Shown piece by piece: positions 1 to 64,000 of a stretch of 64,000 nt of DNA (positions are counted from its first letter, which is position 1; each line of letters opens with the position of its first letter). The DNA is from Pseudomonas leptonychotis (lineage in GTDB: Bacteria; Pseudomonadota; Gammaproteobacteria; Pseudomonadales; Pseudomonadaceae). Location: contig NZ_RFLV01000004.1 in assembly GCF_004920405.1 (NCBI RefSeq), positions 223,933 through 287,932 of the forward strand. Direction: 5' to 3'. Under the pieces are notes generated by a model, which was not told where the DNA came from, searched no databases, and worked only from the letters and a program-made list of their open reading frames with translations. Made by a program: the position numbers and the translations under genes.

Positions 1-389
1 ACCTTGTCAGGCTTGCCGAGGCTGCTCTCGACGTCGGCGCGGCTCATGCCTGGGCCAATCTGCTGCTTGATAATGGCTGCGCGGCGTTCGCTGCTGCTCA
101 GGTGGTTGCCGCAACCGTCCTGCTTCACGCCGACCACCGTCAATTCCTGCTCGGCTTTTTTCTTGTCGCTACGACTGGTCTTGCGTGGTTTGGCCAGGGG
201 CACCGGTTTGCCGCTTCCGGGTGTGGGATTGTAGGCCTGCTGCAGGCGCTGGCTGTGTGTGTCGGGGCAACCCTGGCGGGTAAAGGTGACGTGGCCTTTG
301 GCGTCTTCGCAGCGAAACACGCTTGAGCCGAGTGTAGGCAGTGAGCAAAGCAAAATGGCGCAGAAAGCTGCGCAATGCAGTCCTTGCAT
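1..389 (-). CDS. DUF4124-type exported protein, C-terminus cut by window edge
   Basis: Reading on the minus strand from ATG at 389 gives an open frame to position 1 with no stop, so the gene continues to the left of the window. The start is supported by a GGAGGA ribosome site about 8 bases upstream. The first ~23 residues look like a Sec signal peptide. A short Cys-containing motif (FRCEDAKGHVTFTRQGC) follows, as in DUF4124 proteins. After a Lys-rich linker the end seen here (GPGMSRADVESSLGKPDKV) resembles the SmpA/OmlA-like helix-turn found in outer-membrane assembly lipoproteins, but no lipobox is present. The function is not known. The family match is by motif only. Confidence 0.6.
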   Translation of the reverse strand, partial: MQGLHCAAFCAILLCSLPTLGSSVFRCEDAKGHVTFTRQGCPDTHSQRLQQAYNPTPGSGKPVPLAKPRKTSRSDKKKAEQELTVVGVKQDGCGNHLSSSERRAAIIKQQIGPGMSRADVESSLGKPDK

Positions 390-710
390 GGTACGTCCTC
401 CGTGACAGTCCATTAGCAAGGGTAGTCGATGCCTTTGTCTGCGCCAGGCGTGCCTTTGCCGGTGCCTGGCACGTCGCAATGACAGATGTCTCGTGCGTTT
501 AAGTTTGTCTTGCAAGCGCTTGTTCTAGGCTTGTTTTTGTCACAGGCAAAGCGCTTGGGCGGTGGTATCATTTGCCGCGTCAGCCCCGCCGGGGCTTGTG
601 GAACACCACCATGGACTTACCCAGTAGTTACTCTGAATCTCGATTGTGCAATCACGTGTTGACTGATTGACCCTCTTTGGCGTGCGCTGCCGCTGGGGGT
701 GGAGCGCGCC
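390..710. other. Intergenic region between the left-edge gene and mgtE
   Basis: About 320 bases without a convincing gene. It holds the promoters of the two divergent genes. A GC-rich hairpin (GCCCCGCCGGGGC, about 583-596) and two copies of AAGCGCTTG (near 516 and 548) are visible. I see no magnesium riboswitch (M-box or mgtA-leader type) and no RNA gene. Confidence 0.4.
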
Positions 711-2153
711 ATGACTGAAGTAGAAGCAAAAAAACCGCAAGAAAGCCTGCAGGACCGCCTGGCTCAGGTGGTCGAGTTATTGCATCGGCACAAGCTGGTC
801 GAAGACCTGACTCATCGTCAGGAAGGCCAGCACCATGACCGGGTGGAAAACCTGGTGCATCGGCAGAACCTCGCTGAATTGCAGCGCAAGCTCGATGAGC
901 TGCACTCCGCTGACGTTGCCCACATTCTTGAAGCCTTGCCACTTGGCGAACGCCTGACGGTCTGGCAGCTGGTCAAGGTTGAGCGTGACGGCGACATCCT
1001 CCTCGAAGTGTCCGACGCGGTACGTGAAACCCTGCTGGCTGACATGGAGGATCACGAAATACTCGCGGCAGCCAAGGACATGGATGCCGATGAACTGGCT
1101 GATCTGGCCTCTGAGCTGCCGCGTGATGTGGTTCATGAGCTGATGGAAACCCTCGATGCGCAGCAGCGCGAGCGGGTGCGTTCGGCGCTGTCCTATGAGG
1201 ATGATCAGGTCGGCGCGCTGATGGACTTCGAGATGGTCACCATTCGCGAAGACGTCAGCCTGGAGGTGGTGCTGCGTTACCTGCGGCGCCTCAAAGAGTT
1301 GCCAGGGCATACCGACAAGCTGTTTGTGGTCGATTACGACGGCGTGCTCAAGGGGGTGCTTCCGGTTAAGCGGCTGTTGGTTAATGACCCTGACAAGCTG
1401 GTCAGTGAGGTCATGGCGACTGACCCTGTGGGTTTTCACCCCGATGAGGATGCCTATGACGCCGCTCAGGCCTTCGAGCGTTATGACCTGATTTCTTCGC
1501 CGGTTGTGGATAAGAACGGCAAGTTGATTGGCCGCCTGACCATCGATGAAATGGTCGACCTGATTCGTGAGGAAAGCGAGGCTGAAGTCCTCAACATGGC
1601 GGGTTTGCGTGAGGAAGAAGATATCTTCGCCTCGGTGTGGAAGTCACTGCGCAACCGCTGGGCCTGGTTGGCAATCAACCTAGTCACCGCGTTTATGGCG
1701 TCACGGGTCATCGGCCTGTTTGAAGATTCCATCGAAAAACTGGTGGCCCTGGCGGCGCTGATGCCGATTGTTGCGGGCATCGGGGGGAATTCGGGTAACC
1801 AGACCATCACCATGATCGTGCGTGCTATGGCGCTGGACCAGGTCAGTACCGGTAATACCTCGCGCTTGATTCGCAAGGAGCTGGGCGTTGGTCTGGTCAA
1901 CGGCATCGTCTGGGGTGGGGTGATCGGCGTGGTGGCTTATCTGCTCTACGACAGCTGGTCGTTGGGGGTGGTAATGACCGCGGCGATGGTGCTCAACCTG
2001 CTGCTGGCCGCGCTGATGGGGGTGCTGATACCTATGACACTGGTGCGCATGGGGCGTGACCCGGCGCTGGGAGCCAGTGTGATGATCACAGCGGTTACTG
2101 ACAGTGGCGGCTTCTTTATTTTCCTTGGGCTTGCCAGTCTGTTCCTGCTCTAA
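711..2153 (+). CDS. mgtE: Magnesium transporter MgtE
   Basis: This is a 480-residue MgtE, an inner-membrane Mg2+ channel gated by cytoplasmic Mg2+. An in-frame GTG at 699 is possible, but ATG 711 has GGAG at 701-704 at good spacing and gives the usual family length. Residues ~50-160 form the helical MgtE N domain, ~165-290 the paired CBS domains, and ~310-480 the five-helix membrane pore. The pore carries the conserved PIVAGIGGNSGNQ segment that lines the ion path. It appears to be a single-gene unit, with a 174-base gap before oadG. In pseudomonads MgtE also influences virulence regulation, but nothing in this sequence shows that here. Confidence 0.95.
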   Translation: MTEVEAKKPQESLQDRLAQVVELLHRHKLVEDLTHRQEGQHHDRVENLVHRQNLAELQRKLDELHSADVAHILEALPLGERLTVWQLVKVERDGDILLEVSDAVRETLLADMEDHEILAAAKDMDADELADLASELPRDVVHELMETLDAQQRERVRSALSYEDDQVGALMDFEMVTIREDVSLEVVLRYLRRLKELPGHTDKLFVVDYDGVLKGVLPVKRLLVNDPDKLVSEVMATDPVGFHPDEDAYDAAQAFERYDLISSPVVDKNGKLIGRLTIDEMVDLIREESEAEVLNMAGLREEEDIFASVWKSLRNRWAWLAINLVTAFMASRVIGLFEDSIEKLVALAALMPIVAGIGGNSGNQTITMIVRAMALDQVSTGNTSRLIRKELGVGLVNGIVWGGVIGVVAYLLYDSWSLGVVMTAAMVLNLLLAALMGVLIPMTLVRMGRDPALGASVMITAVTDSGGFFIFLGLASLFLL

Positions 2154-2327
2154 GGCGTGGGGCCACTGATGACGCGTTCTCTACATGAAATGTCTCATTT
2201 GACGGCTCTGAGTTTGCTTCAAACGCTCGTTTCACGCTAAGGTTCGCCAGCTTTGCCCGGGATCGGTTTCCGGGCGCTCCTATCTAATAATTAACGCAGC
2301 TCGTACGTAGCTGACAATGGAGCCAAG

Positions 2328-2579
2328 ATGACCCCTAGTGAACTCCTGCTCGAGGGTGTCGAGCTCATGCTGTTCGGCCTGGGCTTCGTGTTTCTCTTTC
2401 TGATTCTGTTGGTGGTGATGATCCGCGTCATGTCGTGGGTTATCGAGCGCTTTGCCGCGAAACCCCCGGTACCTGTATCGACCTCAGTAGCACCTCAGTC
2501 GGCCTCCAGCGAGCCGAGCGCTGATGTACTTGCCGCCATCCAATCCGCCATTCACCAGCACCGCGTACGCCGCGGTTGA
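2328..2579 (+). CDS. oadG: Oxaloacetate decarboxylase gamma subunit (OadG family)
   Basis: The 83-residue product has one membrane helix (about residues 13-37) followed by a Pro/Ser/Ala-rich linker and a short His/Arg-rich tail. This is the shape of OadG, which anchors the alpha subunit to the membrane beta subunit of the Na+-translocating decarboxylase. It lies 25 bases upstream of oadA, in the order oadG-oadA-oadB common to these pumps. GGAG sits just before the ATG. The sequence is poorly conserved in this family, so size, topology and position carry the call. Confidence 0.85.
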
Positions 2580-2604
2580 GCCAGGTTCGACAGGGAGCAT
2601 CTGT

Positions 2605-4374
2605 ATGACTGCCGTAAAGAAAGCACTCGGAATTACTGATGTGGTGCTGCGTGACGCCCATCAGTCGATCTTGGCCACCCGTGTGCGCCTGGAAGACATG
2701 CTGCCCATTGCGCCCAAGCTTGATCAGGTCGGCTTTTGGTCGGTTGAGTCCTGGGGCGGGGCGACCTTTGATGCCTGCATTCGTTACCTGGGTGAAGACC
2801 CATGGCACCGTATTCGTGAATTGAAAAAGGCCATGCCCAATACGCGCCAGCAAATGCTGTTGCGTGGGCAGAATTTGCTTGGCTACCGTCACTATGCTGA
2901 TGACGTGGTCGAAAAATTCGTTGAGCGCGCCGCCTTTAATGGCGTTGATGTGTTCCGGGTATTCGATGCAATGAACGATCCGCGCAACCTGCAGACGGCC
3001 CTCAAGGCGGTCAAGCAGTTGGGCAAGCATGCGCAAGGCACCATTTCTTACACCACCAGCCCAGTGCATACCCTGGACATGTGGGTGGATCTGGCCAAAC
3101 AAATTGAAGATATGGGCGCTGACTCGGTGGCCATCAAAGACATGGCCGGTATTCTCACGCCCTATACCGCCTTCGAGTTGGTGTCGCGGCTCAAGGCCAG
3201 CTTGTCGATCCCGATTCATATGCAGTGCCACGCCACGGCAGGGTTGTCTTCTGTGGCCATCCTCAAGGCCGTCGAGGCCGGAATAGATAACGTCGACACG
3301 GCGATTTCCTCCCTGTCGATGACCTATGGCCATTCCCCGACCGAATCGGTCGTGGCGATGTTTCAGGGCACTGAGCATGATACCGGCCTGGATCTGTTGC
3401 TGCTTGAAGAGATCGCTGCGTACTTCCGTGAAGTGCGCAAGAAGTACGCGAAATTCGAGGGCAACCTCAAAGGTGTCGACTCGCGCATTCTGGTCGCCCA
3501 AGTGCCAGGCGGCATGCTGACCAATATGGAAGGTCAGCTCAAAGAGCAGGGCGCCCAGGACAAATTTGACGAAGTGTTGGCGGAAATTCCGCGTGTGCGC
3601 GAAGACCTTGGGTTTATCCCGCTGGTAACGCCAACTTCGCAGATTGTTGGCACCCAAGCAGTGATTAACGTGCTGACCGGTGAGCGCTACAAGTCGATCA
3701 CCAAGGAAACAGCCGGAATATTGAAAGGTGAGTACGGTGCAGCGCCTGCGCCTTTCAATAAAGAGCTGCAGGCGCGGGTGCTGGATGGTGCCGAAGTGAT
3801 TACCTGTCGGCCCGCCGACCTGCTCGACGATGAGATGGACAGGCTGACAGCCGAGCTCAAGGGCATTGCTCAGGAAAAAGGCATCAAACTGGCTAAGGAT
3901 GAGATTGATGACGTCCTGACCTATGCGCTGTTTCCGCAGATTGGCCTGAAATTTCTGGAAAATCGCGGTAATCCGGCGGCTTTCGAGCCAGTACCCACCG
4001 GTAAGGAAGCGCTTACGCGTGAAGCCGGCCAGCCTGAGGTCTACACCGTTGAAGTGGGCGGGAAGTCCTACGTGGTCCAGGTTAATGACGGTGGCGATAT
4101 CGAAGGGCTCAAGGCTGTCGGCGGGGCAACCTCGACAGCTGTGGCCGCGCCGGTTGGCGCAGGCGAGCCGCAGAATGCTCCCCTGGCCGGTAATATCTTC
4201 AAGGTGCTGGTGCAGCCAGGCCAGGCGGTGGAAGAAGGGCAGTTGGTGATCATCCTCGAAGCCATGAAGATGGAAACCGAGATTCGTGCGTTCAAGGCCG
4301 GCACCGTTGGTGCAGTCAACGTCAAGGTCGGTGATGCGGTGGCGGTGGGCGATAGCCTGCTGACCATCGGTTAA
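2605..4374 (+). CDS. oadA: Oxaloacetate decarboxylase alpha subunit, biotin-containing
   Basis: The 589-residue protein catalyses carboxyl transfer from oxaloacetate to enzyme-bound biotin. I chose ATG 2605, which follows GGGAG, because an upstream in-frame ATG would add residues that overlap oadG. Near the N-terminus is the signature [17 protein letters not shown] of the HMGL-like carboxyltransferase barrel, with metal-binding His in HMQCHATAG. Then come the conserved carboxylase domain (~320-480), an Ala/Pro linker and a C-terminal biotinyl domain with EAMKMET, the biotinylated Lys at about residue 555. The closely related pyruvate carboxylase subunit B is an alternative in pseudomonads, but the flanking oadG and oadB genes favour the Na+ pump. 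Confidence 0.9.
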
Positions 4375-4386
4375 GGGAGCGCAGTA

Positions 4387-5526
4387 ATGGAAAAGCTCCT
4401 CAAACTTTGGCACAGCACCGGGCTGTATCACATCGAAGTCGGTCAGGTATTTATGATCGCGGTGTGCATCCTCTTGATCTATCTAGCGATCAAGAAGGGC
4501 TTTGAGCCTTTGCTGCTGTTGCCGATTGGCTTTGGCGGTTTGCTGGCCAACATTCCGGTGGCCAATATGGCCGAGGGTGCCGGCTTTCTGCACATGATCT
4601 ATGAGGTGGGTCTGCCCACCAGTATTTTCCCGCTGCTGATCTTCCTGGGCGTCGGGGCCATGACTGACTTCGGGCCGATGTTGGCTAACCCGAAAACCCT
4701 GTTATTGGGTGCGGCGGCCCAGTTCGGTATTTTCGGCACCCTGATGGGGGCGTTAGCGCTGACTTCATTGGGTATTCCGGGGCTTGAGTTCACGCTCAAG
4801 GAGGCGGCATCCATCGCTATCATTGGCGGTGCCGATGGCCCAACCTCGATTTTCGTGACTTCCAAGCTGGCTCCGCACTTGCTCGGTCCGATTGCGGTGG
4901 CGGCCTATGCCTACATGGCGCTGGTGCCGTTAATTCAGCCGCCGATCATGCGGGCGCTGACTACCAAGGAGGAGCGCGCCATTGTCATGCAGCAACTGCG
5001 ACCTGTGGGGCAGGCCGAGAAGATCATCTTCCCGATCGTACTGTGCCTAATGATTGGTCTGCTGCTGCCTGATGCCGCACCGCTGATTGGTATGTTCGCT
5101 CTTGGGAATTTGCTGCGCGAGGCGGGTGTGGTCGAGCGTCTGGCTGATACGTCGCGTAATGCACTGATCAATATCGTCACTATCTTCCTCGGCTTGACTG
5201 TAGGCTCGAAGCTCTCGGCAGAATCATTCCTGCAGCTGAAAACGCTGGGCATTCTGAGTCTGGGCATGGTGGCGTTCTGCGCCGGCACGGCTGCCGGTGT
5301 ATTGATGGCCAAGTTGATGAATGTCTTCAGTAGCACCAATAAGATCAATCCACTGATTGGTTCGGCTGGGGTGTCTGCGGTGCCGATGGCAGCTAGGGTG
5401 TCGAACAAGGTTGGTTTGGAAGCTAACCCGCAGAACTTCCTGCTGATGCACGCCATGGGGCCGAACGTTGCGGGGGTGATCGGCTCGGCAGTAGCGGCCG
5501 GTGTACTGCTCAGTTTCGTTGGCTGA
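4387..5526 (+). CDS. oadB: Oxaloacetate decarboxylase beta subunit, Na+ pump
   Basis: This 379-residue integral membrane protein decarboxylates carboxybiotin and couples the step to Na+ export. It has about nine hydrophobic segments and the family hallmark [17 protein letters not shown], whose Asp is the Na+/decarboxylation residue. It starts 12 bases after the oadA stop and ends the oadGAB operon, just before a strong terminator. Its length fits the shorter OadB class without the N-terminal extension of the enterobacterial form. The complex would recover energy from oxaloacetate as a sodium gradient. Confidence 0.93.
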
Positions 5527-5531
5527 TTAAC

Positions 5532-5575
5532 ACGAACAATAAAAAACCGCCGAATGGCGGTTTTTTATTGTTCGT
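5532..5575 (+). terminator. Rho-independent terminator after oadB
   Basis: A perfect 20-base inverted repeat (5532-5551 and 5556-5575) with a GAAT loop. The GC part is flanked by A6 and T6 tracts, so it can terminate in either direction. Confidence 0.95.
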
Positions 5576-5652
5576 CATCCCTGGCGGCACTTTGCAAGCG
5601 GTTGCGGTGCAGCGCTAAAGATGGATATCAGGCATTTTTTATGGGCAGCAAA

Positions 5653-5674
5653 AAAACCGGCCTAGGCCGGTTTT
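5653..5674 (-). terminator. Terminator downstream of amrZ
   Basis: A perfect palindrome AAAACCGGCC/GGCCGGTTTT, extended by an A7 run on the left. Read on the minus strand it is a GC stem followed by a U tract, 17 bases beyond the amrZ stop. Confidence 0.85.
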
Positions 5675-5690
5675 GTCGTTTGCAGCGCAG

Positions 5691-6008
5691 TCAGGCTTCT
5701 TCGGCAGCCATCTCGGCGTCATGAGCAATCAATGCCACCAGGGCATTCTGCTGACGGCGTGAAAGCTGGCGGAAGCGTTGCAGCAACTCACGCTCGTGCA
5801 AGGACAAATCTGGGCTGTCCAAGCGCATGTTGAGGTCATCACCCAGAGAGCTTTCCTGGAGCATGCTTTGCTCAAGGCGAGCAATGATCTCCGAGTTCAT
5901 GCTGCGGTGATGGTTGCGTGCGACATCCGCAATACGTTCGCGCATGCCATCGGGCAGACGAACTACGAATTTGTCAGCGGTGCGGCTGGAATAGAGTGCT
6001 GGTTTCAT
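5691..6008 (-). CDS. amrZ: AmrZ, ribbon-helix-helix regulator of alginate, motility and exopolysaccharide
   Basis: This 105-residue Arc/MetJ-type DNA-binding protein is recognised from the segment [20 protein letters not shown] followed by [16 protein letters not shown], the RHH fold of Pseudomonas AmrZ. The C-terminal [15 protein letters not shown] part is the tetramerisation region. P. aeruginosa AmrZ is 108 residues with a slightly longer N-terminus. As in P. aeruginosa it sits beside phnC, divergently transcribed. In related species AmrZ controls c-di-GMP genes and represses the wss cellulose operon. A wss operon lies 33 kb away in this window, so a regulatory link is plausible but inferred. 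Confidence 0.93.
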
Positions 6009-6058
6009 AGGGCGCGTACATTAAACCGGTTAGTTTAGGAAAGCGATACTGGCAATGG

Positions 6059-6093
6059 GCTATAGGATTGTCACCGGTTTGACCTCCTATAGC
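6059..6093. promoter_or_regulatory. Inverted repeat in the amrZ upstream region
   Basis: Perfect 9-base arms GCTATAGGA (6059-6067) and TCCTATAGC (6085-6093) are separated by 17 bases, about 50 bases upstream of the amrZ start. The spacing and symmetry suit a dimeric regulator or AmrZ autoregulation, but no known consensus was matched. Confidence 0.35.
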
Positions 6094-6285
6094 ACTAACC
6101 GTTCAGCCAGAAAGCCGCTTAGGTCGCTTATAACGCTGCAGGTAGAGCAGTCGGTAAATTGACGCCAATCTCGTGTCGAATATTGCGTTGAATAAAGGCG
6201 TTATGCCAGCACCAGTCATCAGAAATGCGCCGTGCTGTGCAAAAAGCCAGAGAAATCTGGCGTTGGCCGAAAAATGTTCAAGCAA

Positions 6286-6307
6286 TGGTCATGTAAGTGT
6301 CATGGCT
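6286..6307 (+). promoter_or_regulatory. Pho box upstream of phnC
   Basis: Two direct half-sites, TGGTCATGTAA and GTGTCATGGCT, place GTCAT at 6288-6292 and again at 6299-6303, exactly 11 bases apart. This matches the tandem CTGTCAT-type PhoB site. It lies about 93 bases before the phnC start and implies induction by phosphate starvation through PhoB. The remaining amrZ-phnC intergenic DNA (6009-6399) holds no convincing gene. Confidence 0.7.
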
Positions 6308-6399
6308 CATTAACCGGCCTGACACAGGATTTGCCTACCTTGGTCTACACCAGAAGGCGGCTTAGTGCCGCGGTGTAACCGTTAATAAGGAGGCATTCC

Positions 6400-7236
6400 A
6401 TGAGCGCAGTGATCCGGGTCGAGAGCCTGAACAAAACGTTCGGCCGCAAGCAGGCGCTGTTTGATCTGGCGCTGTCCGTTGAGCCCGGTGAAATGGTGGC
6501 GCTGATCGGCGCCTCTGGCTCTGGAAAGTCCACATTGCTGCGCCATGTCGCGGGCCTGGCCTGCTGCGACCGTAAGGGCGGCGGCAACATTCAGGTACTC
6601 GGTCGCCAAGTGCAAGCGGAGGGTAGGCTGAATGGTGAGGTGCGCCGTCTGCGCGCCGATATCGGCTACATCTTCCAACAGTTCAACTTGGTCGGCCGTA
6701 TCAGCGTATTGCAAAACGTACTGCTCGGCTGCTTGGGGCGCATACCGCGCTGGCGCGGCACCTTGGGTCTGTTCAGTGCCGAAGAAAAGCAGCAGGCACT
6801 GCAGGCTCTGGCTCGTGTTGGTTTGGCAGATCTGGCGCAGCAGCGGGCGTCGACCCTGTCCGGCGGCCAGCAGCAGCGTGTGGCGATTGCCCGTGCCTTG
6901 TGCCAGCGCGCCAAGGTCATTCTCGCCGATGAGCCGATTGCCTCACTGGACCCTGAATCCGCACGCAAGGTCATGCAGATTCTCGCTGACATCAACCGCG
7001 AAGACGGCACCACCGTGGTGGTCACCCTGCATCAAGTGGATTACGCCATGCGCTATTGCCAGCGCGCCGTGGCGTTGAAAGCGGGGCGTATTCATTTCGA
7101 CGGCGCCGCGGCCGAGCTGCATCCTAACTTCCTCAACGATCTCTATGGTGCCGAGCTTGAAGTAGAGCGGCTGCCAATCGAGAAAGCCCGTCGCGCTCGC
7201 ACCCCGAAAGTCCCGCTGACTCTGGCCAAGGCCTGA
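6400..7236 (+). CDS. phnC: Phosphonate ABC transporter ATP-binding protein
   Basis: The 278-residue cytoplasmic ATPase drives phosphonate import with PhnD and PhnE. Walker A is GASGSGKST (near residue 38), the signature is LSGGQQQR, and Walker B is [12 protein letters not shown], followed by the switch His in VVTLHQ. An AAGGAGG ribosome site precedes the ATG at good spacing. It is the first gene of the phn operon, behind a Pho box, and phnD follows 57 bases later. Length and motifs are normal for PhnC. Confidence 0.96.
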
Positions 7237-7293
7237 GTTTAGCTCGCTGTTATGCCAATCCCTGTATGTCCATCCGCACTAGGAGTGCTTTGC

Positions 7294-8298
7294 ATGTTCA
7301 AACGTATCAGTCGCGTTCTCGTCGCGTCCACGCTGCTGGCAGGCTCGGTTCTAGGGGCTGCTCAAGCCGCTGAGCAGGAGATCAACTTCGGCATCATCTC
7401 CACTGAATCGTCGCAGAATCTGAAAACCATGTGGGACCCCTTCCTGGCGGACATGAGCCAGCAGACTGGCCTGAAGATCAATGCGTTCTTTGCCCCTGAC
7501 TATGCGGGAATTATTCAGGGCATGCGCTTCGATAAGGTCGACATGGCTTGGTACGGCAACAAGGCCGCAATGGAAGCCGTAGACCGTGCGGGTGGTCAGG
7601 TATTCGCCCAGACCGTCGCCGCCAACGGTACTCAGGGTTATTACAGCCTGATGGTGGCGCACAAGGACAGCCCGATCAATTCGATCGACGACATGCTGAA
7701 AAACGCTAAAGACCTGACTTTCGCCAACGGTGACCCGAACTCCACCTCGGGCTATCTGGTACCGGGCTATTACGTGTTTGCGCAAAACAATGCTGACGCC
7801 AACAAGATCTTCAAGCGCGCCCTCAACGGCAGCCATGAAGTCAACGCCCTGTCGGTGGCCAACAAGCAGATCGATGTCGGCACCTTCAACAGCGAAGGCA
7901 TGGAACGTTTACAGGTAACTGCGCCAGACAAAGCGGCTCAGCTGAAAGTGATCTGGACCTCGCCGCTGATCCCGTCCGACCCGATGGTATGGCGTAAGAA
8001 CCTTGATGAAGACGCCAAAACCAAGCTGCGTACCTTCTTCATGACTTACGGCGACAAACCGGCTGAGTTGAAAGTGCTTGAAGGTCTGCAGTGGGCCAAG
8101 TTCAAAGCGTCGGATGACGATCAACTGCTGCCGATCCGCCAACTGGAACTGTTCAAGAAACGCACCGAAGTGGCCAACAACGACAAGCTTTCGGCAAGCG
8201 ACAAGCAAGCACAGCTCACCGAGTTGGATCGCGAGCTGGCCAAGCTGGAAAAGCGCCTGGCTGAAATCGCCAAGCAAAGCCCTGCCAGCGCGGGTTAA
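7294..8298 (+). CDS. phnD: Phosphonate ABC transporter substrate-binding protein
   Basis: The 334-residue periplasmic protein binds phosphonates, classically 2-aminoethylphosphonate. ATG 7294 was chosen over an earlier in-frame start because AGGAG lies 7-8 bases before it and translation from it gives a clean signal peptide ending near AAQA. The PhnD-like fold follows (INFGIISTESSQNLKTMW, then DMAWYGNKAAMEA and NGDPNSTSGYLVP, a phosphonate-contact region in the family). The C-terminal ~50 residues are strongly charged and helical. It sits between phnC and phnE, as in other C-P lyase operons. Confidence 0.95.
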   Translation: MFKRISRVLVASTLLAGSVLGAAQAAEQEINFGIISTESSQNLKTMWDPFLADMSQQTGLKINAFFAPDYAGIIQGMRFDKVDMAWYGNKAAMEAVDRAGGQVFAQTVAANGTQGYYSLMVAHKDSPINSIDDMLKNAKDLTFANGDPNSTSGYLVPGYYVFAQNNADANKIFKRALNGSHEVNALSVANKQIDVGTFNSEGMERLQVTAPDKAAQLKVIWTSPLIPSDPMVWRKNLDEDAKTKLRTFFMTYGDKPAELKVLEGLQWAKFKASDDDQLLPIRQLELFKKRTEVANNDKLSASDKQAQLTELDRELAKLEKRLAEIAKQSPASAG

Positions 8299-8377
8299 TT
8301 GCCTAGATCGGCTCGCCTTACCTTGCATGACCTAAGGGCGGGCCGATCGTCTTTGTCGTTTCAATCGAGAAGTCGTT

Positions 8378-9172
8378 ATGACCACTTTGACTACCGCACC
8401 TGTGCCTGATTTATCGGCCAAGCGTTCCTGGACGCAGCTGATTGGCTGGGGGCTGTTCTTCGCCGTGCTGGCTTGGTCTTGGCAGGGCGCGGAGATGAAT
8501 CCGCTCGGCCTGATCCGCGACTCCGGCAACATGGCGACCTTTGCTGCGGACTTCTTTCCGCCGGATTTCAGCAACTGGGAGCTGTACCTCAAGGAGATGA
8601 TCGTCACCGTGCAGATCGCCCTCTGGGGTACGGTGCTGGCGATTGTCTGCGCCATTCCGCTGGGCATTCTCTGCTCTGAAAATATTGTGCCGTGGTGGGT
8701 CTATCAGCCGATTCGCCGGGTGATGGATGCCTGCCGCTCAATCAATGAAATGGTCTTTGCCATGCTCTTTGTGGTGGCGGTGGGTCTGGGGCCGTTTGCC
8801 GGGGTGCTGGCACTGTTTATTGGCACCACAGGGGTGCTGGCTAAGCTGTTTGCTGAGGCGGTGGAAGCGATTGATCCCGGTCCAGTCGAAGGTGTGCGTG
8901 CTACCGGTGCCAGCGCCCTGCAGGAAGTGATCTACGGGGTGATCCCGCAAGTCCTGCCGCTGTGGATTTCCTACTCGCTGTATCGCTTCGAGTCCAACGT
9001 GCGCTCGGCCACCGTGGTCGGCATGGTCGGGGCGGGCGGTATCGGGGTGATTCTCTGGGAGGCGATTCGTGGCTTCCAGTTCGCCCAAACCTGCGCCTTG
9101 CTGCTGGTGATCATCATGGTGGTGAGCGTGCTCGACATCATCTCTCAGCGCCTGCGCAAACAGTTTATCTGA
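8378..9172 (+). CDS. phnE: Phosphonate ABC transporter permease
   Basis: The 264-residue inner-membrane permease has about six hydrophobic segments and the cytoplasmic coupling loop [20 protein letters not shown], the EAA motif of binding-protein-dependent transporters. It begins 79 bases after phnD and ends 36 bases before phnF. There is one phnE gene and no split or duplicated copy here. Length fits the family. Confidence 0.95.
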
Positions 9173-9208
9173 CGGAGATTGGGCATCTGCGGATGCCCTT
9201 TATTAGCC

Positions 9209-9913
9209 ATGCACTTGTCTAGACAACCTGAGCCCTTGTACCGCGAACTGGCTGCCGTGCTGCGTGATGAGCTGCAGCACATGAGTCCTGGTGACTACTT
9301 GCCTGCCGAGGTGCAGTTGGCGGCGCGTTTTGCAGTAAATCGCCACACCCTGCGCCGCGCCGTCGATGAGCTGGTGCTGGAAGGTCGCCTGTTGCGCCAG
9401 CAGGGCAAAGGCACTCGGGTATTGGCTAAACCATTGATCTACCCAATGCAGGCCGGCAGTGCCTACAGCGCCTCACTCTCGGCGCTGGGGCATCAGGTTG
9501 ATGCGCAGTTACTGCAACGCCGCGTGCGCCCGGCCAGCCATGAGGAACGTGGCTACCTGCAATTGCCAGAAGGTGCGCAGCTGCTGGAGTTGACCACCTT
9601 GCGTCTGATTGAAGGGCAGCCCGTCAGCTTGATTCGACATGCCTTCAGCGTGATCCACGCGCCGTTGTTGGCGGATTACCAGGGCGGCTCGCTGCGCCAA
9701 TACCTGAGCCAGCGCGGGATGCCCCTGACCCGCACCTTCAGTTTGATCGGCGCGCGGCTGCCCAGCCGTGAAGAGGCGGCGCGCTTGATGATGCCCAAGC
9801 ATGCACCGCTGCTCAGTGTGCAAACCCTTTCCCGCGATCTGGCTGGCCAGCCGGTGGAGCTGTCGTTATCGACCAGCCGCGCCGACCGTTTCCAGTACCA
9901 GCTCGCCCTTTGA
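9209..9913 (+). CDS. phnF: PhnF, GntR-family regulator of phosphonate metabolism
   Basis: The 234-residue protein has an N-terminal winged helix (YRELAAVLRDEL, then LAARFAVNRHTLRRAVDEL) and a C-terminal UTRA ligand-binding domain from about residue 80. This is the HutC/FarR-type GntR architecture. ATG 9209 gives the N-terminus MHLSRQPEPLYR; an in-frame TTG at 9181 is less likely. It lies inside the phn operon between the importer and the C-P lyase genes, where PhnF is normally found and thought to repress the cluster. Confidence 0.9.
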   Translation: MHLSRQPEPLYRELAAVLRDELQHMSPGDYLPAEVQLAARFAVNRHTLRRAVDELVLEGRLLRQQGKGTRVLAKPLIYPMQAGSAYSASLSALGHQVDAQLLQRRVRPASHEERGYLQLPEGAQLLELTTLRLIEGQPVSLIRHAFSVIHAPLLADYQGGSLRQYLSQRGMPLTRTFSLIGARLPSREEAARLMMPKHAPLLSVQTLSRDLAGQPVELSLSTSRADRFQYQLAL

Positions 9914-9925
9914 TGGAGGCCTGTG

Positions 9926-10387
9926 ATGAACCGCAACCTGTTGCACAGCGACCCGCAAATCGCCACACGTCAACGCTGGATGGGCGTACTTGCCCGCGCC
10001 GGCACTGGCTTAACCGCTTATGAGTCGGCCTTGAAAGAGACCGAGTACAGCCTGATCCGCGCGCCGGAGATCGGCATGACCCTGGTGCGCGGACGCATGG
10101 GCGGCACCGGCAGCCCGTTCAACCTCGGTGAGATGACCGTGACCCGCTGCGTGGTGCGCCTGGCCGATGGTTGTACCGGCTACAGCTACGTGGCGGGCCG
10201 CGACAAGCAGCATGCCGAGCTCGCCGCCCTGGCCGATGCACACCTGCAAGGCGCCGAGCACGGCCATTGGCTGAGTCGCTTGATCGAGCCGCTGGCCGCT
10301 CTACAGCAGCGCCAACAGGCCGAAAATGCTGCAGAAACCGCAACCACCCAGGTGGAATTTTTCACCCTGGTCAGAGGAGAAGACTGA
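9926..10387 (+). CDS. phnG: C-P lyase core subunit PhnG
   Basis: The 153-residue protein is part of the PhnGHIJ core that converts phosphonates attached to ribose triphosphate. Start ATG 9926 has GGAGG 7 bases upstream. The segment TLVRGRMGGTGSPFNLGEMT is the PhnG signature. The stop overlaps the phnH start (ATGA), which indicates translational coupling. PhnG, PhnH and PhnI act with PhnL to form ribose 1-phosphonate triphosphate from ATP and alkylphosphonate. Confidence 0.95.
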   Translation: MNRNLLHSDPQIATRQRWMGVLARAGTGLTAYESALKETEYSLIRAPEIGMTLVRGRMGGTGSPFNLGEMTVTRCVVRLADGCTGYSYVAGRDKQHAELAALADAHLQGAEHGHWLSRLIEPLAALQQRQQAENAAETATTQVEFFTLVRGED

Positions 10388-10998
10388 TGAACGCGGCGAA
10401 CAGCTCGCAATGGCTGCAACCGGCCTTCAATGATCCGGTGCTGGATGCGCAGACCAGCTTCCGTACCGCGCTCAAAGCCTTGGCTGAGCCCGGTTTGGTG
10501 CAATCGATGAACCGCGCCTTGGCCCTGGAAAACCTGCATCCGGCGACCTATGCCCTGTGTCTGGCTTTTCTCGATGGCGACACGCCGCTGTGGCTGGCCC
10601 CCTGTTTCGACACCCCGGCGATTCGCGCCAACCTGTTGTTCCACTGTGGCTGCCCAATTGTCGCCGAGCGTGAGTCGGCGCTGTTTGCTTTGCTCGATGA
10701 GTCGGGCGCTGACGACCTAGCGGATTTTGACAACGGCAGCGAACGCTACCCGGACCAATCCTGCACCTTGCTGATTCAGCTCGATGCCCTGGCTGGCGGT
10801 GAGCACCTACGCTGGCGTGGGCCGGGGATCAAGGATGTGCGTGCCGTCGAATTGCCGCTGCGCAGCAGCTTCTGGCAGCAACGCCAAGCGCGCAGTGCAT
10901 TCCCCCGTGGTCTGGACGTTTTCTTCGCCGCTGGCGAACAGGTGATCGGCCTGCCGCGCAGCACCCACGTGCTGTTCAATGCCGAGGAGGTGGCCTGA
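10387..10998 (+). CDS. phnH: C-P lyase core subunit PhnH
   Basis: The 203-residue PhnH dimer belongs to the Phn(GHIJ)2 core. Its start overlaps the phnG stop and its stop overlaps the phnI start. Family landmarks include the N-terminal FNDPVLDAQTSFR and the later RWRGPGIKDVRAVELPL, where PhnH contains a PLP-transferase-like fold without PLP chemistry. Length is close to the E. coli protein. Confidence 0.94.
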   Translation: MNAANSSQWLQPAFNDPVLDAQTSFRTALKALAEPGLVQSMNRALALENLHPATYALCLAFLDGDTPLWLAPCFDTPAIRANLLFHCGCPIVAERESALFALLDESGADDLADFDNGSERYPDQSCTLLIQLDALAGGEHLRWRGPGIKDVRAVELPLRSSFWQQRQARSAFPRGLDVFFAAGEQVIGLPRSTHVLFNAEEVA

Positions 10999-12089
10999 TG
11001 TACGTTGCCGTCAAAGGTGGCGAGCGCGCCATCGACAATGCCCACCTGCTGCTGGCGAAGAAGCGCCGTGGCGATACCGCGATTCCGGAACTCAGCGTCG
11101 ATCAAGTGCGCGAACAAATGCCCCTGGCTGTGGCTCGGGTGATGAGTGAAGGCTCGCTGTACGATCCGCAATTGGCCGCGTTAGCGATCAAGCAGGCTGC
11201 CGGCGACCTGATGGAGGCGATCTTTCTGCTACGCGCCTACCGCACCACCTTGCCGCGCTTTACCGCCAGTGCGCCGCTGGACACCACGCAGATGCAACTG
11301 AGCCGACGTATCTCCGCCACGTTCAAGGATTTGCCCGGCGGCCAGCTACTCGGCCCGACCTTTGATTACAGCCACCGTTTGCTGGACTTCGCCTTGCTGG
11401 CCGAGGGTGAACAGCCCGGCCCACAGGTGAATCCCGCCGCCGAGCTGAGTGACTGCCCACGGGTGCTGGATTTTCTCGCCGATGAAGGCCTGATGGCCCG
11501 CGAAGTCGATGATGGCAACGCGGTGCCGGATATCACTCGCGAGCCATTGGATTTTCCTGCCAACCGTGCCCAGCGCTTGCAAGCGCTGGCCCGTGGCGAT
11601 GAAGGCTTCCTGCTGGCGCTGGGTTATTCCACCCAGCGTGGTTACGGGCGTAACCACCCGTTCGCTGGAGAGATTCGTATCGGTGAGCTCGAGGTTTGGC
11701 TGGAGCCGGAAGAGCTCGGTTTTGCCGTGCCGCTGGGCGATATCGAAGTGACCGAGTGTGAAATGGTCAACCAGTTCGTCGGTGGCAAGGGCATCGATCC
11801 GCAGTTCACCCGTGGTTATGGCCTGGCCTTCGGTTATGCCGAGCGTAAGGCCATGGGCATGGCGTTGGTCGACCGCTCGTTGCGCGCCGCCGAGTACGCC
11901 GAAGAAGTGGAAGGCCCGGCGCAGCAGGAAGAATTCGTGCTGATGCACTGCGACAACGTTGAAGCCGCTGGCTTCGTCTCCCACCTGAAATTGCCGCACT
12001 ACGTCGACTTCCAATCCGAGCTGGAGCTGATCCGCAAACTGCGCAAGCAGCGCTGTGAGCAGCCCGCCGCCGAGGAGCAACGCGCATGA
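10998..12089 (+). CDS. phnI: C-P lyase core subunit PhnI
   Basis: The 363-residue PhnI is the nucleosidase-like component of the C-P lyase complex. It removes adenine from ATP in the presence of PhnGHL so that phosphonate can be attached to ribose. The start MYVAVKGGERAIDNAH and the internal RGYGRNHPFAGEIRIGELE are characteristic. It overlaps phnH by one base and phnJ by four. Length and context are normal. Confidence 0.95.
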   Translation: MYVAVKGGERAIDNAHLLLAKKRRGDTAIPELSVDQVREQMPLAVARVMSEGSLYDPQLAALAIKQAAGDLMEAIFLLRAYRTTLPRFTASAPLDTTQMQLSRRISATFKDLPGGQLLGPTFDYSHRLLDFALLAEGEQPGPQVNPAAELSDCPRVLDFLADEGLMAREVDDGNAVPDITREPLDFPANRAQRLQALARGDEGFLLALGYSTQRGYGRNHPFAGEIRIGELEVWLEPEELGFAVPLGDIEVTECEMVNQFVGGKGIDPQFTRGYGLAFGYAERKAMGMALVDRSLRAAEYAEEVEGPAQQEEFVLMHCDNVEAAGFVSHLKLPHYVDFQSELELIRKLRKQRCEQPAAEEQRA

Positions 12090-12973
12090 ATGCCCAGGCC
12101 CAAACCCAGCCAGCTACCGAAGTGGGCTATAACTTCGCGTATCTGGACGAACAAACCAAAAGAATGATCCGCCGTGGCCTGCTCAAGGCGGTGGCGATTC
12201 CCGGTTATCAGGTGCCCTTCGGTGGTCGCGAGATGCCGCTGCCCTATGGCTGGGGCACCGGCGGTATGCAGCTGACTGCCGCGATCCTCGGCGCCGAGGA
12301 TGTACTCAAAGTTATTGATCAAGGCGCGGATGACACCACCAACGCGGTGTCGATCCGGCGCTTTTTTGCCCGCACCGCCGGGGTCAAAACCACCACCCGT
12401 ACACCCGAGGCGACGGTGATCCAGACCCGTCACCGCATCCCGGAAACGCCGCTGAGTAATGACCAGATCATCGTCTATCAGGTGCCGATTCCCGAGCCGC
12501 TGCGCTTTATCGAGCCTTCGGAAACCGAGACCCGCACCATGCACGCGCTGGAGGATTACGGCGTGATGCACGTCAAGCTGTACGAGGACATCGCCACCTT
12601 CGGCCACATCGCCACCAGCTACGCCTACCCGGTGACGGTGGATGAGCGCTACGTGATGGACCCCTCGCCGATTCCCAAATTCGACAACCCCAAACTGCAC
12701 ATGAGCCCGGCGCTGATGCTGTTCGGTGCCGGCCGCGAGAAGCGCCTGTATGCGGTGCCGCCTTACACCCGGGTGGTGAGCCTGGACTTCGACGATCACC
12801 CCTTTGAAATTCAGCGTTGGGACGAATGCTGCGCCTTCTGTGGCAGCCATGATTCCTATCTGGATGAGCTGATCGTCGACGACGCCGGCACCACGCGTTT
12901 TGTCTGCTCCGATACCGACTACTGCATGCAACGCCGTGATGCCACTGAGATGACCGGGGAGGCTGTGCAATGA
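12086..12973 (+). CDS. phnJ: C-P lyase PhnJ, radical SAM iron-sulfur enzyme
   Basis: The 295-residue protein cleaves the C-P bond of 5-phosphoribose 1-alkylphosphonate by a radical SAM mechanism. The unusual Cys set is present: DECCAFCGSHDSY for the first cluster ligands, then RFVCSDTDYCMQ, which holds the third ligand and the catalytic Cys. Start and stop overlap phnI and phnK. All key cysteines are intact, so the pathway should be active. Confidence 0.96.
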   Translation: MNAQAQTQPATEVGYNFAYLDEQTKRMIRRGLLKAVAIPGYQVPFGGREMPLPYGWGTGGMQLTAAILGAEDVLKVIDQGADDTTNAVSIRRFFARTAGVKTTTRTPEATVIQTRHRIPETPLSNDQIIVYQVPIPEPLRFIEPSETETRTMHALEDYGVMHVKLYEDIATFGHIATSYAYPVTVDERYVMDPSPIPKFDNPKLHMSPALMLFGAGREKRLYAVPPYTRVVSLDFDDHPFEIQRWDECCAFCGSHDSYLDELIVDDAGTTRFVCSDTDYCMQRRDATEMTGEAVQ

Positions 12974-13779
12974 GTGCCGCCGAAAAATTACAGCTGCATA
13001 ACGAGACTGCCCAGCCGCTGTTCAGTGTGCGCGACTTAACCCTGCTGTACGGGCCGGAGAAGGGCTGCCAGGGCGTATCGTTCGATCTGTATCCGGGCGA
13101 AGTGCTGGGCATTGTCGGTGAGTCGGGCTCGGGTAAGTCGACCTTGCTCAGCCTGCTCTCCGGTCGTTGCCCGCCGGATCGCGGCAGCGTTAGCTACCGC
13201 AATAGCGACGGCAGCCTGGTTGATCTGTACAGCGCCAGCGAAGCGCAGCGCCGCACCTTGCTGCGCACCGAGTGGGGCTTTGTTGAGCAGAACCCGCGTG
13301 ACGGCCTGCGCATGGGTGTGTCGGCCGGCGCCAATATCGGTGAACGGCTGATGGCCCAAGGCGTACGCCATTACGGCGAACTGCGCGCCGCCGGCATCGA
13401 CTGGTTGAGCCAAGTGGAAATCGACCCGCTGCGCATCGACGACCTGCCGCGCACTTTCTCCGGCGGTATGCAGCAGCGGTTGCAGATCGCTCGCAATCTG
13501 GTCTCCAGTCCACGCTTGGTATTTATGGATGAGCCCACCGGTGGCCTTGATGTGTCGGTGCAGGCGCGCCTGCTCGACCTGTTGCGCGGCCTGGTGCGCG
13601 AGCTGGACCTGGCGGTGGTGATCGTCACCCACGACCTGGCGGTGGCGCGTTTACTTGCCGACCGCCTGATGGTGATGCGCCGCTCCCATGTGGTGGAGGC
13701 CGGGTTGACCGATCAGATTCTCGATGATCCGCAGCATCCCTATTCGCAGTTGCTGGTGTCGTCCGTCCTGCAGCCTTAA
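12970..13779 (+). CDS. phnK: PhnK, ABC-type ATPase of the C-P lyase complex
   Basis: The 269-residue ATPase binds PhnJ and is not part of the importer. It carries Walker A GESGSGKST, signature FSGGMQQRLQIARNL and Walker B LVFMDEPTGGLD. It overlaps phnJ by four bases. Unlike the tightly packed genes before it, it is followed by 172 bases of palindromic repeats before phnL. Confidence 0.94.
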   Translation: MSAAEKLQLHNETAQPLFSVRDLTLLYGPEKGCQGVSFDLYPGEVLGIVGESGSGKSTLLSLLSGRCPPDRGSVSYRNSDGSLVDLYSASEAQRRTLLRTEWGFVEQNPRDGLRMGVSAGANIGERLMAQGVRHYGELRAAGIDWLSQVEIDPLRIDDLPRTFSGGMQQRLQIARNLVSSPRLVFMDEPTGGLDVSVQARLLDLLRGLVRELDLAVVIVTHDLAVARLLADRLMVMRRSHVVEAGLTDQILDDPQHPYSQLLVSSVLQP

Positions 13780-13789
13780 CGCTGGGTCG

Positions 13790-13856
13790 GGTGGATGACG
13801 CTGTTTTCATCCACCTACGTGTTGCCATGGTGGATGGATAAAGCGCCATCCACCCT
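13790..13856. repeat. GGTGGATG hairpin repeats between phnK and phnL
   Basis: Two short inverted repeats built on GGTGGATG/CATCCACC lie back to back, just before a REP element. They interrupt an otherwise compact operon. Confidence 0.6.
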
Positions 13857-13875
13857 ACGAAACTAACTCCGCCAT

Positions 13876-13936
13876 GTAGGAGGGGCTTTAGCCGCGAGCA
13901 GATGTCAACAGCCATCGCGGCTAAAGCCCCTCCTAC
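13876..13936. repeat. REP element, copy 1 (phnK-phnL gap)
   Basis: Two 22-base arms, 13876-13897 (GTAGGAGGGGCTTTAGCCGC) and its inverse 13915-13936, around an 17-base loop. It belongs to the same family as seven other copies in this window. Confidence 0.9.
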
Positions 13937-13951
13937 GGCACCGAGGTTTGT

Positions 13952-14671
13952 ATGAATACGCTTATCGAGGTCTCCGATCTCAGCAAAACCTTCACCCTGC
14001 ACCAGCAGCATGGCGTGGTGCTGAATGTATTGAACGGCCTGAGCTTCAGCGTGCGCGCTGGCGAGTGCCTGGTGCTGCATGGGCAATCTGGCGCAGGCAA
14101 GTCGACCTTGCTGCGCACCCTGTATGGCAACTACCTGGCCGCAGGCGGCAGCATCCGCATGCTGCACGACGGTGCTTGGGTCGATTTAGTCGGTGCCGAG
14201 CCGCGTCAGGTATTGGCCGTGCGCCGCCAGACCCTGGGCTATGTCAGCCAGTTTCTGCGGGTGATCCCGCGTGTCGCGACCCTGGATGTGGTGATGGAGC
14301 CGGCCCTGGCGCGGGGTTGGAGCAAGGCCGACGCGCAGGCGCGGGCCGAGCGCCTGCTGGGTCGCCTGAATATCCCACAAGCCTTGTGGCAGCTGGCGCC
14401 GGGCACTTTCTCCGGCGGCGAGCAGCAGCGGGTGAATATCGCGCGCGGTTTTATGGTGGCCTGGCCGCTGATGTTGCTGGATGAGCCGACGGCCTCGTTG
14501 GATGACGCCAACCGCCAGGTGGTGTTGGAGCTGATCAACGAAGCCAAAGCCGCAGGCAGCGCATTGATCGGCATCTTCCACGACCGCGCCGCCCGCGAGG
14601 CGGTAGCCGATCGCTTTCTCGACATGACCCACGATGCAGCGCCCAAGCAGGAGTATGTGTATGCCAGTTGA
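13952..14671 (+). CDS. phnL: PhnL, ABC-type ATPase of the C-P lyase pathway
   Basis: The 239-residue protein works with PhnGHI in forming ribose 1-phosphonate triphosphate. It has Walker [10 protein letters not shown], signature [15 protein letters not shown] and Walker [16 protein letters not shown] 13952 follows CCGAGG. It is separated from phnK by repeats and overlaps phnM by 11 bases. It resembles LolD-type ATPases, but context fixes the identity. Confidence 0.94.
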
Positions 14672-15806
14672 ACAGATTTTGACCCATGCACGGGTGGTCA
14701 CCGCTGAGCAGGAGTTCGTCGGCACGGTGGTGCTGCGTGATGGTTTGATTGCGCAGGTGGAGGAGGGCGTCAGTGGTTTGTCCCAGGCTATCGATTTGGG
14801 TGGCGACTACCTGCTGCCGGGCCTGGTCGAACTGCACACTGACAACCTGGAAAAATACATGAGCCCGCGCCCCGGGGTGGATTGGCCGTCCGCCTCGGCG
14901 GTGCTGACCCATGACGCGCAGATTGTCTCAGCCGGCATCACCACGGTGTTCGATGCCCTGGCCATTGGCGATGTGAATCCGCGTGGCAAACGTATGCAGC
15001 AACTGCCGGCCATGCTCGAAGCCATCGCAGCGGCGGCCACTGGCGGGCTCCTGCGCGCCGATCACCGTCTGCACCTGCGCTGCGAGCTGTGTCATCCCGA
15101 TAGCCTGGCAGTGTTCCGCGATCTGGTGGAGCACCCGCTGGTGCAGCTGGTGTCGGTAATGGATCACTCGCCGGGTCAGCGTCAGTTCGCCAAGGAAGAC
15201 AAATACCGCGAGTACTACATGGGCAAGTACCACCTGAGCGAGGCCGAGATGGACGCCTTTGTCAAAGAGCAGGTGGCCAACTCCCTCGAGTTCAGCGACC
15301 GCCATCGCCGGGCGATTGTCGAGGACTGTCATACCCGTGGTTTATCAGTGGCCAGCCACGATGACGCAACTTTGGCCCATGTGCAGGAGTCGGCTGGGTT
15401 TGGCATGTCCATCGCCGAATTTCCCACCACCCTGGAGGCCGCCACGGCCAGCCATGCGTTGGGGCTCAAGGTGTTGATGGGCGCGCCGAATATCGTTCGC
15501 GGTGGTTCGCATTCGGGCAATATCGCCGCTGCCGAACTGGCCCGTCACGAGGTGCTGGATATTCTCTCCAGTGACTATTACCCGGCGAGCCTGTTGCAGG
15601 CTGCTTTTATGCTGGCCGCGCAAGACAACGGTTATGATCTGCCCCGGGCGATTGCCACCGTCAGCCGCCAGCCGGCCCATGCGGCGGGTTTGCTTGATCG
15701 CGGCGAAATCCGTGTCGGCCTGCGTGCCGATCTGCTCCAGGCCAAGGTGCACGAGGGGCAGGCGGTGATCCAACAAGTATGGCGACAAGCCAACAGGGTG
15801 TTTTGA
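14661..15806 (+). CDS. phnM: PhnM, ribose 1-methylphosphonate 5-triphosphate diphosphatase
   Basis: The 381-residue amidohydrolase removes diphosphate from the ribose triphosphate intermediate. ATG 14661 was chosen because it has GGAG upstream and overlaps the phnL stop. The metal-binding [15 protein letters not shown] motif near residue 55, the DHSPGQ segment and SHDDAT further on are typical PhnM. The stop overlaps the phnN start. Confidence 0.95.
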
Positions 15807-16411
15807 TGAGCGGCAGGTTGATCTATTTGATAGGGCCTTCGGGCTCGGGCAAGGACAGCCTGTTGGATGCCGCGCGTGAGCGTCTAGCCGAGCGTGATTG
15901 CGTGATTGTGCGACGAGTGATCACCCGTTCGGCGGAAGCGGTCGGTGAGGACGCCATTGGCGTTTCCCCGGCCGAATTCGATCAGCAGGAGGCTGCTGGC
16001 GGTTTTGCCCTGAGCTGGCGCGCTAATGGCTTGGCCTACGGCATCCCTCGGCAGATCGATGACTGGTTGGCGGCGGGGCAGGACGTGTTGGTCAACGGCT
16101 CACGGGCTTATCTAGCACAGGCCCGGCAGCGTTACCCGGAGCTGCTGGCGATTCTTCTGCAGGTCGACGAAGCCGCCCTGCGCCAGCGCCTACTGGCGCG
16201 CGGTCGGGAAAGTGCCGAGCAGATCGAGGCGCGCTTGGCGCGTAATCGCAGCTTTGTTGTGGGAGGCGCTTCAGCGGCGACTGTCGCGGCTGAAGCCCCT
16301 CCCACGCCAGGATCAACCGAGCGCCTTATCGTCCTGAATAACTCCGGATCACTTGAACAGACCGTAACCCAGATGCTGCATTTGCTCAGCGATAACCGCA
16401 CATGCGCCTGA
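15806..16411 (+). CDS. phnN: PhnN, ribose 1,5-bisphosphate phosphokinase, with an in-frame REP insertion
   Basis: PhnN makes PRPP from ribose 1,5-bisphosphate. The 201-residue product has Walker A GPSGSGKDS near the N-terminus and guanylate-kinase-like body motifs. It is about 15 residues longer than the usual ~185. The excess is explained by a REP palindrome at 16259-16305 that is read through as roughly residues 152-167 (VVGGASAATVAAEAPPTP). The reading frame is preserved and the C-terminal sequence continues. The enzyme may still be active, because the insertion is near the C-terminal part, but this cannot be judged from sequence. The gene overlaps phnM and phnP. Confidence 0.92.
   Translation: MSGRLIYLIGPSGSGKDSLLDAARERLAERDCVIVRRVITRSAEAVGEDAIGVSPAEFDQQEAAGGFALSWRANGLAYGIPRQIDDWLAAGQDVLVNGSRAYLAQARQRYPELLAILLQVDEAALRQRLLARGRESAEQIEARLARNRSFVVGGASAATVAAEAPPTPGSTERLIVLNNSGSLEQTVTQMLHLLSDNRTCA
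16259..16305. repeat. REP element, copy 2, inside phnN
   Basis: Arms GTGGGAGGCGCTTCAGC and GCTGAAGCCCCTCCCAC around a very short loop. Left-arm mismatches suggest drift since insertion. It lies wholly within the phnN reading frame. Confidence 0.88.
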
Positions 16412-17166
16412 CCCTGCTCGGCACAGGCGATGCGCGGCAGGTGCCGGTGTACAACTGCAGTTGCGTGGCCTGCGACAGCGCGCGGGTGTATCCGGCGCGC
16501 CGCCGTGGCCCTTGTAGCGCGCTGATCGAATGCGGTGCGCAGCGTTGGCTGATCGACTCCGGGTTGCCAGACCTAACCGAGCGGTTTCCGCCCCACAGCC
16601 TCAGCGGCATCCTGCAAACCCATTACCACGCCGACCATGCCCAGGGTTTGTTGCATCTGCGTTGGGGGCAGGGGCTGATCATTCCCGTGCACGGTCCGGA
16701 TGACCCGGAAGGCTTGGCCGACCTGTACAAGCACCCGGGGATTCTCGATTTCAGCCAGCCGTTTGCTGCATTCGAACGGCGACAACTGGGCGAGCTGAGC
16801 GTCACGGCGCTGCCGCTCAATCACTCCAAACCAACCTTTGGCTACTTATTGGAAGGTGTCGATGAGGCTGGTGCCACTCGACGTATCGCCTACCTCACCG
16901 ACACCCTCGGCGTGCCCGCCGCCAGCGCGGCGGTGCTGATGAAGCAGCCGCTGGATCTGCTGGTGCTGGATTGCTCCACCGCACCGCAACCGATTGCGCC
17001 GCGCAATCACAACGACCTAACCCGCGCGCTGGAGGTGATCGAGCAACTCAAGCCTCGCGCGGCGGTGCTGACCCATATAGGCCACGCCTTCGATGCCTGG
17101 CTGCTGGATAACCCGGAAGCTTTGCCGGAAGGCGTTAGTTTGGCCTTTGATGGGCAGGTGCTGTGA
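16402..17166 (+). CDS. phnP: PhnP, phosphoribosyl 1,2-cyclic phosphate phosphodiesterase
   Basis: The 254-residue metallo-beta-lactamase-fold enzyme opens the cyclic phosphate left by PhnJ. The metal motif is QTHYHADHAQG; later ligands appear in LPLNHSKPTFGY, YLTDTLG and LTHIGH. An N-terminal Cys-rich zinc site (NCSCVACDSARVYPARRRG) is typical of PhnP. It overlaps phnN by 10 bases and is the last pathway gene. phnO is absent. Confidence 0.94.
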   Translation: MRLTLLGTGDARQVPVYNCSCVACDSARVYPARRRGPCSALIECGAQRWLIDSGLPDLTERFPPHSLSGILQTHYHADHAQGLLHLRWGQGLIIPVHGPDDPEGLADLYKHPGILDFSQPFAAFERRQLGELSVTALPLNHSKPTFGYLLEGVDEAGATRRIAYLTDTLGVPAASAAVLMKQPLDLLVLDCSTAPQPIAPRNHNDLTRALEVIEQLKPRAAVLTHIGHAFDAWLLDNPEALPEGVSLAFDGQVL

Positions 17167-17193
17167 GCAGCGTGTTGGCCTGGGCATTAGAGG

Positions 17194-17260
17194 GTGGGAG
17201 GGGCTTTAGCCGCGAGCTGCAGCTGAACTTAAACGCTGTCGCGGCTAAAGCCCCTCCCAC
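17194..17260. repeat. REP element, copy 3 (phnP-MFS gap)
   Basis: Arms 17194-17215 and 17239-17260 carry GTGGGAGGGGCTTTAGCCGC and its inverse. It may act as a transcript 3' stabiliser or attenuator between phnP and the transporter gene. Confidence 0.9.
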
Positions 17261-17278
17261 GTTAATTAGAAGAATCCG

Positions 17279-18472
17279 ATGAATGCCCGCCGTCTGACCT
17301 TACTGCTGTGCAGTGCGGAAACCCTGGGTATGGCCGGCTTTGCCCTGTTTGCCGCGTTACTGCCGGATTTTCAGGCGTTGTGGGGGCTGAGCAATACCGA
17401 GGCGGGCTGGATCGGCGGCGGCTTTTTCCTCGGCTATATGCTGGCGGTGCCGATCCTCACTGGGCTGACCGATAGGCATGATGCGCGCAGCATCTACCTG
17501 GCCGCAATGCTGCTGACTGCCGTGGCCAATGCCGGCTTCGTTTTCGCCGATGGCTTCTGGTCGGCGCTGGCCTGGCGGGTGTTGGCGGGTATCGGCATGG
17601 CGGGTACCTATATGCCGGGGCTCAAGGCTTTGTCCGAGCGCATCGACGGGCCGGCCCAGTCCCGCGCAGTAGCGTTTTATACGGCCAGCTTCGGCCTGGG
17701 TACGGCATTGTCGTTTATCCTCGCCGGCGAACTGGCCAAGTTTGGCGGCTGGCAGCTACCTACGTTGCTCAGTGGTGGTTGCGCGTTGCTGGCCTGGGCC
17801 ATGGTGTACTGGGGCTTGCCGCCTAAGGCGGTGGTTGAGCAGGCACCGCGCAGGTGGTTGGACTTGGCGCCGTTAAAGAACCGCGCCGTTGTGGCCTATT
17901 GCTTAGCCTATGCCGTACATAACCTGGAGCTGTTTGCGCTGCGCGCTTGGCTGGTGGCGTTTGTGGTGTTTTCCGGGCAATTGCAGGGCAGCACGCCCTG
18001 GCTGTCCGGTACCTGGGTGGCGATGCTGGCGACCTTGATCGGCATGCCTGCGAGCATCTTCGGTAATGAGTTGGCGCTGCGGTTTGGCCGGCAGCGCTGG
18101 CTGATCGCGGTAATGCTGTGCTCCTCCGTACTGGCCTTGTTTATCGGCCTGAGCGCGGCGTTGCCATTCTGGTTGATGGTCGTGCTGGTGTTGCTCTACA
18201 GCATCACTGTGACTGCCGATTCGGCGTCATTGACCGCCGGCTTGATTGCCGAAGCGCCAGCCAGCCATCGCGGTGCGGCGATGGCGTTGTACTCCTGCAC
18301 CGGCTTTAGCGGAGCCTTTCTCGGCCCGTTGTTGTTCGGTATGAGCCTCGATCTATTGGACGACAAAAGCCTGCTCGGCTGGTGGGCAGCGTTTGCCCTG
18401 ATGGGCGTGCTGCTGGTGCTCGGGCCACTGGCGCTGTGGTGGGCCGGCAAGGCGCAACGAAGTGTTGCTTGA
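17279..18472 (+). CDS. MFS transporter
   Basis: This 397-residue major facilitator protein has 12 predicted membrane helices. It shows the loop 2-3 motif GLTDRHDARS and a central cytoplasmic loop around residues 185-200. It begins 112 bases after phnP, in the same direction but past a REP, so it may or may not belong to the phn transcript. Substrate is not recognisable. The divergent-convergent layout with the lrp-like gene gives no clue. It could export a metabolite or take up an organic anion. Confidence 0.8.
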   Translation: MNARRLTLLLCSAETLGMAGFALFAALLPDFQALWGLSNTEAGWIGGGFFLGYMLAVPILTGLTDRHDARSIYLAAMLLTAVANAGFVFADGFWSALAWRVLAGIGMAGTYMPGLKALSERIDGPAQSRAVAFYTASFGLGTALSFILAGELAKFGGWQLPTLLSGGCALLAWAMVYWGLPPKAVVEQAPRRWLDLAPLKNRAVVAYCLAYAVHNLELFALRAWLVAFVVFSGQLQGSTPWLSGTWVAMLATLIGMPASIFGNELALRFGRQRWLIAVMLCSSVLALFIGLSAALPFWLMVVLVLLYSITVTADSASLTAGLIAEAPASHRGAAMALYSCTGFSGAFLGPLLFGMSLDLLDDKSLLGWWAAFALMGVLLVLGPLALWWAGKAQRSVA

Positions 18473-18503
18473 TGCAGCAGACATGCAAGAAGTGTGGGCT
18501 TTC

Positions 18504-18570
18504 GTGGGAGGGGCTTTAGCCGCGACATGCAGCGGGGTTTAAGAGTTGTCGCGGCTAAAGCCCCGCGCAC
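18504..18570. repeat. REP element, copy 4 (MFS-Lrp gap)
   Basis: Left arm GTGGGAGGGGCTTTAGCCGC from 18504, right arm ending 18570 with a degenerate outer end (GCGCAC instead of TCCCAC). It sits between two converging genes. Confidence 0.85.
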
Positions 18571-18587
18571 GTTGTGCCATCCCAGCC

Positions 18588-19055
18588 TTAATCCAACGGC
18601 AGCTCGGTGGTGCGTTTCACCTCGCTCATGGCGATATGCGAGTGGGCTTCGTGCACATGCGGGCGTTGCAGCAGGTGGTCGCGCAGAAAGCGCTCATAGC
18701 TGGCGATGTCCTTGGCGACCACCTTGAGCAGGTAATCTGAGCCGCCAGCCATGGTGAAGCACTCCAATACTTCCGGGTAACCGACCACCGCTTGCTCGAA
18801 TTCTTCCAGGTTGCTGCGGCCGTGGGCCGAGAGCTTGATATCGACAAACACGGTGATGCTGAAGCCCAGTTGCTTATGACTGAGCAAGGCGACCTTGCGC
18901 TCGATAATGCCTTCTTCCTGCATGCGGTGAATGCGCCGCCAGCAGGGCGATTGTGACAACTCGACCTTCTCGGCGATCTCGGCGGCAGAGAGGTCGGCGT
19001 TGTGTTGTAGCAGGCGAAGAATCTTGCGGTCGATGGGGCTGAGTTTTTCTTGCAT
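18588..19055 (-). CDS. Lrp/AsnC-family transcription regulator
   Basis: The 155-residue protein has an N-terminal helix-turn-helix (LSAAEIAEKVELSQSPCWRRIHRM) and a C-terminal RAM ligand domain (GGSDYLLKVVAKD). It is divergent from the indolepyruvate oxidoreductase gene with 201 bases between the starts. Similar pairs in pseudomonads suggest that it senses an amino acid and controls the catabolic genes opposite. BkdR-like function is possible, but no bkd genes are present. Confidence 0.9.
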   Translation of the reverse strand: MQEKLSPIDRKILRLLQHNADLSAAEIAEKVELSQSPCWRRIHRMQEEGIIERKVALLSHKQLGFSITVFVDIKLSAHGRSNLEEFEQAVVGYPEVLECFTMAGGSDYLLKVVAKDIASYERFLRDHLLQRPHVHEAHSHIAMSEVKRTTELPLD

Positions 19056-19256
19056 GACTGTTCCGAGTTTTTTGTTCTTGTTGGATTAATCATGCGCAGT
19101 ATCTGCAAAACGGCCAGCAAAAAGAAATAAAAAAGCCGCGTGCTCCGTTCATATTCTTGGTCATGCGCCTTGTGTGGTGATCCCGCACTAGGCTTAACAA
19201 GGCCGGCACCTACCGTTGCCAGCCCAGCTCGCCAAAATAATAAAAGGAGCGCAGTT

Positions 19257-22200
19257 ATGTCTCTGGCCGAGATCCGCCTGGATGACAAGTACCGCCTTGC
19301 CACAGGCCACCTATACCTGACCGGCACCCAGGCGCTGACCCGCCTGCCGATGCTGCAAAAGCAACGCGACGCAGCCCATGGCCTGAATACCGCGTGCTTT
19401 ATTTCCGGCTACCGGGGCTCGCCGCTGGGCAACCTCGACAAGAGCCTGTGGGATGCCAAGCAGTACCTCAAAGACAACCACATCCACTTCCAACCGGGCG
19501 TCAACGAAGAGTTGGCCGCCACCTCGGTGTGGGGTAGCCAGCAGACCAGCCTGTTCCCCGGTGCTCGCTACGACGGCGTGTTTGCCATGTGGTACGGCAA
19601 AGGCCCGGGCGTGGACCGCTGCGGTGATGTGTTCAAACACGGTAACTCGGCCGGGGTGTCCGAGCATGGCGGTGTGTTGTTGCTGGCCGGCGACGACCAT
19701 GGCTGCAAATCATCGAGCATCGCCAATCAAAGTGAGCATGCGTTTATCGCCGCGTCGATCCCGGTGCTCAACCCGGCCAACGTTCAGGAGATTCTCGACT
19801 ACGGCATCATCGGTTGGGAGCTTTCGCGCTACAGCGGCTGCTGGGTCGCGCTGAAAACCATCGCCGAAAACGTCGACTCCTCCGCCGTAGTGGATGTCGA
19901 CCCGCTGCGCATCCAGGTGCGAGCCCCGGACGATTTCCAATTGCCGGAAGACGGCGTGTATATCCGCTGGCCAGATCCGCCCCTGGCTCAGGAAGCGCGC
20001 CTAAATACCTACAAAATCTACGCAGCCCGCGCCTTCGCCCTGGCTAATAACCTTAACCAGATCAAGCTGGATTCACCCAACCCGCGCCTGGGTATTATCA
20101 CCACCGGCAAGTCCTATCTGGATGTGCGTCAGGCGCTGGATGATCTTGGCTTGGATGAGGCGCTGTGCGCTCAGGTTGGCCTGCGTGTGCTCAAGATCGG
20201 CATGAGCTGGCCGCTGGAACCGGTGTCGGTGCATGAGTTTGCCGAGGGGCTGGATGAAATTCTGGTGGTCGAGGAAAAGCGCGGCATCATTGAAGACCAG
20301 CTCACCGGTCAGCTCTACAACTGGCCGCTTGGCAAGCGCCCGGTGGTGGTCGGCGAGTTCGACGAGGCTGGTCATTCGCTGTTGCCGAACCTGTCTGAGC
20401 TGACTCCGGCGATGATCGCCCGGGCCATCGCCAAGCGCCTTGCGCCGATCTACAGCAGCGCCAGCATCGACGAGCGCTTGGCTTTTCTCGCGGCCAAAGA
20501 AGCCTCGCTGGCGGCGCCAAAACACACCACCGTGCGTACCCCGCATTTCTGCTCGGGTTGCCCGCATAACACCTCTACCAAGCTGCCGGAAGGCAGCCGC
20601 GCCCAAGGCGGTATTGGTTGCCATTACATGACCCAGTGGATGGACCGCAACACCGACACCTTTACTCAGATGGGCGGCGAAGGCGCGACCTGGATTGGTC
20701 AGGCACCGTTCACTGATACCGCGCACATCTTCCAGAACCTTGGTGACGGCACCTACTTCCACTCCGGCCATCTGGCTGTCCGCGCTGCCGTGGCTTCTGG
20801 GGTGAATATCACCTACAAAATTCTCTATAACGATGCGGTGGCCATGACCGGCGGCCAGCCGATTGACGGCGAGCTACGGGTCGATCAGCTCAGCCAGCAA
20901 GTGTTTTTCGAGGGTGTTAAGCGTATTGCTCTGGTGACGGATGAACCGGAGAAATACCCGGATCGCAGCACCTTCGCGCCTATCGTCACTTTCCATCATC
21001 GCCGCGATCTGGATGCGGTGCAGCGCGAGCTGCGCGAGTTCAAGGGTTGCTCGGTGATCATCTATGACCAAACCTGCGCCACCGAGAAGCGCCGTCGGCG
21101 CAAGCGCGGCAAGCTGGTTGATCCGCAGAAGCGCGCCTTTATCAACCCGGCAGTGTGCGAGGGTTGTGGTGATTGCAGCGTTAAATCCAACTGCCTGTCG
21201 GTGCTGCCGCTGGAAACCGAAGTAGGGCGCAAGCGCGAGATCGACCAGAACTCCTGCAACAAGGATTTCAGCTGCGTTGAGGGCTTCTGCCCAAGCTTCG
21301 TCACCGTGCACGGCGGTAGCCTGCGTAAACCGCAAGCGGTGGGTTTGAGTGCGCTGTTTATTGCCCTGCCGGAGCCGCGTCAGCCGACACTGGAGCGGCC
21401 TTGGAATATCCTCCTTCCGGGCGTTGGCGGCAGTGGTGTGACCACTGTTGGCGCATTGCTTGGTATGGCCGCGCATATCGAAGGCAAGGGTTGTAGCGTG
21501 CTCGATCAAGCCGGCCTGGCGCAGAAATTCGGCCCGGTGATCACCCATATCCGCATCGCCGCCAAGCAGGACGATATCTTTGCTGTGCGTATCGCCGCTG
21601 GGGAAACCGACCTGTTGCTGGGTTGCGATCTGGTGGTGTCGGCCAGCGAAGTAGCCTTGGCCAAGTTGAATGACAAGATCGCCCATGCGGTGGTCAACAG
21701 CCATGAAGCGGCCACCGCTGAGTTCACCCGAAACCCGGATGCTCAGGTGCCGGGTGCGGCCATGCGTGAAGCCTTGATCGAAGCCGTGGGGGCAAGCAAG
21801 ACTCACTTTGTCGACGCCAGCCGCCTGGCTACGCGCCTGCTCGGCGACAGCATCGCCACTAATATGTTTATGCTCGGTTTCGCTTATCAAAAGGGCCTGG
21901 TGCCGGTGTCTGCCGAAGCCATCGATAAGGCTATCGAGCTCAACGGCGTGGCCGTGCCGCTCAATCAGCAGGCTTTCCTCTGGGGCCGTCGCGCGGCTCA
22001 TGATGCGGCCGCTGTGGAGCGACTGGCCAAGCCTGAGATGGTCGAGGCACCGCATTGCCAGACCCTGGACGAAATCGTTGCTGACCGCGTGGTGCGTCTG
22101 ACTGCGTATCAGAACGCCGCCTACGCCGAGCGTTATCGCGAGCAAGTGGCGCGGGTGCAACAGGTCGACAAGAGTGCTGACCAAGCGCTGAGCAAGGCCG

Positions 22201-22724
22201 TAGCACGTTATTACTTCAAATTGCTGGCCTACAAGGACGAGTACGAAGTAGCGCGGCTGTACAGCGACGGCAGCTTTATCCGTCAGCTGGAAGCGCAGTT
22301 CAGCGGCGATTACCGCCTGGAGTTCCACCTGGCTCCATCCTGGCTGAGTAAGCCAGATGCAAGCAGCGGCGAGCCGCGCAAGCGTCAGTTCGGTGCCTGG
22401 ATGCTCAAGGCCTTCGGCGTACTGGCCAAATTCAAGTTCCTACGTGGCACGCCGCTGGACCTGTTTGGCTACAGCGCCGAGCGCAAGCTGGAGCTGCAGC
22501 TGATCGAGGACTATGAGCAAAACCTGGAGTACCTGCTTAAGGAACTCAACGCCGACAACTACCGTAGCGCGGTGGCCCTGGCTGAGCTGCCGGAGCAGAT
22601 CCGCGGCTATGGCCACGTCAAAGAACGCAGCCTGGCCAAGGTGCGCGAGCAGAGCAGCCAGCTCAAGGCGCGCATGGTCATCAGTGAGATTGCGGCGGTG
22701 CAACTATTCGAACCCGCTGCCTGA
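19257..22724 (+). CDS. Indolepyruvate ferredoxin oxidoreductase, fused subunits
   Basis: The 1155-residue enzyme oxidatively decarboxylates aryl or branched 2-oxo acids to acyl-CoA with ferredoxin. ATG 19257 follows AAAGGAG. The N-terminal half contains the pyruvate-oxidoreductase pyrimidine domain (~1-400) and a TPP-binding domain beginning near CSGCPHNTS and GGIGCHYM. A ferredoxin-like Cys cluster lies around residues 630-680 (CEGCGDCSVKSNC, later CNKDFSC and CPS). The C-terminal half has the gamma-type domain (LLPGVGGSGVTTVG) and an extra helical region from ~1000. This is the single-chain type of aerobic proteobacteria. With the following dehydrogenase it forms a route from amino acid to acyl-CoA. 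Confidence 0.93.
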   Translation: MSLAEIRLDDKYRLATGHLYLTGTQALTRLPMLQKQRDAAHGLNTACFISGYRGSPLGNLDKSLWDAKQYLKDNHIHFQPGVNEELAATSVWGSQQTSLFPGARYDGVFAMWYGKGPGVDRCGDVFKHGNSAGVSEHGGVLLLAGDDHGCKSSSIANQSEHAFIAASIPVLNPANVQEILDYGIIGWELSRYSGCWVALKTIAENVDSSAVVDVDPLRIQVRAPDDFQLPEDGVYIRWPDPPLAQEARLNTYKIYAARAFALANNLNQIKLDSPNPRLGIITTGKSYLDVRQALDDLGLDEALCAQVGLRVLKIGMSWPLEPVSVHEFAEGLDEILVVEEKRGIIEDQLTGQLYNWPLGKRPVVVGEFDEAGHSLLPNLSELTPAMIARAIAKRLAPIYSSASIDERLAFLAAKEASLAAPKHTTVRTPHFCSGCPHNTSTKLPEGSRAQGGIGCHYMTQWMDRNTDTFTQMGGEGATWIGQAPFTDTAHIFQNLGDGTYFHSGHLAVRAAVASGVNITYKILYNDAVAMTGGQPIDGELRVDQLSQQVFFEGVKRIALVTDEPEKYPDRSTFAPIVTFHHRRDLDAVQRELREFKGCSVIIYDQTCATEKRRRRKRGKLVDPQKRAFINPAVCEGCGDCSVKSNCLSVLPLETEVGRKREIDQNSCNKDFSCVEGFCPSFVTVHGGSLRKPQAVGLSALFIALPEPRQPTLERPWNILLPGVGGSGVTTVGALLGMAAHIEGKGCSVLDQAGLAQKFGPVITHIRIAAKQDDIFAVRIAAGETDLLLGCDLVVSASEVALAKLNDKIAHAVVNSHEAATAEFTRNPDAQVPGAAMREALIEAVGASKTHFVDASRLATRLLGDSIATNMFMLGFAYQKGLVPVSAEAIDKAIELNGVAVPLNQQAFLWGRRAAHDAAAVERLAKPEMVEAPHCQTLDEIVADRVVRLTAYQNAAYAERYREQVARVQQVDKSADQALSKAVARYYFKLLAYKDEYEVARLYSDGSFIRQLEAQFSGDYRLEFHLAPSWLSKPDASSGEPRKRQFGAWMLKAFGVLAKFKFLRGTPLDLFGYSAERKLELQLIEDYEQNLEYLLKELNADNYRSAVALAELPEQIRGYGHVKERSLAKVREQSSQLKARMVISEIAAVQLFEPAA

Positions 22725-22742
22725 CAGGCAGCGTGAAAACTA

Positions 22743-22840
22743 CTGCGCATCGGTGATGCTGCGTTAAAAACAGGCTAAAAGTGCTCATTTACAGTCGTAA
22801 AGTCGAGTGCGACCCCAGTCGCTTTTTAGCCTGTTTTTGC
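22743..22840. repeat. CTGCGTTAAAAACAGGCT element, copy 1, with long hairpin
   Basis: The motif CTGCGTTAAAAACAGGCT (about 22759-22776) is shared with copy 2 after the dehydrogenase gene. In this copy AAAAACAGGCTAAAA (22766-22780) is matched by its inverse at 22824-22838, forming a long stem-loop that ends in T5. It could serve as a terminator between the two genes or be a MITE-like repeat. Confidence 0.65.
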
Positions 22841-22922
22841 CTTGCCTGACCTTCGCTCGCTACGTTTCACACCGCCTGTTTCCCCTCTTTATTTCAACTA
22901 CAAGAACAATCAAGGAACCCCT

Positions 22923-23975
22923 ATGTCCGTGTTTTCCCATATCGATTTCGACCACCACGAACAGGTGGTCTATGGCCATGACAAGGCCAGCGGCCTGAAG
23001 GCGATTATTGCCATTCACAACAGCAACCTCGGTCCGGCGCTTGGCGGTTGCCGCATGTGGCCCTACGCCAATGACGATGAGGCCCTGCGCGATGTGCTGC
23101 GCCTGTCGCGCGGCATGACCTACAAATCGGCCCTGGCCAATCTGCCACTGGGTGGCGGCAAAGCGGTGATCATCGGCGACCCTCATACCGGCAAGAGCGC
23201 GGCGCTGTTTCAGGCCATGGGTGATTTTGTCGACAGCCTTGGCGGGCGCTATATCACTGCCGCCGACTCCGGCACCGGCGTGGCAGAAATGCAGCTTATG
23301 GCCGAGCGCACTCGCCACGTATCCGGTGCGGAGTCGCGCGAAGCCTTCGCGGGTGGTACGCGCAATGGCGACCCGTCGCCGGCCACCGCTTACGGGGTGT
23401 TTATCGGCATTCAGGCTGCGGTCAAGCACCGCCTGGGCCGTGATGATTTGCGTGGCCTCAAAGTCGCGATTCAAGGGGTAGGGCAGGTGGGGTTTGATCT
23501 CGCCCGACAATTGAAAGCAGCCGGTGCCGAGCTGTGGGTGACTGATATCGTCGAGGCCAATGTGCGCCGTGCGGTTGAGCAACTGGGCGCAACTGCTGTC
23601 ACCCAGCAGGCGATTTTCGGCCTGGATGTTGATGTGTTCGCGCCCTGCGCCATGGGCGCAATCATCAACCAACAAACCCTAGAAGCGCTGCGCGCGCCGA
23701 TTATCGCCGGAGCCGCCAATAATCAGCTGGCCGATCCTAGCCTGGCGGAAACCCTGCGCCGCAACGAGTGCCTGTATGCGCCGGATTACGCGATCAATGC
23801 CGGCGGCATTATCGATGTCTACTATGGCCGTAGCGGCGGCAGCGCTGCACAACTCAAAGCGCATATCGAAGGCGTCGGCGCAACGTTGGAGCAAATCTTC
23901 CAGCGCTCAGGTGCGAGCGGTAAAACCACGGTGGAGATTGCTGATCAATTGGCCGAAGAGCGCTTCGGCCGTTAG
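22923..23975 (+). CDS. Glu/Leu/Phe/Val dehydrogenase, leucine or phenylalanine type
   Basis: The 350-residue NAD-dependent enzyme deaminates a hydrophobic amino acid to its 2-oxo acid. ATG 22923 follows AAGGAACCCCT and is preferred to an upstream in-frame ATG in the repeat-containing gap. Motifs are [12 protein letters not shown] near residue 40, [16 protein letters not shown] with the catalytic Lys, and the Rossmann site [13 protein letters not shown] near 185. The length suits Leu/Phe dehydrogenases, not glutamate dehydrogenase. It would feed the oxidoreductase encoded just upstream. Substrate preference cannot be set from sequence. Confidence 0.9.
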
Positions 23976-24051
23976 AGGCTGTTTACGATCTGCTGCGCGT
24001 CGGCCCTGCTGCGTTAAAAACAGGCTCTAGCTCGCGAGATCGTAAAGCAGC
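23976..24051. repeat. CTGCGTTAAAAACAGGCT element, copy 2
   Basis: The core motif at about 24007-24025 matches copy 1. Outer ends GCTGTTTACGATCT (from ~23979) and AGATCGTAAAGCAGC (24037-24051) form an imperfect inverted repeat, so the whole element looks like a short non-autonomous palindromic repeat. The two copies flank the dehydrogenase gene. Confidence 0.65.
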
Positions 24052-24055
24052 TTCA

Positions 24056-24535
24056 TTAATCGATTGTCAGCGCCAGACTAATACCATGCGGTTTAAAGCC
24101 CAGGTTGGCATAAAAAGCATGGGCGGCCTCACGGCTCTGGCTGCTGGACAGCGCCACTTTGTAACAACCCCAGGTGCGGGCGCGTTCGATGGCTTTGCCC
24201 ATCAGCGCCTGGCCAATCCCCAGGCCGCGCGCTTCACCATCCACCACTACATCTTCAAGAATCGCTGAGCGAGCGAAGTTGTGCGCCAGGTGCTCAATCA
24301 GGTTAAGCGTGCAGGTGCCGAGCAACTTGCCGTCACGCTCGGCCACCAGTACCACGCAGCTCACTGACAACTCACTCAGGCGTAAAGCCAGCAGCTTGGC
24401 ATCAGCACGCGGCTCGTCGGGTGCCAGTTGCTGCAGCAACGTGGCGAGCGCTGCGGCATCGGTAACGCTGGCCGCACGTAGGTTAAAGTCGGCAAAAGGC
24501 GAATCCGGCAGATAAGGCGAGGCAGCGGGGCGCAT
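24056..24535 (-). CDS. GNAT-family N-acetyltransferase
   Basis: The 159-residue protein has the GNAT core: a central strand VLVAERDGKLLGTCTLN, then ILEDVVVDGEARGLGIGQALMGKAIERA, which holds the acetyl-CoA-binding loop RGLGIG. It closes with HAFYANLGFKPHG. GAGGAGA lies before the ATG. It stands alone and converges with the dehydrogenase gene. The substrate is unknown. Confidence 0.9.
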   Translation of the reverse strand: MRPAASPYLPDSPFADFNLRAASVTDAAALATLLQQLAPDEPRADAKLLALRLSELSVSCVVLVAERDGKLLGTCTLNLIEHLAHNFARSAILEDVVVDGEARGLGIGQALMGKAIERARTWGCYKVALSSSQSREAAHAFYANLGFKPHGISLALTID

Positions 24536-24669
24536 GGCGATCTCCTCTCTTTATGACGGCCGGTTGGCAGTCAGTTGGCAGTATGGCGCTGAGATAATGG
24601 CAGCGGCATGACAAACTAGCTCAGGCTCGCTAAGATGCCGCCCGCTGGTAGCCCGTCTAACCAGCCTTG

Positions 24670-24744
24670 GTTCCCATAGTTCAATGGATAGAATAAGCCC
24701 CTCCTAAGGGCTAGATACTGGTTCGAATCCAGTTGGGAACGCCA
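24670..24744 (+). tRNA. tRNA-Arg (anticodon CCT)
   Basis: A 75-base cloverleaf. Acceptor stem GTTCCCA/TGGGAAC is perfect, the anticodon stem is AGCCC/GGGCT with loop CTCCTAA, and the T arm is CTGG-TTCGAAT-CCAG. CCA is encoded at 24742-24744. tRNA-Arg(CCT) genes are frequent integration sites, and the DNA just downstream is an atypical island. Confidence 0.95.
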
Positions 24745-25076
24745 TCTACTGCAATCCGCCAGCACCGGTTCCCGAGTGCTTAGGCATGGTTCGCCTACTT
24801 TGCGCCTTACTTCGTTCTCCTGTATTTATCACTCAGCCCAATGCTGTTTGGGGCTGACTTGTGCGCAGTGTTTAAACCAGTACCCCCAAAAGCCCCCGAA
24901 CCGGCTGGTTTCAGGGCGCTGAAGTATTCGATTGGGCGCGAACGAAAGCAGCGTTGAATCCACACCTCTTATCGTTCACACCCATTCGGGGAATAGTTTT
25001 CCCACATGCTGCGTGCCACGCTTTGAAGTGCCTAAGGCACCCCACGCCCACAAAAATAAAACATTGGGAAATCAGC
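24745..25076. other. Non-coding left part of the inter-tRNA island
   Basis: About 330 AT-richer bases with no convincing gene and no integrase remnant that I can recognise. It contains a degraded copy (24888-24917) of the hairpin that ends tRNA-Gly at 26209-26240. The promoter of the NLP gene must lie near its right end. Confidence 0.5.
24888..24917. repeat. Degraded copy of the tRNA-Gly terminator hairpin
   Basis: The core CCGGCTGGTTTCAGGGC (24901-24917) matches 26221-26237 at all but one base, in the same orientation. Weaker similarity continues for about 30 bases to the right. The two copies bracket the NLP gene. Confidence 0.55.
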
Positions 25077-25882
25077 ATGTTTAAGAAACCGACACTGTTT
25101 TTTCGAGCTTAACTGCCTCCCTGGCACTGCTATTAACCAGCAATTTCATCCTGGCCAGCGATTTTGCCAAGCTGGATCAAGCCCTGCCGACAAACGGGGT
25201 GATCAACAATAAGCAGCCAGTCTTTGATTTTGACGGCGATAGTTGTTTGCCCAGCGCGGGTATCAGCCGTTTGGGGCAAAAAAATGCAGGCCTTAATACG
25301 ACGGGCACAATTACGGGCAGCTGCCGCTCAGGTAATTTTTTACTGACCTCAAACACCCTGCATCGCTACGTGTGTAGAACAGTCAGTGGCAACCAGTATT
25401 GCGGCCATATATACGCGCTCTATTTCGAGAAAGACCAGTTGACCGGCTATTTTGGTGGCGGCCATCGCCATGATTGGGAACATGCCGCTGTCTGGACCAA
25501 AAACGGAGTTGTGACGCATGGCACCTACAGCTCCCACGGCAACCAGACAACCAAGCCCGCTGCAGAGTTACCCTTTGAAAATGGCCATCTGAAGATTGTC
25601 TATCACAAGGATGGTGTCACTACTCATGCCTTTCGCTTTGCGAAAAGTGTTGAGTATGCCGAGAACCCCTATGGCTCATTCCTGACCCCGACTATCGTCA
25701 GCTGGTATCGAATGGTCGGTGACGGGTTGTCGAATCAGAGCATGCGTTCGTTACTCAATAGTTTCGATTACGGCTCCGCGAACCTGCCGGTCAAAGACAG
25801 TAACTTCCTGAACAACATCAACAACGGGAAACCGTCCAGTTACCCCGCCTTCTCAAGTACGGATGTGACGGCCTCGAACTAA
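25077..25882 (+). pseudogene. NPP1/NLP necrosis-inducing-like protein, frameshifted in the signal peptide
   Basis: The frame from 25199 contains the NLP hallmark GHRHDWEHAAVW, which holds the metal ligands of these plant-membrane-targeting toxins, plus the upstream SCRSGNF and HRYVCR cysteines. The same frame extends back without a stop through a good hydrophobic signal peptide (SSLTASLALLLTSNFILA), but no ATG is in that frame. ATG 25077 (MFKKPTLFFRA) is one base out of frame and stops at once. One extra T in the T6 run at 25098-25103 would join them into a ~269-residue exported protein. As read, either the gene is broken, it is phase-variable at the T run, or the base is a sequencing error. 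The mature domain looks intact. The gene has lower GC than its neighbours, which suggests transfer. Confidence 0.82.
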
Positions 25883-26208
25883 GACCATCACTTAGATGAG
25901 CGGAGCTAAGAGGGGGCGATTCATGCTCGCTGGCGCGGGCATTTTTTCTGGCCAGTCGCTTCGCTTGTCTCAAACCCTAAGCATCTGTTACCGCGATAAG
26001 TCGAGAAACGGTAAGAGCTGCGCAGCAGCGGAACGTGGTCTTGTTCGTTTGTGACACCGCTGTTGAGCACGCCCCAGGTTTTACTGTCCAGCTTTTCCAA
26101 GGCCACATTTACCTCAGGCGAGGGGAGTCCGTCCTCCGGGCTCAACACATGCACGCTCACGCTTTTAGCTTGCTGTTTCTTTCAGCCAAGGCAAAAAGCA
26201 AAAAGCAA
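25883..26208. other. Non-coding right part of the inter-tRNA island
   Basis: About 325 bases without a recognised gene. A 79-residue minus frame (25921-26160) has no known motif and no clear ribosome site. Three tandem copies of GCAAAAA lie at 26191-26211, next to the tRNA-Gly terminator. Confidence 0.45.
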
Positions 26209-26240
26209 AAAGCCCCGAAACCGGTTGGTTTCAGGGCTTT
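26209..26240 (-). terminator. Terminator of tRNA-Gly
   Basis: A 14-base stem (one G-T pair) with a four-base loop, 14 bases beyond the tRNA 3' end. Read on the minus strand it runs into a TTTTT tract supplied by the GCAAAAA repeats. Confidence 0.85.
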
Positions 26241-26253
26241 AGATTCTGCGATT

Positions 26254-26327
26254 TGGAGCGGGCGATGGGAATCGAACCCACAGCTCTAGCTTGGGAAGCT
26301 AGGGTATTACCACTATACGACGCCCGC
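26254..26327 (-). tRNA. tRNA-Gly (anticodon TCC)
   Basis: A 74-base cloverleaf on the minus strand. Acceptor stem GCGGGCG/CGCCCGC is perfect, the anticodon stem is CTAGC/GCTAG with loop TTCCCAA, and the T arm contains GTTCGATTC. CCA is encoded (TGG at 26254-26256 on the plus strand). Confidence 0.95.
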
Positions 26328-26422
26328 AGCGGGTGCCTTTATACCGGAAGTCTTGGGTTAAATGAAGCCTGCAGCGCAGCTATCTGTGCTTGCGCGCTGC
26401 AGGCGTGGGGTGCAGCGCTGTT

Positions 26423-27307
26423 TCATACGGCAATCGCGTGATGCAGATCGGGCTGTGCACGGTAGCTGGAACTGTTGCGTGCTGGGGCTTGCAGGAAGTT
26501 CAGCAGAGCGGCCTGGCTTTGCTGCCATGCGCCTTTGTGCTCCATGTCGAGAAAGTGTCCGGCATTGCGGATGGTGGCGAACTGGCAGTCACTCAGGTAC
26601 TCGGCAAACAGGCGCACGTCATCTGGCGAGGTGTATTCGTCGTGTTCGCCGTTGACGAACAGCAATGGAATATCGATGGCCGCCAGGCACTCCATCTGGC
26701 AGTGATTATCCATATGCACCACCTGGTTGATGTGTGCGTGCATCTGCAAGTATTCGTGGTTGTCGAGATTGCTTATATGGCGATGGTTGTAGCGCTTGAA
26801 CAGTGAGGGCAGGTACTTGCCGATGGTGCTGTTGACCAGTTGACCGACTTGTTCGCCGTCGCTTGCATGCAGGTAGGTCATACCTTTTTCCAGGTAGTCG
26901 AGCATGGGGGCGTTGAGCAGCGGTGAGAAAGAGCTGATCACCGCCTTTTCGATACGCGCCGGGCGCTGCGCCAGTGCCAGCATGGCAGCCACGCCGCCCC
27001 ATGAGAACGACAGCAGATAGTCGGCCTGAAACTGCTCAATCAGCTCCAGCAAAATGGTCGCTTCATCTTCCTTGCTGATCGGCCGTACGTGGCTGTTATG
27101 TGGCTTGGACTGGCCGGCGTATGGCTGGTCATACAGCACCACGTTGAATTGTGGTTGCAGGTATTTCAGGGTGTGCGCGAACGCGGCGGTGGTGGCCAAC
27201 GAGCCGTTGATTAGGATGATGGTCTTGCGCGCGCTGGGGTTGGCGTAAAACTCCGTGTGTACCTTGAACGTCCTGTGAATATCGACGACAGCGATGGCTG
27301 GCTTCAT
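26423..27307 (-). CDS. phaG: PhaG, (R)-3-hydroxyacyl-ACP acyltransferase/thioesterase
   Basis: The 294-residue alpha/beta-hydrolase links fatty-acid synthesis to medium-chain polyhydroxyalkanoate by releasing 3-hydroxyacyl groups from ACP. The start MKPAIAVVDI at ATG 27307 follows AGGAGG. IILINGSLATTAAFA, NVVLYDQPYAGQSKPHN and the nucleophile elbow LSFSWGGVAAM match PhaG more closely than RhlA, its rhamnolipid paralogue, as do NGEHDEYTSPDD and NAGHFLDME, which give the Asp and His. In P. putida the gene also stands apart from the pha cluster. No pha genes are nearby. Confidence 0.9.
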   Translation of the reverse strand: MKPAIAVVDIHRTFKVHTEFYANPSARKTIILINGSLATTAAFAHTLKYLQPQFNVVLYDQPYAGQSKPHNSHVRPISKEDEATILLELIEQFQADYLLSFSWGGVAAMLALAQRPARIEKAVISSFSPLLNAPMLDYLEKGMTYLHASDGEQVGQLVNSTIGKYLPSLFKRYNHRHISNLDNHEYLQMHAHINQVVHMDNHCQMECLAAIDIPLLFVNGEHDEYTSPDDVRLFAEYLSDCQFATIRNAGHFLDMEHKGAWQQSQAALLNFLQAPARNSSSYRAQPDLHHAIAV

Positions 27308-27709
27308 GTCGTTTCCTCCTGGCGCAAAAAATGGGCATGGCAAAACGGCGGTGCCGTTGAACCGGGCTAAGTTAGGACAGTCAGGAAAGCGCCTGGACGT
27401 GACAGCAAGATGTCAGGCTGGAGGATTTTATAAGTTATTTATTTTCAATCAGTTAGGGCTGAAATAGAGCATCCGTCCACGGCCATTTTGCAGGTGTGGA
27501 GTGGCGTCTTTGACCAGGCAGGAACCCATTTCGCGCAGTGCGCAAGTAACCGAAAGCATACTTAGATGGCTTTCGTGACTGAGTGGTCACGACAAGACCT
27601 TATGGTTTGATTTAAGCAGCCGCGTTCGTGCTGGCGCAAGTGAATATTGGAGTATCGAACAGCCGTTTGTCGGTTAGCTAGCTAAGTATGTGACTTGAGC
27701 ATGGGCTGT
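27308..27709. other. Intergenic region between phaG and rsuA
   Basis: About 400 bases without a convincing gene in any frame. It must hold the phaG promoter (minus strand). I see no RNA gene, and no clear terminator for rsuA. Confidence 0.4.
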
Positions 27710-28402
27710 TTAGATGCAGACGATTTCCGTTGCACTTAGGGCGCGGTACTGGCCGGGGGCGAGGTGCGGGTCGAGTTGGATAGCGCCCATGCTCAGGCGA
27801 TGTAGGCCGATGACCTTGTTCTGGAAGTGGCCAAACATGCGCTTGATCTGATGGTAGCGGCCTTCGTGCAAGGTCAGCAGGGCGCTGTGGCTACTTTCGA
27901 TGACCAGTTCGGCAGGCAGGGTGGTGAGGTTTTCATAGGCGAAATACAGGCCCTGGGCGAACACCTCGATGTACTCAGGGCTGATTGGCTGTTCGGTCTC
28001 GACGCGGTAGGCCTTGCCCAGGCGGCTGCGAGGCTCGGTCAGGCGGCGCGACCATTGACCATCGTTGGTGATTAGCAGCAGACCACTGGTGTTCAGGTCC
28101 AGGCGACCGGCCAGGTGCAAGTCGGTCTTGTCCGGTTCGTCGAGCAGATCAAGCACGGTGCGGTGCTGCCCATGCTCGGTGGCACTGACCACGCCTGTCG
28201 GTTTGTGCAACATGAAATAGCGCGCGGCTTTGCCGGCCTGTAGCAGCTCGCGATCAACTTCGATGCGGCTGAACTGACTGACTTCGGACAAACCATCGCA
28301 AACCACCGCGCCATCGACTCGTACACGAGAACTGGCCAGTAGGCGGCGGACGGTTTGGCGATTGAGTTGGGGCAGGTTGCTGAGAAAACGATCGAGGCGC
28401 AT
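27710..28402 (-). CDS. rsuA: RsuA, 16S rRNA pseudouridine(516) synthase
   Basis: The 230-residue protein has an N-terminal S4 domain (MRLDRFLSNLPQLNRQTVRRLL) and the catalytic signature AGRLDLNTSGLLLITNDG with the active-site Asp. The end motif HEGRYHQIKRMFGH is typical. It is the last gene of a minus-strand run behind a small Cys-rich gene, separated from it by two bases. RsuA is preferred over RluE/RluF by length and motif spacing. Confidence 0.9.
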   Translation of the reverse strand: MRLDRFLSNLPQLNRQTVRRLLASSRVRVDGAVVCDGLSEVSQFSRIEVDRELLQAGKAARYFMLHKPTGVVSATEHGQHRTVLDLLDEPDKTDLHLAGRLDLNTSGLLLITNDGQWSRRLTEPRSRLGKAYRVETEQPISPEYIEVFAQGLYFAYENLTTLPAELVIESSHSALLTLHEGRYHQIKRMFGHFQNKVIGLHRLSMGAIQLDPHLAPGQYRALSATEIVCI

Positions 28403-28404
28403 GG

Positions 28405-28611
28405 CTAGTCGCTAGCCGGCTCGTGCAGGCCTTGAGCGCAGCGTGGGCACAGGCAAGCGCGGTTACGTTGTTCGGCGGGTAGCTGCGTCAGCGCCAGGGC
28501 ATCAACGGTGATGTCGAAGCACCAACAGTGTTCTACCGGCGCATTGGCCGTGGCTTGGGCGCACTGATTCAGCTGGCCGCAGCTTGGGCAGCGAATCGCT
28601 TCATTATCCAT
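28405..28611 (-). CDS. Cysteine-rich CWC family protein
   Basis: The 68-residue protein has a CPSCGQ pair near the N-terminus, a central HCWCFD and a C-terminal CLCPRC, the pattern of the cysteine-rich CWC family, probably zinc-binding. ATG 28611 was chosen because longer versions begin within the upstream gene without a ribosome site. It overlaps the end of the diguanylate cyclase gene by eight bases and abuts rsuA. The role is unknown; the steady pairing with rsuA hints at an RNA-related function. Confidence 0.85.
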   Translation of the reverse strand: MDNEAIRCPSCGQLNQCAQATANAPVEHCWCFDITVDALALTQLPAEQRNRACLCPRCAQGLHEPASD

Positions 28612-30079
28612 GTGCTTCTTCACAAAGGCGGTTGCGCCCGCTCTGTTTGGCGCGGTACAGCGCGCGGTCGGCACGGGCGATCAGCTGCTCGAGGACTTCA
28701 TTCGGTTGCAGCTGGGCCAGGCCAATACTGGTAGTGATTTGCAGGTCAATACCGTTGTAATTGAAGTGGCTGCGTTCGGTCTGCTCGCGGATTTTCTTAC
28801 CCAGTTCGCGGGCTTGCTCTACGGAAGTGTTCTTGAGCAGCAGGATGAACTCTTCGCCGCCCCAGCGGCAAAGAATATCTGCCTCACGTACCGCACTCTG
28901 CAGGTTGGCAGCAAAGCCGCGCAGCACGGCGTCGCCGGCCAGATGGCCCTGGCTGTCATTGAGTTGCTTGAAGTTGTCCAAGTCGAGCATCAGGGCACAT
29001 AGGGTGTCTTGGTTACGCCGTGCCTCTTGCACGGCCTGGTTGGCGAGCAGGTTGAAGCCGCGCCGGTTGGGCAGTTCGGTTAGCAGGTCGGTGGTGGCCA
29101 GAGCGGTAATACGCTGCTGGTAACGGCGCAGGGCGAAGCCCACCAAACTGATGACGATGAGGGTGACTAACAGGCAGATCAGCAGGTTTATGTACAACGA
29201 CTTGCGGATACCGGTCAGTGCGCCGTTTTCATGTTTATCAACTAACAAGTACCAGTTCAGTTCGGGGATAAAGCGCACATTGAGGAAGTGCTCGCGGCCA
29301 TGTTCTTGGTATTCAAAGTTACTGTTCTGCGGGTTCGCCAGTTTGGCCATCAGGTCTTCTAAACCGGGCAATTCGCTGAGAGATTGGCCGACTTTTGCCC
29401 CTGATGGGCCGCCTTTGGCACCGGTCAGCACCACACGCCCTTCAGTGTCGACGAAGAATACGCTGCGTTTGTAACGTTGCTGGTAGGTATCAATCAGGTC
29501 GACCACGGCGTCCACCGTCAGGCCTACGCCTGTGGCACCGATAAAGCGCTGGTCGTAGTCGAAAACCTTGTAGTTGATAAACACAGTCAGGCGGTCTTGG
29601 TTGGCCATATCGGCATCGACGCTAATTTCATAGGGCGTCTGCATGTCGCGTACGCGAAAGTACCAAGCGTCACGTGAGTCGGCTTCGTTGACCTGTTTGA
29701 GTACGCCTTTGGCTTGGTAGTAGGTGTGGGTTTTTTCGGAAACAAAGAAGCTGGTGACGGTGATGTAGTGCTCTTGCACCTCGCGCAAGTAGCGGGTGAT
29801 TTGCTCGGTGCCCTGTTCACCGGCCAATACCCAGTCGCGCATGTAGGTATCGCGCGACATCATCGAGGAAATCAGGATGGGCCTAACCAGGTCCTTCTGG
29901 ATCTCTGAATAGACGTTATCCGAGGTCAGCGGCAGTTCGGTGTTGATGATCCCTGCACGGATTGATTCGAGGGCGGTGTAATAGCTGACCAGGGAGGTGG
30001 CGAGGAAACCGCCAGCAAGTAGCACCAGCAACAGCGCAATCAGTGACCACTGGCGGGTCGGGGGGAATGGCTGCGACAT
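28604..30079 (-). CDS. Membrane diguanylate cyclase with periplasmic sensor (dCache-GGDEF)
   Basis: The 491-residue protein makes c-di-GMP. Residues ~10-32 form a first membrane helix, ~40-285 a periplasmic dCache-like sensor, ~290-315 a second helix, and ~330-490 the GGDEF domain. The active site is GGEEF at 407-411, preceded by READ at 398-401, an RxxD product-inhibition site at the correct spacing. ATG 30079 was preferred over a TTG further upstream. It is first in a run with the CWC and rsuA genes. The ligand is unknown. It could supply c-di-GMP to the cellulose synthase or the adhesin system in this window, which is inference. Confidence 0.92.
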   Translation of the reverse strand: MSQPFPPTRQWSLIALLLVLLAGGFLATSLVSYYTALESIRAGIINTELPLTSDNVYSEIQKDLVRPILISSMMSRDTYMRDWVLAGEQGTEQITRYLREVQEHYITVTSFFVSEKTHTYYQAKGVLKQVNEADSRDAWYFRVRDMQTPYEISVDADMANQDRLTVFINYKVFDYDQRFIGATGVGLTVDAVVDLIDTYQQRYKRSVFFVDTEGRVVLTGAKGGPSGAKVGQSLSELPGLEDLMAKLANPQNSNFEYQEHGREHFLNVRFIPELNWYLLVDKHENGALTGIRKSLYINLLICLLVTLIVISLVGFALRRYQQRITALATTDLLTELPNRRGFNLLANQAVQEARRNQDTLCALMLDLDNFKQLNDSQGHLAGDAVLRGFAANLQSAVREADILCRWGGEEFILLLKNTSVEQARELGKKIREQTERSHFNYNGIDLQITTSIGLAQLQPNEVLEQLIARADRALYRAKQSGRNRLCEEAHG

Positions 30080-30227
30080 GCAAAGCTCTACTGGCAAAAT
30101 AATGGCCGTATTGTAGCGCCCGCTCCTGCATCGCGCTGCTGAAACATAGGTCGCTACCTGGATGGCGGTGGCGGGTGGTTTTTATTGCAGTTGGTTTTGC
30201 TGAGGCATATCAGCGTTATCGACGAGT

Positions 30228-30284
30228 GCGTGGGAGGGGCTTTAGCCGCGACTAGATCAGTCGCGGCTAAAGCCCCTCCCACGC
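30228..30284. repeat. REP element, copy 5, perfect palindrome
   Basis: Perfect 26-base arms (30228-30253 and 30259-30284) with an AGATC loop, the best-preserved copy of the family. It lies 17 bases after the stop of the carboxylase gene and could act as its terminator or 3' stabiliser. Confidence 0.93.
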
Positions 30285-30300
30285 AGTACTGCGGCTAGCT

Positions 30301-33300
30301 TCAAGCCTCTTTCAGCACCACCACCCGTTGCCCGGCGCGTACCGGCGAACCCGGTTGTACGCGCACCTCGCGCACCACGCCGTCGCGCGGGGCGAGCAGA
30401 GGTATTTCCATCTTCATCGACTCCAAAATCACCAGCACATCACCGGCTTTCACGTGGTCGCCCTCGCTGACCTGGACTTGCCAGAGGTTACCGGCGATAT
30501 GGCTGTCGATGCTGTGCTGACCGGCTGCGAGCGGGACGTCTTCGCCTAAATCTGCGAGCACTTCTTCACTGTCGAAGTGCGCTTGGTCGGATTCGATCCA
30601 GCGTTGCCGCTCGGCGTCAAAGGCACCGCGCTGCTGCTGGCGGAATGCGTCGATGCCCTCGGCTTCCTTGTCGAGGAAGTCCTGATAGTCGGCCAGGGCC
30701 AACTCGCTGTCTTCGATGCGCAGTTCATAGCGGCCGAGCGGGAAGTCGCGACGGATTTGCAGCAGCTCCTCGGCGCCCACCGGGTAGAAACGAATCTGGT
30801 CGAAGAAGCGCAGCAGCCACGGCTTGCCATCGAAGGCCGCGACTTCGCGGTAGCGGTTCCACATCTGCAAGGTACGACCGACGAACTGATAGCCGCCGGG
30901 GCCTTCCATGCCGTACACGCACATATAAGCGCCGCCGATGCCCACCGAGTTCTCGGCCGTCCAAGTACGCGCCGGGTTGTATTTGGTGGTGACCAAACGA
31001 TGCCGTGGGTCCAGTGGCGTGGCCACCGGTGCACCGAGATACACATCGCCCAAACCCATCACTAGATAGCTGGCGTCGAACACGGTCTTGTAGACCTCAT
31101 CCAGATTGGGCAGGTCGTTAATCCGGCGGATAAACTCCAGGTTGCTTGGGCACCAGGGCGCGTCTTTGCGCACGGTGGTCATGTACTTGTCGATGGCCAA
31201 CTGGCAGGCCGGATCATCCCAAGACAATGGCAAATGGACGATACGTGACGGCACCTTGAGGTCTTGCGCGTTGCACACCGCGTCCCACTCGCCGGCGACT
31301 ATGTTGAGAAGGTCATTTAGCGCGAGGGTTTCCGGCTGGTAGTGCACTTGCAGCGAGCGGATGCCGGGAGTCAGGTCTACGACGCCATTCAAGTTTTTGG
31401 CTTCTAGGGCCTGCATTAAGGCATGGCCACGGAAACGCAGTACCAGGTCCAACTCCGGCGCGCCGATTTCCAGCAGTAGGTGGGTGTCGCCGGAGAGGCG
31501 CGCGACCAGGCGCTTATCGTCTGCACCAATGTCGAGAATGATGGGCGAGGTCAAGGCTGTTAGGGCGGGAGCGGCTTCAGCCGCGATATCGGTGGCGCTT
31601 GGGTCGAGGCTAAAGCCCCTCCCACAAAGCTCCGCGCATTCACGGTTTTTTGCTTGGGCCAACAGGCGTGCGGTGGCGATATCCACCGGTAAAAATTTGA
31701 GCTTGTCGCCGGCCTTGAGCTGGCCGAGCTGCCACAGGTCGGCTTCGATGATGGTCACTGGGCAAACAAAGCCGCCCAGGCTCGGGCCGTCTGGGCCGAG
31801 GATCACCGGCATATCGCCGGTGAAATCCACCGCGCCAATCGCATAGGGGTTGTCGTGGATGTTCGATGGGTGCAAGCCAGCTTCGCCGCCGCTGTCGCGC
31901 ACCCACTCGGGTTTCGGGCCGATCAAACGCACGCCGGTGCGGCTGGAGTTGAAATGCACTTCCCAGGAGGTGGCAAAGAACGTCTCGATGTAGGCCGGAG
32001 TGAAGTATTCCGGTGCGCCGTGCGGGCCGTAAATCACGCGGATTTCGCGTACCGCAGGTAAATCAGTGCGCAGCTCGGCGGGCAGTTGCGCGTCGGCTTG
32101 GCTGTCGGCCAAAGGCAGCAGGTGCAGCACGTCACCGGCACGCAGCGCGCGGCCGCCGTGGCCGCCGAACTGGCCGAGGGTGAAGGTGCTTTTCGAACCC
32201 AAGTATTCCGGTACCTGCAGACCGCCACGCAGGGTGAGATAAACGCGGGCGCCGCTGCCGGCGATGGTGCCGAGGCTGAGTGTGCTACCAGCCTTGATCA
32301 GCAGCGCGCTGTTCATAGCTTGCTCGACGCCATCCACGCTTAGCGGAATTGGCGCACCGGTCACTGCCACCACTGCATCGGTGTTGAAGCGCAGCAGCGG
32401 GCCGCTCATGGTGATTTCCAGGCCGGCGGCGCCTTCTTCGTTACCGAGCAGGCGGTTGCCCAGGCGCAGGGCGCGATCGTCCATCGGCCCCGATGGCGGC
32501 ACGCCGACGGCCCAGTAGCCGAGACGGCCGGGGAAGTCCTGCACGGTGGTCTGGGTGCCGGCGGACAGCACTTCGAAGGTGTCCGCCTGATAGACCAAAC
32601 CTTCCAGGCAACGGGTCCACGGCTCGCCGCTGGCGAAGGGCACGTCGAGCAGAATCTGCCGCAGGTAATCGCGGTTGCTTTCCACGCCATACAGCACGGT
32701 GTCAGCCAGGGCTTGGCCGAGTGCGGTGCTGGCTTGCTCGCGGGTGGGTTGCCAGGCGATGACTTTGGCGATCATCGGGTCGAAGTAGGGTGGAATTTCG
32801 CAACCAGCTTCGACCCAAGTGTCGATGCGCAGGGCTTGGCCATCGGCCGTGGGGAAGTCCACTGCGGTGAGCAGGCCGGGGCTCGGCTGAAAATCGCGGC
32901 CCGGGTCTTCGGCGTATAGGCGTGCCTGAATCGCATGGCCTCTGGCCTTCAGGCCTTTACCCAGTTCGCTCAGTGGAGCCAGATCGCCGGCCGCCAGTTC
33001 GATCATCCAGCGCACCAGATCGACGCCCCACACCTGCTCGGTGACGCCATGTTCGACCTGCAGGCGGGTGTTTACTTCGAGAAAGTAAAAGCGCTCGGCG
33101 GCGCTGTCGTAGACAAATTCGACGGTGCCGGCGCTGCGGTAATTGATCGCCTTGGCCAGCTTGATCGCCGCTGCGCACAGCTCTTCAGCCATGCCTGCGG
33201 GCAGGTTCGGCGCCGGGGTTTCTTCCAGCACTTTCTGGTTGCGCCGCTGCACCGAGCAATCGCGTACGCCGAGGGCTAGCACTTCACCTTTGCCGTCACC

Positions 33301-33939
33301 GAACACCTGCACTTCCAGGTGGCGGGCGCGCTGGATGTACTTCTCGATAAACACGCCGCTGTCGCTGAAGTTGTTCTGCCCCAGACGTTTGACCGCCTCG
33401 AAGGCGTCGCTCAGCTCGGCGGCGCTGTTGCACACGCGCATGCCGATGCCGCCACCGCCGGCAGTGCTTTTCAGCATCACTGGGTAGCCGACCACTTCAC
33501 CGGCGACCAGCGCGGCGTCGAGGTTTTCCAACAGCTCGGTGCCTTCGAGCATCGGTACGCCATGCTCTTTAGCCAAGGCGCGAGCGGTGTGCTTGAGGCC
33601 GAATACCCGTAGTTGCTCCGGCGTCGGGCCGACGAAGGCGATGCCGGCAGCCTCGCAGGCTTCGGCGAACGCGGCGTTCTCCGAGAGAAAGCCGTAGCCG
33701 GGGTGAATGGCGGTGGCGCCAGTCTGCTTGGCGACGGCGAGGATTTTATCGACCACCAGATAGGTGCCGGCCGCGGGGCCTTCGCCGAGGCTAAAGGCTT
33801 CATCGGCCTGCTGGATATGCAGGCTGGCGGCGTCGGCTTCGGAATAGACGGCCACGCCTTGCACGTTGAGGTCGCGCAAGGTGCGCAGGATGCGGCAGGC
33901 AATGGCGCCACGGTTGGCGATCAGCAGTTTGTTGAACAT
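30301..33939 (-). CDS. Biotin-dependent guanidine carboxylase (annotated as urea carboxylase), with in-frame REP
   Basis: The 1212-residue enzyme carboxylates a urea-like substrate with ATP and bicarbonate. Domains in order: biotin carboxylase (1-450, KLLIANRGAIACRIL), carboxyltransferase halves of AHS2 type (from ~475, QDFPGRLGYWAVGVPPSGPM) and AHS1 type (~840-1050), and a biotinyl domain with ESMKME near the end. The guanidine-I riboswitch and the two DUF1989 partner genes argue for guanidine as substrate, giving carboxyguanidine. A REP copy (31564-31625) is translated as about residues 772-792, between the two carboxyltransferase halves. The frame is intact. Urea as a side substrate is possible. 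Confidence 0.88.
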   Translation of the reverse strand: MFNKLLIANRGAIACRILRTLRDLNVQGVAVYSEADAASLHIQQADEAFSLGEGPAAGTYLVVDKILAVAKQTGATAIHPGYGFLSENAAFAEACEAAGIAFVGPTPEQLRVFGLKHTARALAKEHGVPMLEGTELLENLDAALVAGEVVGYPVMLKSTAGGGGIGMRVCNSAAELSDAFEAVKRLGQNNFSDSGVFIEKYIQRARHLEVQVFGDGKGEVLALGVRDCSVQRRNQKVLEETPAPNLPAGMAEELCAAAIKLAKAINYRSAGTVEFVYDSAAERFYFLEVNTRLQVEHGVTEQVWGVDLVRWMIELAAGDLAPLSELGKGLKARGHAIQARLYAEDPGRDFQPSPGLLTAVDFPTADGQALRIDTWVEAGCEIPPYFDPMIAKVIAWQPTREQASTALGQALADTVLYGVESNRDYLRQILLDVPFASGEPWTRCLEGLVYQADTFEVLSAGTQTTVQDFPGRLGYWAVGVPPSGPMDDRALRLGNRLLGNEEGAAGLEITMSGPLLRFNTDAVVAVTGAPIPLSVDGVEQAMNSALLIKAGSTLSLGTIAGSGARVYLTLRGGLQVPEYLGSKSTFTLGQFGGHGGRALRAGDVLHLLPLADSQADAQLPAELRTDLPAVREIRVIYGPHGAPEYFTPAYIETFFATSWEVHFNSSRTGVRLIGPKPEWVRDSGGEAGLHPSNIHDNPYAIGAVDFTGDMPVILGPDGPSLGGFVCPVTIIEADLWQLGQLKAGDKLKFLPVDIATARLLAQAKNRECAELCGRGFSLDPSATDIAAEAAPALTALTSPIILDIGADDKRLVARLSGDTHLLLEIGAPELDLVLRFRGHALMQALEAKNLNGVVDLTPGIRSLQVHYQPETLALNDLLNIVAGEWDAVCNAQDLKVPSRIVHLPLSWDDPACQLAIDKYMTTVRKDAPWCPSNLEFIRRINDLPNLDEVYKTVFDASYLVMGLGDVYLGAPVATPLDPRHRLVTTKYNPARTWTAENSVGIGGAYMCVYGMEGPGGYQFVGRTLQMWNRYREVAAFDGKPWLLRFFDQIRFYPVGAEELLQIRRDFPLGRYELRIEDSELALADYQDFLDKEAEGIDAFRQQQRGAFDAERQRWIESDQAHFDSEEVLADLGEDVPLAAGQHSIDSHIAGNLWQVQVSEGDHVKAGDVLVILESMKMEIPLLAPRDGVVREVRVQPGSPVRAGQRVVVLKEA
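31564..31625. repeat. REP element, copy 6, inside the carboxylase gene
   Basis: Arms near GGGAGCGGCTTCAGCCGCGA (31567-31586) and GGCTAAAGCCCCTCCCAC (to 31625). Mismatches between arms suggest an older insertion. It encodes an Ala-rich linker in the host protein. Confidence 0.87.
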
Positions 33940-34030
33940 GGATTTGCCCTCGAAAGGCAAGGCGGGCCGTCCCGCAGTATTCGGTCTGCACCACGGTCGT
34001 CCGTGGTTGAAAATGCTCTGTTGCGGATTT

Positions 34031-34090
34031 GTGGGAGGGGCTTTAGCCGCGATTGGTCTGTGCAGCTGTCGCGGCTGAAGCCCCTCCCAC
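34031..34090. repeat. REP element, copy 7 (carboxylase-DUF1989 gap)
   Basis: Arms 34031-34052 and 34069-34090. It lies in the 245-base gap between the carboxylase start and the preceding operon gene, so it is probably in the polycistronic transcript. Confidence 0.9.
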
Positions 34091-34184
34091 GGTCATCTCT
34101 ACAAGTCCTTCGGGGGCTGCTGCAGGCACTGGCCTGAACGGCTTTGGCACAGCTGCAGGAGCCAGCGGCGCAAGTTGCTTAGCT

Positions 34185-34820
34185 TCAATTCCATACCAAC
34201 ACCTCGGCTGGGGTTGGGTTGTAGCCGTTGCACGGGTTATTCAGTTGCGGGCAGTTGGAGATCAGCACGATCACGTCCATATGCGCGACTAATTCGACGT
34301 ACTTCCCGGCGCCAGAGATGCCGTCCTCGAAGGTCAGGCCGCCTTCGGGGGTGACCGGCACGTTCATAAAGAAGTTGATGTTGGCGCCTATGTCGCGCTT
34401 CTCCAGGCGGCCGTCGTGCAGGCTGGCGCGCAGGAAGTTGTCGCGGCAGCTGTGCATGTAGCGCTTATCCAGGGCGTAACGGACGGTGTTGCTCTCTTGA
34501 GCGCAGGCGCCGCCGAGGGTGTCGTGGCGCCCGCAGGTGTCGGCGCTGATGGTCAGCAGCGGGTTGCCCAGGTTGGAGTAGAGAACGGTGCCGGTGGTCA
34601 GGTACACGCTGTTTTGTTTGCGCAGGGTGCGTTGCGGGTCGTAGCGCTCGCGTGGGTTGCTGGCGCTGAAGAACAGCGTGTCGACTGCTTGGTTACCTTC
34701 GAGGTCGAGCAGGCGCACGGTTTGCCCGGCTTTGACTTCGCAGAGGAAGGGTTCGCCGGCCGGGATCACAGCGCGGTACACGGCGGCTTCTGGGTGCAGG
34801 GTGCTTTCGGTTAGAGACAT
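34185..34820 (-). CDS. DUF1989 protein, carboxyguanidine deiminase-type subunit (urea carboxylase-associated protein 2)
   Basis: The 211-residue protein and its neighbour are paralogues. In guanidine-using bacteria such pairs form the heteromeric carboxyguanidine deiminase (CgdAB), which gives ammonia and allophanate. The motif [13 protein letters not shown] holds the conserved Cys and His likely to bind metal, and [15 protein letters not shown] and [19 protein letters not shown] follow. ATG 34820 was selected over an upstream in-frame start that would overlap the preceding gene. I do not assign which subunit letter it bears. Confidence 0.85.
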
Positions 34821-34830
34821 GCTGCGGCCC

Positions 34831-35559
34831 TCACAGGTACTGACGTTCGGTGTTATGAAAACCACGGCCGTTTTCCGGACGTGAAGTTCGGCAAAGCACG
34901 CTGATGCCGTCGCTCTCGACTCGGTGCCAGCTCAGTTGCACCGGCTTGGGCGCGTACGCGGGGTTGAGGTCCATCGGGTGTTGCAGCGCGGTCAGCACCA
35001 CCAGGGTGTCCATCGGTGCGTACAGCTCGATGTAGTCACCGGCCTTGGAGTTGCCGGGCTCGAAGTGGAAGCGGCCGTCGCCATCGACGCTGACCTTGCT
35101 GAACAGGTTGAGCGCCATCAGCAGGTCCTGGATGTTCAGGTTCCACTTGCCCATTTCCACCAGCAGGTTGTCCACGCCGCTGCGGAAGAAGCCGTTGCGC
35201 AGTTCTTGGTAGCGCCCGGCGCCGTACTTCTCTGCGACTTCGGCGGCGTTGAGTACGCCGCCGAAGCTGTCATGCCAGCCGCAGGTGTCGGCGGTGATGG
35301 CGGCCAGCACCCGGCCCATGTCCGAGTACAGGCAGTGGCCGGCAGTGAGCTTGGCGGTGTGTTGGCATTTGAGGGTGTCGGGCAGGTTCAGCCGTTCGCT
35401 TTTTTCGGCGGCGCTGAGCAGCAGCAGGCTGACGTTGGCGCCGCCTTCGAGGTCGGTGATGCGCAGCAGTTGGCCGCGTTTAAGGACGAAGGAGGTGTGG
35501 CCGCCGCCGGGTACGAGTTCTTCATACAGGCTGGGGCGCAGGCTCAGGGATGTGGTCAT
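34831..35559 (-). CDS. DUF1989 protein, carboxyguanidine deiminase-type subunit (urea carboxylase-associated protein 1)
   Basis: This 242-residue partner of the next gene carries [13 protein letters not shown], the conserved [13 protein letters not shown] metal-site motif and a C-terminal [21 protein letters not shown] segment. It lies 9 bases after the ABC ATPase gene and 10 before its paralogue. It once was annotated only as associated with urea carboxylase. The present reading as a deiminase subunit rests on published biochemistry of the family and on the riboswitch of this operon. Confidence 0.85.
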
Positions 35560-35568
35560 GGTTATTCC

Positions 35569-36378
35569 TTACAGGGCCGGTTGCACGGTGCCGGTGACAT
35601 GCGCCGGCAACGCCTCGACAGCGGCGCGGGTGGCGCGGCGGTCGCTGTTCAGGGGGATGTCGTAGGTGATGCGCGCGCCGAAAGCGTTGGGGGCGTGCGG
35701 ATCAATCCGGATTTTGTCGAACACCAACAGACGGGTGCCGAGGCTGAAGCCTTCGCTCAAATCGTGGGTGACCATAAAGACGGTCAGCTTGGTTTCGCGC
35801 CACCGCTCTAGCAGCAGGACGTGCATGTCTTTGCGGATACCCGGATCAAGGGCGCCGAAGGGCTCGTCGAGCAGCAGCACGCGCGGCTTCATGATCAGCG
35901 CCTGGGCGATGGCCAAGCGCTGCTGCATGCCGCCGGAGAGCTGGCTGGGGTATTTGTCGAGGGCGTGGCCGAGGCCGACCTTATTGAGGATGACTTCAGC
36001 TTGCGCGCGGGCGTCGCGTTTGGCAGCGCCGAACAGTCGGCCGAGCAGTGGCGAGCGCGGCAGTTCCAGGCCGATGGCGACGTTGTCCAGCACGCTCAGG
36101 TGCGGGAACACCGAGTAGCGCTGGAATACCACGCCACGGCTGCTATCGGGTTCGGCGGCCAGCGGCTGACCAGCGAGAAGAATTTCGCCACGGCTGGCGC
36201 GTTCCTGGCCCAGCAGCAGGCGCAGAAAGGTTGACTTGCCGCAGCCGGAAGCGCCGACCAGGGTGCAGAACTCGCCTTCATTAATAGTCAGGTTGAGGCG
36301 CTCCAACACCACTTGGTCGCCGTACTGCTGCCAGACGTTTTTCACCTCGATAAAGGTGCTGCTTTTTAGCGTGCTCAT
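35569..36378 (-). CDS. ABC transporter ATPase, guanidine uptake (Tau/Ssu-like family)
   Basis: The 269-residue ATPase has Walker A GASGCGKST, signature LSGGMQQRLAIAQAL and Walker B VLLLDEPFGALDP. It overlaps the permease stop (ATGA), so the two are coupled. Sequence alone fits nitrate, sulfonate or taurine importers. The riboswitch and the binding-protein family point to guanidine or a related cation. Confidence 0.88.
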   Translation of the reverse strand: MSTLKSSTFIEVKNVWQQYGDQVVLERLNLTINEGEFCTLVGASGCGKSTFLRLLLGQERASRGEILLAGQPLAAEPDSSRGVVFQRYSVFPHLSVLDNVAIGLELPRSPLLGRLFGAAKRDARAQAEVILNKVGLGHALDKYPSQLSGGMQQRLAIAQALIMKPRVLLLDEPFGALDPGIRKDMHVLLLERWRETKLTVFMVTHDLSEGFSLGTRLLVFDKIRIDPHAPNAFGARITYDIPLNSDRRATRAAVEALPAHVTGTVQPAL

Positions 36379-37190
36379 ACCTTGCTCCCTTCAAACCAGG
36401 GGAAGGCCAGTTGAGTCAGGCGGCGCAAACCCAGATCCATCAGCCAGGCGAGCAGGGTGATCCATGCGACGTAAGGCAGGATCACGTCCATCGCCATATA
36501 GCGGCGCACGAGGAAGATGCGGTAGCCGAGGCCATCGGTGGAGGCGATTGCTTCGGCGGCAATCAGGAATAGCCAGGCCGAGCCGAGCACCAAGCGCAGG
36601 GCGATCAGCAGGCGCGGCAGCAGTTGCGGCAGCACCACGCGCAGGATCAGTGTCCAGGTGCTGGCGCCGAGGGTTTGTGCCTTGATCAGAATCTCGGTGG
36701 GGATCTCGCGGGCACGTTGTTCCAGATCGCGGGCCAAAACCGGGGTGATGCCGATCACGATCAGCATCACCTTGGACAGCTCGCCCAGACCGAAGACGAT
36801 AAACAGAATCGGCAGTATCGCCAGCGGTGGCACCATCGACAGCACCGTCAGCAGCGGTGAGAGCGGCGCGCTGAACAGCGGCAAAATCCCAGCGGCGATG
36901 CCCAGGCACAGTCCAACCAATGCAGCGATGCCGATGCCCATGCCAAGGCGCTTGAGGCTGGAGGCGCTGTCCTCCCAGAACAGGTACTTGCCGCTGCGTT
37001 TGTCTTCGGTGAAGGCCAAGCGGTCGATTGCGCTGGCCATCTGTGTCGCGCTGGGCAGCAGCTTGTCGTTGGGGTTTTCCGCCAGGCGTGCCGTGGAGCC
37101 TGCGAAATAGGCAAACAGCAGCAGGGCAAAAGGCAGCAGAACCAGCAGCAAGCGGCCGCTGCGATCCGGGTGTCGGTTGATCAGGCGCAT
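36375..37190 (-). CDS. ABC transporter permease, guanidine uptake
   Basis: The 271-residue inner-membrane protein has about six hydrophobic segments and the EAA-like loop IPTEILIKAQTLGASTWTLI. It follows the binding-protein gene after an 86-base gap that contains a REP element. This is the single permease gene of the system, so it should form a homodimer. Confidence 0.88.
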   Translation of the reverse strand: MRLINRHPDRSGRLLLVLLPFALLLFAYFAGSTARLAENPNDKLLPSATQMASAIDRLAFTEDKRSGKYLFWEDSASSLKRLGMGIGIAALVGLCLGIAAGILPLFSAPLSPLLTVLSMVPPLAILPILFIVFGLGELSKVMLIVIGITPVLARDLEQRAREIPTEILIKAQTLGASTWTLILRVVLPQLLPRLLIALRLVLGSAWLFLIAAEAIASTDGLGYRIFLVRRYMAMDVILPYVAWITLLAWLMDLGLRRLTQLAFPWFEGSKV

Positions 37191-37215
37191 GGCAGTTTCT
37201 CGTCAGGAGTGAAAT

Positions 37216-37259
37216 GTGGGAGCGGCTTTAGCCGCGATCGCGGTTGAAACCGCTCCCAC
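37216..37259. repeat. REP element, copy 8 (binding protein-permease gap)
   Basis: Arms GTGGGAGCGGCTTTAGCCGC and GGTTGAAACCGCTCCCAC meet with almost no loop. Placed directly after a binding-protein gene, it may protect the upstream message and raise binding protein over permease. Confidence 0.85.
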
Positions 37260-37276
37260 AGATGCAACGCATGCCC

Positions 37277-38344
37277 TTACAGCTTTCCGTCAGCCGCCAT
37301 CTGCATATAGCTCGGGTCAAACCGCAGCTTGAGGTTGCTTTGCTCGCCCGTGTTTACGCCCTTGGCGAAGCTCATACCGATGGCGTTGGCACTCTGTGCA
37401 CCTTCGCCGAGCAGGCCGTGGCTGAAGGAGAATTCGGCAACTTTGGTCATGGTGGCGGGCAGTTTCGGGCTGGTGGCGAAGGCCACGGCATCCTTGGCCG
37501 AGTAGAACATCTTGGTCACGGCCAACTGCGCTTCGTAGCCAGCCAGGTCAGTGCCAGAAGCCTTGGCCATGTGTTCACGGGCGGCCTTACCGGCTGGAGT
37601 GTTGGCGCTCATGGTCGCCATGATTTCGTACCAAGCGCCGGTGAGGGCCTTGCCGAGGGCCGGGTTGTCCTTGAGGGTGTCGCTGTTGACTACCATCAGG
37701 TCGATGATTTCACCGGGGATCTGGCTGGAGTCGAATACTTTGGTCACCCCTGGCGTGGCTTCAATTTCGGCCAGCAGTGGGTTCCAGGTGGTCACGGCAG
37801 TCACGTCGTCGGTGCTGAAGGCGGCGACCAGGTCGGCGTCAGAGGTGTTGACCACGGTCAGGTCTCTTTCGCTGAGACCGGCTTTTTCCAAGCCACGGGC
37901 CAGCAGGTAGTGGGAAACCGACAGTTCGACCAGATTGACGTTTTGGCCCTTGAGGTCCCCGAGAGTCTTCTTCTCGCCCTTGAGCACAACGCCGTCGTTG
38001 CCGTTGGAGAAGTCACCGATGATCAGCGCGGTACTGTCGATGCCGCCGGCGGCTGGAATGGTCAGGGCGTCCATATTGGTCATGCTGCAACCGTCGAACT
38101 GGCCTGCGCTGTATTGGTTGATCGACTCGACGTAGTCGTTGATTTGCACCACATCGATGTTGATGTCGTATTTCTTCGCCCATTTATCGACTATGCCGGA
38201 GGCCTCGCCATATTCCCAAGGCATCCAGCCGGCGTAGATGGTCCAGCAAACGCTGAAATCGCTTTTCGGTGCGGCGTGGCTATTAAGGCTGATAGCGGCG
38301 GCAAGGCCGGCGGCGAGCACTGAACACAGACGGGTCTTACGCAT
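37277..38344 (-). CDS. Guanidine-type ABC transporter substrate-binding protein
   Basis: The 355-residue periplasmic protein starts at ATG 38344 with GGAGG upstream and has a signal peptide ending near NSHA. Conserved features of the putative urea/guanidine binding-protein family are CWTIYAGWMPWEYG near the N-terminus, GCSMTNMDALTIPAAGG, STALIIGDFSNG and the C-terminal SYMQMAA. It is first in the operon, about 70 bases below the aptamer. A paralogue is encoded at 53981-55057. Confidence 0.9.
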   Translation of the reverse strand: MRKTRLCSVLAAGLAAAISLNSHAAPKSDFSVCWTIYAGWMPWEYGEASGIVDKWAKKYDINIDVVQINDYVESINQYSAGQFDGCSMTNMDALTIPAAGGIDSTALIIGDFSNGNDGVVLKGEKKTLGDLKGQNVNLVELSVSHYLLARGLEKAGLSERDLTVVNTSDADLVAAFSTDDVTAVTTWNPLLAEIEATPGVTKVFDSSQIPGEIIDLMVVNSDTLKDNPALGKALTGAWYEIMATMSANTPAGKAAREHMAKASGTDLAGYEAQLAVTKMFYSAKDAVAFATSPKLPATMTKVAEFSFSHGLLGEGAQSANAIGMSFAKGVNTGEQSNLKLRFDPSYMQMAADGKL

Positions 38345-38411
38345 GGTGGAACCTCCAGTTCGAAATGGGCGGGCAGGAGTGCGCGGCGGTTTCCCCACGA
38401 GTGGGGCGCGT

Positions 38412-38503
38412 TCTCCCGGGCTTTTATCCCGCCGTGTAACCTCGAAGGAGGTCGCCAACTCTCGGACCAGTCATCTGTTGATCAGCAGATCGGAACCCTA
38501 GTC
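38412..38503 (-). promoter_or_regulatory. Guanidine-I (ykkC) riboswitch of the carboxylase operon
   Basis: On the minus strand the conserved blocks appear in order: CTAGGGTTCCG, a P2 hairpin (ATCTG/CAGAT), GGTCCGAGAG, a second hairpin (ACCTC/GAGGT), then ACACGGCGGGATAAAAGCCC and GGGAGA. These are the hallmarks of guanidine-I aptamers, which activate expression when guanidine is bound. Downstream a CCCCAC/GTGGGG hairpin (38393-38406) could belong to the expression platform. Confidence 0.95.
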
Positions 38504-39140
38504 AGCTATTGCAAATTGTGGTGCCGCGATCCCGCCCTAGCGGGTTATTCCTGCACAGGGTAGGTATTGCGAACATCGTGCCATTTCGTATGAGCCCTCT
38601 AGCACAAGGGTTTTGCAGCAATCAGGTCAGAGTTGTGCGCCTTGGCGGTGCATTGCTGTGCGTGCGTGCTGTATTGCGGGGCACGCTTGCGCTTGCGTGC
38701 GGCGCTCAATGAGTAAGTGCTCAACCTAAGGTCGACTGAATGTGGGCTTGAGGAAGCGCGCTGGCATTTTCAGCTTGGGTAACGAGTAAGTTGCTCAACG
38801 GCTTATATGTGCATTAAGCAAATCATGCCGAGCAAACAGCTGAGCCATCAATCGCGTTTATCGCCACCGTTGGTCGCTGTGCTTAGGGTTGAGCGTTGTG
38901 GCGTTTTTCGTACGTTTGCTCCCACAGGGCTGGTCTGAATGATGCATTCGGCTCGCAGCGGCGTTGGGGAAATCATGGAATAGATGTCAGGCCATTAAGT
39001 GGCACCTTGACATCATCTCCTTAGTACGCTGTAGAATTGACGTAATTGCAAAGTACTATAAGGAGCGTTTGTTTTTTGACGCCAGAGAGTTGTTCTCTGT
39101 ATGGAATTGCTGCCCTTACCCTTAAAGACAGTGCATAAGT
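38504..39140. other. Intergenic region between the guanidine operon and the cellulose operon
   Basis: About 640 bases holding the two divergent promoters. Short open frames here lack ribosome sites and family motifs. The only notable structure is the dyad at 38983-39014, described separately. Confidence 0.45.
38983..39037 (+). promoter_or_regulatory. Candidate wss/bcs promoter with overlapping dyad
   Basis: GATGTCA (38983-38989) and TGACATC (39008-39014) are a perfect inverted repeat with 18 bases between. The right arm overlaps TTGACA (39007-39012), a full sigma-70 -35 box, with TAGAAT (39032-39037) 19 bases later as a possible -10. The spacing is long for a -10/-35 pair, so the promoter call is weak. 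A repressor at the dyad would cover the -35. Confidence 0.35.
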
Positions 39141-40340
39141 ATGAGTTTATCGAGCGATATTTCTAGTTTGTTTAAGCAGTTCGGTGGCCGGCCGGACCAA
39201 TACCAAGAAATTAGCAAGGCAGATACCCAGCATGCGTCTCTTGAACGCTGGCCAAGTATTGCCCGGGCGGAAAACTCCTCGCGTGCGATTGCTGAGGAAA
39301 AAGCGCCTGAACTGTTTTCATCGCGTGGCTCCGTACCGCTGGCTGAAGCAGTTGCTGCGCCTGTTATCGCAGCGTCTGAGCCGCCTGTTGCAGTCGCGGT
39401 AGAGCCTGTCAAAGCGGCACTGCCAACTGCTCGTTCGGGTGAAAGCTTGCAAAGCCTTCTCGCGAAACTGGCCGAGGAGGGGCGTAACAATGCTGCTGTC
39501 GATGACGTGGTCGCGCCGTTACAGATGAGAGCTCGACCGCAGCTGTCTCAGATTAAAATCATCGCGGTGGTTTCGGCTAAAGGTGGTGTTGGCAAAAGCA
39601 CCATGGCTGCCAACCTGGCGGCTGCTCTGCATAATGAAGGGCGCCCTGTACTGGCCGTTGATCTTGATCCGCAAAATGCTCTGCACCACCATTTTGAGGT
39701 GGCTGCTGGGCAGGAGTGTGACGCTGTAAGTGAGGGTATTGCTCATCCAGATCAAGACTGGAAGGCAATCGGCATCTCAAGCAGTACTGGGGTGTTGGTG
39801 TTGCCTCACGGGGGTGTGGACGAAGATCAGCGGCGTGCATTCGAGTTGCAGCTGGCCAATGATCCGCAATGGTTGGCGCATAAGTTGAGTGACTTGCAGC
39901 TGGTGGAGGGAGCCATTGTCGTGATCGACACGCCGCCAGGCCCCTCGTTGTATTTGCAGCAAGCCTTGGCCGTGGCCAATATCGCGTTGGTGGTCAGCTT
40001 GTCCGATGCGGCTTCCTATACAGCGCTGCCGCTGATTGAAGGTTTAATCAAAACCTATGCCGCTAAGCGTCATGACTTTATAGGCCCTGCTTACCTGATT
40101 AATCAGTTCGACAGCTCACTGCAGCTGAGTAAAGACATTACCCAGATCATGTTGGCTCAATTAGGTAAACAGGTTATTGGGGTGGTGCACCGTGATCAGT
40201 CGATTTCTGAAGCGCTGGCGTACAACCGCAATGTCATGGAGTACAGCCCCAATGGGCGCGGTTGTTTTGATGTAATGAACTGCGCCAAAACCTTGTTGGG
40301 TCGATTGGCCGCTGATACACGAATCGAGCAGCCTGCATGA
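39141..40340 (+). CDS. wssA: WssA/BcsQ-like ATPase with N-terminal BcsR-type segment
   Basis: The 399-residue protein has a ParA/MinD ATPase domain from about residue 133 with the deviant Walker A VVSAKGGVGKST. It is thought to localise or assemble the cellulose machinery at the membrane. The first ~25 residues (DISSLFKQFGGRPDQYQEI) resemble BcsR/BcsP, which in enterobacteria is a separate small subunit, and are joined to the ATPase by an Ala/Pro/Glu-rich linker. The gene is first in the operon and its stop overlaps bcsA (ATGA). The ribosome site is weak. Confidence 0.85.
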   Translation: MSLSSDISSLFKQFGGRPDQYQEISKADTQHASLERWPSIARAENSSRAIAEEKAPELFSSRGSVPLAEAVAAPVIAASEPPVAVAVEPVKAALPTARSGESLQSLLAKLAEEGRNNAAVDDVVAPLQMRARPQLSQIKIIAVVSAKGGVGKSTMAANLAAALHNEGRPVLAVDLDPQNALHHHFEVAAGQECDAVSEGIAHPDQDWKAIGISSSTGVLVLPHGGVDEDQRRAFELQLANDPQWLAHKLSDLQLVEGAIVVIDTPPGPSLYLQQALAVANIALVVSLSDAASYTALPLIEGLIKTYAAKRHDFIGPAYLINQFDSSLQLSKDITQIMLAQLGKQVIGVVHRDQSISEALAYNRNVMEYSPNGRGCFDVMNCAKTLLGRLAADTRIEQPA

Positions 40341-42520
40341 CGCCAGCCTCCAATGAAGACGGTGCCCTTGCGCCGTCTTCTGGAATAAGTAAGTTCCTTA
40401 CAAATAGTAAGTGCCAGGCATTCTTGATGCTCCTGGCTTTTTGTTTGTTAGGTGTTGTGATTGCGGCGCCCTTGGGTTTGCAGCAGCAGATGCTGTTCTG
40501 TGCGGTTTGCCTGGGTGCTGCATTGGTGTTGCGCCGACGGGCTAACCGCTTAGCGGTTCTGGCCATGATCATGCTCTCGGTCATTGCCTCTTTGCGTTAC
40601 ATGTACTGGCGACTTACGTCTTCGCTGGGCTTCGAGAACCCCCTGGACATGCTGTTTGGTTATGGCCTGGTCCTGGCCGAGCTGTATGCCTTGTTGGTGC
40701 TACTGCTGGGCTATGTGCAGACAGCCTGGCCGTTGCAGCGCAAGCCCCATCCTTTGCCTCGTGATAGCGGTTTGTGGCCCAGCGTGGATGTGTATATCCC
40801 GACATACAACGAGCCGCTGGATATCATCAAGTTGACCGCCTTCGCCGCTCAGGCGATTGATTGGCCGAGGGATAAACTTAATGTTTACGTTCTTGATGAT
40901 GGGCGACGTGATGAGTTTCGTCTGTTCTGCGAGTCGGTCGGGATTGGTTATATCGTTCGGCCAGACAACAACCATGCGAAAGCCGGCAATCTCAACTTCG
41001 CGCTGACTCAGACCTCTGGCGAATTCATTGCCATCTTTGATGCTGACCACGTGCCCACGCGCTCGTTCTTGCAGGTCTGCATGGGCTGGTTCCTCAAAGA
41101 CCCGAAGTTGGTGATGCTGCAGACGCCGCACTTCTTCTTCTCGCCTGACCCGTTCGAAAAAAACCTCGACACCTTTGGTACGGTGCCCAACGAAGGTGAG
41201 TTGTTCTATGGCTTGATTCAGGACGGCAACGACCTGTGGAACGCGACGTTCTTCTGCGGTTCCTGCGCTGTTATCAAACGCGGACCCTTGCAAGAAGTGG
41301 GTGGCATTGCTGTGGAAACAGTGACTGAAGACGCCCATACCGCACTGAAACTCAACCGTCTGGGATACAACACCGCATACCTGGCGATTCCCCAGGCCGC
41401 AGGCTTGGCAACAGAGAGCCTGTCTGGCCATATTGGCCAACGTATTCGCTGGGCCAGGGGCATGGCGCAGATATTTAGAACGGACAATCCGCTGCTCGGC
41501 AAAGGGCTCAAACTGGGTCAGCGACTGTGCTACCTGAATGCGATGCTGCACTTCTTCTATGGTTTACCGCGCCTGGTGTTTCTCACTGCGCCTTTGGCGT
41601 TTTTAGTATTTGAGGCGCAGATATTCCAAGCGCCTGCCTTGTTGATCATCGCTTATGCCCTGCCACATATGTTGATCGCCAGCGTGACCAACTCGACGAT
41701 CCAAGGTCGCTTCCGTCATTCATTCTGGAATGAGGTCTACGAGTCCGTGCTGGCCTGGTACATCATGCGTCCGGTATTGCTGGCCATGGTCAACCCCAAG
41801 CTGGGTAAGTTCAACGTAACGGCCAAGGGCGGGATAACCGACAAAAGCTACTTCGATTGGAAGATGGCCCGCCCCTATATCGTTGTATTGATTCTGAACG
41901 TGATCGGCATGCTGTTCGGTGTGTTCAAGCTGGGCTTTGATCCAGATGCGAGTGTTGCGACCATCCTGATCAATTTGGTTTGGACGGTTTACAACATCAT
42001 CATCAGTTCTGCATCTGTTGCAGTAGCCAGTGAGGTGCGACAGATTCGTGTCGAGCCGCGGGTATATGCCAAGTTGGCCAGCATGCTTAGCCTGGCCAAT
42101 GGTAAGACCATCGTGTGCCAGACCAACGACTTCTCCCAAAGTGGTGTAGGGATCAACCTTCCCGAGGGCGTAGAGGTCGCGCAGGGTGAGCAGGTTCTGG
42201 TTTCATTGTTCCGCGAGGGTGAGGAAGTTGTCCTCCCGGCCAGTGTGGTGTTCAGTCGTGGTCAGACGTTAGGGCTGACCTACCTTGACCTCAGTTTGCA
42301 GCAACAAAGTGACCTGACGCGCATGACCTTTTCCCGAGCCGATATTTGGGCCGCCAACTGGGGCAAGGGCGTTGTTGATACGCCACTTGGCGCGCTGGCG
42401 GAGGTCACTGGTATTGGCTGGCGTGGTATGCGTTTGCTTTCCCGGGCCACGTTCAATGAGCTTTCGCGTCGGCGCTTTTCCCTATCCTTTTTCTCCCGCA
42501 CTACTCCGAGGAACTCATGA
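40337..42520 (+). CDS. bcsA: Cellulose synthase catalytic subunit BcsA (WssB)
   Basis: The 727-residue inner-membrane processive glycosyltransferase polymerises UDP-glucose. Its N-terminal helices are followed by the family-2 domain (~150-380) with VLDDGRRDEF, FDADHVPTRSF, the catalytic VTEDAHTAL and the product-binding QRIRWARG. After further helices a PilZ domain (from ~570) carries RVEPR (RxxxR) and NDFSQSGVG (DxSxxG), the intact c-di-GMP site. Activity should therefore need c-di-GMP. It is coupled by ATGA overlaps to the genes on both sides. Confidence 0.96.
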   Translation: MTPASNEDGALAPSSGISKFLTNSKCQAFLMLLAFCLLGVVIAAPLGLQQQMLFCAVCLGAALVLRRRANRLAVLAMIMLSVIASLRYMYWRLTSSLGFENPLDMLFGYGLVLAELYALLVLLLGYVQTAWPLQRKPHPLPRDSGLWPSVDVYIPTYNEPLDIIKLTAFAAQAIDWPRDKLNVYVLDDGRRDEFRLFCESVGIGYIVRPDNNHAKAGNLNFALTQTSGEFIAIFDADHVPTRSFLQVCMGWFLKDPKLVMLQTPHFFFSPDPFEKNLDTFGTVPNEGELFYGLIQDGNDLWNATFFCGSCAVIKRGPLQEVGGIAVETVTEDAHTALKLNRLGYNTAYLAIPQAAGLATESLSGHIGQRIRWARGMAQIFRTDNPLLGKGLKLGQRLCYLNAMLHFFYGLPRLVFLTAPLAFLVFEAQIFQAPALLIIAYALPHMLIASVTNSTIQGRFRHSFWNEVYESVLAWYIMRPVLLAMVNPKLGKFNVTAKGGITDKSYFDWKMARPYIVVLILNVIGMLFGVFKLGFDPDASVATILINLVWTVYNIIISSASVAVASEVRQIRVEPRVYAKLASMLSLANGKTIVCQTNDFSQSGVGINLPEGVEVAQGEQVLVSLFREGEEVVLPASVVFSRGQTLGLTYLDLSLQQQSDLTRMTFSRADIWAANWGKGVVDTPLGALAEVTGIGWRGMRLLSRATFNELSRRRFSLSFFSRTTPRNS

Positions 42521-44787
42521 GTCAGAAGCGTAATGGAATGCAATTTCTCTGGCTCGCGCTGTCAATCCCGTTGCTGATGTCATCGGCTTGGGCTGAGGAG
42601 CCTGCCGACGTAGCCGAAGAGGACGCGTCAGTACTCGAGGACGCTATAGCCGAGTTTGTGCCCACCTACAGCGCCACGCTCAAGCAGCTAGGTGCCAATT
42701 ACACCATGCACTTGCGTGGCATTGAGGGGAGCGACAGCGTCAGCTTCGACGTGCGTGCCGACCAGGTTGTGACCAAGGCGCGGGTTAATCTGGAATACAG
42801 CTACTCGCCGTCGCTGCTCAGCGATCTGTCGCAGATCAACGTCATGGTTAACGATCAGGTGGCGGCTAGCTTACCTGTACCGGCAGAAACAGCAGGCTCG
42901 CTGCAGCAGCAGGTCATCGATATTCCGCCGCATTTGGTGACCGAGTTTAACCGCCTGACCCTGCAGCTTATTGGTCATTACACCATGATGTGTGAAGACC
43001 CCCAGCACTCCAGCCTGTGGGCCAAGGTCAGCAACACCAGTACGTTGGAGCTGGAAACCACGCCGATCGTGCTGCCAGACGACCTGAGCAGACTACCACT
43101 GCCCTTTTTTGATGGGCGAGACTCGCGGGCGCTGGAGCTGCCTTTCGTGTTTGCCAGCACACCGGACAATCTGGCTTTGGAGGCCGCTGGCGCCGTTTCA
43201 TCCTGGTTTGGTGCGATGGCCAGCTACCGTGGCGCACATTTCCCTGTGGCCCTTGGCCAATTGCCAGAGAAGGGTAATGCCATTGTTCTCATGGTGGGGG
43301 CCGCAACGGTTGCTGGAGTCGAGGGCATAGAAGGCGCTCGCCCCAGCCTGACGCTGGTTGCTAACCCTAACGACCCTTATGGCAAGTTGCTGGTGATTGC
43401 CGGGCGTGATGGTGAGCAACTCAAGCAAGCGGCACTTGCACTGGTTAGCGGCAGTCATGTCCTGTCAGGGGCGGCGGCGCGCATCGATCGGATAGATAGT
43501 CTGCAAAGCCGCAAACCTTATGACGCGCCGAACTGGTTGCCGAGCGACCGGCCAGTGCAGTTGGGTGAGCTTATTGAAGCCAAGCGGCTGAACGTGTCGG
43601 GTTATAACCCGGGTACCATCAACCTGCCGATGCGCCTGCCTCCGGATCTATTCAACTGGCGCGAAAAAGGTGTGCCGTTACACCTTAAATACCGCTACAC
43701 CCCACAGCCGGTCTCGACTAACTCGTCACTGCTTATCAGTGTCGGCGGTAAGTTCATCAAATCCCTGCCTCTGCCATCCCAGGAAAGCCTGAAGGATGAT
43801 GAGTCACTGATGGCCAAGCTGCAGCAGGATGACAGCTTGCTACGCGAGGCGGAGTTGCTGCTGCCGCTGAACAGCTTGCCATTGCAGTCTGCTCTACAGC
43901 TGCGCTTTATGTACGACTACATCAAGCAGGGTGAATGCCGCGACATCATCATCGACAACATGCGCGGCACCATCGAGCCAGATTCCACCTTGGATTTAAG
44001 TGGCTATGAGCACTTCATTGCCATGCCTAACCTCGGGGTGTTCCAGAGCAGTGGTTTCCCCTTTACGCGCATGGCAGACCTGGCTGAAACGGCAATTGTG
44101 ATGCCGGCAGGTGCGGGGGCTGAGGAGTTTTCTTTCTATTTGGATGTGCTTGGCCGCTTCGGCGACTCCACCGGTTTGCCGGCGACGGCGGTGACCGTTA
44201 CCCAAGGCGATGACGATACACAGCTGAAAGACAGGGACTTGCTGATCTTGGCCGCCGCCGGCAACCAGCCGCTGCTGCAACGTTGGGCTGATCTGCTGCC
44301 GGCGAGCCTGAACGGTGAAGCGACCTTCGAACTGTCTGATTTAGTGCACCGTGTACGCTACTGGACCGGCTCAGATACCCGTGCCAATTTGCGCCAGGCG
44401 CGCAGCAGTCTGGCTGTCGGGACGGGCGGTGCGGGTGCTTACGTGGCGGGGTTTGAGTCGCCATTGAGCAGTGAGCGCAGCGTGGTTGTGATTGCCGCTG
44501 CCAGCCCTGAGAAGTTGATCGATGTCAGCACGGCGCTTCGAGGGGGGGAGGATTACGAGGACTCGCTTCAGGGCAGCCTGGCAGTGGTTAATGGCGGGCG
44601 GATAAATAATTTGGTGGCTGAGCAGCAATACTACGTAGGTGAGCTGGGCTTTTTCCGTTACCTGCAATGGCTGCTGGCGCATAACCTCGCCTGGATGCTG
44701 CTGTTCACGCTCCTGGCGGTCGCTCTGACCAGTGTGCTGTTCTACTTCATGCTGCGGGCTCGCGCCCGTGCGAGGTTGAACGATTGA
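42517..44787 (+). CDS. bcsB: Cellulose synthase periplasmic subunit BcsB (WssC)
   Basis: The 756-residue protein has a signal peptide ending near SSAWA, a large periplasmic part with alternating carbohydrate-binding and flavodoxin-like domains, and a C-terminal membrane anchor at about 725-750. The anchor contacts BcsA and is needed for catalysis. Motifs LPLPFFDGRDSRALELPFVF and MYDYIKQGECRD are typical. The start overlaps bcsA. Confidence 0.94.
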   Translation: MSQKRNGMQFLWLALSIPLLMSSAWAEEPADVAEEDASVLEDAIAEFVPTYSATLKQLGANYTMHLRGIEGSDSVSFDVRADQVVTKARVNLEYSYSPSLLSDLSQINVMVNDQVAASLPVPAETAGSLQQQVIDIPPHLVTEFNRLTLQLIGHYTMMCEDPQHSSLWAKVSNTSTLELETTPIVLPDDLSRLPLPFFDGRDSRALELPFVFASTPDNLALEAAGAVSSWFGAMASYRGAHFPVALGQLPEKGNAIVLMVGAATVAGVEGIEGARPSLTLVANPNDPYGKLLVIAGRDGEQLKQAALALVSGSHVLSGAAARIDRIDSLQSRKPYDAPNWLPSDRPVQLGELIEAKRLNVSGYNPGTINLPMRLPPDLFNWREKGVPLHLKYRYTPQPVSTNSSLLISVGGKFIKSLPLPSQESLKDDESLMAKLQQDDSLLREAELLLPLNSLPLQSALQLRFMYDYIKQGECRDIIIDNMRGTIEPDSTLDLSGYEHFIAMPNLGVFQSSGFPFTRMADLAETAIVMPAGAGAEEFSFYLDVLGRFGDSTGLPATAVTVTQGDDDTQLKDRDLLILAAAGNQPLLQRWADLLPASLNGEATFELSDLVHRVRYWTGSDTRANLRQARSSLAVGTGGAGAYVAGFESPLSSERSVVVIAAASPEKLIDVSTALRGGEDYEDSLQGSLAVVNGGRINNLVAEQQYYVGELGFFRYLQWLLAHNLAWMLLFTLLAVALTSVLFYFMLRARARARLND

Positions 44788-45977
44788 ACTGGCGCATGCC
44801 CCGATACCTGAGCGCGTCTGCCATTGCTCTGCTGACCTTATTTGCCAGTGGCGTGAGTCATGCGGCGTGTCAGGTCGAGTGGCCGCACTGGCAGCGTTTT
44901 GCCGAGCGTTGGGTGCAAGCGGATGGCCGTGTTCTGGAATCCAGTATGGAGAAGAACCACAGCACGTCTGAAGGTCAGTCCTACGCCCTGTTCTTCGCGT
45001 TGGTTGCCAACGATCAGGCGCGTTTTGACAAAATCTGGAGTTGGAGCCGCGAAAACCTTGCGGGTAACGATCTGCAGAATATCCTGCCGGCCTGGCTGTG
45101 GGGGCAGGGCAAAGATGGCAATTGGCAGGTGCAGGATGCCAACTCGGCATCAGATGCTGACCTGTGGTTCGCCTATGCCCTACTTGAGGCCGCAAGGCTG
45201 TGGCAAAAGCCTGAGTACGAGACTGATGCGCGGCACCTCTTGGCTCAAATCAAGCAACATGAAGTGGCTGAGTTGCCAGGCTTGGGTGCTGTGTTGTTAC
45301 CCGGGACGGTCGGGTTTGTGCATCCTGATCATCTCTGGCGCTTGAACCCCAGCTATATGCCCATTCCGCTTCTGCGTCGTCTGGCGCAGTTCGAGCCGCA
45401 AGGGCCGTGGCAAGCGATTGCCGAGAGCACGGCGCAGTTGATCGCGCATGCGGGGCCTCGCGGGTTTGCTGCCGACTGGGTCGGTTATCGTGGTGTTTCG
45501 GCCAGTAACGGGCTGTTCGTTAGCGATCCGTTCAAGGGCGACATTGGCAGTTACGACGCTATTCGTGTCTACCTTTGGGCTGGGATCACGGCCAGCGCAG
45601 ACCCGCTGGCTCAGCCCATTCTCGATAGCCTTGGAGGTATGGCCAGTGCCACGGCTTCTACCGGTGTACCCCCTGAGAAGGTGCAAGTTGCCCAAGGCAC
45701 GACTGAAGGGCATGGCCCTTTCGGCTTCTCTGCAGCGTTGATTCCTTACTTTCAAGCGCGCAGCCAGCCCTGGCTGGCTGAGCTACAACACAAACGCGCA
45801 GTCGGCGGACTCGAGTTGGCGCTCAAGGGCGTTCAAACGCAGAGCCTGCCGCCGATTTATTACGACTATATGCTTAGCCTCTTCGGTCTCGGTTGGGCGC
45901 AAAAGCGCTACCTATTCGAGGTGGACGGTCGGGTGAAACTGTTTTGGGAGTCTGCATGTTCCGCCACACAGCACTGA
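44784..45977 (+). CDS. bcsZ: Periplasmic endo-1,4-glucanase BcsZ (WssD), GH8
   Basis: The 397-residue glycosyl hydrolase family 8 enzyme trims nascent cellulose. TTG 44784 overlaps the bcsB stop and has GAGG at 44772, so it is preferred over ATG 44796, which has no ribosome site. Both starts retain the signal peptide ending near SHA. Catalytic features are STSEGQSYALFFAL with the acid Glu and ADLWFAYALLEAA. Length agrees with the family. It overlaps bcsC by 22 bases. Confidence 0.93.
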   Translation: MNWRMPRYLSASAIALLTLFASGVSHAACQVEWPHWQRFAERWVQADGRVLESSMEKNHSTSEGQSYALFFALVANDQARFDKIWSWSRENLAGNDLQNILPAWLWGQGKDGNWQVQDANSASDADLWFAYALLEAARLWQKPEYETDARHLLAQIKQHEVAELPGLGAVLLPGTVGFVHPDHLWRLNPSYMPIPLLRRLAQFEPQGPWQAIAESTAQLIAHAGPRGFAADWVGYRGVSASNGLFVSDPFKGDIGSYDAIRVYLWAGITASADPLAQPILDSLGGMASATASTGVPPEKVQVAQGTTEGHGPFGFSAALIPYFQARSQPWLAELQHKRAVGGLELALKGVQTQSLPPIYYDYMLSLFGLGWAQKRYLFEVDGRVKLFWESACSATQH

Positions 45978-48900
45978 CCTTAGGTCTATGGGCCGCCGTT
46001 ATTCCGGGCATTTGTCTGGCTAAAGCCAGCGATGCAGAGACGCTGTTGATTGAGCAGGGTTTCTTCTGGCAGGCCGAGGACAAGCCCAAGCGCGCCGCCG
46101 AGTCATGGGAAAAAGTGCTGCTGCTGGATGCCAGCCAGCCGGATGCCCTGTATGGCTTGGGGATTATCGCCGTAGAGGGTGCACAGCTGCCCCGTGCTCA
46201 AGAATACTTGAAGCGCTTGCAGGCCCTTGAGCCGTTGCCGCGACAGGCGTTGCAACTGGAGCAGGATATTCGGCTCGTCGCCCCTGCTAACGCGCAATTG
46301 TTAGAGCAGGCGCGGTTGCTGGTGGATAACGGTGAGCGCGAGAAGGCCGTTGCCGTCTATCGTCAGGCATTGGCCGGTAAACCTGCGCAAGGGCTGATAG
46401 GGCGCGAGTTTTATAACAACCTGGCGTTTACCGAGGGCCACTGGAGTGAGGCGCGCAGCGGTTTTGAGCGGCTTATGCGTGAGCGTCCAGATGATGCCTA
46501 TGTCGCCCTGTTTTTTGCCAAACACTTGGCGCGGCGCAGTGATACGCGCGCCGAAGGTATTCGCGCGTTGGCCGAATTGGCTAAACGTGAAGACATCGGC
46601 GGTGATGCCGATGAAACCTGGCGCCTGGCCCTGACCTGGATGGGCGCTCCGAACAAGGCCCAAGCCCCGCTGTTCGAGACCTTTATCAAACGCCACCCAG
46701 ACGACACGGAAATCCGTGATTTGCTGGCTAAAGGACGGGCCAAGCCTGAAGCGGCTGCTGCCGTTGCGTGGCAGCAGGACCCTGGCCTGGCCCGCGGCTT
46801 GAAAGCGCTGGAAGCGGGTGACCAGGCCACTGCCGAGCGTGAGTTTACTGCCCGTTTAAAAACCCACCCCAACGACGCTGATGCATTGGGCGGTTTGGGT
46901 GTTTTGCGCCAACAACAGAACAAGTTGGACGACGCCGAGGTGCTGCTCACCCGTGCCACTCGGCAGAAGGGCGGTAAGTCTTGGCAAGGCGCGCTCAATG
47001 ATGTGCGTTATTGGTCACTGTTAAAGCGAGCGGCCGATAACCGTGCCAAGGGCGATGCTAAGCAGGCGCGCAGTCAGCTGGACCAAGCGATTCGGTTGAA
47101 GCCTAAAGATCTCGAGGGGCAGCTTGCCCTGGCCGACTTGCAGGCCAGCGAAGGTCAATATGCACCCGCAGAGGCGGGTTATAAGCGCTTGTTGAAACAG
47201 TTTCCCGATAACCAGCAAGCCCGGCGTGGGCTGATTGCCGTACTCGGTCAAACGGGTAAGAACGATGAGGCCCTGCGTTTGATTGAGAGCCTGCCCAAGA
47301 ACGAGCAGGGGAAAATTGAAGGGTTGGGGCGTATCCGCGCCGAGCAAGCCATGCAGCGTGCCAAGCTGGCCGAGCAGCGGGGTGATCGTGAGGGCATGCG
47401 TGCGGCCTTGGAAGACGCCCTGCGCAGTGATCCGAATGACGCGTGGGCACGATTTGCCTTGGCGCGGGTGTATGTCTCCATGGGCGCGGTCAATGAGGCG
47501 CGTAGCCTGGTTGATGGCCTGCTGGTGTCACAACCGAATAACCCAGATGCGCTCTACACCAGCGCCTTACTCTCAGTTCAGTTAGACGATTTGCCCAAAG
47601 CGCAGGCTTCGCTCGCGCTGATTCCGCGCAGCGCCCGCAATGCGGATATCAACCGCTTGGTGCGTGACGTCGATTTCAACCTGCAAATGCAGCAAATCCA
47701 GGCGCTTTCGGCCAGCGGTCGGCGCCAAGAAGCGCGTGTCTTCCTCAATCGTATTGAGCCGCTGGCCGAAGGGCAGCCGGGACGCCAGGAGAGTATCGCT
47801 TCGGCCTATGCCGAGGCCGGTGATCCTCAGCGTGCGATCAGCATAATGCGTGACCTACTGGCTCGCAGCCCACGCCAAGACCCTGGCCTGACGCTGCGTT
47901 ATGCCGGTGTGTTGTTACAAGCTGATCAGGATGTGGAAGCCAGTTCGATTTTGCGCAACATGCAGGGTCAGCTGCTTGATGTTGAGCAGCGCAAGCAATA
48001 CGACGATGTCTTGTTCCTTTACCGCGTTCGTCAGGCTGAGCAGTTGCGTGAGCGCGGTGATTTAGTCACGGCTTACGATACGCTGGCACCGGCCTTGGCT
48101 GAGCGACCACAAAGCAGCCTGGCCGTATCGGCATTGGCGCGCATGTATGCAGCCAGTGGCGAGCCCGGCAAAGCCTTGGAGTTGTATAAGCCACTGGTCA
48201 AGCGCGAGCCAGAAAATGCTCAGTTGTGGATTGGCGCAGCCGACATGGCCGCTCAGGTGCATGAGCGTGATTATGCCGAGGATGCTTTGGAACGTGCCCT
48301 GGTGCTGGCGCCTGCTGACCCGGACGTACTCACCACCGCGGCACGCATCTATCGCTTCCAAGGTCGTACGGGTAAAGCTGCCGAGCTGTTGAAAAAGGTT
48401 GTAGCGCAGGAAAAACGTCAGGAAACGGCTGCCTTTGTTGCCTCTACGCCGGCCCCTGAGCAGTCCAGTAACCCCTTTGCTAAGTCCACAAAGAATCAAC
48501 CTAGCCAACTGGCTACGGCAATTCCGCCCGCGGTTCAGAGTTTGCCGTCTGGCCAAGCTGGGCTGTCTAGCCCGTCGCCGTTTGCGCCTGCATCTGCTGC
48601 AGTGGCCGTTGATCCGCTGCTGGCGGCGCCGACTTATGCGACGGCCGATCCGTTGCTCAATACGCGTCCTGATCCGGTGGCAGGCTATGGCGTGGCAGTG
48701 GCGCCAGCCAGTCAAGACGCTAATCCATTTGCCGTAGAGCAGGCCGGCGTTGACCCCCGTGCGGGGATGAGCCCAGCAGAGCGCGCACTCGATGATGTGT
48801 TGCAACAGCGCAGTGGTTTCGTCGCTCATGGGTTGGGTGTACGTGGTAATGACGGTGAGTCCGGTTTGAGCAAGTTGACAGCGTATGAGGCGCCGTCTGA

Positions 48901-49921
48901 GGTGAATATTCCTATCGGGGATAACCGCCTAGCGCTAAGAGTGACGCCCGTGTATCTCGATGCAGACAGCGCCTCAGGAGAGGCGGCCGACCGCTTTGGT
49001 GGTGGGCCTGCTGCAGCTGGGGATGATCCCGGCTCACAGACAGCTGCAGGCGTTGGTCTGGCGCTGGCGTTCGAAAATCCTGCCGAGGGCTTCAAGGCTG
49101 ACATCGGCACGACACCGCAGGGCTTTCTTTACAGCACTGTGGTCGGCGGTGTGAGCCTGGACCGTGGATTTTCCTCAACGGAACATTTACGTTGGGGCGC
49201 GAGCCTGTCACGGCGTCCGGTGACCGATAGCCTGCTGTCCTTCGCGGGTGCTGAAGATGATCGTACCGGGCAGAAATGGGGTGGGGTCACCGCCAATGGT
49301 GGGCGGGCCGAGTTGAGCTTTGATAACCGCAAGGTGGGTGCCTATGCCTACGGCGCGTTGAGCCACTTGGAGGGGAACCATGTCGAGTCCAATAACAGCG
49401 CTGAGCTGGGTGGCGGCGCGTATTGGTACTTACTCAATAACGAAGACAACCTGCTGACGACCGGCGTCAGTATGACCGCCATGAGTTTTCAAGAGAACTT
49501 GGGCTACTACACCTATGGCCATGGCGGCTACTTCAGCCCGAAAACCTTCCTTGCTTTGGGTGTGCCAGTAACGTGGGCTCAGAGGTTCGATAAGGTCACC
49601 TACCAGATCAAAGGCTCGGTGGGGGTGCAATACATTGACCAGGCCGACGCGGACTATTTCCCAGGCGATGCGGCACTCCAGGCTGAGGCTGGCGATGCGG
49701 TTTACGAAGGCAGCAGTGACCTCGGTTTTGCTTACAGCCTCTATGGCGCGGCTGAGTTTGAAATGGCATCGAATTTCTTCATCGGTAGTTATATGGGGCT
49801 GGACAACGCCCAGGATTACAGTCAGTGGTACCGCGGTTTTTATCTGCGTTACATGTTCAAAGGTACGACCCAGCCGCTTGCGCTTCCCGTCAGCCCTTAT
49901 CGTTCCCCCTATTTGAAATAA
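45956..49921 (+). CDS. bcsC: Cellulose export outer-membrane protein BcsC (WssE)
   Basis: The 1321-residue protein has a signal peptide ending near CLA, a long array of TPR repeats (about 30-820) reaching across the periplasm, a Pro/Ala/Ser-rich linker (~830-960) and a C-terminal 16-strand beta-barrel (about 980-1320) ending in LK. ATG 45956 follows GGGAG and overlaps bcsZ. The barrel exports cellulose and the TPR part binds periplasmic partners. Length matches pseudomonad homologues. Confidence 0.93.
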   Translation: MFRHTALTLGLWAAVIPGICLAKASDAETLLIEQGFFWQAEDKPKRAAESWEKVLLLDASQPDALYGLGIIAVEGAQLPRAQEYLKRLQALEPLPRQALQLEQDIRLVAPANAQLLEQARLLVDNGEREKAVAVYRQALAGKPAQGLIGREFYNNLAFTEGHWSEARSGFERLMRERPDDAYVALFFAKHLARRSDTRAEGIRALAELAKREDIGGDADETWRLALTWMGAPNKAQAPLFETFIKRHPDDTEIRDLLAKGRAKPEAAAAVAWQQDPGLARGLKALEAGDQATAEREFTARLKTHPNDADALGGLGVLRQQQNKLDDAEVLLTRATRQKGGKSWQGALNDVRYWSLLKRAADNRAKGDAKQARSQLDQAIRLKPKDLEGQLALADLQASEGQYAPAEAGYKRLLKQFPDNQQARRGLIAVLGQTGKNDEALRLIESLPKNEQGKIEGLGRIRAEQAMQRAKLAEQRGDREGMRAALEDALRSDPNDAWARFALARVYVSMGAVNEARSLVDGLLVSQPNNPDALYTSALLSVQLDDLPKAQASLALIPRSARNADINRLVRDVDFNLQMQQIQALSASGRRQEARVFLNRIEPLAEGQPGRQESIASAYAEAGDPQRAISIMRDLLARSPRQDPGLTLRYAGVLLQADQDVEASSILRNMQGQLLDVEQRKQYDDVLFLYRVRQAEQLRERGDLVTAYDTLAPALAERPQSSLAVSALARMYAASGEPGKALELYKPLVKREPENAQLWIGAADMAAQVHERDYAEDALERALVLAPADPDVLTTAARIYRFQGRTGKAAELLKKVVAQEKRQETAAFVASTPAPEQSSNPFAKSTKNQPSQLATAIPPAVQSLPSGQAGLSSPSPFAPASAAVAVDPLLAAPTYATADPLLNTRPDPVAGYGVAVAPASQDANPFAVEQAGVDPRAGMSPAERALDDVLQQRSGFVAHGLGVRGNDGESGLSKLTAYEAPSEVNIPIGDNRLALRVTPVYLDADSASGEAADRFGGGPAAAGDDPGSQTAAGVGLALAFENPAEGFKADIGTTPQGFLYSTVVGGVSLDRGFSSTEHLRWGASLSRRPVTDSLLSFAGAEDDRTGQKWGGVTANGGRAELSFDNRKVGAYAYGALSHLEGNHVESNNSAELGGGAYWYLLNNEDNLLTTGVSMTAMSFQENLGYYTYGHGGYFSPKTFLALGVPVTWAQRFDKVTYQIKGSVGVQYIDQADADYFPGDAALQAEAGDAVYEGSSDLGFAYSLYGAAEFEMASNFFIGSYMGLDNAQDYSQWYRGFYLRYMFKGTTQPLALPVSPYRSPYLK

Positions 49922-49941
49922 TTTAGTCAGGAGTAGTACCC

Positions 49942-50601
49942 ATGCCGTCTTCCGCCCTCGCTGGTTTGACCCTTCTTGTTCTGGGTGAGAGCCACATGAG
50001 CTTGCAGAACCACCTGACTGAGCCGTTGAATGCGGCCCTGACTCAGAAAGGTGCCATCGTCCACTCTATCGGTGCCTGTGGTGCCAGTGCGGGCGATTGG
50101 CTGATCACCAAGAAGGTCGATTGCGGCGCTGAGCTCAAGGGCACAGGCAAACTGCTGATCAAGGGGCGTGAAGCGACCACCACGCCGATCAAGGATTTGA
50201 TCGCGAAGAACAAGCCGGATGTGGTGGTGCTGGTCATCGGCGACACCATGGCGTCCTATGACAAGCCCGCATTCCCCAAGGCCTGGGCCTGGCAGAGTGT
50301 GACTAACCTGACCAAGGCGATCAGCGCCACGGGCACCAAGTGCGTCTGGGTTGGCCCGGCCTGGGGTAAGGAAGGCGGCATGTACAAGAAGAACGATGCG
50401 CGCACCCAGCTGATGTCCAAGTTCCTCGCCGCCAACGTGGCGCCTTGCAGCTATATCGACTCGCTGAGCCTGTCCAAGCCTGGCCAGTGGGTGACCACCG
50501 ATGGTCAGCATTTCACCGTTGCCGGTTACAAGGCGTGGGGTGGTGCGATTGCTGAGGCCATGAGCAAGCTGCCGGCGGACAAGCTCAAGGGTGGCAAATA
50601 A
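49942..50601 (+). CDS. wssF: WssF, SGNH-like cellulose acetylation protein
   Basis: The 219-residue product has GESHMS near residue 16 in place of a GDS motif and DGQHFTVAGYKAWG near the C-terminus, so it is an SGNH-hydrolase-type fold. There is no clear signal peptide although N-terminal residues are hydrophobic. It is the first of four acetylation genes, 20 bases after bcsC and overlapping wssG by one base. In P. fluorescens WssF is needed for cellulose acetylation, but its exact step is unsettled. Confidence 0.85.
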   Translation: MPSSALAGLTLLVLGESHMSLQNHLTEPLNAALTQKGAIVHSIGACGASAGDWLITKKVDCGAELKGTGKLLIKGREATTTPIKDLIAKNKPDVVVLVIGDTMASYDKPAFPKAWAWQSVTNLTKAISATGTKCVWVGPAWGKEGGMYKKNDARTQLMSKFLAANVAPCSYIDSLSLSKPGQWVTTDGQHFTVAGYKAWGGAIAEAMSKLPADKLKGGK

Positions 50602-51275
50602 TGAAAGCAGCTGTGCATGCACTGACCGGCCTGTTGAGCCTGACTGGCCTGGCCGTTGCCCAGGCGGCCGATATTCCTTTGTACCCAACGGGCCCCAGTG
50701 AAGACTCTGCGTTCCTGCGCTTCGTCAATGCCAGCGAAAGCCCTTTGCAGCTGACGGCTGCCGGTTCCGGGGCCAGCTTGCGCCTGGAAGGCGAACAGCG
50801 CGTCTCGGACTTTCTCACCGTGCCTGCGGATAAATCAGTACAGGGCTCACTGAGCTTGGGCGAACAACAGCATGCGCTGGATGTGAGCGTGGCGCCGGGC
50901 GAGTTTGCCAGTGTGGTGGCGATTGCCCAGGCTGATCAGCCATTACAGGTACTGACCGTGCGTGAGCAGCCCGATGACTTCAATGCCTTGAAAGCCTCGC
51001 TGGCGTTCTACAGCCTGGATGCGCAATGCGTAGATGCCGGCCTGCAAGTGGCTGGCCGTAGTGTGGATATCTTCAAGGCAGTCGCCACCGGCAGCTTAGA
51101 GCGTCGCTCGATCAACCCGCTTAACCTGAGCGTGCAGCTGCGCTGCGCCGGCGCGGCTGTCGGTGAGCCTCTGGCCCTGGGCGATCTGGCGGCTGGGCAG
51201 CGCTATACCCTGTTTCTAGTACCGTCGGCACAAGGCCCACGCCTGTTCCAGGCCCTCGATAACCTGGCGAACTGA
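50601..51275 (+). CDS. wssG: WssG, AlgF-like periplasmic acetylation protein
   Basis: The 224-residue protein has a signal peptide ending near AQA and a body (DIPLYPTGPSEDSAFLRFVN) clearly like AlgF, the periplasmic adaptor of alginate O-acetylation. It presumably passes acetyl groups from the WssH membrane protein to WssI. Start overlaps the wssF stop. Confidence 0.88.
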   Translation: MKAAVHALTGLLSLTGLAVAQAADIPLYPTGPSEDSAFLRFVNASESPLQLTAAGSGASLRLEGEQRVSDFLTVPADKSVQGSLSLGEQQHALDVSVAPGEFASVVAIAQADQPLQVLTVREQPDDFNALKASLAFYSLDAQCVDAGLQVAGRSVDIFKAVATGSLERRSINPLNLSVQLRCAGAAVGEPLALGDLAAGQRYTLFLVPSAQGPRLFQALDNLAN

Positions 51276-51285
51276 CGTATAGAAC

Positions 51286-52701
51286 ATGGTCTTCACCTCG
51301 CTCGAGTTCCTGACGCTCTTTCTGCCTCTGGTTCTGTTGATTTATGTGCTGGCGCGCCCACAGTGGCGCAACGGCGTATTGCTGGTCGGCAGCTGGGTGT
51401 TCTTCGGCTGGCTCAGCCCGATGTTCATGCTGCTGCATACCGTGCTGACGGTGATTACCTGGGTGGGTGGCCTGCTGATCGACCGTGCCCCACTTGGCTC
51501 GAAGAGCCGTGTGCGTTGGTTGGCCGGCATGATTGTGCTCAACGTCCTGGTTCTGTGCTGGTACAAGTACGCCAACATACTCGCTGCGACCCTCAATGAG
51601 GTGTTGATGTCTCAGGGGGCAATGCCGCTGGAGTGGCAGCGTGTGGCACTGCCGGCGGGGCTGTCGTTTATCGTCTTGCAGGCTATTTCCTACTTGGTCG
51701 ATGTGCATCGTCGCACCGTCAAGGTCGAGCGCAGCTTTATCGACTACGCCACCTATCTGCTGATGTTTGGTCAGTCCATCGCCGGGCCGATCATTCGTTA
51801 CAGCTGGGTCAGTGAAGAGCTTTCCAATCGAGGCCTGAGCTGGCGTAACTTCAGTATGGGTGCGCGGCGTTTCATGATCGGCATGAGCATGAAGGTGCTG
51901 GTGGCCGACAGCCTGTCGCCCTTGGTCGATGTGGCCTTTGCGCTGCCAGAGCCGAGCTTTGTCGATGCCTGGATTGGTTGCCTGGCGTATTCGCTGCAGC
52001 TGTTCTTCGACTTCGCCGGCTACAGCGCCATGGCCATCGGTATTGGCCTGATGTTGGGGTTCCATTTTCCGGAAAACTTCAACCGGCCGTACCTGGCGCG
52101 CAGCATTCAAGATTTCTGGCGGCGCTGGCACTTGTCGTTGTCCAGCTGGATACGTGACTACCTGTACATTCCCTTTGGCGGCAATCGTGGCAGCCAGTGG
52201 ATGATCTACCGCAATCTGTTCCTGACCATGGCCATTGCCGGCTTGTGGCACGGTGGTGACAGCTGGAACTTCCTGCTCTGGGGCGCGGCCCACGGCGTGG
52301 CCTTGTGTGTGGCGCGGCTCTGGACCGGCGTCGGCCGATTTGGCATACCCCGGGTGATGTCGCACGTTGTGACCCTTCTCTTTGTTGCATTGGCCTGGAC
52401 CTTGTTCCGTGCGCCGGACTTTGCCAGCGCATTGAACATGTACGCCGGCCAGTTCGGTTTGCATGCCTTTGCCTTGGGTGATGCCTTGGCGGCGACCGTG
52501 CGCCCGACCCACGCGATAGCCGCTGCCTTGGGTGTGTTCTGCGTGATCGCACCGATCTATCAGCAGCGCTGCGAGGCGCGGTTTGGCCAGAATGCACTGT
52601 TTTGTCTGTTGGGGGCGTCATGGCCGGTGCTGGGCTTCTTGTTGTCGTTCGCCTTGATCGCCAGCCGTGAAACGGTGCCCTTTCTGTACTTCCAGTTTTA
52701 A
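51286..52701 (+). CDS. wssH: WssH, MBOAT membrane acyltransferase (AlgI-like)
   Basis: The 471-residue multi-spanning protein starts with MVFTSLEFLTLFLPLV like AlgI. It has RDYLYIPFGGNRGS and the catalytic WHGGDSWNFLLWGAAHG, whose two His residues define the MBOAT family. It moves acetyl groups from the cytoplasm to the periplasm for cellulose acetylation. It is 10 bases after wssG. Confidence 0.93.
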   Translation: MVFTSLEFLTLFLPLVLLIYVLARPQWRNGVLLVGSWVFFGWLSPMFMLLHTVLTVITWVGGLLIDRAPLGSKSRVRWLAGMIVLNVLVLCWYKYANILAATLNEVLMSQGAMPLEWQRVALPAGLSFIVLQAISYLVDVHRRTVKVERSFIDYATYLLMFGQSIAGPIIRYSWVSEELSNRGLSWRNFSMGARRFMIGMSMKVLVADSLSPLVDVAFALPEPSFVDAWIGCLAYSLQLFFDFAGYSAMAIGIGLMLGFHFPENFNRPYLARSIQDFWRRWHLSLSSWIRDYLYIPFGGNRGSQWMIYRNLFLTMAIAGLWHGGDSWNFLLWGAAHGVALCVARLWTGVGRFGIPRVMSHVVTLLFVALAWTLFRAPDFASALNMYAGQFGLHAFALGDALAATVRPTHAIAAALGVFCVIAPIYQQRCEARFGQNALFCLLGASWPVLGFLLSFALIASRETVPFLYFQF

Positions 52702-52712
52702 GGCCTGATGCC

Positions 52713-53858
52713 ATGACTGACATCCAACACTCATCTGCCGAAGGCCTGACCGCTAAGCTAAGCCCGTTAGCCGGCGTGGTCATGCTGGTGTTCTTGGTCG
52801 CAGGTTTGGCGTCTGTGCTGTGGGCCATGTTTGTCAGTGACAAAGTGGCGTTGAAGCCCACGCAAACACCCACGTGGGAGCAGATTTCTGAGGGCGCGGT
52901 AACCCACCGCATTGCCAAAGAACTGGCCAATGTGTCCATTGCCGAACGGGCCGCTGACATAGAGCGGGCGGCCAGCTGGTTGCTGATTGGCGACACCGGC
53001 AGCCGCGTGCGTCAGGGCTGTAATGGATGGTTGTTTATCGCCGATGAACTGAAAATTCATCCGCAGGCCGATGCGAACTCGGCGGCGAAGGCGCAGAAAG
53101 TCATTGAGCTGCGTCAGCAATTGGCTGCCCAGGGCATCGAGTTGTTAGTGGCGTTGGTGCCGGACAAGAGCCGCATCGTGGCCGATCAGCGTTGTGGGAT
53201 AGCCCGTTCGTCACGCCTGGATGAGCGTGCCCAGCAATGGTTGACGGTGGTACAAGCCGCCGGTGTGGCAAGCCTGGATTTGGCGCCACAGCTGCAGCCA
53301 TTGGGCGATGCAGCGTTTCTGCGTACAGACACACACTGGAGCGAGAAGGGCGCCGACATTGCGGCCCAGGCTATTGCTGCGCGGGTTGCCACGCTGGGTG
53401 TTGAGGCGGTGCCGGCCACGCAGTTCAGTGCAACGCTCGGCGAGCCGGCGCGGCGTCCCGGTGACCTGGTGCGGTTGGCGGGGCTGGACTGGCTGCCGCT
53501 GGCTTTGCAACCGCAACCCGAGACCGTTAGCGTCACGCAATTCCAGGAAGTTGTGGATGAAACCGGCGATGCGTTACTGAGCGAAGATGATCTGTTTGGC
53601 GACAGTGAGCTGCCCAATATTGCGGTGATCGGTACATCGTTCTCGCGTAACTCGAATTTCATCGCCTTTCTTGAGCGCGCCTTAAATGCTCGCGTGGGCA
53701 ACTTTGCCCTGGATGGCGGCGAGTTCTCGGGTGCCGCCAAAGCCTACTTTAAAAGTAGCGCTTTCAAACAGACGCCACCTCGACTGATCGTCTGGGAAAT
53801 TCCAGAACGGGATCTGCAAAGCCCCTACGTGGACGATATTGTCCTTAACAAGCACTGA
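52713..53858 (+). CDS. wssI: WssI, AlgJ/AlgX-like cellulose O-acetyltransferase
   Basis: The 381-residue protein has one N-terminal membrane helix (about 20-42) and a periplasmic SGNH-like domain. DTHWSEKG (Asp-His) and GTSFSRNS (Ser) mark the catalytic triad of the AlgJ/AlgX group. It probably transfers the acetyl group to cellulose. It ends the operon. No wssJ gene follows. Confidence 0.9.
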   Translation: MTDIQHSSAEGLTAKLSPLAGVVMLVFLVAGLASVLWAMFVSDKVALKPTQTPTWEQISEGAVTHRIAKELANVSIAERAADIERAASWLLIGDTGSRVRQGCNGWLFIADELKIHPQADANSAAKAQKVIELRQQLAAQGIELLVALVPDKSRIVADQRCGIARSSRLDERAQQWLTVVQAAGVASLDLAPQLQPLGDAAFLRTDTHWSEKGADIAAQAIAARVATLGVEAVPATQFSATLGEPARRPGDLVRLAGLDWLPLALQPQPETVSVTQFQEVVDETGDALLSEDDLFGDSELPNIAVIGTSFSRNSNFIAFLERALNARVGNFALDGGEFSGAAKAYFKSSAFKQTPPRLIVWEIPERDLQSPYVDDIVLNKH

Positions 53859-53881
53859 GGCGCCGTTGATAAGCCTCAGTG
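53853..53881 (+). terminator. Hairpin at the end of the wss operon
   Basis: Perfect 9-base arms CACTGAGGC and GCCTCAGTG around 11 bases, overlapping the wssI stop codon. There is no U tract, so termination may be factor-dependent or the hairpin may only protect the message. Confidence 0.45.
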
Positions 53882-53980
53882 CCTCACAGTAGCTGCGTTG
53901 AGCCCACCTCGGGCTAGCTGTGAGCTGTGCGCCCTTGCGGTGCGTAGTTTGGGCGGCGTGCTGCATCGCAGGGCGTTGAA

Positions 53981-55057
53981 TCAGAGTTGTTTTTCCGCCG
54001 CCATTTGCATGTAGCTGCCGTCGAAGCGCAGCAGAATGTTATCGGCATTGCCCAGGCTGCGTTCACCACTGAAAGAGATGCCGAGTTTCTCCAGGCCTCT
54101 GCCATCGTTGCCGAGTAGCTTCTGTTGGTCAGCGAACTGGGCGACTCGCTGCATCAGCTCGGGCATCTTGTTGGCGCGGGCAAAGGCCAGGGCATAACGC
54201 GGCGAGTAGAACGAGCGCAGGGTGTCGAGTTGCTGGCTGAAATCTTCCGATGTGGTACCGGCCGCGCTGGCCATCTTGGCCCGTGCCGCACGCCCAGCAT
54301 CGGTGGGCATGCCCATCAGCCGCTGGGTTTCGAACCAGGCGCCGGTCAGCGCCTTGCCCAGCTCCGGGTGGGCGGCCAGAACCTTGCTGTTAACCACTGT
54401 GAGGTCGACGATCTCGCCGGGAATCAGGTTGGAGCTGAACACCTGGCTGACCTGGGCCTGCTGTTTGATCTTGGCCAGGATAGGATTCCAGGTGATTACC
54501 GCATCGCCCTGGCCGGCGAGGAAGGCCTCGGCGATTTGCGTATCGGAAACGTGCTGGATGGTCACATCCTCAGGCTTGAGTAGGGCCCATTCCAGGGCGC
54601 GGCTGAGTAGATAGTGCGACACCGAGTTCTCTACCAGTAGCACGGTTTTGCCCTTGAGGTCCTTCAAGGTCAGGCCTGTGCCGCGCAGCAGGATGGCATC
54701 GGCGCCGTTGGAGAAGTCGCCGATGATCAGTGCGGTGGAATCTACGCCAACAGCGGCCGGGATGGTCAGCGCATCCATATTGGTCATCGAGCAGGCATCG
54801 AACTCACCGGCGCTGTAGCGCTCGATGGAGCCGACGTAATCCGGCACCTCGCTGACTTCGACGCGAATGCCGTATTTGTCAGCCCACTTCTTCACGATGC
54901 CTTCATCGGCGGCATAGCCCCAGGGCATCCAGCCGGCGAAGATCGACCAGCACAACTTGAAGGTTTTCGGCTCGGCGCTAGCGCTAGCGGGGGCAGCCAG
55001 TATCAGGGCGAACAGGCCGATACAGATACGGCGAATGAGCACAGCAGAAAGATGCAT
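53981..55057 (-). CDS. Orphan guanidine-type substrate-binding protein
   Basis: The 358-residue exported protein is a paralogue of the binding protein at 37277-38344. It shares CWSIFAGWMPWGY, CSMTNMDALTIPAA, STALIIGDFSNG, a TWNPILA segment and the C-terminal DGSYMQMAAE. A signal peptide ends near ASA. It stands alone, with no ATPase or permease gene beside it, and has its own guanidine-I riboswitch. It may work with the transporter 16 kb away, giving a second affinity or specificity. Confidence 0.88.
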   Translation of the reverse strand: MHLSAVLIRRICIGLFALILAAPASASAEPKTFKLCWSIFAGWMPWGYAADEGIVKKWADKYGIRVEVSEVPDYVGSIERYSAGEFDACSMTNMDALTIPAAVGVDSTALIIGDFSNGADAILLRGTGLTLKDLKGKTVLLVENSVSHYLLSRALEWALLKPEDVTIQHVSDTQIAEAFLAGQGDAVITWNPILAKIKQQAQVSQVFSSNLIPGEIVDLTVVNSKVLAAHPELGKALTGAWFETQRLMGMPTDAGRAARAKMASAAGTTSEDFSQQLDTLRSFYSPRYALAFARANKMPELMQRVAQFADQQKLLGNDGRGLEKLGISFSGERSLGNADNILLRFDGSYMQMAAEKQL

Positions 55058-55113
55058 ATAAAACCTCGGGGTCAGGAAAAGGCACAGGAAGGCGTGCAGC
55101 CGCGCTGCATCGT

Positions 55114-55223
55114 TCTCCCGGGCTTTTATCCCGCCGTGTAACCCCTGTTCCGCATTGCTGCGTGAGGTCGCCAGCTCTCGGACCAGTCGTTCGCGATCTA
55201 CTAGTCGCGAACCGGAACCCTAG
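55114..55223 (-). promoter_or_regulatory. Second guanidine-I (ykkC) riboswitch
   Basis: On the minus strand the blocks are CTAGGGTTCCG, a P2 hairpin of perfect 8-base arms GTTCGCGA/TCGCGAAC, GGTCCGAGAG, a third hairpin, then ACACGGCGGGATAAAAGCCC and GGGAGA. P2 has a different sequence from the first riboswitch but the same pairing, which is covariation support. It lies about 57 bases before the orphan binding-protein start. Confidence 0.95.
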
Positions 55224-55478
55224 CCAGCCATTGCAAATTTTCACGCTGCAAACCGCTAGTAAGCCGAGCAGCGACACGCATTCCATTCGTCAGCAACGCA
55301 TAAGCGAAGACCGTGCCATAACGTCCGGTTTGCCACTTCAGCAAATTTACTGGTTGAACCCGACAATAGCGCTCATATTGATGTTTCAGACGACTCACCT
55401 CGATGGGTGAGTGGTCGCAGAAGTAGTAACGGCGGGCAATCATGTCCGTCGCTGTAACAATAAGAAGGTAGGTTTACG

Positions 55479-55649
55479 ATGAAAGCGTTAATCGGTTTGT
55501 TGATGGCAGGTTTTCTATTGATTTCGCTGCCAGCCTGCAGCTTGCGGTTGCCGGGCATCGGCGTCGATATCGGCAATGGCGGCGATGGCCACGATGGTGG
55601 CGGCCCACCTCATTGCCCCCCCGGCCAGGCCAAGAAGGGTCGCTGCTAA
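55479..55649 (+). CDS. Small Gly/His/Pro-rich lipoprotein
   Basis: The 56-residue product has a lipoprotein signal ending LISLPAC with Cys at about residue 20. The mature part is only ~36 residues and rich in Gly, Asp, His and Pro (GNGGDGHDGGGPPH), ending KKGRC. AAGAAGG precedes the ATG. It may bind metal or shield the envelope, but no function is known. It is short yet has clear start, signal and composition. Confidence 0.75.
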   Translation: MKALIGLLMAGFLLISLPACSLRLPGIGVDIGNGGDGHDGGGPPHCPPGQAKKGRC

Positions 55650-55791
55650 AACGGCTTATGGCAGCGGTCAGGCGGTGCCAGTGTTGCGCAGTGCGGCAGC
55701 GTCAGCTGTGAAATGATTTGTCATGAAATATGACCGATTTGTGATCGGTACAGTCGACGCAGCCGTTGTCTATGTACTGGGAGTAATCCCT

Positions 55792-55813
55792 GGCAGCGAC
55801 AACGGTCGCTGCC
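55792..55813. other. Hairpin between the two lipoprotein genes
   Basis: Perfect GGCAGCGAC/GTCGCTGCC arms with an AACG tetraloop, 25 bases before the next start. It lacks a U tract and could be a 5' leader structure of the following gene or a stabiliser. Confidence 0.4.
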
Positions 55814-55837
55814 GCACCTGCGGTCGAGGAGGCCGCT

Positions 55838-56293
55838 ATGTCATACAAATCCATGCTGCTGGCGTTGTTGGTTTTGTCTTTAAGCGGTTGTGCGGTCTAT
55901 GGCGGCGGCAGTGGTTATGGCCACCGTGGTTATGATCGTGGCCATTCGAATACTTATTACCAGGTGCAACGCTACCCGGTGTACGTGGTGCCGCAGCCGC
56001 GCTACAAGGCTTACCACCATGACGGGCGCCGCTACGATGAGCACCGTCACCCACCGCGCTATTACGTCCCGGCCCCGCAGCCGCGTCATTACCAGTCGAA
56101 TCAATACCACAAGCGCCATGATTACCGCGTAGTGCAACCACACGCTGGTTGGGATGGCCGTCGTGATCGCGACCACTCCCGCAACAACTATCACCAGCAG
56201 CGCTCACAGCGTCACGATGCACAACGGGGTGGCGAGCGCCGTGATGATGACCGACGCGATGAGCGTAAGGGTTGGGAGCGCCAGCGCAACTGA
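55838..56293 (+). CDS. His/Tyr/Arg-rich lipoprotein
   Basis: The 151-residue product has a lipobox LSLSGC with Cys at residue 18. The mature protein is rich in His, Tyr, Arg and Gln with many HH, YH and RRD groups, and its C-terminal 40 residues are very highly charged. GAGGAGG precedes the ATG. It belongs to a group of low-complexity envelope lipoproteins with no assigned role. Metal binding or interaction with an anionic polymer is possible. Confidence 0.82.
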   Translation: MSYKSMLLALLVLSLSGCAVYGGGSGYGHRGYDRGHSNTYYQVQRYPVYVVPQPRYKAYHHDGRRYDEHRHPPRYYVPAPQPRHYQSNQYHKRHDYRVVQPHAGWDGRRDRDHSRNNYHQQRSQRHDAQRGGERRDDDRRDERKGWERQRN

Positions 56294-56311
56294 CTGCCAT
56301 ATCTAGGTGCG

Positions 56312-57238
56312 CTACGAGCCCGACGCGTCCTCTAGCTGACGGCCGAAGAGTTGATCTTCGGCCAGTATCTCTTCCCGCATAACCTGCGCCGCCGGTGACA
56401 GACTATGCCCGGCGCGGCTGATTAGGGCGTAGGCCGATTGCTCGGTCAACGCGCCTGCTTCCAGCGGCAATTGGGCTAGGCGGCCGGCGTGGATATCCTC
56501 AGCCACCACATCCCAAGGTGCCATGCTCAGCACATCGCTATCGGCCACCAGGGCTTTGAGCACCATAAAGTTGTCGCATTGAATACTCAGTGGCTGCTCG
56601 CGGTTACTGAGTGCGCGCAAGTTCTGCTCCACTGTCTGCGGGAGCTGGGTGCCGGCCAGGGGATAATCAAGCAGGTCATGCATGCGCAGCGCCGGTTGCT
56701 GCAGTAGCGGATGGTTGGGGCGGCAGAACAGCACGCCGCTGTGGCGTTGCAGTGGCTCGATGCACAATAAAGGGTCGGCGAGCAGCTCACGGCTGTCGGC
56801 GACAAACAGTTCCACGGCGTCATCCAGTAGGCTGCTACGCAGCTCCTGCCAATTGCCAATCTGCAGATTGATGCGCACTCGTGGGTAGCGCTGCGCCATA
56901 CGTCCTAGGGCTCGTGGCACCAGGCGCGCGGCCGGGTAGGGGCCGGCTCCCAGACGCAGTTCACCGGTTTGCAGATTGCCCAGCTGGCTGACGGCGTTCT
57001 TTAGTGCGCGGCTACCCGCCAGCAGGCGTTGCGCATGTTCCAATACCAGTTGGCCATGGGTGGTCAGGCTGATACCACGGCTGTGCCGGTCGACCAGGTT
57101 ACAGTCGAGGCTGGCCTCCAACGCTTGAATGCTGCGGCTCAGTGCGGGTTGACTAAGGTGTATGGCCTCGGCGGCACGCGCGAAATGGCCATGCTCGGCA
57201 AGGGCGATGAAGTGACGAAGTTGGCGTAGATCGTTCAT
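56312..57238 (-). CDS. LysR-family regulator of the alkylsulfatase gene
   Basis: The 308-residue protein has the LysR helix-turn-helix (FARAAEAIHLSQPALSRSIQALEASL) and a periplasmic-binding-like effector domain from about 90. It is divergent from the alkylsulfatase gene with 96 bases between starts, and a dyad lies in that gap. By analogy with SdsB1 it likely activates the sulfatase in response to an alkyl sulfate. Confidence 0.9.
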   Translation of the reverse strand: MNDLRQLRHFIALAEHGHFARAAEAIHLSQPALSRSIQALEASLDCNLVDRHSRGISLTTHGQLVLEHAQRLLAGSRALKNAVSQLGNLQTGELRLGAGPYPAARLVPRALGRMAQRYPRVRINLQIGNWQELRSSLLDDAVELFVADSRELLADPLLCIEPLQRHSGVLFCRPNHPLLQQPALRMHDLLDYPLAGTQLPQTVEQNLRALSNREQPLSIQCDNFMVLKALVADSDVLSMAPWDVVAEDIHAGRLAQLPLEAGALTEQSAYALISRAGHSLSPAAQVMREEILAEDQLFGRQLEDASGS

Positions 57239-57280
57239 GCGTGCTCTGCATCAATGTTTGGTTTGGAATGCATTGGAATT

Positions 57281-57300
57281 ATTGGCGTTGATTGACCAAT
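57281..57300. promoter_or_regulatory. Candidate LysR operator
   Basis: ATTGG-N10-CCAAT, a perfect inverted repeat within the 96-base divergent region, close to the sulfatase start. LysR regulators bind interrupted dyads of this size. Confidence 0.45.
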
Positions 57301-57334
57301 CTGCCAGCACTGCCAATCACAATGAGCCTCTCAC

Positions 57335-59122
57335 ATGTTTCCACTCACTCGAATTGCTGCGGTGCTGCTGAGCCTGACGTTACCCTTGGCGAGCCACGCG
57401 GCCCTGCCGGATGAACAGATCTCGGCCTCGATCAACCCGGAACTGGCCGAACACACCAAGCATTTTGCGCAAAAGGTCTACAAGATTGCCGACAACGTCT
57501 ACTCCGCCGTTGGTTGGCAGCTGGGTAACGTAGCGATGATTGAGGCGCCGGAAGGGCTGATCATCATCGATACCGGCGAGTCGGTCAGTGAATCGCGCAA
57601 GATCATGGCTGAATTCCGCAAAATCACCGACAAACCGGTTAAGGCGGTGGTCTACACCCACTTTCATCCGGACCATATCAATGGCGTGAAGGCCTTCGTC
57701 ACGGAGGAGCAGGTGCGCAGTGGCGAGGTGCAGATCATTGCCCATGAAACCTTGTTGGCTAATGTGGTGGCCCAAGGTGCGCTGGTTGGCCCGATACTCT
57801 CGGTGCGTTCCGGCTACAGCTTCGGGGCTGCGTTACCGGCCACTGACCATGAACAGATGAACGCGGGTATCGGTCCGTTGGCCAAGGCTGAGGCCTCGAC
57901 GTTTATTGCGCCGACTCTGACCTTCAAAGACAAGCTCGACACCCGCATCGCCGGTCTGGACCTGCAATTTTTACATGTGCCTAGCGAAGCGCCGGACGAG
58001 ATCATCGTTTACCTAGCGGATAATCGTGTGCTGATTAGCGCCGAAGTGGAGCAGGGGCCGACCCTGCCGAACATCCATACGCTGCGCGGCACCAAGTTCC
58101 GCGACCCGGTGGTGTGGGTCGAGAGTCTGGACAAACTGCGCGCCTACCGGGCCGAACATATGGTGCCGTTGCATGGGCGTCCCGTCAGTGGCGAGCAAAA
58201 CGTTGAGGAAGTGCTGCGCATGACCCGCGACGGTATTGCTTATATCCATGATCAAACCGTGCGCTGGATGAATAAGGGTCTGACCCCGGATGAGTTGGTC
58301 GAGAAGGTCAAACTTCCGCCACATCTAGCGGGTTACACGCCTTATTTGCGTGAGTATTACGGCACCGTGAAACACAGCGTGCGGCAGATCTACAACGGCT
58401 ACCTGGGCTGGTTTCAAGGTGACCCGGTGGATCTGGACCCACTGCCACCGCAGGATAAGGCGCAGCGTCTGGTTGCCCTGATGGGCGGGCGTGAGAAGGT
58501 ATTGTTGGCTGCCGGTGATGCGTACCTCGAAGGCGATTATCAGTGGGCCGCCGAATTGTCAGGCTATGCCATCCGTCTTGATCACGATGACCCGCTGGCC
58601 CGCGATATCAAGGCCCGCAGCTTCCGCAAACTCGGTTACGCGAGCATGAATATCAACTGGCGCAACTGGTACTTGATGAGTGCTATGGAGCTGGAAGGCA
58701 AGCTGGACGGTGATGAGGTGCAGCAGATGGCACTGAGCATGCGCAGCGCATTTCTCTCGGCCGACATGCTGAAAACCTTTCCGGCGCGAGTCTTCCTGCA
58801 AAACTGGATTACTCGGGTCGACCCAGACAAGGCCAATGATGTCGAACTGACCCTGGGCTTCAGCTTCCCGGATATTGGCGAGGAGTGGGCGTTAGAAGTG
58901 CGCCGCGGTGTGGTGCAACTGCATCAGGGCATTCCCGCGGGCACCACGCTCAAGCTGACCCTCGACAAGACATACTTGGATACCGTGATGAGCGGCGAGA
59001 ACGGTTTACTCAAGGGCGCGCTGTTGGGTGATGTGAAGGTCGATGGCAGCTTGCTGGAGATCAAATCGTTCCTCGGCTGCTTCGATTTCAGCGAAGCGCC
59101 GATTGCTCTGACGCTGCGCTGA
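57335..59122 (+). CDS. Alkyl/aryl-sulfatase, metallo-beta-lactamase type (SdsA-like)
   Basis: The 595-residue exported enzyme hydrolyses primary or secondary alkyl sulfates. A signal peptide ends near SHA. The zinc motif HFHPDH is at residues 109-114. The region LVPLHGRPVSGEQNV and an alkylsulfatase dimerisation domain (~330-460) follow. The C-terminal ~120 residues are an SCP2-like hydrophobic-substrate domain. It is somewhat shorter than P. aeruginosa SdsA1 (658), so the exact substrate may differ. Confidence 0.9.
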   Translation: MFPLTRIAAVLLSLTLPLASHAALPDEQISASINPELAEHTKHFAQKVYKIADNVYSAVGWQLGNVAMIEAPEGLIIIDTGESVSESRKIMAEFRKITDKPVKAVVYTHFHPDHINGVKAFVTEEQVRSGEVQIIAHETLLANVVAQGALVGPILSVRSGYSFGAALPATDHEQMNAGIGPLAKAEASTFIAPTLTFKDKLDTRIAGLDLQFLHVPSEAPDEIIVYLADNRVLISAEVEQGPTLPNIHTLRGTKFRDPVVWVESLDKLRAYRAEHMVPLHGRPVSGEQNVEEVLRMTRDGIAYIHDQTVRWMNKGLTPDELVEKVKLPPHLAGYTPYLREYYGTVKHSVRQIYNGYLGWFQGDPVDLDPLPPQDKAQRLVALMGGREKVLLAAGDAYLEGDYQWAAELSGYAIRLDHDDPLARDIKARSFRKLGYASMNINWRNWYLMSAMELEGKLDGDEVQQMALSMRSAFLSADMLKTFPARVFLQNWITRVDPDKANDVELTLGFSFPDIGEEWALEVRRGVVQLHQGIPAGTTLKLTLDKTYLDTVMSGENGLLKGALLGDVKVDGSLLEIKSFLGCFDFSEAPIALTLR

Positions 59123-59247
59123 ATGAGTTGATAGCGGCTCGACCCGACCAAAGTGCGGATAGGCGCCGAGCAGGTTCAGGGCAGACTAGCAGGGCGTTAT
59201 TCATGGCCTGCTGGCCTGCGGTTATTCACCTGACCACGGAGTGATTC

Positions 59248-59499
59248 ATGTCTGTTCTGCTGTTTGTCAGAGGCGCACTGGCGACGTTCTGGTTGCTCGC
59301 GTTGCTCAACCTGATTTACCCCATGGGAGAGGGCTGGTACCTGACAGTCAACCTGATTGCCGGTGCCATGTTGCTGGCCCATGTTGGCGAGCTGCTGCTG
59401 TTCAATGCCCGCCTGGTCAATCTGCCGCAACCTTGGTGGCACCGCGTGCAAGTGCTGCTGTTCGGCTTTATCCATCTGCGTGGTTTACCCAAGCTTTAA
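59248..59499 (+). CDS. DUF1145 membrane protein
   Basis: The 83-residue product has two membrane helices (about 5-25 and 33-55) and ends HRVQVLLFGFIHLRGLPKL. This matches DUF1145 proteins of pseudomonads. The role is unknown. It stands alone, with a GGAG ribosome site and a hairpin downstream. Confidence 0.8.
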   Translation: MSVLLFVRGALATFWLLALLNLIYPMGEGWYLTVNLIAGAMLLAHVGELLLFNARLVNLPQPWWHRVQVLLFGFIHLRGLPKL

Positions 59500-59522
59500 A
59501 CGGCCAAGCCTGTGTTTGATTA

Positions 59523-59557
59523 GCGGTCGCATTACCTGCTGCGGGCAATGCGACCGC
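59523..59557 (+). terminator. Hairpin after the DUF1145 gene
   Basis: Perfect 11-base arms GCGGTCGCATT and AATGCGACCGC with a 13-base loop, 23 bases after the stop. There is no clear U tract immediately after. Confidence 0.6.
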
Positions 59558-59606
59558 CATCGCAAACAGCCCTTATTGTTTGCGGCCAACTACCCTCGCA
59601 AGTGCT

Positions 59607-59792
59607 GTGGACATCGATCAGGAGAATGACAAACGTCTGTTTATCGAGGCCATGCAGCGTGCAGCCAACAGCATCGATCTGCCGCTGATTGCCGAGCGAG
59701 TGGAAAGCGAAGGGGAGTGGCGAATGCTGCGTGTTATGGGCATCAACGGCGTACAAGGGCGCCTATTCGATGAGCCAGGACCTTGGCGCTGA
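59607..59792 (+). pseudogene. Remnant of an EAL-domain protein C-terminus
   Basis: The frame ends in DKRLFIEAMQRAANSIDLPL, AERVESEGEWRMLRVMG and GVQGRLF, which is the last ~60 residues of an EAL phosphodiesterase-like domain. The EAL motif, other catalytic parts and any start are missing, so it is a fragment. It has no ribosome site. A LapD-type receptor is a possible parent because it stands near a LapA-like adhesin gene, but the fragment is too short to decide. Confidence 0.8.
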
Positions 59793-59932
59793 GTGACGTG
59801 CGGTGCGGCAGCCTGAGCAATGACTATAGGGATTGGGGACGATTTGTTATGAGCAGACCGTCGCGACGATAGGCTTCCATTTCGCAGTAACAATGGGGCG
59901 TGCGATCCAGAAGCCGCCTGGGTAGCAAACCG

Positions 59933-60271
59933 TTAGATAAGCTCTGACTCATCGTCATTGATCAACCGGTGCAAACCACCCAGTGCATCCCGCGCCTTAC
60001 TGCGGCCTACCAGCTTGCCCTGCGCCGCCTCCGGCAGATCAGTAATGCGCACTACGCCTTTACGGATCAGTACGGTGATCAAATCTTCCAGCACCCGAAT
60101 CATGTCCAGATCGCTTTGCTTGAGTTGCAACAGGCTGCTTTCGACTGTTTGATTGGCATACCAGGCTTGAGCTTCCTGGCTATCGGCCAGTAGTTCGCCG
60201 TCCATACCTTCGAAAGGCGCTGCTTCCACCTGCTGCAAATTGCCCCAGGCGTCCCGCTTTACATACAACAT
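59933..60271 (-). CDS. Conserved hypothetical protein next to the adhesin gene
   Basis: The 112-residue protein begins MLYVKRDAWGNLQQVEAAPF and ends in an acidic DDESEL tail, with a helical centre LLQLKQSDLDMIRVLEDLITV. Similar proteins in pseudomonads carry the misleading label tryptophan synthase subunit beta-like. No catalytic motif is seen. It follows the adhesin in the same direction, past a terminator. AAGGAG precedes the start. Confidence 0.75.
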   Translation of the reverse strand: MLYVKRDAWGNLQQVEAAPFEGMDGELLADSQEAQAWYANQTVESSLLQLKQSDLDMIRVLEDLITVLIRKGVVRITDLPEAAQGKLVGRSKARDALGGLHRLINDDESELI

Positions 60272-60309
60272 CGACCGCTCCTTGCCTTGTTGGCTGCCCC
60301 GAATAATAC

Positions 60310-60337
60310 AACCCCGCCACCTTATGGTAGCGGGGTT
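60310..60337 (-). terminator. Terminator of the adhesin gene
   Basis: AACCCCGCCACC and GGTAGCGGGGTT pair with one mismatch around a TTAT loop. On the minus strand the stem runs into a T-rich stretch, 8 bases after the adhesin stop. Confidence 0.8.
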
Positions 60338-60344
60338 GGGTTGA

Positions 60345-63300
60345 TCAGGTGTGGTCGACTTTGATCATGGGGTCCGCACCGGCGATCAGCGAGTTGACCA
60401 GATCGGCCTGACTCAGGTTGCCAGGGTTGATATTGACCGGATTACCACCATTTTCCAGTTTGATCGTCATGTCGGCGTTGCTACCTGTGGCATTGAGCAC
60501 CCCAGTTGTGCTGATTTGCAGAGTGGAGGTGGCGGTGTCTACGCGCAGGTAGTTGAGAATATTGCCGTCATTCTCGCCTTGTAGCAGGTCATGCAAGTCG
60601 ATGGTGTCTCGCGATGTGCCGCTGATATTGAAATCTTTGACCACGTCATTCCCCAGGTCGCCACGCTGCCAGAGCAACAGGTCTCTACCCGCACCGCCTG
60701 TGAGGGTGTCGTTGCCCAGGCCGCCGCGCAGGATGTCATCGCCCTCGCCCCCATTGAGGATGTCGTTACCGGCATCACCGCTGAGGTAATCGTTACCGGC
60801 GTCGCCATTCAGCGTGTCATTACCGATACCGCCATAAAGGTGATCGTTACCGGCTCCACCGTTTAGCGTGTCATTGCCTGCACCGCCATAGATCAGGTCG
60901 TTACCGGCGCCGCCGTTAAGGGTGTCATCGCCGTTGTAACCACGGATTAGGTCGTTGCCTGATGTGCCTGTAAGTGTGTCGTTACCGGCAGTCGCTGTGG
61001 TCACAGTGTTGGTGGTCTCATCGACAGTCACGCTAAACGACTGCGTACTGCTGGCCGTGCTGCCATTAGCCGTTTCTGTCGCGGTGCCGGTTAGCGTTAG
61101 GTTCAGCGTGCCGGTGTAGCCAGCAGGCGGCAACAAGTGCAGGTTGCTTAGATCGCTGGCGGCCAGCGTCCAGCTACCGTTGCCATTGTTGGTACCCGCG
61201 CTCAGGCTGGCACCATTGGGCAGCCCCGAAAGCACGAGGCTCAGAGACTCAGAGCCATCTTTGTCGACCAGCTGTGCTGCGAGTAGGAGTGCAATTGGGG
61301 CACCGTACAGCATGGCGCTGCCGCTTTGGCTGAAGTTAGCCCTGGACAATGACAGTGATGAGTCTTTGAGGCTGTCGCGGCCATTGAGTACCAGCCAGCT
61401 GAAGCTGTAGTTGCCACTCTGGGTCGCGGTATAACTGAATGTGCCGTTACTGGTGAGACTTGGGAACTTAGACTCTGAGGAGTCCACTAGGAAGGTTTCA
61501 CGGTTACCGTTAGGGCCCGTTACGATTAATACCACCAGGTCGTTGTAACCAGCCTGCACTTCGCTCGAGATATCTTCCCCATTGGTGAAGGCATAGTTCC
61601 AATTGACGGTGGTGCCGCCTGCCATGCTGTAGTTCGACTGAGTAGTTTTCCCGTCGACTACATCAACATTACCGTTGTGATTAACATTTGGCCCGCTTGG
61701 ATTAAAGCGATTGTCGAGGAAGCCAGCAGCCAGGCCCAGCTCGGCTTCTAGATTGGCTTGTGAAATACCATCACCGGCGTTGAATGCGGCTGTATTGATC
61801 GGCGTGTCGGTGCTACCCGTCGAAATGACCGTGGCACCTGGGCTTAGGGCAAAAATATTGGACACCGGCGAGAGCAATGGTGCATCGGCTTGCGGTGTGA
61901 CCGTCACGCTTACCTGGGCGCTGGAGGTGCCACCCTTACCATCAGTAATGCTGTACTGAATCAATGCCGTGCCACTGAAGTTGCTGGCCGGGGTAAAGCT
62001 CAGGGTGTTGTTGGCGTTCACTACCACGCTGCCATTGCTGGCCGTGGCCCCGGTTACCGTCAGGAGGTCACCGTCAACATCCGTGTCGTTGGCCAGCACA
62101 TTGATAATTACAGGCGTGTCTTCGTTGGTTGTAGCGCTATCGGCAACTGCCACAGGCGCATCGTTGACGGCTTTGATGCCGATAGTCGCCGTGGCCGTCG
62201 CAAGCCCGCCCAGGCCGTCGCTTACGGTGTAGGTGAAGGTGGCTGGGCCGTTGTAATTGGCGTTCGGGGTAAACACCACATTACCTCCAACCAGTGCGAC
62301 CGAACCCTGAGTTGCGCCTTGCACGCTCAGAATGTTGATGGCATTGCCATCTGGGTCGCTGTCGTTGCCGAGCAATGTGGACGGAGTGATGGTCAGCGCC
62401 TGATCTTCGTTGGTCACCAAGGCCGGGTTTTCATGTTGCAACGAACTGCCGCCGAGCACGCTGTAGGATCCGCCTTGTGGCCGCAGTTCGATAGTCAACT
62501 GCGCCGCACCGCCCTGATCCCAGTAAACGATCTCTATCTGCTGAGTGCCGCCTTGCGGAACAGTGAATGTCAACGATTCACGAGCGGTGGCACCTTGGTT
62601 GCCGTTGTATTCGGCAACTGTCTGGCCATTAATGCGGATGCTGTAGCCGTCATCTGCCGTTACACGGAACTGATACGTGCCAGCCGCCAGATTAACGATG
62701 CCATTGAGTTTGATAATGGCATCAGACGTATTGCCAGGGTCACTCGACAGGCTGCCAGCATCTCCTTTCAGAAAGGACTGTAGGTTTGTGTCATTGCCTA
62801 AGCCGCCATTGCTTACGGGCCCATAGTTAAGGCTGGTAGCGGAAAAAGTAGCTGTGGGCGCACGTCCACTAATAAATGTTTCAACCTGGCTTAGGTTGGT
62901 CAGGTTGGCACCATTCGTGGTCTCGTTGTAACCGAAGTACTGACCTACAAGCCCAGAAACCAGGTAATTATCATTAACGGCGATAGGGTCACTGTTGAGG
63001 TTCAGGCTGCCCGCATTACCCGCATTGCCTGCTAGGTCGTTATAGCTGCCAGCAGGCAAGCTAACGCGAGGCGACCCACCGCCTGTTGAGGTAAATGAGG
63101 CTGTCCAAACTGCTGGATTAGCCACCGATTGCACCAGGTTGCTAATAGTGCCGCCCGAAGGATTGATATCTCCCGCAGTAAAACCAGTGACAGCCTCACT
63201 GAAGGTAAAGGTCAGTGTTGTGGTATCCCCGACGGACAGGTTGCTGTCGTTAGTGCTGATTACCACAGTCGGTGCTTGGGTATCGATCTGGTAATTGGCG

Positions 63301-64000
63301 CTGGTTGCCGTGGTGCCGGCGTTACCCGCCAGGTCGTTGTAGGTGTTGGCCAGGCTGATCAGGTTAGTGGTGTCGGTAACGTTGGCACTCGGGGTAAACG
63401 TCCCGGTCCAGGTGACACCGCCATTGCTGCTGCTCAGGGTACTCAGGGTGCCGTTCTGCACGGTCACGTCAGCATTAGCGAAGTTAGTAACGGCTTCACT
63501 GAAGGTGAAGGTGACGAGACTGGTTTCACCGATGCTGAGGGCGTTATCGGCCATGGTGATGGTGGCAGTCGGTGCTTGGGTGTCGATCTGGTAGTTGGCG
63601 CTGGTGGCCGTAGTGCCGACGTTACCCGCCAGGTCGTTGTAGGTGTTGGCCAGGCTGATCAGATTAGTGGTGTCGGTTATGTTGGCACTTGGGGTGAAGG
63701 TACCGGTCCAGGTGACACCGCCATTGCTGCTGCTCAGTGTGCTCAGGGCACCGTTCTGCACGGTCACGTCAGCATTAGCGAAATTAGTAACGGCTTCGCT
63801 GAAGGTGAAGGTGACGAGACTGGTTTCGCCGATGCTGAGGGCGCTATCTGCCATGGTGATGGTGGCAGTCGGCGCCTGGGTGTCGATCTGGTAGTTGGCG
63901 CTGCTGGCCCCGGTGCCGGCGTTACCGGCGGTGTCGGTGTAAGTCGCGGCGACGGTGATCAGGTTAGTGGTGTCGGTCACGTTGACGCTTGGGGTGAACG
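60345..64000 (-). CDS. Large RTX adhesin with Ig-like repeats, C-terminal part (N-terminus outside window)
   Basis: The frame is open to the right edge, so the 1218 residues seen are the C-terminus of a larger protein. From its N-side: Ig-like repeats of exactly 100 residues (TNLISLANTYNDLAGN, SANYQIDTQAPT), a PA14-like domain (VGQYFGYNET, DDGYSIRINGQTV), two cadherin-like/VCBS domains (NEDQALTITPSTLLGND, NEDTPVIINVLANDTDVDGD), a C2/beta-sandwich region, then 12 tandem RTX nonapeptides of GGAGNDxLxG type and a C-terminal type I secretion signal region. These features define a T1SS-exported biofilm adhesin of LapA/Bap kind. Its secretion genes are not in view. Confidence 0.9.
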   Translation of the reverse strand, partial: FTPSVNVTDTTNLITVAATYTDTAGNAGTGASSANYQIDTQAPTATITMADSALSIGETSLVTFTFSEAVTNFANADVTVQNGALSTLSSSNGGVTWTGTFTPSANITDTTNLISLANTYNDLAGNVGTTATSANYQIDTQAPTATITMADNALSIGETSLVTFTFSEAVTNFANADVTVQNGTLSTLSSSNGGVTWTGTFTPSANVTDTTNLISLANTYNDLAGNAGTTATSANYQIDTQAPTVVISTNDSNLSVGDTTTLTFTFSEAVTGFTAGDINPSGGTISNLVQSVANPAVWTASFTSTGGGSPRVSLPAGSYNDLAGNAGNAGSLNLNSDPIAVNDNYLVSGLVGQYFGYNETTNGANLTNLSQVETFISGRAPTATFSATSLNYGPVSNGGLGNDTNLQSFLKGDAGSLSSDPGNTSDAIIKLNGIVNLAAGTYQFRVTADDGYSIRINGQTVAEYNGNQGATARESLTFTVPQGGTQQIEIVYWDQGGAAQLTIELRPQGGSYSVLGGSSLQHENPALVTNEDQALTITPSTLLGNDSDPDGNAINILSVQGATQGSVALVGGNVVFTPNANYNGPATFTYTVSDGLGGLATATATIGIKAVNDAPVAVADSATTNEDTPVIINVLANDTDVDGDLLTVTGATASNGSVVVNANNTLSFTPASNFSGTALIQYSITDGKGGTSSAQVSVTVTPQADAPLLSPVSNIFALSPGATVISTGSTDTPINTAAFNAGDGISQANLEAELGLAAGFLDNRFNPSGPNVNHNGNVDVVDGKTTQSNYSMAGGTTVNWNYAFTNGEDISSEVQAGYNDLVVLIVTGPNGNRETFLVDSSESKFPSLTSNGTFSYTATQSGNYSFSWLVLNGRDSLKDSSLSLSRANFSQSGSAMLYGAPIALLLAAQLVDKDGSESLSLVLSGLPNGASLSAGTNNGNGSWTLAASDLSNLHLLPPAGYTGTLNLTLTGTATETANGSTASSTQSFSVTVDETTNTVTTATAGNDTLTGTSGNDLIRGYNGDDTLNGGAGNDLIYGGAGNDTLNGGAGNDHLYGGIGNDTLNGDAGNDYLSGDAGNDILNGGEGDDILRGGLGNDTLTGGAGRDLLLWQRGDLGNDVVKDFNISGTSRDTIDLHDLLQGENDGNILNYLRVDTATSTLQISTTGVLNATGSNADMTIKLENGGNPVNINPGNLSQADLVNSLIAGADPMIKVDHT
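60678..60990 (-). repeat. RTX nonapeptide repeat array
   Basis: About 12 consecutive 27-base units coding GGxGNDxLx, within the adhesin gene. They form calcium-binding beta-rolls after secretion. Confidence 0.9.
63271..64000 (-). repeat. 300-base tandem repeats in the adhesin gene
   Basis: The landmark CTGGGTGTCGATCTGGTA recurs at 63275, 63575 and 63875, exactly 300 bases apart, giving two full units (63271-63570, 63571-63870) and a partial third. The units are nearly identical at DNA level and presumably continue beyond the edge. Each codes one 100-residue Ig-like domain. Confidence 0.92.

Follow-up and report, generated by a model that had tools for sequence, protein, structure and literature searches.

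The locus described here raises the question why a gene for a guanidine-type substrate-binding protein, equipped with a riboswitch of its own, should stand apart from any transporter that its product could serve. The gene, here called SBP2 (53981-55057, reverse strand), lies in a stretch of 64,000 nucleotides from Pseudomonas leptonychotis, which we refer to as the window. Its stop codon is about 15.6 kb away from the start codon of SBP1, the binding protein gene of a guanidine operon. The answer that we favor, with a probability of roughly 0.7, is that SBP2 acts as a second periplasmic receptor, diverged from the first, for the one guanidine importer of the genome, encoded in its own cassette and separated from the transporter genes by a stretch with cellulose genes.

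The SBP2 reading frame is intact and open over 358 codons. Its product matches the profile of urea-carboxylase-associated binding proteins (TIGR03427) with 429 bits, at a cut-off of 333.9, and is 52% identical over 351 columns to SBP1 (37277-38344, reverse strand), which scores 575 bits. The sequence-only reading was thus right to call it a paralogue of the operon's binding protein, and right that no permease or ATPase gene is found beside it; in this genome the transporter genes are 15-17 kb away. All genes of the operon are on the reverse strand, in the order Guanidine-I aptamer 1, SBP1, ABC permease (36375-37190, PF00528), ABC ATPase (35569-36378, PF00005), UAAP1 (34831-35559), UAAP2 (34185-34865), Guanidine-II aptamer and urea/guanidine carboxylase (30301-33960, 1219 aa by the longest frame, TIGR02712 with 1869 bits). 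UAAP1 and UAAP2 are DUF1989 proteins by Pfam and TIGR profile matches, and by position would be the subunits of a carboxyguanidine deiminase. The Guanidine-II aptamer (33962-34008, reverse strand, RF01068, 45.7 bits), detected by cmscan just upstream of the carboxylase gene, was absent from the earlier reading. An allophanate hydrolase is encoded away from the operon (C1:955993, 836 bits). Guanidine carboxylase operons that start behind a Guanidine-I aptamer and have a Guanidine-II aptamer ahead of the carboxylase gene have been described (PMC12186494; for V. boliviensis PMC12508155), and in the accessible parts of these accounts the order of switches and genes is the same as in the window. 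The window differs from them in its second, displaced receptor cassette, and in having no mgdH/mgdL relative in the operon.

Both Guanidine-I aptamers of the window match the whole model of the riboswitch (RF00442, ykkC) in cmscan, above the gathering score of 63 bits. Aptamer 1 (38411-38512, reverse strand) scores 88.4 bits, and aptamer 2, in front of SBP2 (55113-55234, reverse strand), scores 83.7 bits over model positions 1-107. The presence of aptamer 2 had been recognized before, but its end had been set at 55223, which is 11 bases short of the true end. The P2 stem of aptamer 2 differs, yet in a compensated manner. In a set of 23 aptamers, of which 22 precede SBP2 genes and one precedes SBP1, 7 of the 25 predicted pairs show a two-sided change with the pair kept in at least one sequence. 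The model score and the covariation bear out the claim of an independent riboswitch with a different, compensated P2, and support the view that this second riboswitch is probably both independent and maintained. Compared with the known Guanidine-I riboswitch, the setting differs in that two copies precede two receptor genes of one transporter, and each copy is found behind a sigma-54-type sequence.

Two candidate switching mechanisms were considered, and neither gained support. An intrinsic terminator is not convincing behind either aptamer: behind aptamer 2 there is a single, weak terminator-like match (55097-55082), and the total of 2 for the region compares with a shuffle mean of 1.4. Translational sequestration is not favored by a model of ribosome-site access, in which enforcing P3 raised access in 3 of 38 SBP2 leaders (35 of 38 were negative), 4 of 49 SBP1 leaders and 0 of 13 permease leaders. 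Neither the terminator scan nor the access model revealed an expression platform for aptamer 2.

The genome of P. leptonychotis (4.39 Mb in 29 contigs, rated 100% complete) leaves little choice of partners for SBP2. It encodes two TIGR03427 proteins, and the whole-genome search did not find a third. It likewise holds two Guanidine-I aptamers and no third copy in a genome-wide search with this model. A second close permease was not found genome-wide either; the next best match covers part of the length at 30% identity. The search for another complete transporter subject to the same control, which had been proposed along with the sequence-only reading, thus came out in favor of that reading. Given two receptors, a Guanidine-I aptamer for each and a single close permease, the natural reading is that two receptors serve one transporter. 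A second genomic Guanidine-II aptamer (C2:570062) precedes the gene for a small membrane protein with a resemblance, judged by eye, to SMR-type exporters.

The sequence-only reading had regarded two receptors with two riboswitches as an unusual layout. This is not borne out by the relatives. In a genus sample of 398 genomes, a Guanidine-I match is present in 215, and a copy of SBP2 with at least 63% identity in 29. SBP2 rows rank first in this search and other rows among the matches listed do not exceed 54%, the SBP1 rows being incomplete among these matches. The nearest SBP2 relatives are from Pseudomonas. SBP2 adjoins SBP1 or the permease in 27 of the 29 SBP2-bearing genomes (loci L035-L064; L055 has a 146-codon ORF between SBP2 and the next cassette). 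The two exceptions are the genome of the window and G323, in which the rest of the operon is lost, a carboxylase match of 155 residues is left, and no Guanidine-I aptamer was found. The window genome is therefore the only one of the 29 in which SBP2 and the transporter are both present and apart. A second set of 52 named loci from genome contigs, which overlaps with the genus sample in its records, contains 34 with SBP2 (L087-L120). SBP2 adjoins SBP1 or the permease in all 34, among them L101, L105 and L112, which end soon after SBP2 and its neighbor (L112 also has the 146-codon ORF), and L120, which begins within SBP2. Riboswitches of the relatives were mostly found by a text pattern, with cmscan applied to 18 loci and to six. 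Two receptors with two riboswitches are thus usual in part of the genus Pseudomonas, and the odd feature of the window genome is not the receptor pair, but the separation of SBP2 from the transporter. For Ectopseudomonas guguanensis, a figure legend already depicts two such binding protein genes with Guanidine-I riboswitches (PMC13296017).

Binding proteins of the SBP2 fold can also feed receptors. SBP2 could accordingly be the partner of a sensor or chemotaxis receptor and deliver nothing to the importer. Its distance from the transporter in the window genome would be in keeping with such a role, but in the relatives SBP2 is directly beside SBP1 or the permease, no chemoreceptor gene was noticed next to it, and we consider a pure sensor role highly improbable. 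The cassette that follows SBP2 is mostly that of SBP1, and it is that of the permease in 8 of 27 genus sample loci and 12 of 34 named loci. The latter arrangement ties SBP2 to this transporter.

Further variation is found among the named loci. A third Guanidine-I aptamer precedes the permease in L097, L102, L104, L106-L111, L114 and L119, and the same loci carry mgdH/mgdL-like genes on the opposite strand, between the ATPase and SBP1. In P. mangrovi (L113), SBP2 has no Guanidine-I aptamer before it and is followed by an SBP1 with an aptamer; a sigma-54-like sequence is seen by eye upstream of this SBP2.

What separates SBP2 from the operon in the window is, as had been noted before, a set of cellulose genes. 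ORFs and a Pfam search on six frames place them at 39141-53858 on the forward strand, comprising a bcsQ-like gene, bcsA, bcsB, bcsZ, bcsC and acetylation genes, where the names bcsB, bcsZ and bcsC are presumed from position. In three relatives (L088, L092, L093), the order is g60345, mbl, lysR, riboswitch 2 with SBP2, riboswitch 1 with SBP1, and there are no cellulose genes in between. The flank beyond SBP2 is kept in the window, with a LysR regulator (56312-57238, reverse strand) and an alkyl-sulfatase-like metallohydrolase (mbl, 57335-59122, forward strand), both assigned by Pfam. The spacer from the SBP2 stop to aptamer 1 measures 176 bases in L088 and about 15 kb in the window genome. Window positions 55257-53928 align to L088 9799-11130, and positions 38682-36000 align to L088 11084-13744, so that the two stretches are neighbors in L088. 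A spacer element of about 53 bases, recognized by local alignment to the relatives, is present at both edges of the additional stretch, behind SBP2 (53922-53974, reverse strand) and upstream of riboswitch 1 (38630-38682, reverse strand), with a score of 44 that none of 1000 shuffles reached. The two copies differ, and a fresh target-site duplication was therefore ruled out. The composition of the stretch shows no clear oddity, with a G+C content of 0.525-0.607 per kb compared to 0.556-0.629 in the surroundings.

The separation is a local event in the window genome. Insertion of the cellulose operon appears to account for it best, and a single such event is the simplest version. Alternatively, the mbl-lysR-SBP2 block may have moved, or the relatives may have lost cellulose genes. 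In L089 and L090, cellulose genes in the same orientation are found beyond mbl, so that the move of a smaller block would also yield the order of the window. However, the flanks of L088, L092 and L093 have no cellulose genes between them, and distant SBP2 loci are contiguous as well, which makes a rearrangement other than insertion unlikely. Relatives of bcsA with at least 74% identity are present in 10 of the 398 genomes. In 5 of these 10, including the window genome, no more than about 10 kb separate bcsA from the guanidine locus, and its position relative to the locus varies; cellulose genes near the locus, at other points, were seen in G153, G193, G377 and G355, and also in L090. In G283, bcsA is on another contig than the guanidine locus.

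An insertion between SBP2 and its transporter could mean that the gene has been cut off and is on the way to loss, still expressed and no longer important. The median dN/dS is 0.099 for the window SBP2 against its relatives (11 pairs), compared to 0.069 among the SBP2s of the relatives (53 pairs); for SBP1 the values are 0.068 for the window genome and 0.058 among relatives. The window SBP2 is under purifying selection, which may be slightly relaxed. Decay would find precedent in the remnant left in G323 after loss of the rest of the operon, and in four sample loci that keep the transporter without SBP2. It is at odds with the open frame, the aptamer above cut-off and the preserved promoter-type sequence, as well as with a dN/dS far below 1, although the latter is a weak test, because the branch partly predates the insertion. 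On balance, a gene drifting towards loss seems improbable. Judged by the low dN/dS, the retained aptamer and the retained acidic ligand residues (see below), SBP2 looks functional. The SBP2 match of L038 (G054) contains one in-frame TAG.

A recent duplication of SBP1 in the window genome was ruled out, since SBP2 belongs to a clade of its own. In a tree of the quick kind, with SH-aLRT values as the sole support measure and SBP1 and SBP2 labels assigned from BLAST scores, the SBP2 sequences form one clade (47 rows, SH-aLRT 100) and the Pseudomonas SBP1 sequences a separate one (53 rows, SH-aLRT 99). SBP2 is not nested in Pseudomonas SBP1, and the long branch between the clades carries a warning of false joining. 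A second SBP1-like protein, whose gene follows that of the carboxylase in a gammaproteobacterial genome from a metagenome (L123), joins SBP2 in the tree by a long branch, and this join may be false.

The structural model of SBP2 (pLDDT 85.6, pTM 0.83) has the two-domain class II periplasmic binding fold of the TauA/SsuA type. TauA and SsuA are its best structural matches in the PDB (6ssy_A with E 5e-18 and TM 0.67/0.79; further matches 3ksx, 3ksj, 2x26), at only about 19% identity. The residues by which TauA binds the amine end of taurine are Glu106, Asp205 and Thr132 (PMC6906117, in the part of the paper accessible to us). With TauA numbers taken as the PDB chain index plus 21, at which the letters of Glu106, Thr132, Trp176 and Asp205 agree, Glu106, Asp205 and Trp176 align to D120, D218 and W190 of SBP2. 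These three residues are invariant in 15 aligned SBP2 and SBP1 proteins. The acids on the amine side of TauA are thus matched in SBP2, but Thr132 is not: it corresponds to a valine in both SBP2 and SBP1, which is again invariant in the 15 proteins. The retained acidic residues together with W190 would suit a cation such as guanidinium. SBP2 may bind guanidine or a close guanidinium compound.

Outside these residues, the two receptors have diverged. At 25 positions, SBP2 (n=47) and Pseudomonas SBP1 (n=53) are fixed differently, with each group at 90% or above, and of 117 columns that hardly vary among 72 SBP1s, 35 are lost in SBP2. The fixed differences suggest a changed affinity or specificity, and together with the lost columns they indicate that the ligand of SBP2 may differ. 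It is possible, though we consider it less likely than not, that SBP2 binds another guanidinium compound, for example methylguanidine, and widens the range of the importer rather than its capacity for guanidine. Among the 25 positions, 119 and 144 are at most two residues from mapped ligand positions, mgdH/mgdL-like genes occur at the same locus in the P. alcaliphila-type layout, and there are precedents for one importer being served by several receptors that differ in range (PMC4206461, as far as accessible). Against this, the acidic ligand residues are identical in SBP1 and SBP2, and the best mgdH match in the window genome reaches 37%. Moreover, four loci with the permease first (L041, L044, L051, L065) lack SBP2 and many SBP2 loci have no mgdHL match, so SBP2 and mgdHL are not tied to each other. 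The Guanidine-I switch of V. boliviensis is reported to bind guanidine with a KD of 44 µM and not to bind methylguanidine up to 1 mM (PMC12508155, accessible part). If the switch of the window behaves alike, an SBP2 for another compound would still need guanidine for its induction. A second receptor for guanidine or a close relative of it remains our preferred reading.

Promoters dependent on sigma-54 carry a GG and a GC element whose spacing is fixed (TGGCACG-N4-TTGC). Sequences of this type are present upstream of both receptor genes in the window, at 55304-55318 for the SBP2 cassette (TGGCACGGTCTTCGC, reverse strand) and at 38569-38583 for the SBP1 operon (TGGCACGATGTTCGC, reverse strand). 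Both have the two elements at the proper spacing, with TCGC instead of TTGC, one letter off the consensus. A pattern written after these two examples (TGGCA[C/T][G/A/T]-N4-T[T/C]GC, no more than 260 bases ahead of the riboswitch core) was then run on 115 distinct leaders, taken from L035-L120 and from the window. It matched 114 of them, at a median distance of 113 bases: 44 of 44 for SBP2, 52 of 53 for SBP1, and 18 of 18 for the third aptamer before the permease. The leaders are related, so that these counts are not independent. A set read later and kept outside this count (L005-L034, partly from the same genomes) gave 29 of 31 distinct leaders, those of L030 and L031 being without a site; L006 yielded no riboswitch by pattern. 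The background is low, with 20 matches in 23000 shuffled upstream regions and 30 sites outside such leaders in 2.63 Mb of strand. On both strands of the window there are three sites, two of which are those of the SBP2 and SBP1 leaders. Among other gammaproteobacteria, 2 of 13 leaders have the sequence. A scan with a sigma-70 pattern gave no site near SBP2 or SBP1.

The sigma-54-type sequence was found in none of 8 Guanidine-I leaders of another operon. Such a further aptamer is present in L067, L068 and L071-L076 (genomes G119, G228, G355, G054, G290, G279, G193 and G165). The operon begins with a binding protein that is of the NMT1 type by Pfam in L068 and L076, with weak similarity (26-28%) in L071-L075, and continues with a protein of the FA_desaturase fold and short-chain dehydrogenases, to which L068 adds a creatininase and L072 an EamA-type protein. 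It may represent an uncharacterised pathway for a guanidino compound.

Sites resembling the NtrC consensus (up to 3 mismatches, rows not made distinct) are present upstream of SBP1 in 62 of 65 rows and upstream of the permease aptamer in 24 of 24. Upstream of SBP2 they occur in 20 of 60 rows, compared to 589 of 3000 random stretches, which makes the signal clear for SBP1 and weak for SBP2. In the window, the site TGCACC-N5-GGCGCA (38636-38652, reverse strand) has one mismatch to the consensus. The published NtrC regulon of Burkholderia cenocepacia lists urea carboxylase and its ABC protein (PMC5491218), and COG3665 genes are among predicted sigma-54 targets (PMC12316311), according to the accessible portions of these papers. 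In the literature searched, which left most subscription papers out of reach, we found no description of a sigma-54 promoter paired with a guanidine riboswitch. The sigma-54-type sequence upstream of the guanidine riboswitch appears to be a new observation.

Taken together, the data suggest how SBP2 may work. Its cassette would combine the gene with a Guanidine-I riboswitch and, ahead of this, a sigma-54-type promoter. The arrangement of the relatives, with this cassette directly upstream of that of SBP1 or the permease, would be the starting point, and in the window genome about 15 kb with the cellulose operon would have come between SBP2 and riboswitch 1. Having its own promoter and switch, SBP2 could keep working at a distance. 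Transcription would be initiated from the sigma-54-type promoters, probably under nitrogen limitation, and guanidine bound to the aptamers would allow expression of the genes, including SBP2. Both receptors would then deliver guanidinium compounds to the permease and ATPase of the SBP1 operon, and the carboxylase pathway would free ammonium. For this uptake mechanism we rely on the sequence and on published work on the operon in other organisms.

Several binding proteins on one ABC importer, as proposed for SBP1 and SBP2, are not without parallel. The Cbc importer is reportedly served by several of them. The DppBCDF importer of P. aeruginosa is fed by DppA1-A5 (PMC4206461). The ligands of these systems are peptides (Dpp) or quaternary ammonium compounds (Cbc), and no riboswitch is mentioned in the accessible account. 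A close parallel is E. guguanensis G3, which likewise has two urea-carboxylase-type binding protein genes with Guanidine-I riboswitches. There they are in one locus, whereas in the window they are split by the cellulose operon, and the accessible part of the report claims neither a ligand nor a promoter for the second binding protein (PMC13296017).

An apparent orphan gene is thus explained by its neighbors in relatives, and nature provides here, in a form that can be tested, two diverged receptors for a single guanidine importer. The parts worth testing are the promoter pattern and the divergence of the receptors. Each receptor gene, together with its nitrogen-type promoter and guanidine switch, resembles a portable cassette. 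More tentatively, and as a whole rather doubtful, one may think of portable two-signal cassettes that survive relocation, with SBP2 retuned to another guanidinium ligand and the importer retuned by the choice of receptor. If the stacking of sigma-54 promoter and riboswitch proves true in experiment, the use of guanidine in these Pseudomonas would be controlled by an AND gate whose inputs are nitrogen hunger, sensed when transcription starts, and the ligand, sensed in the RNA.
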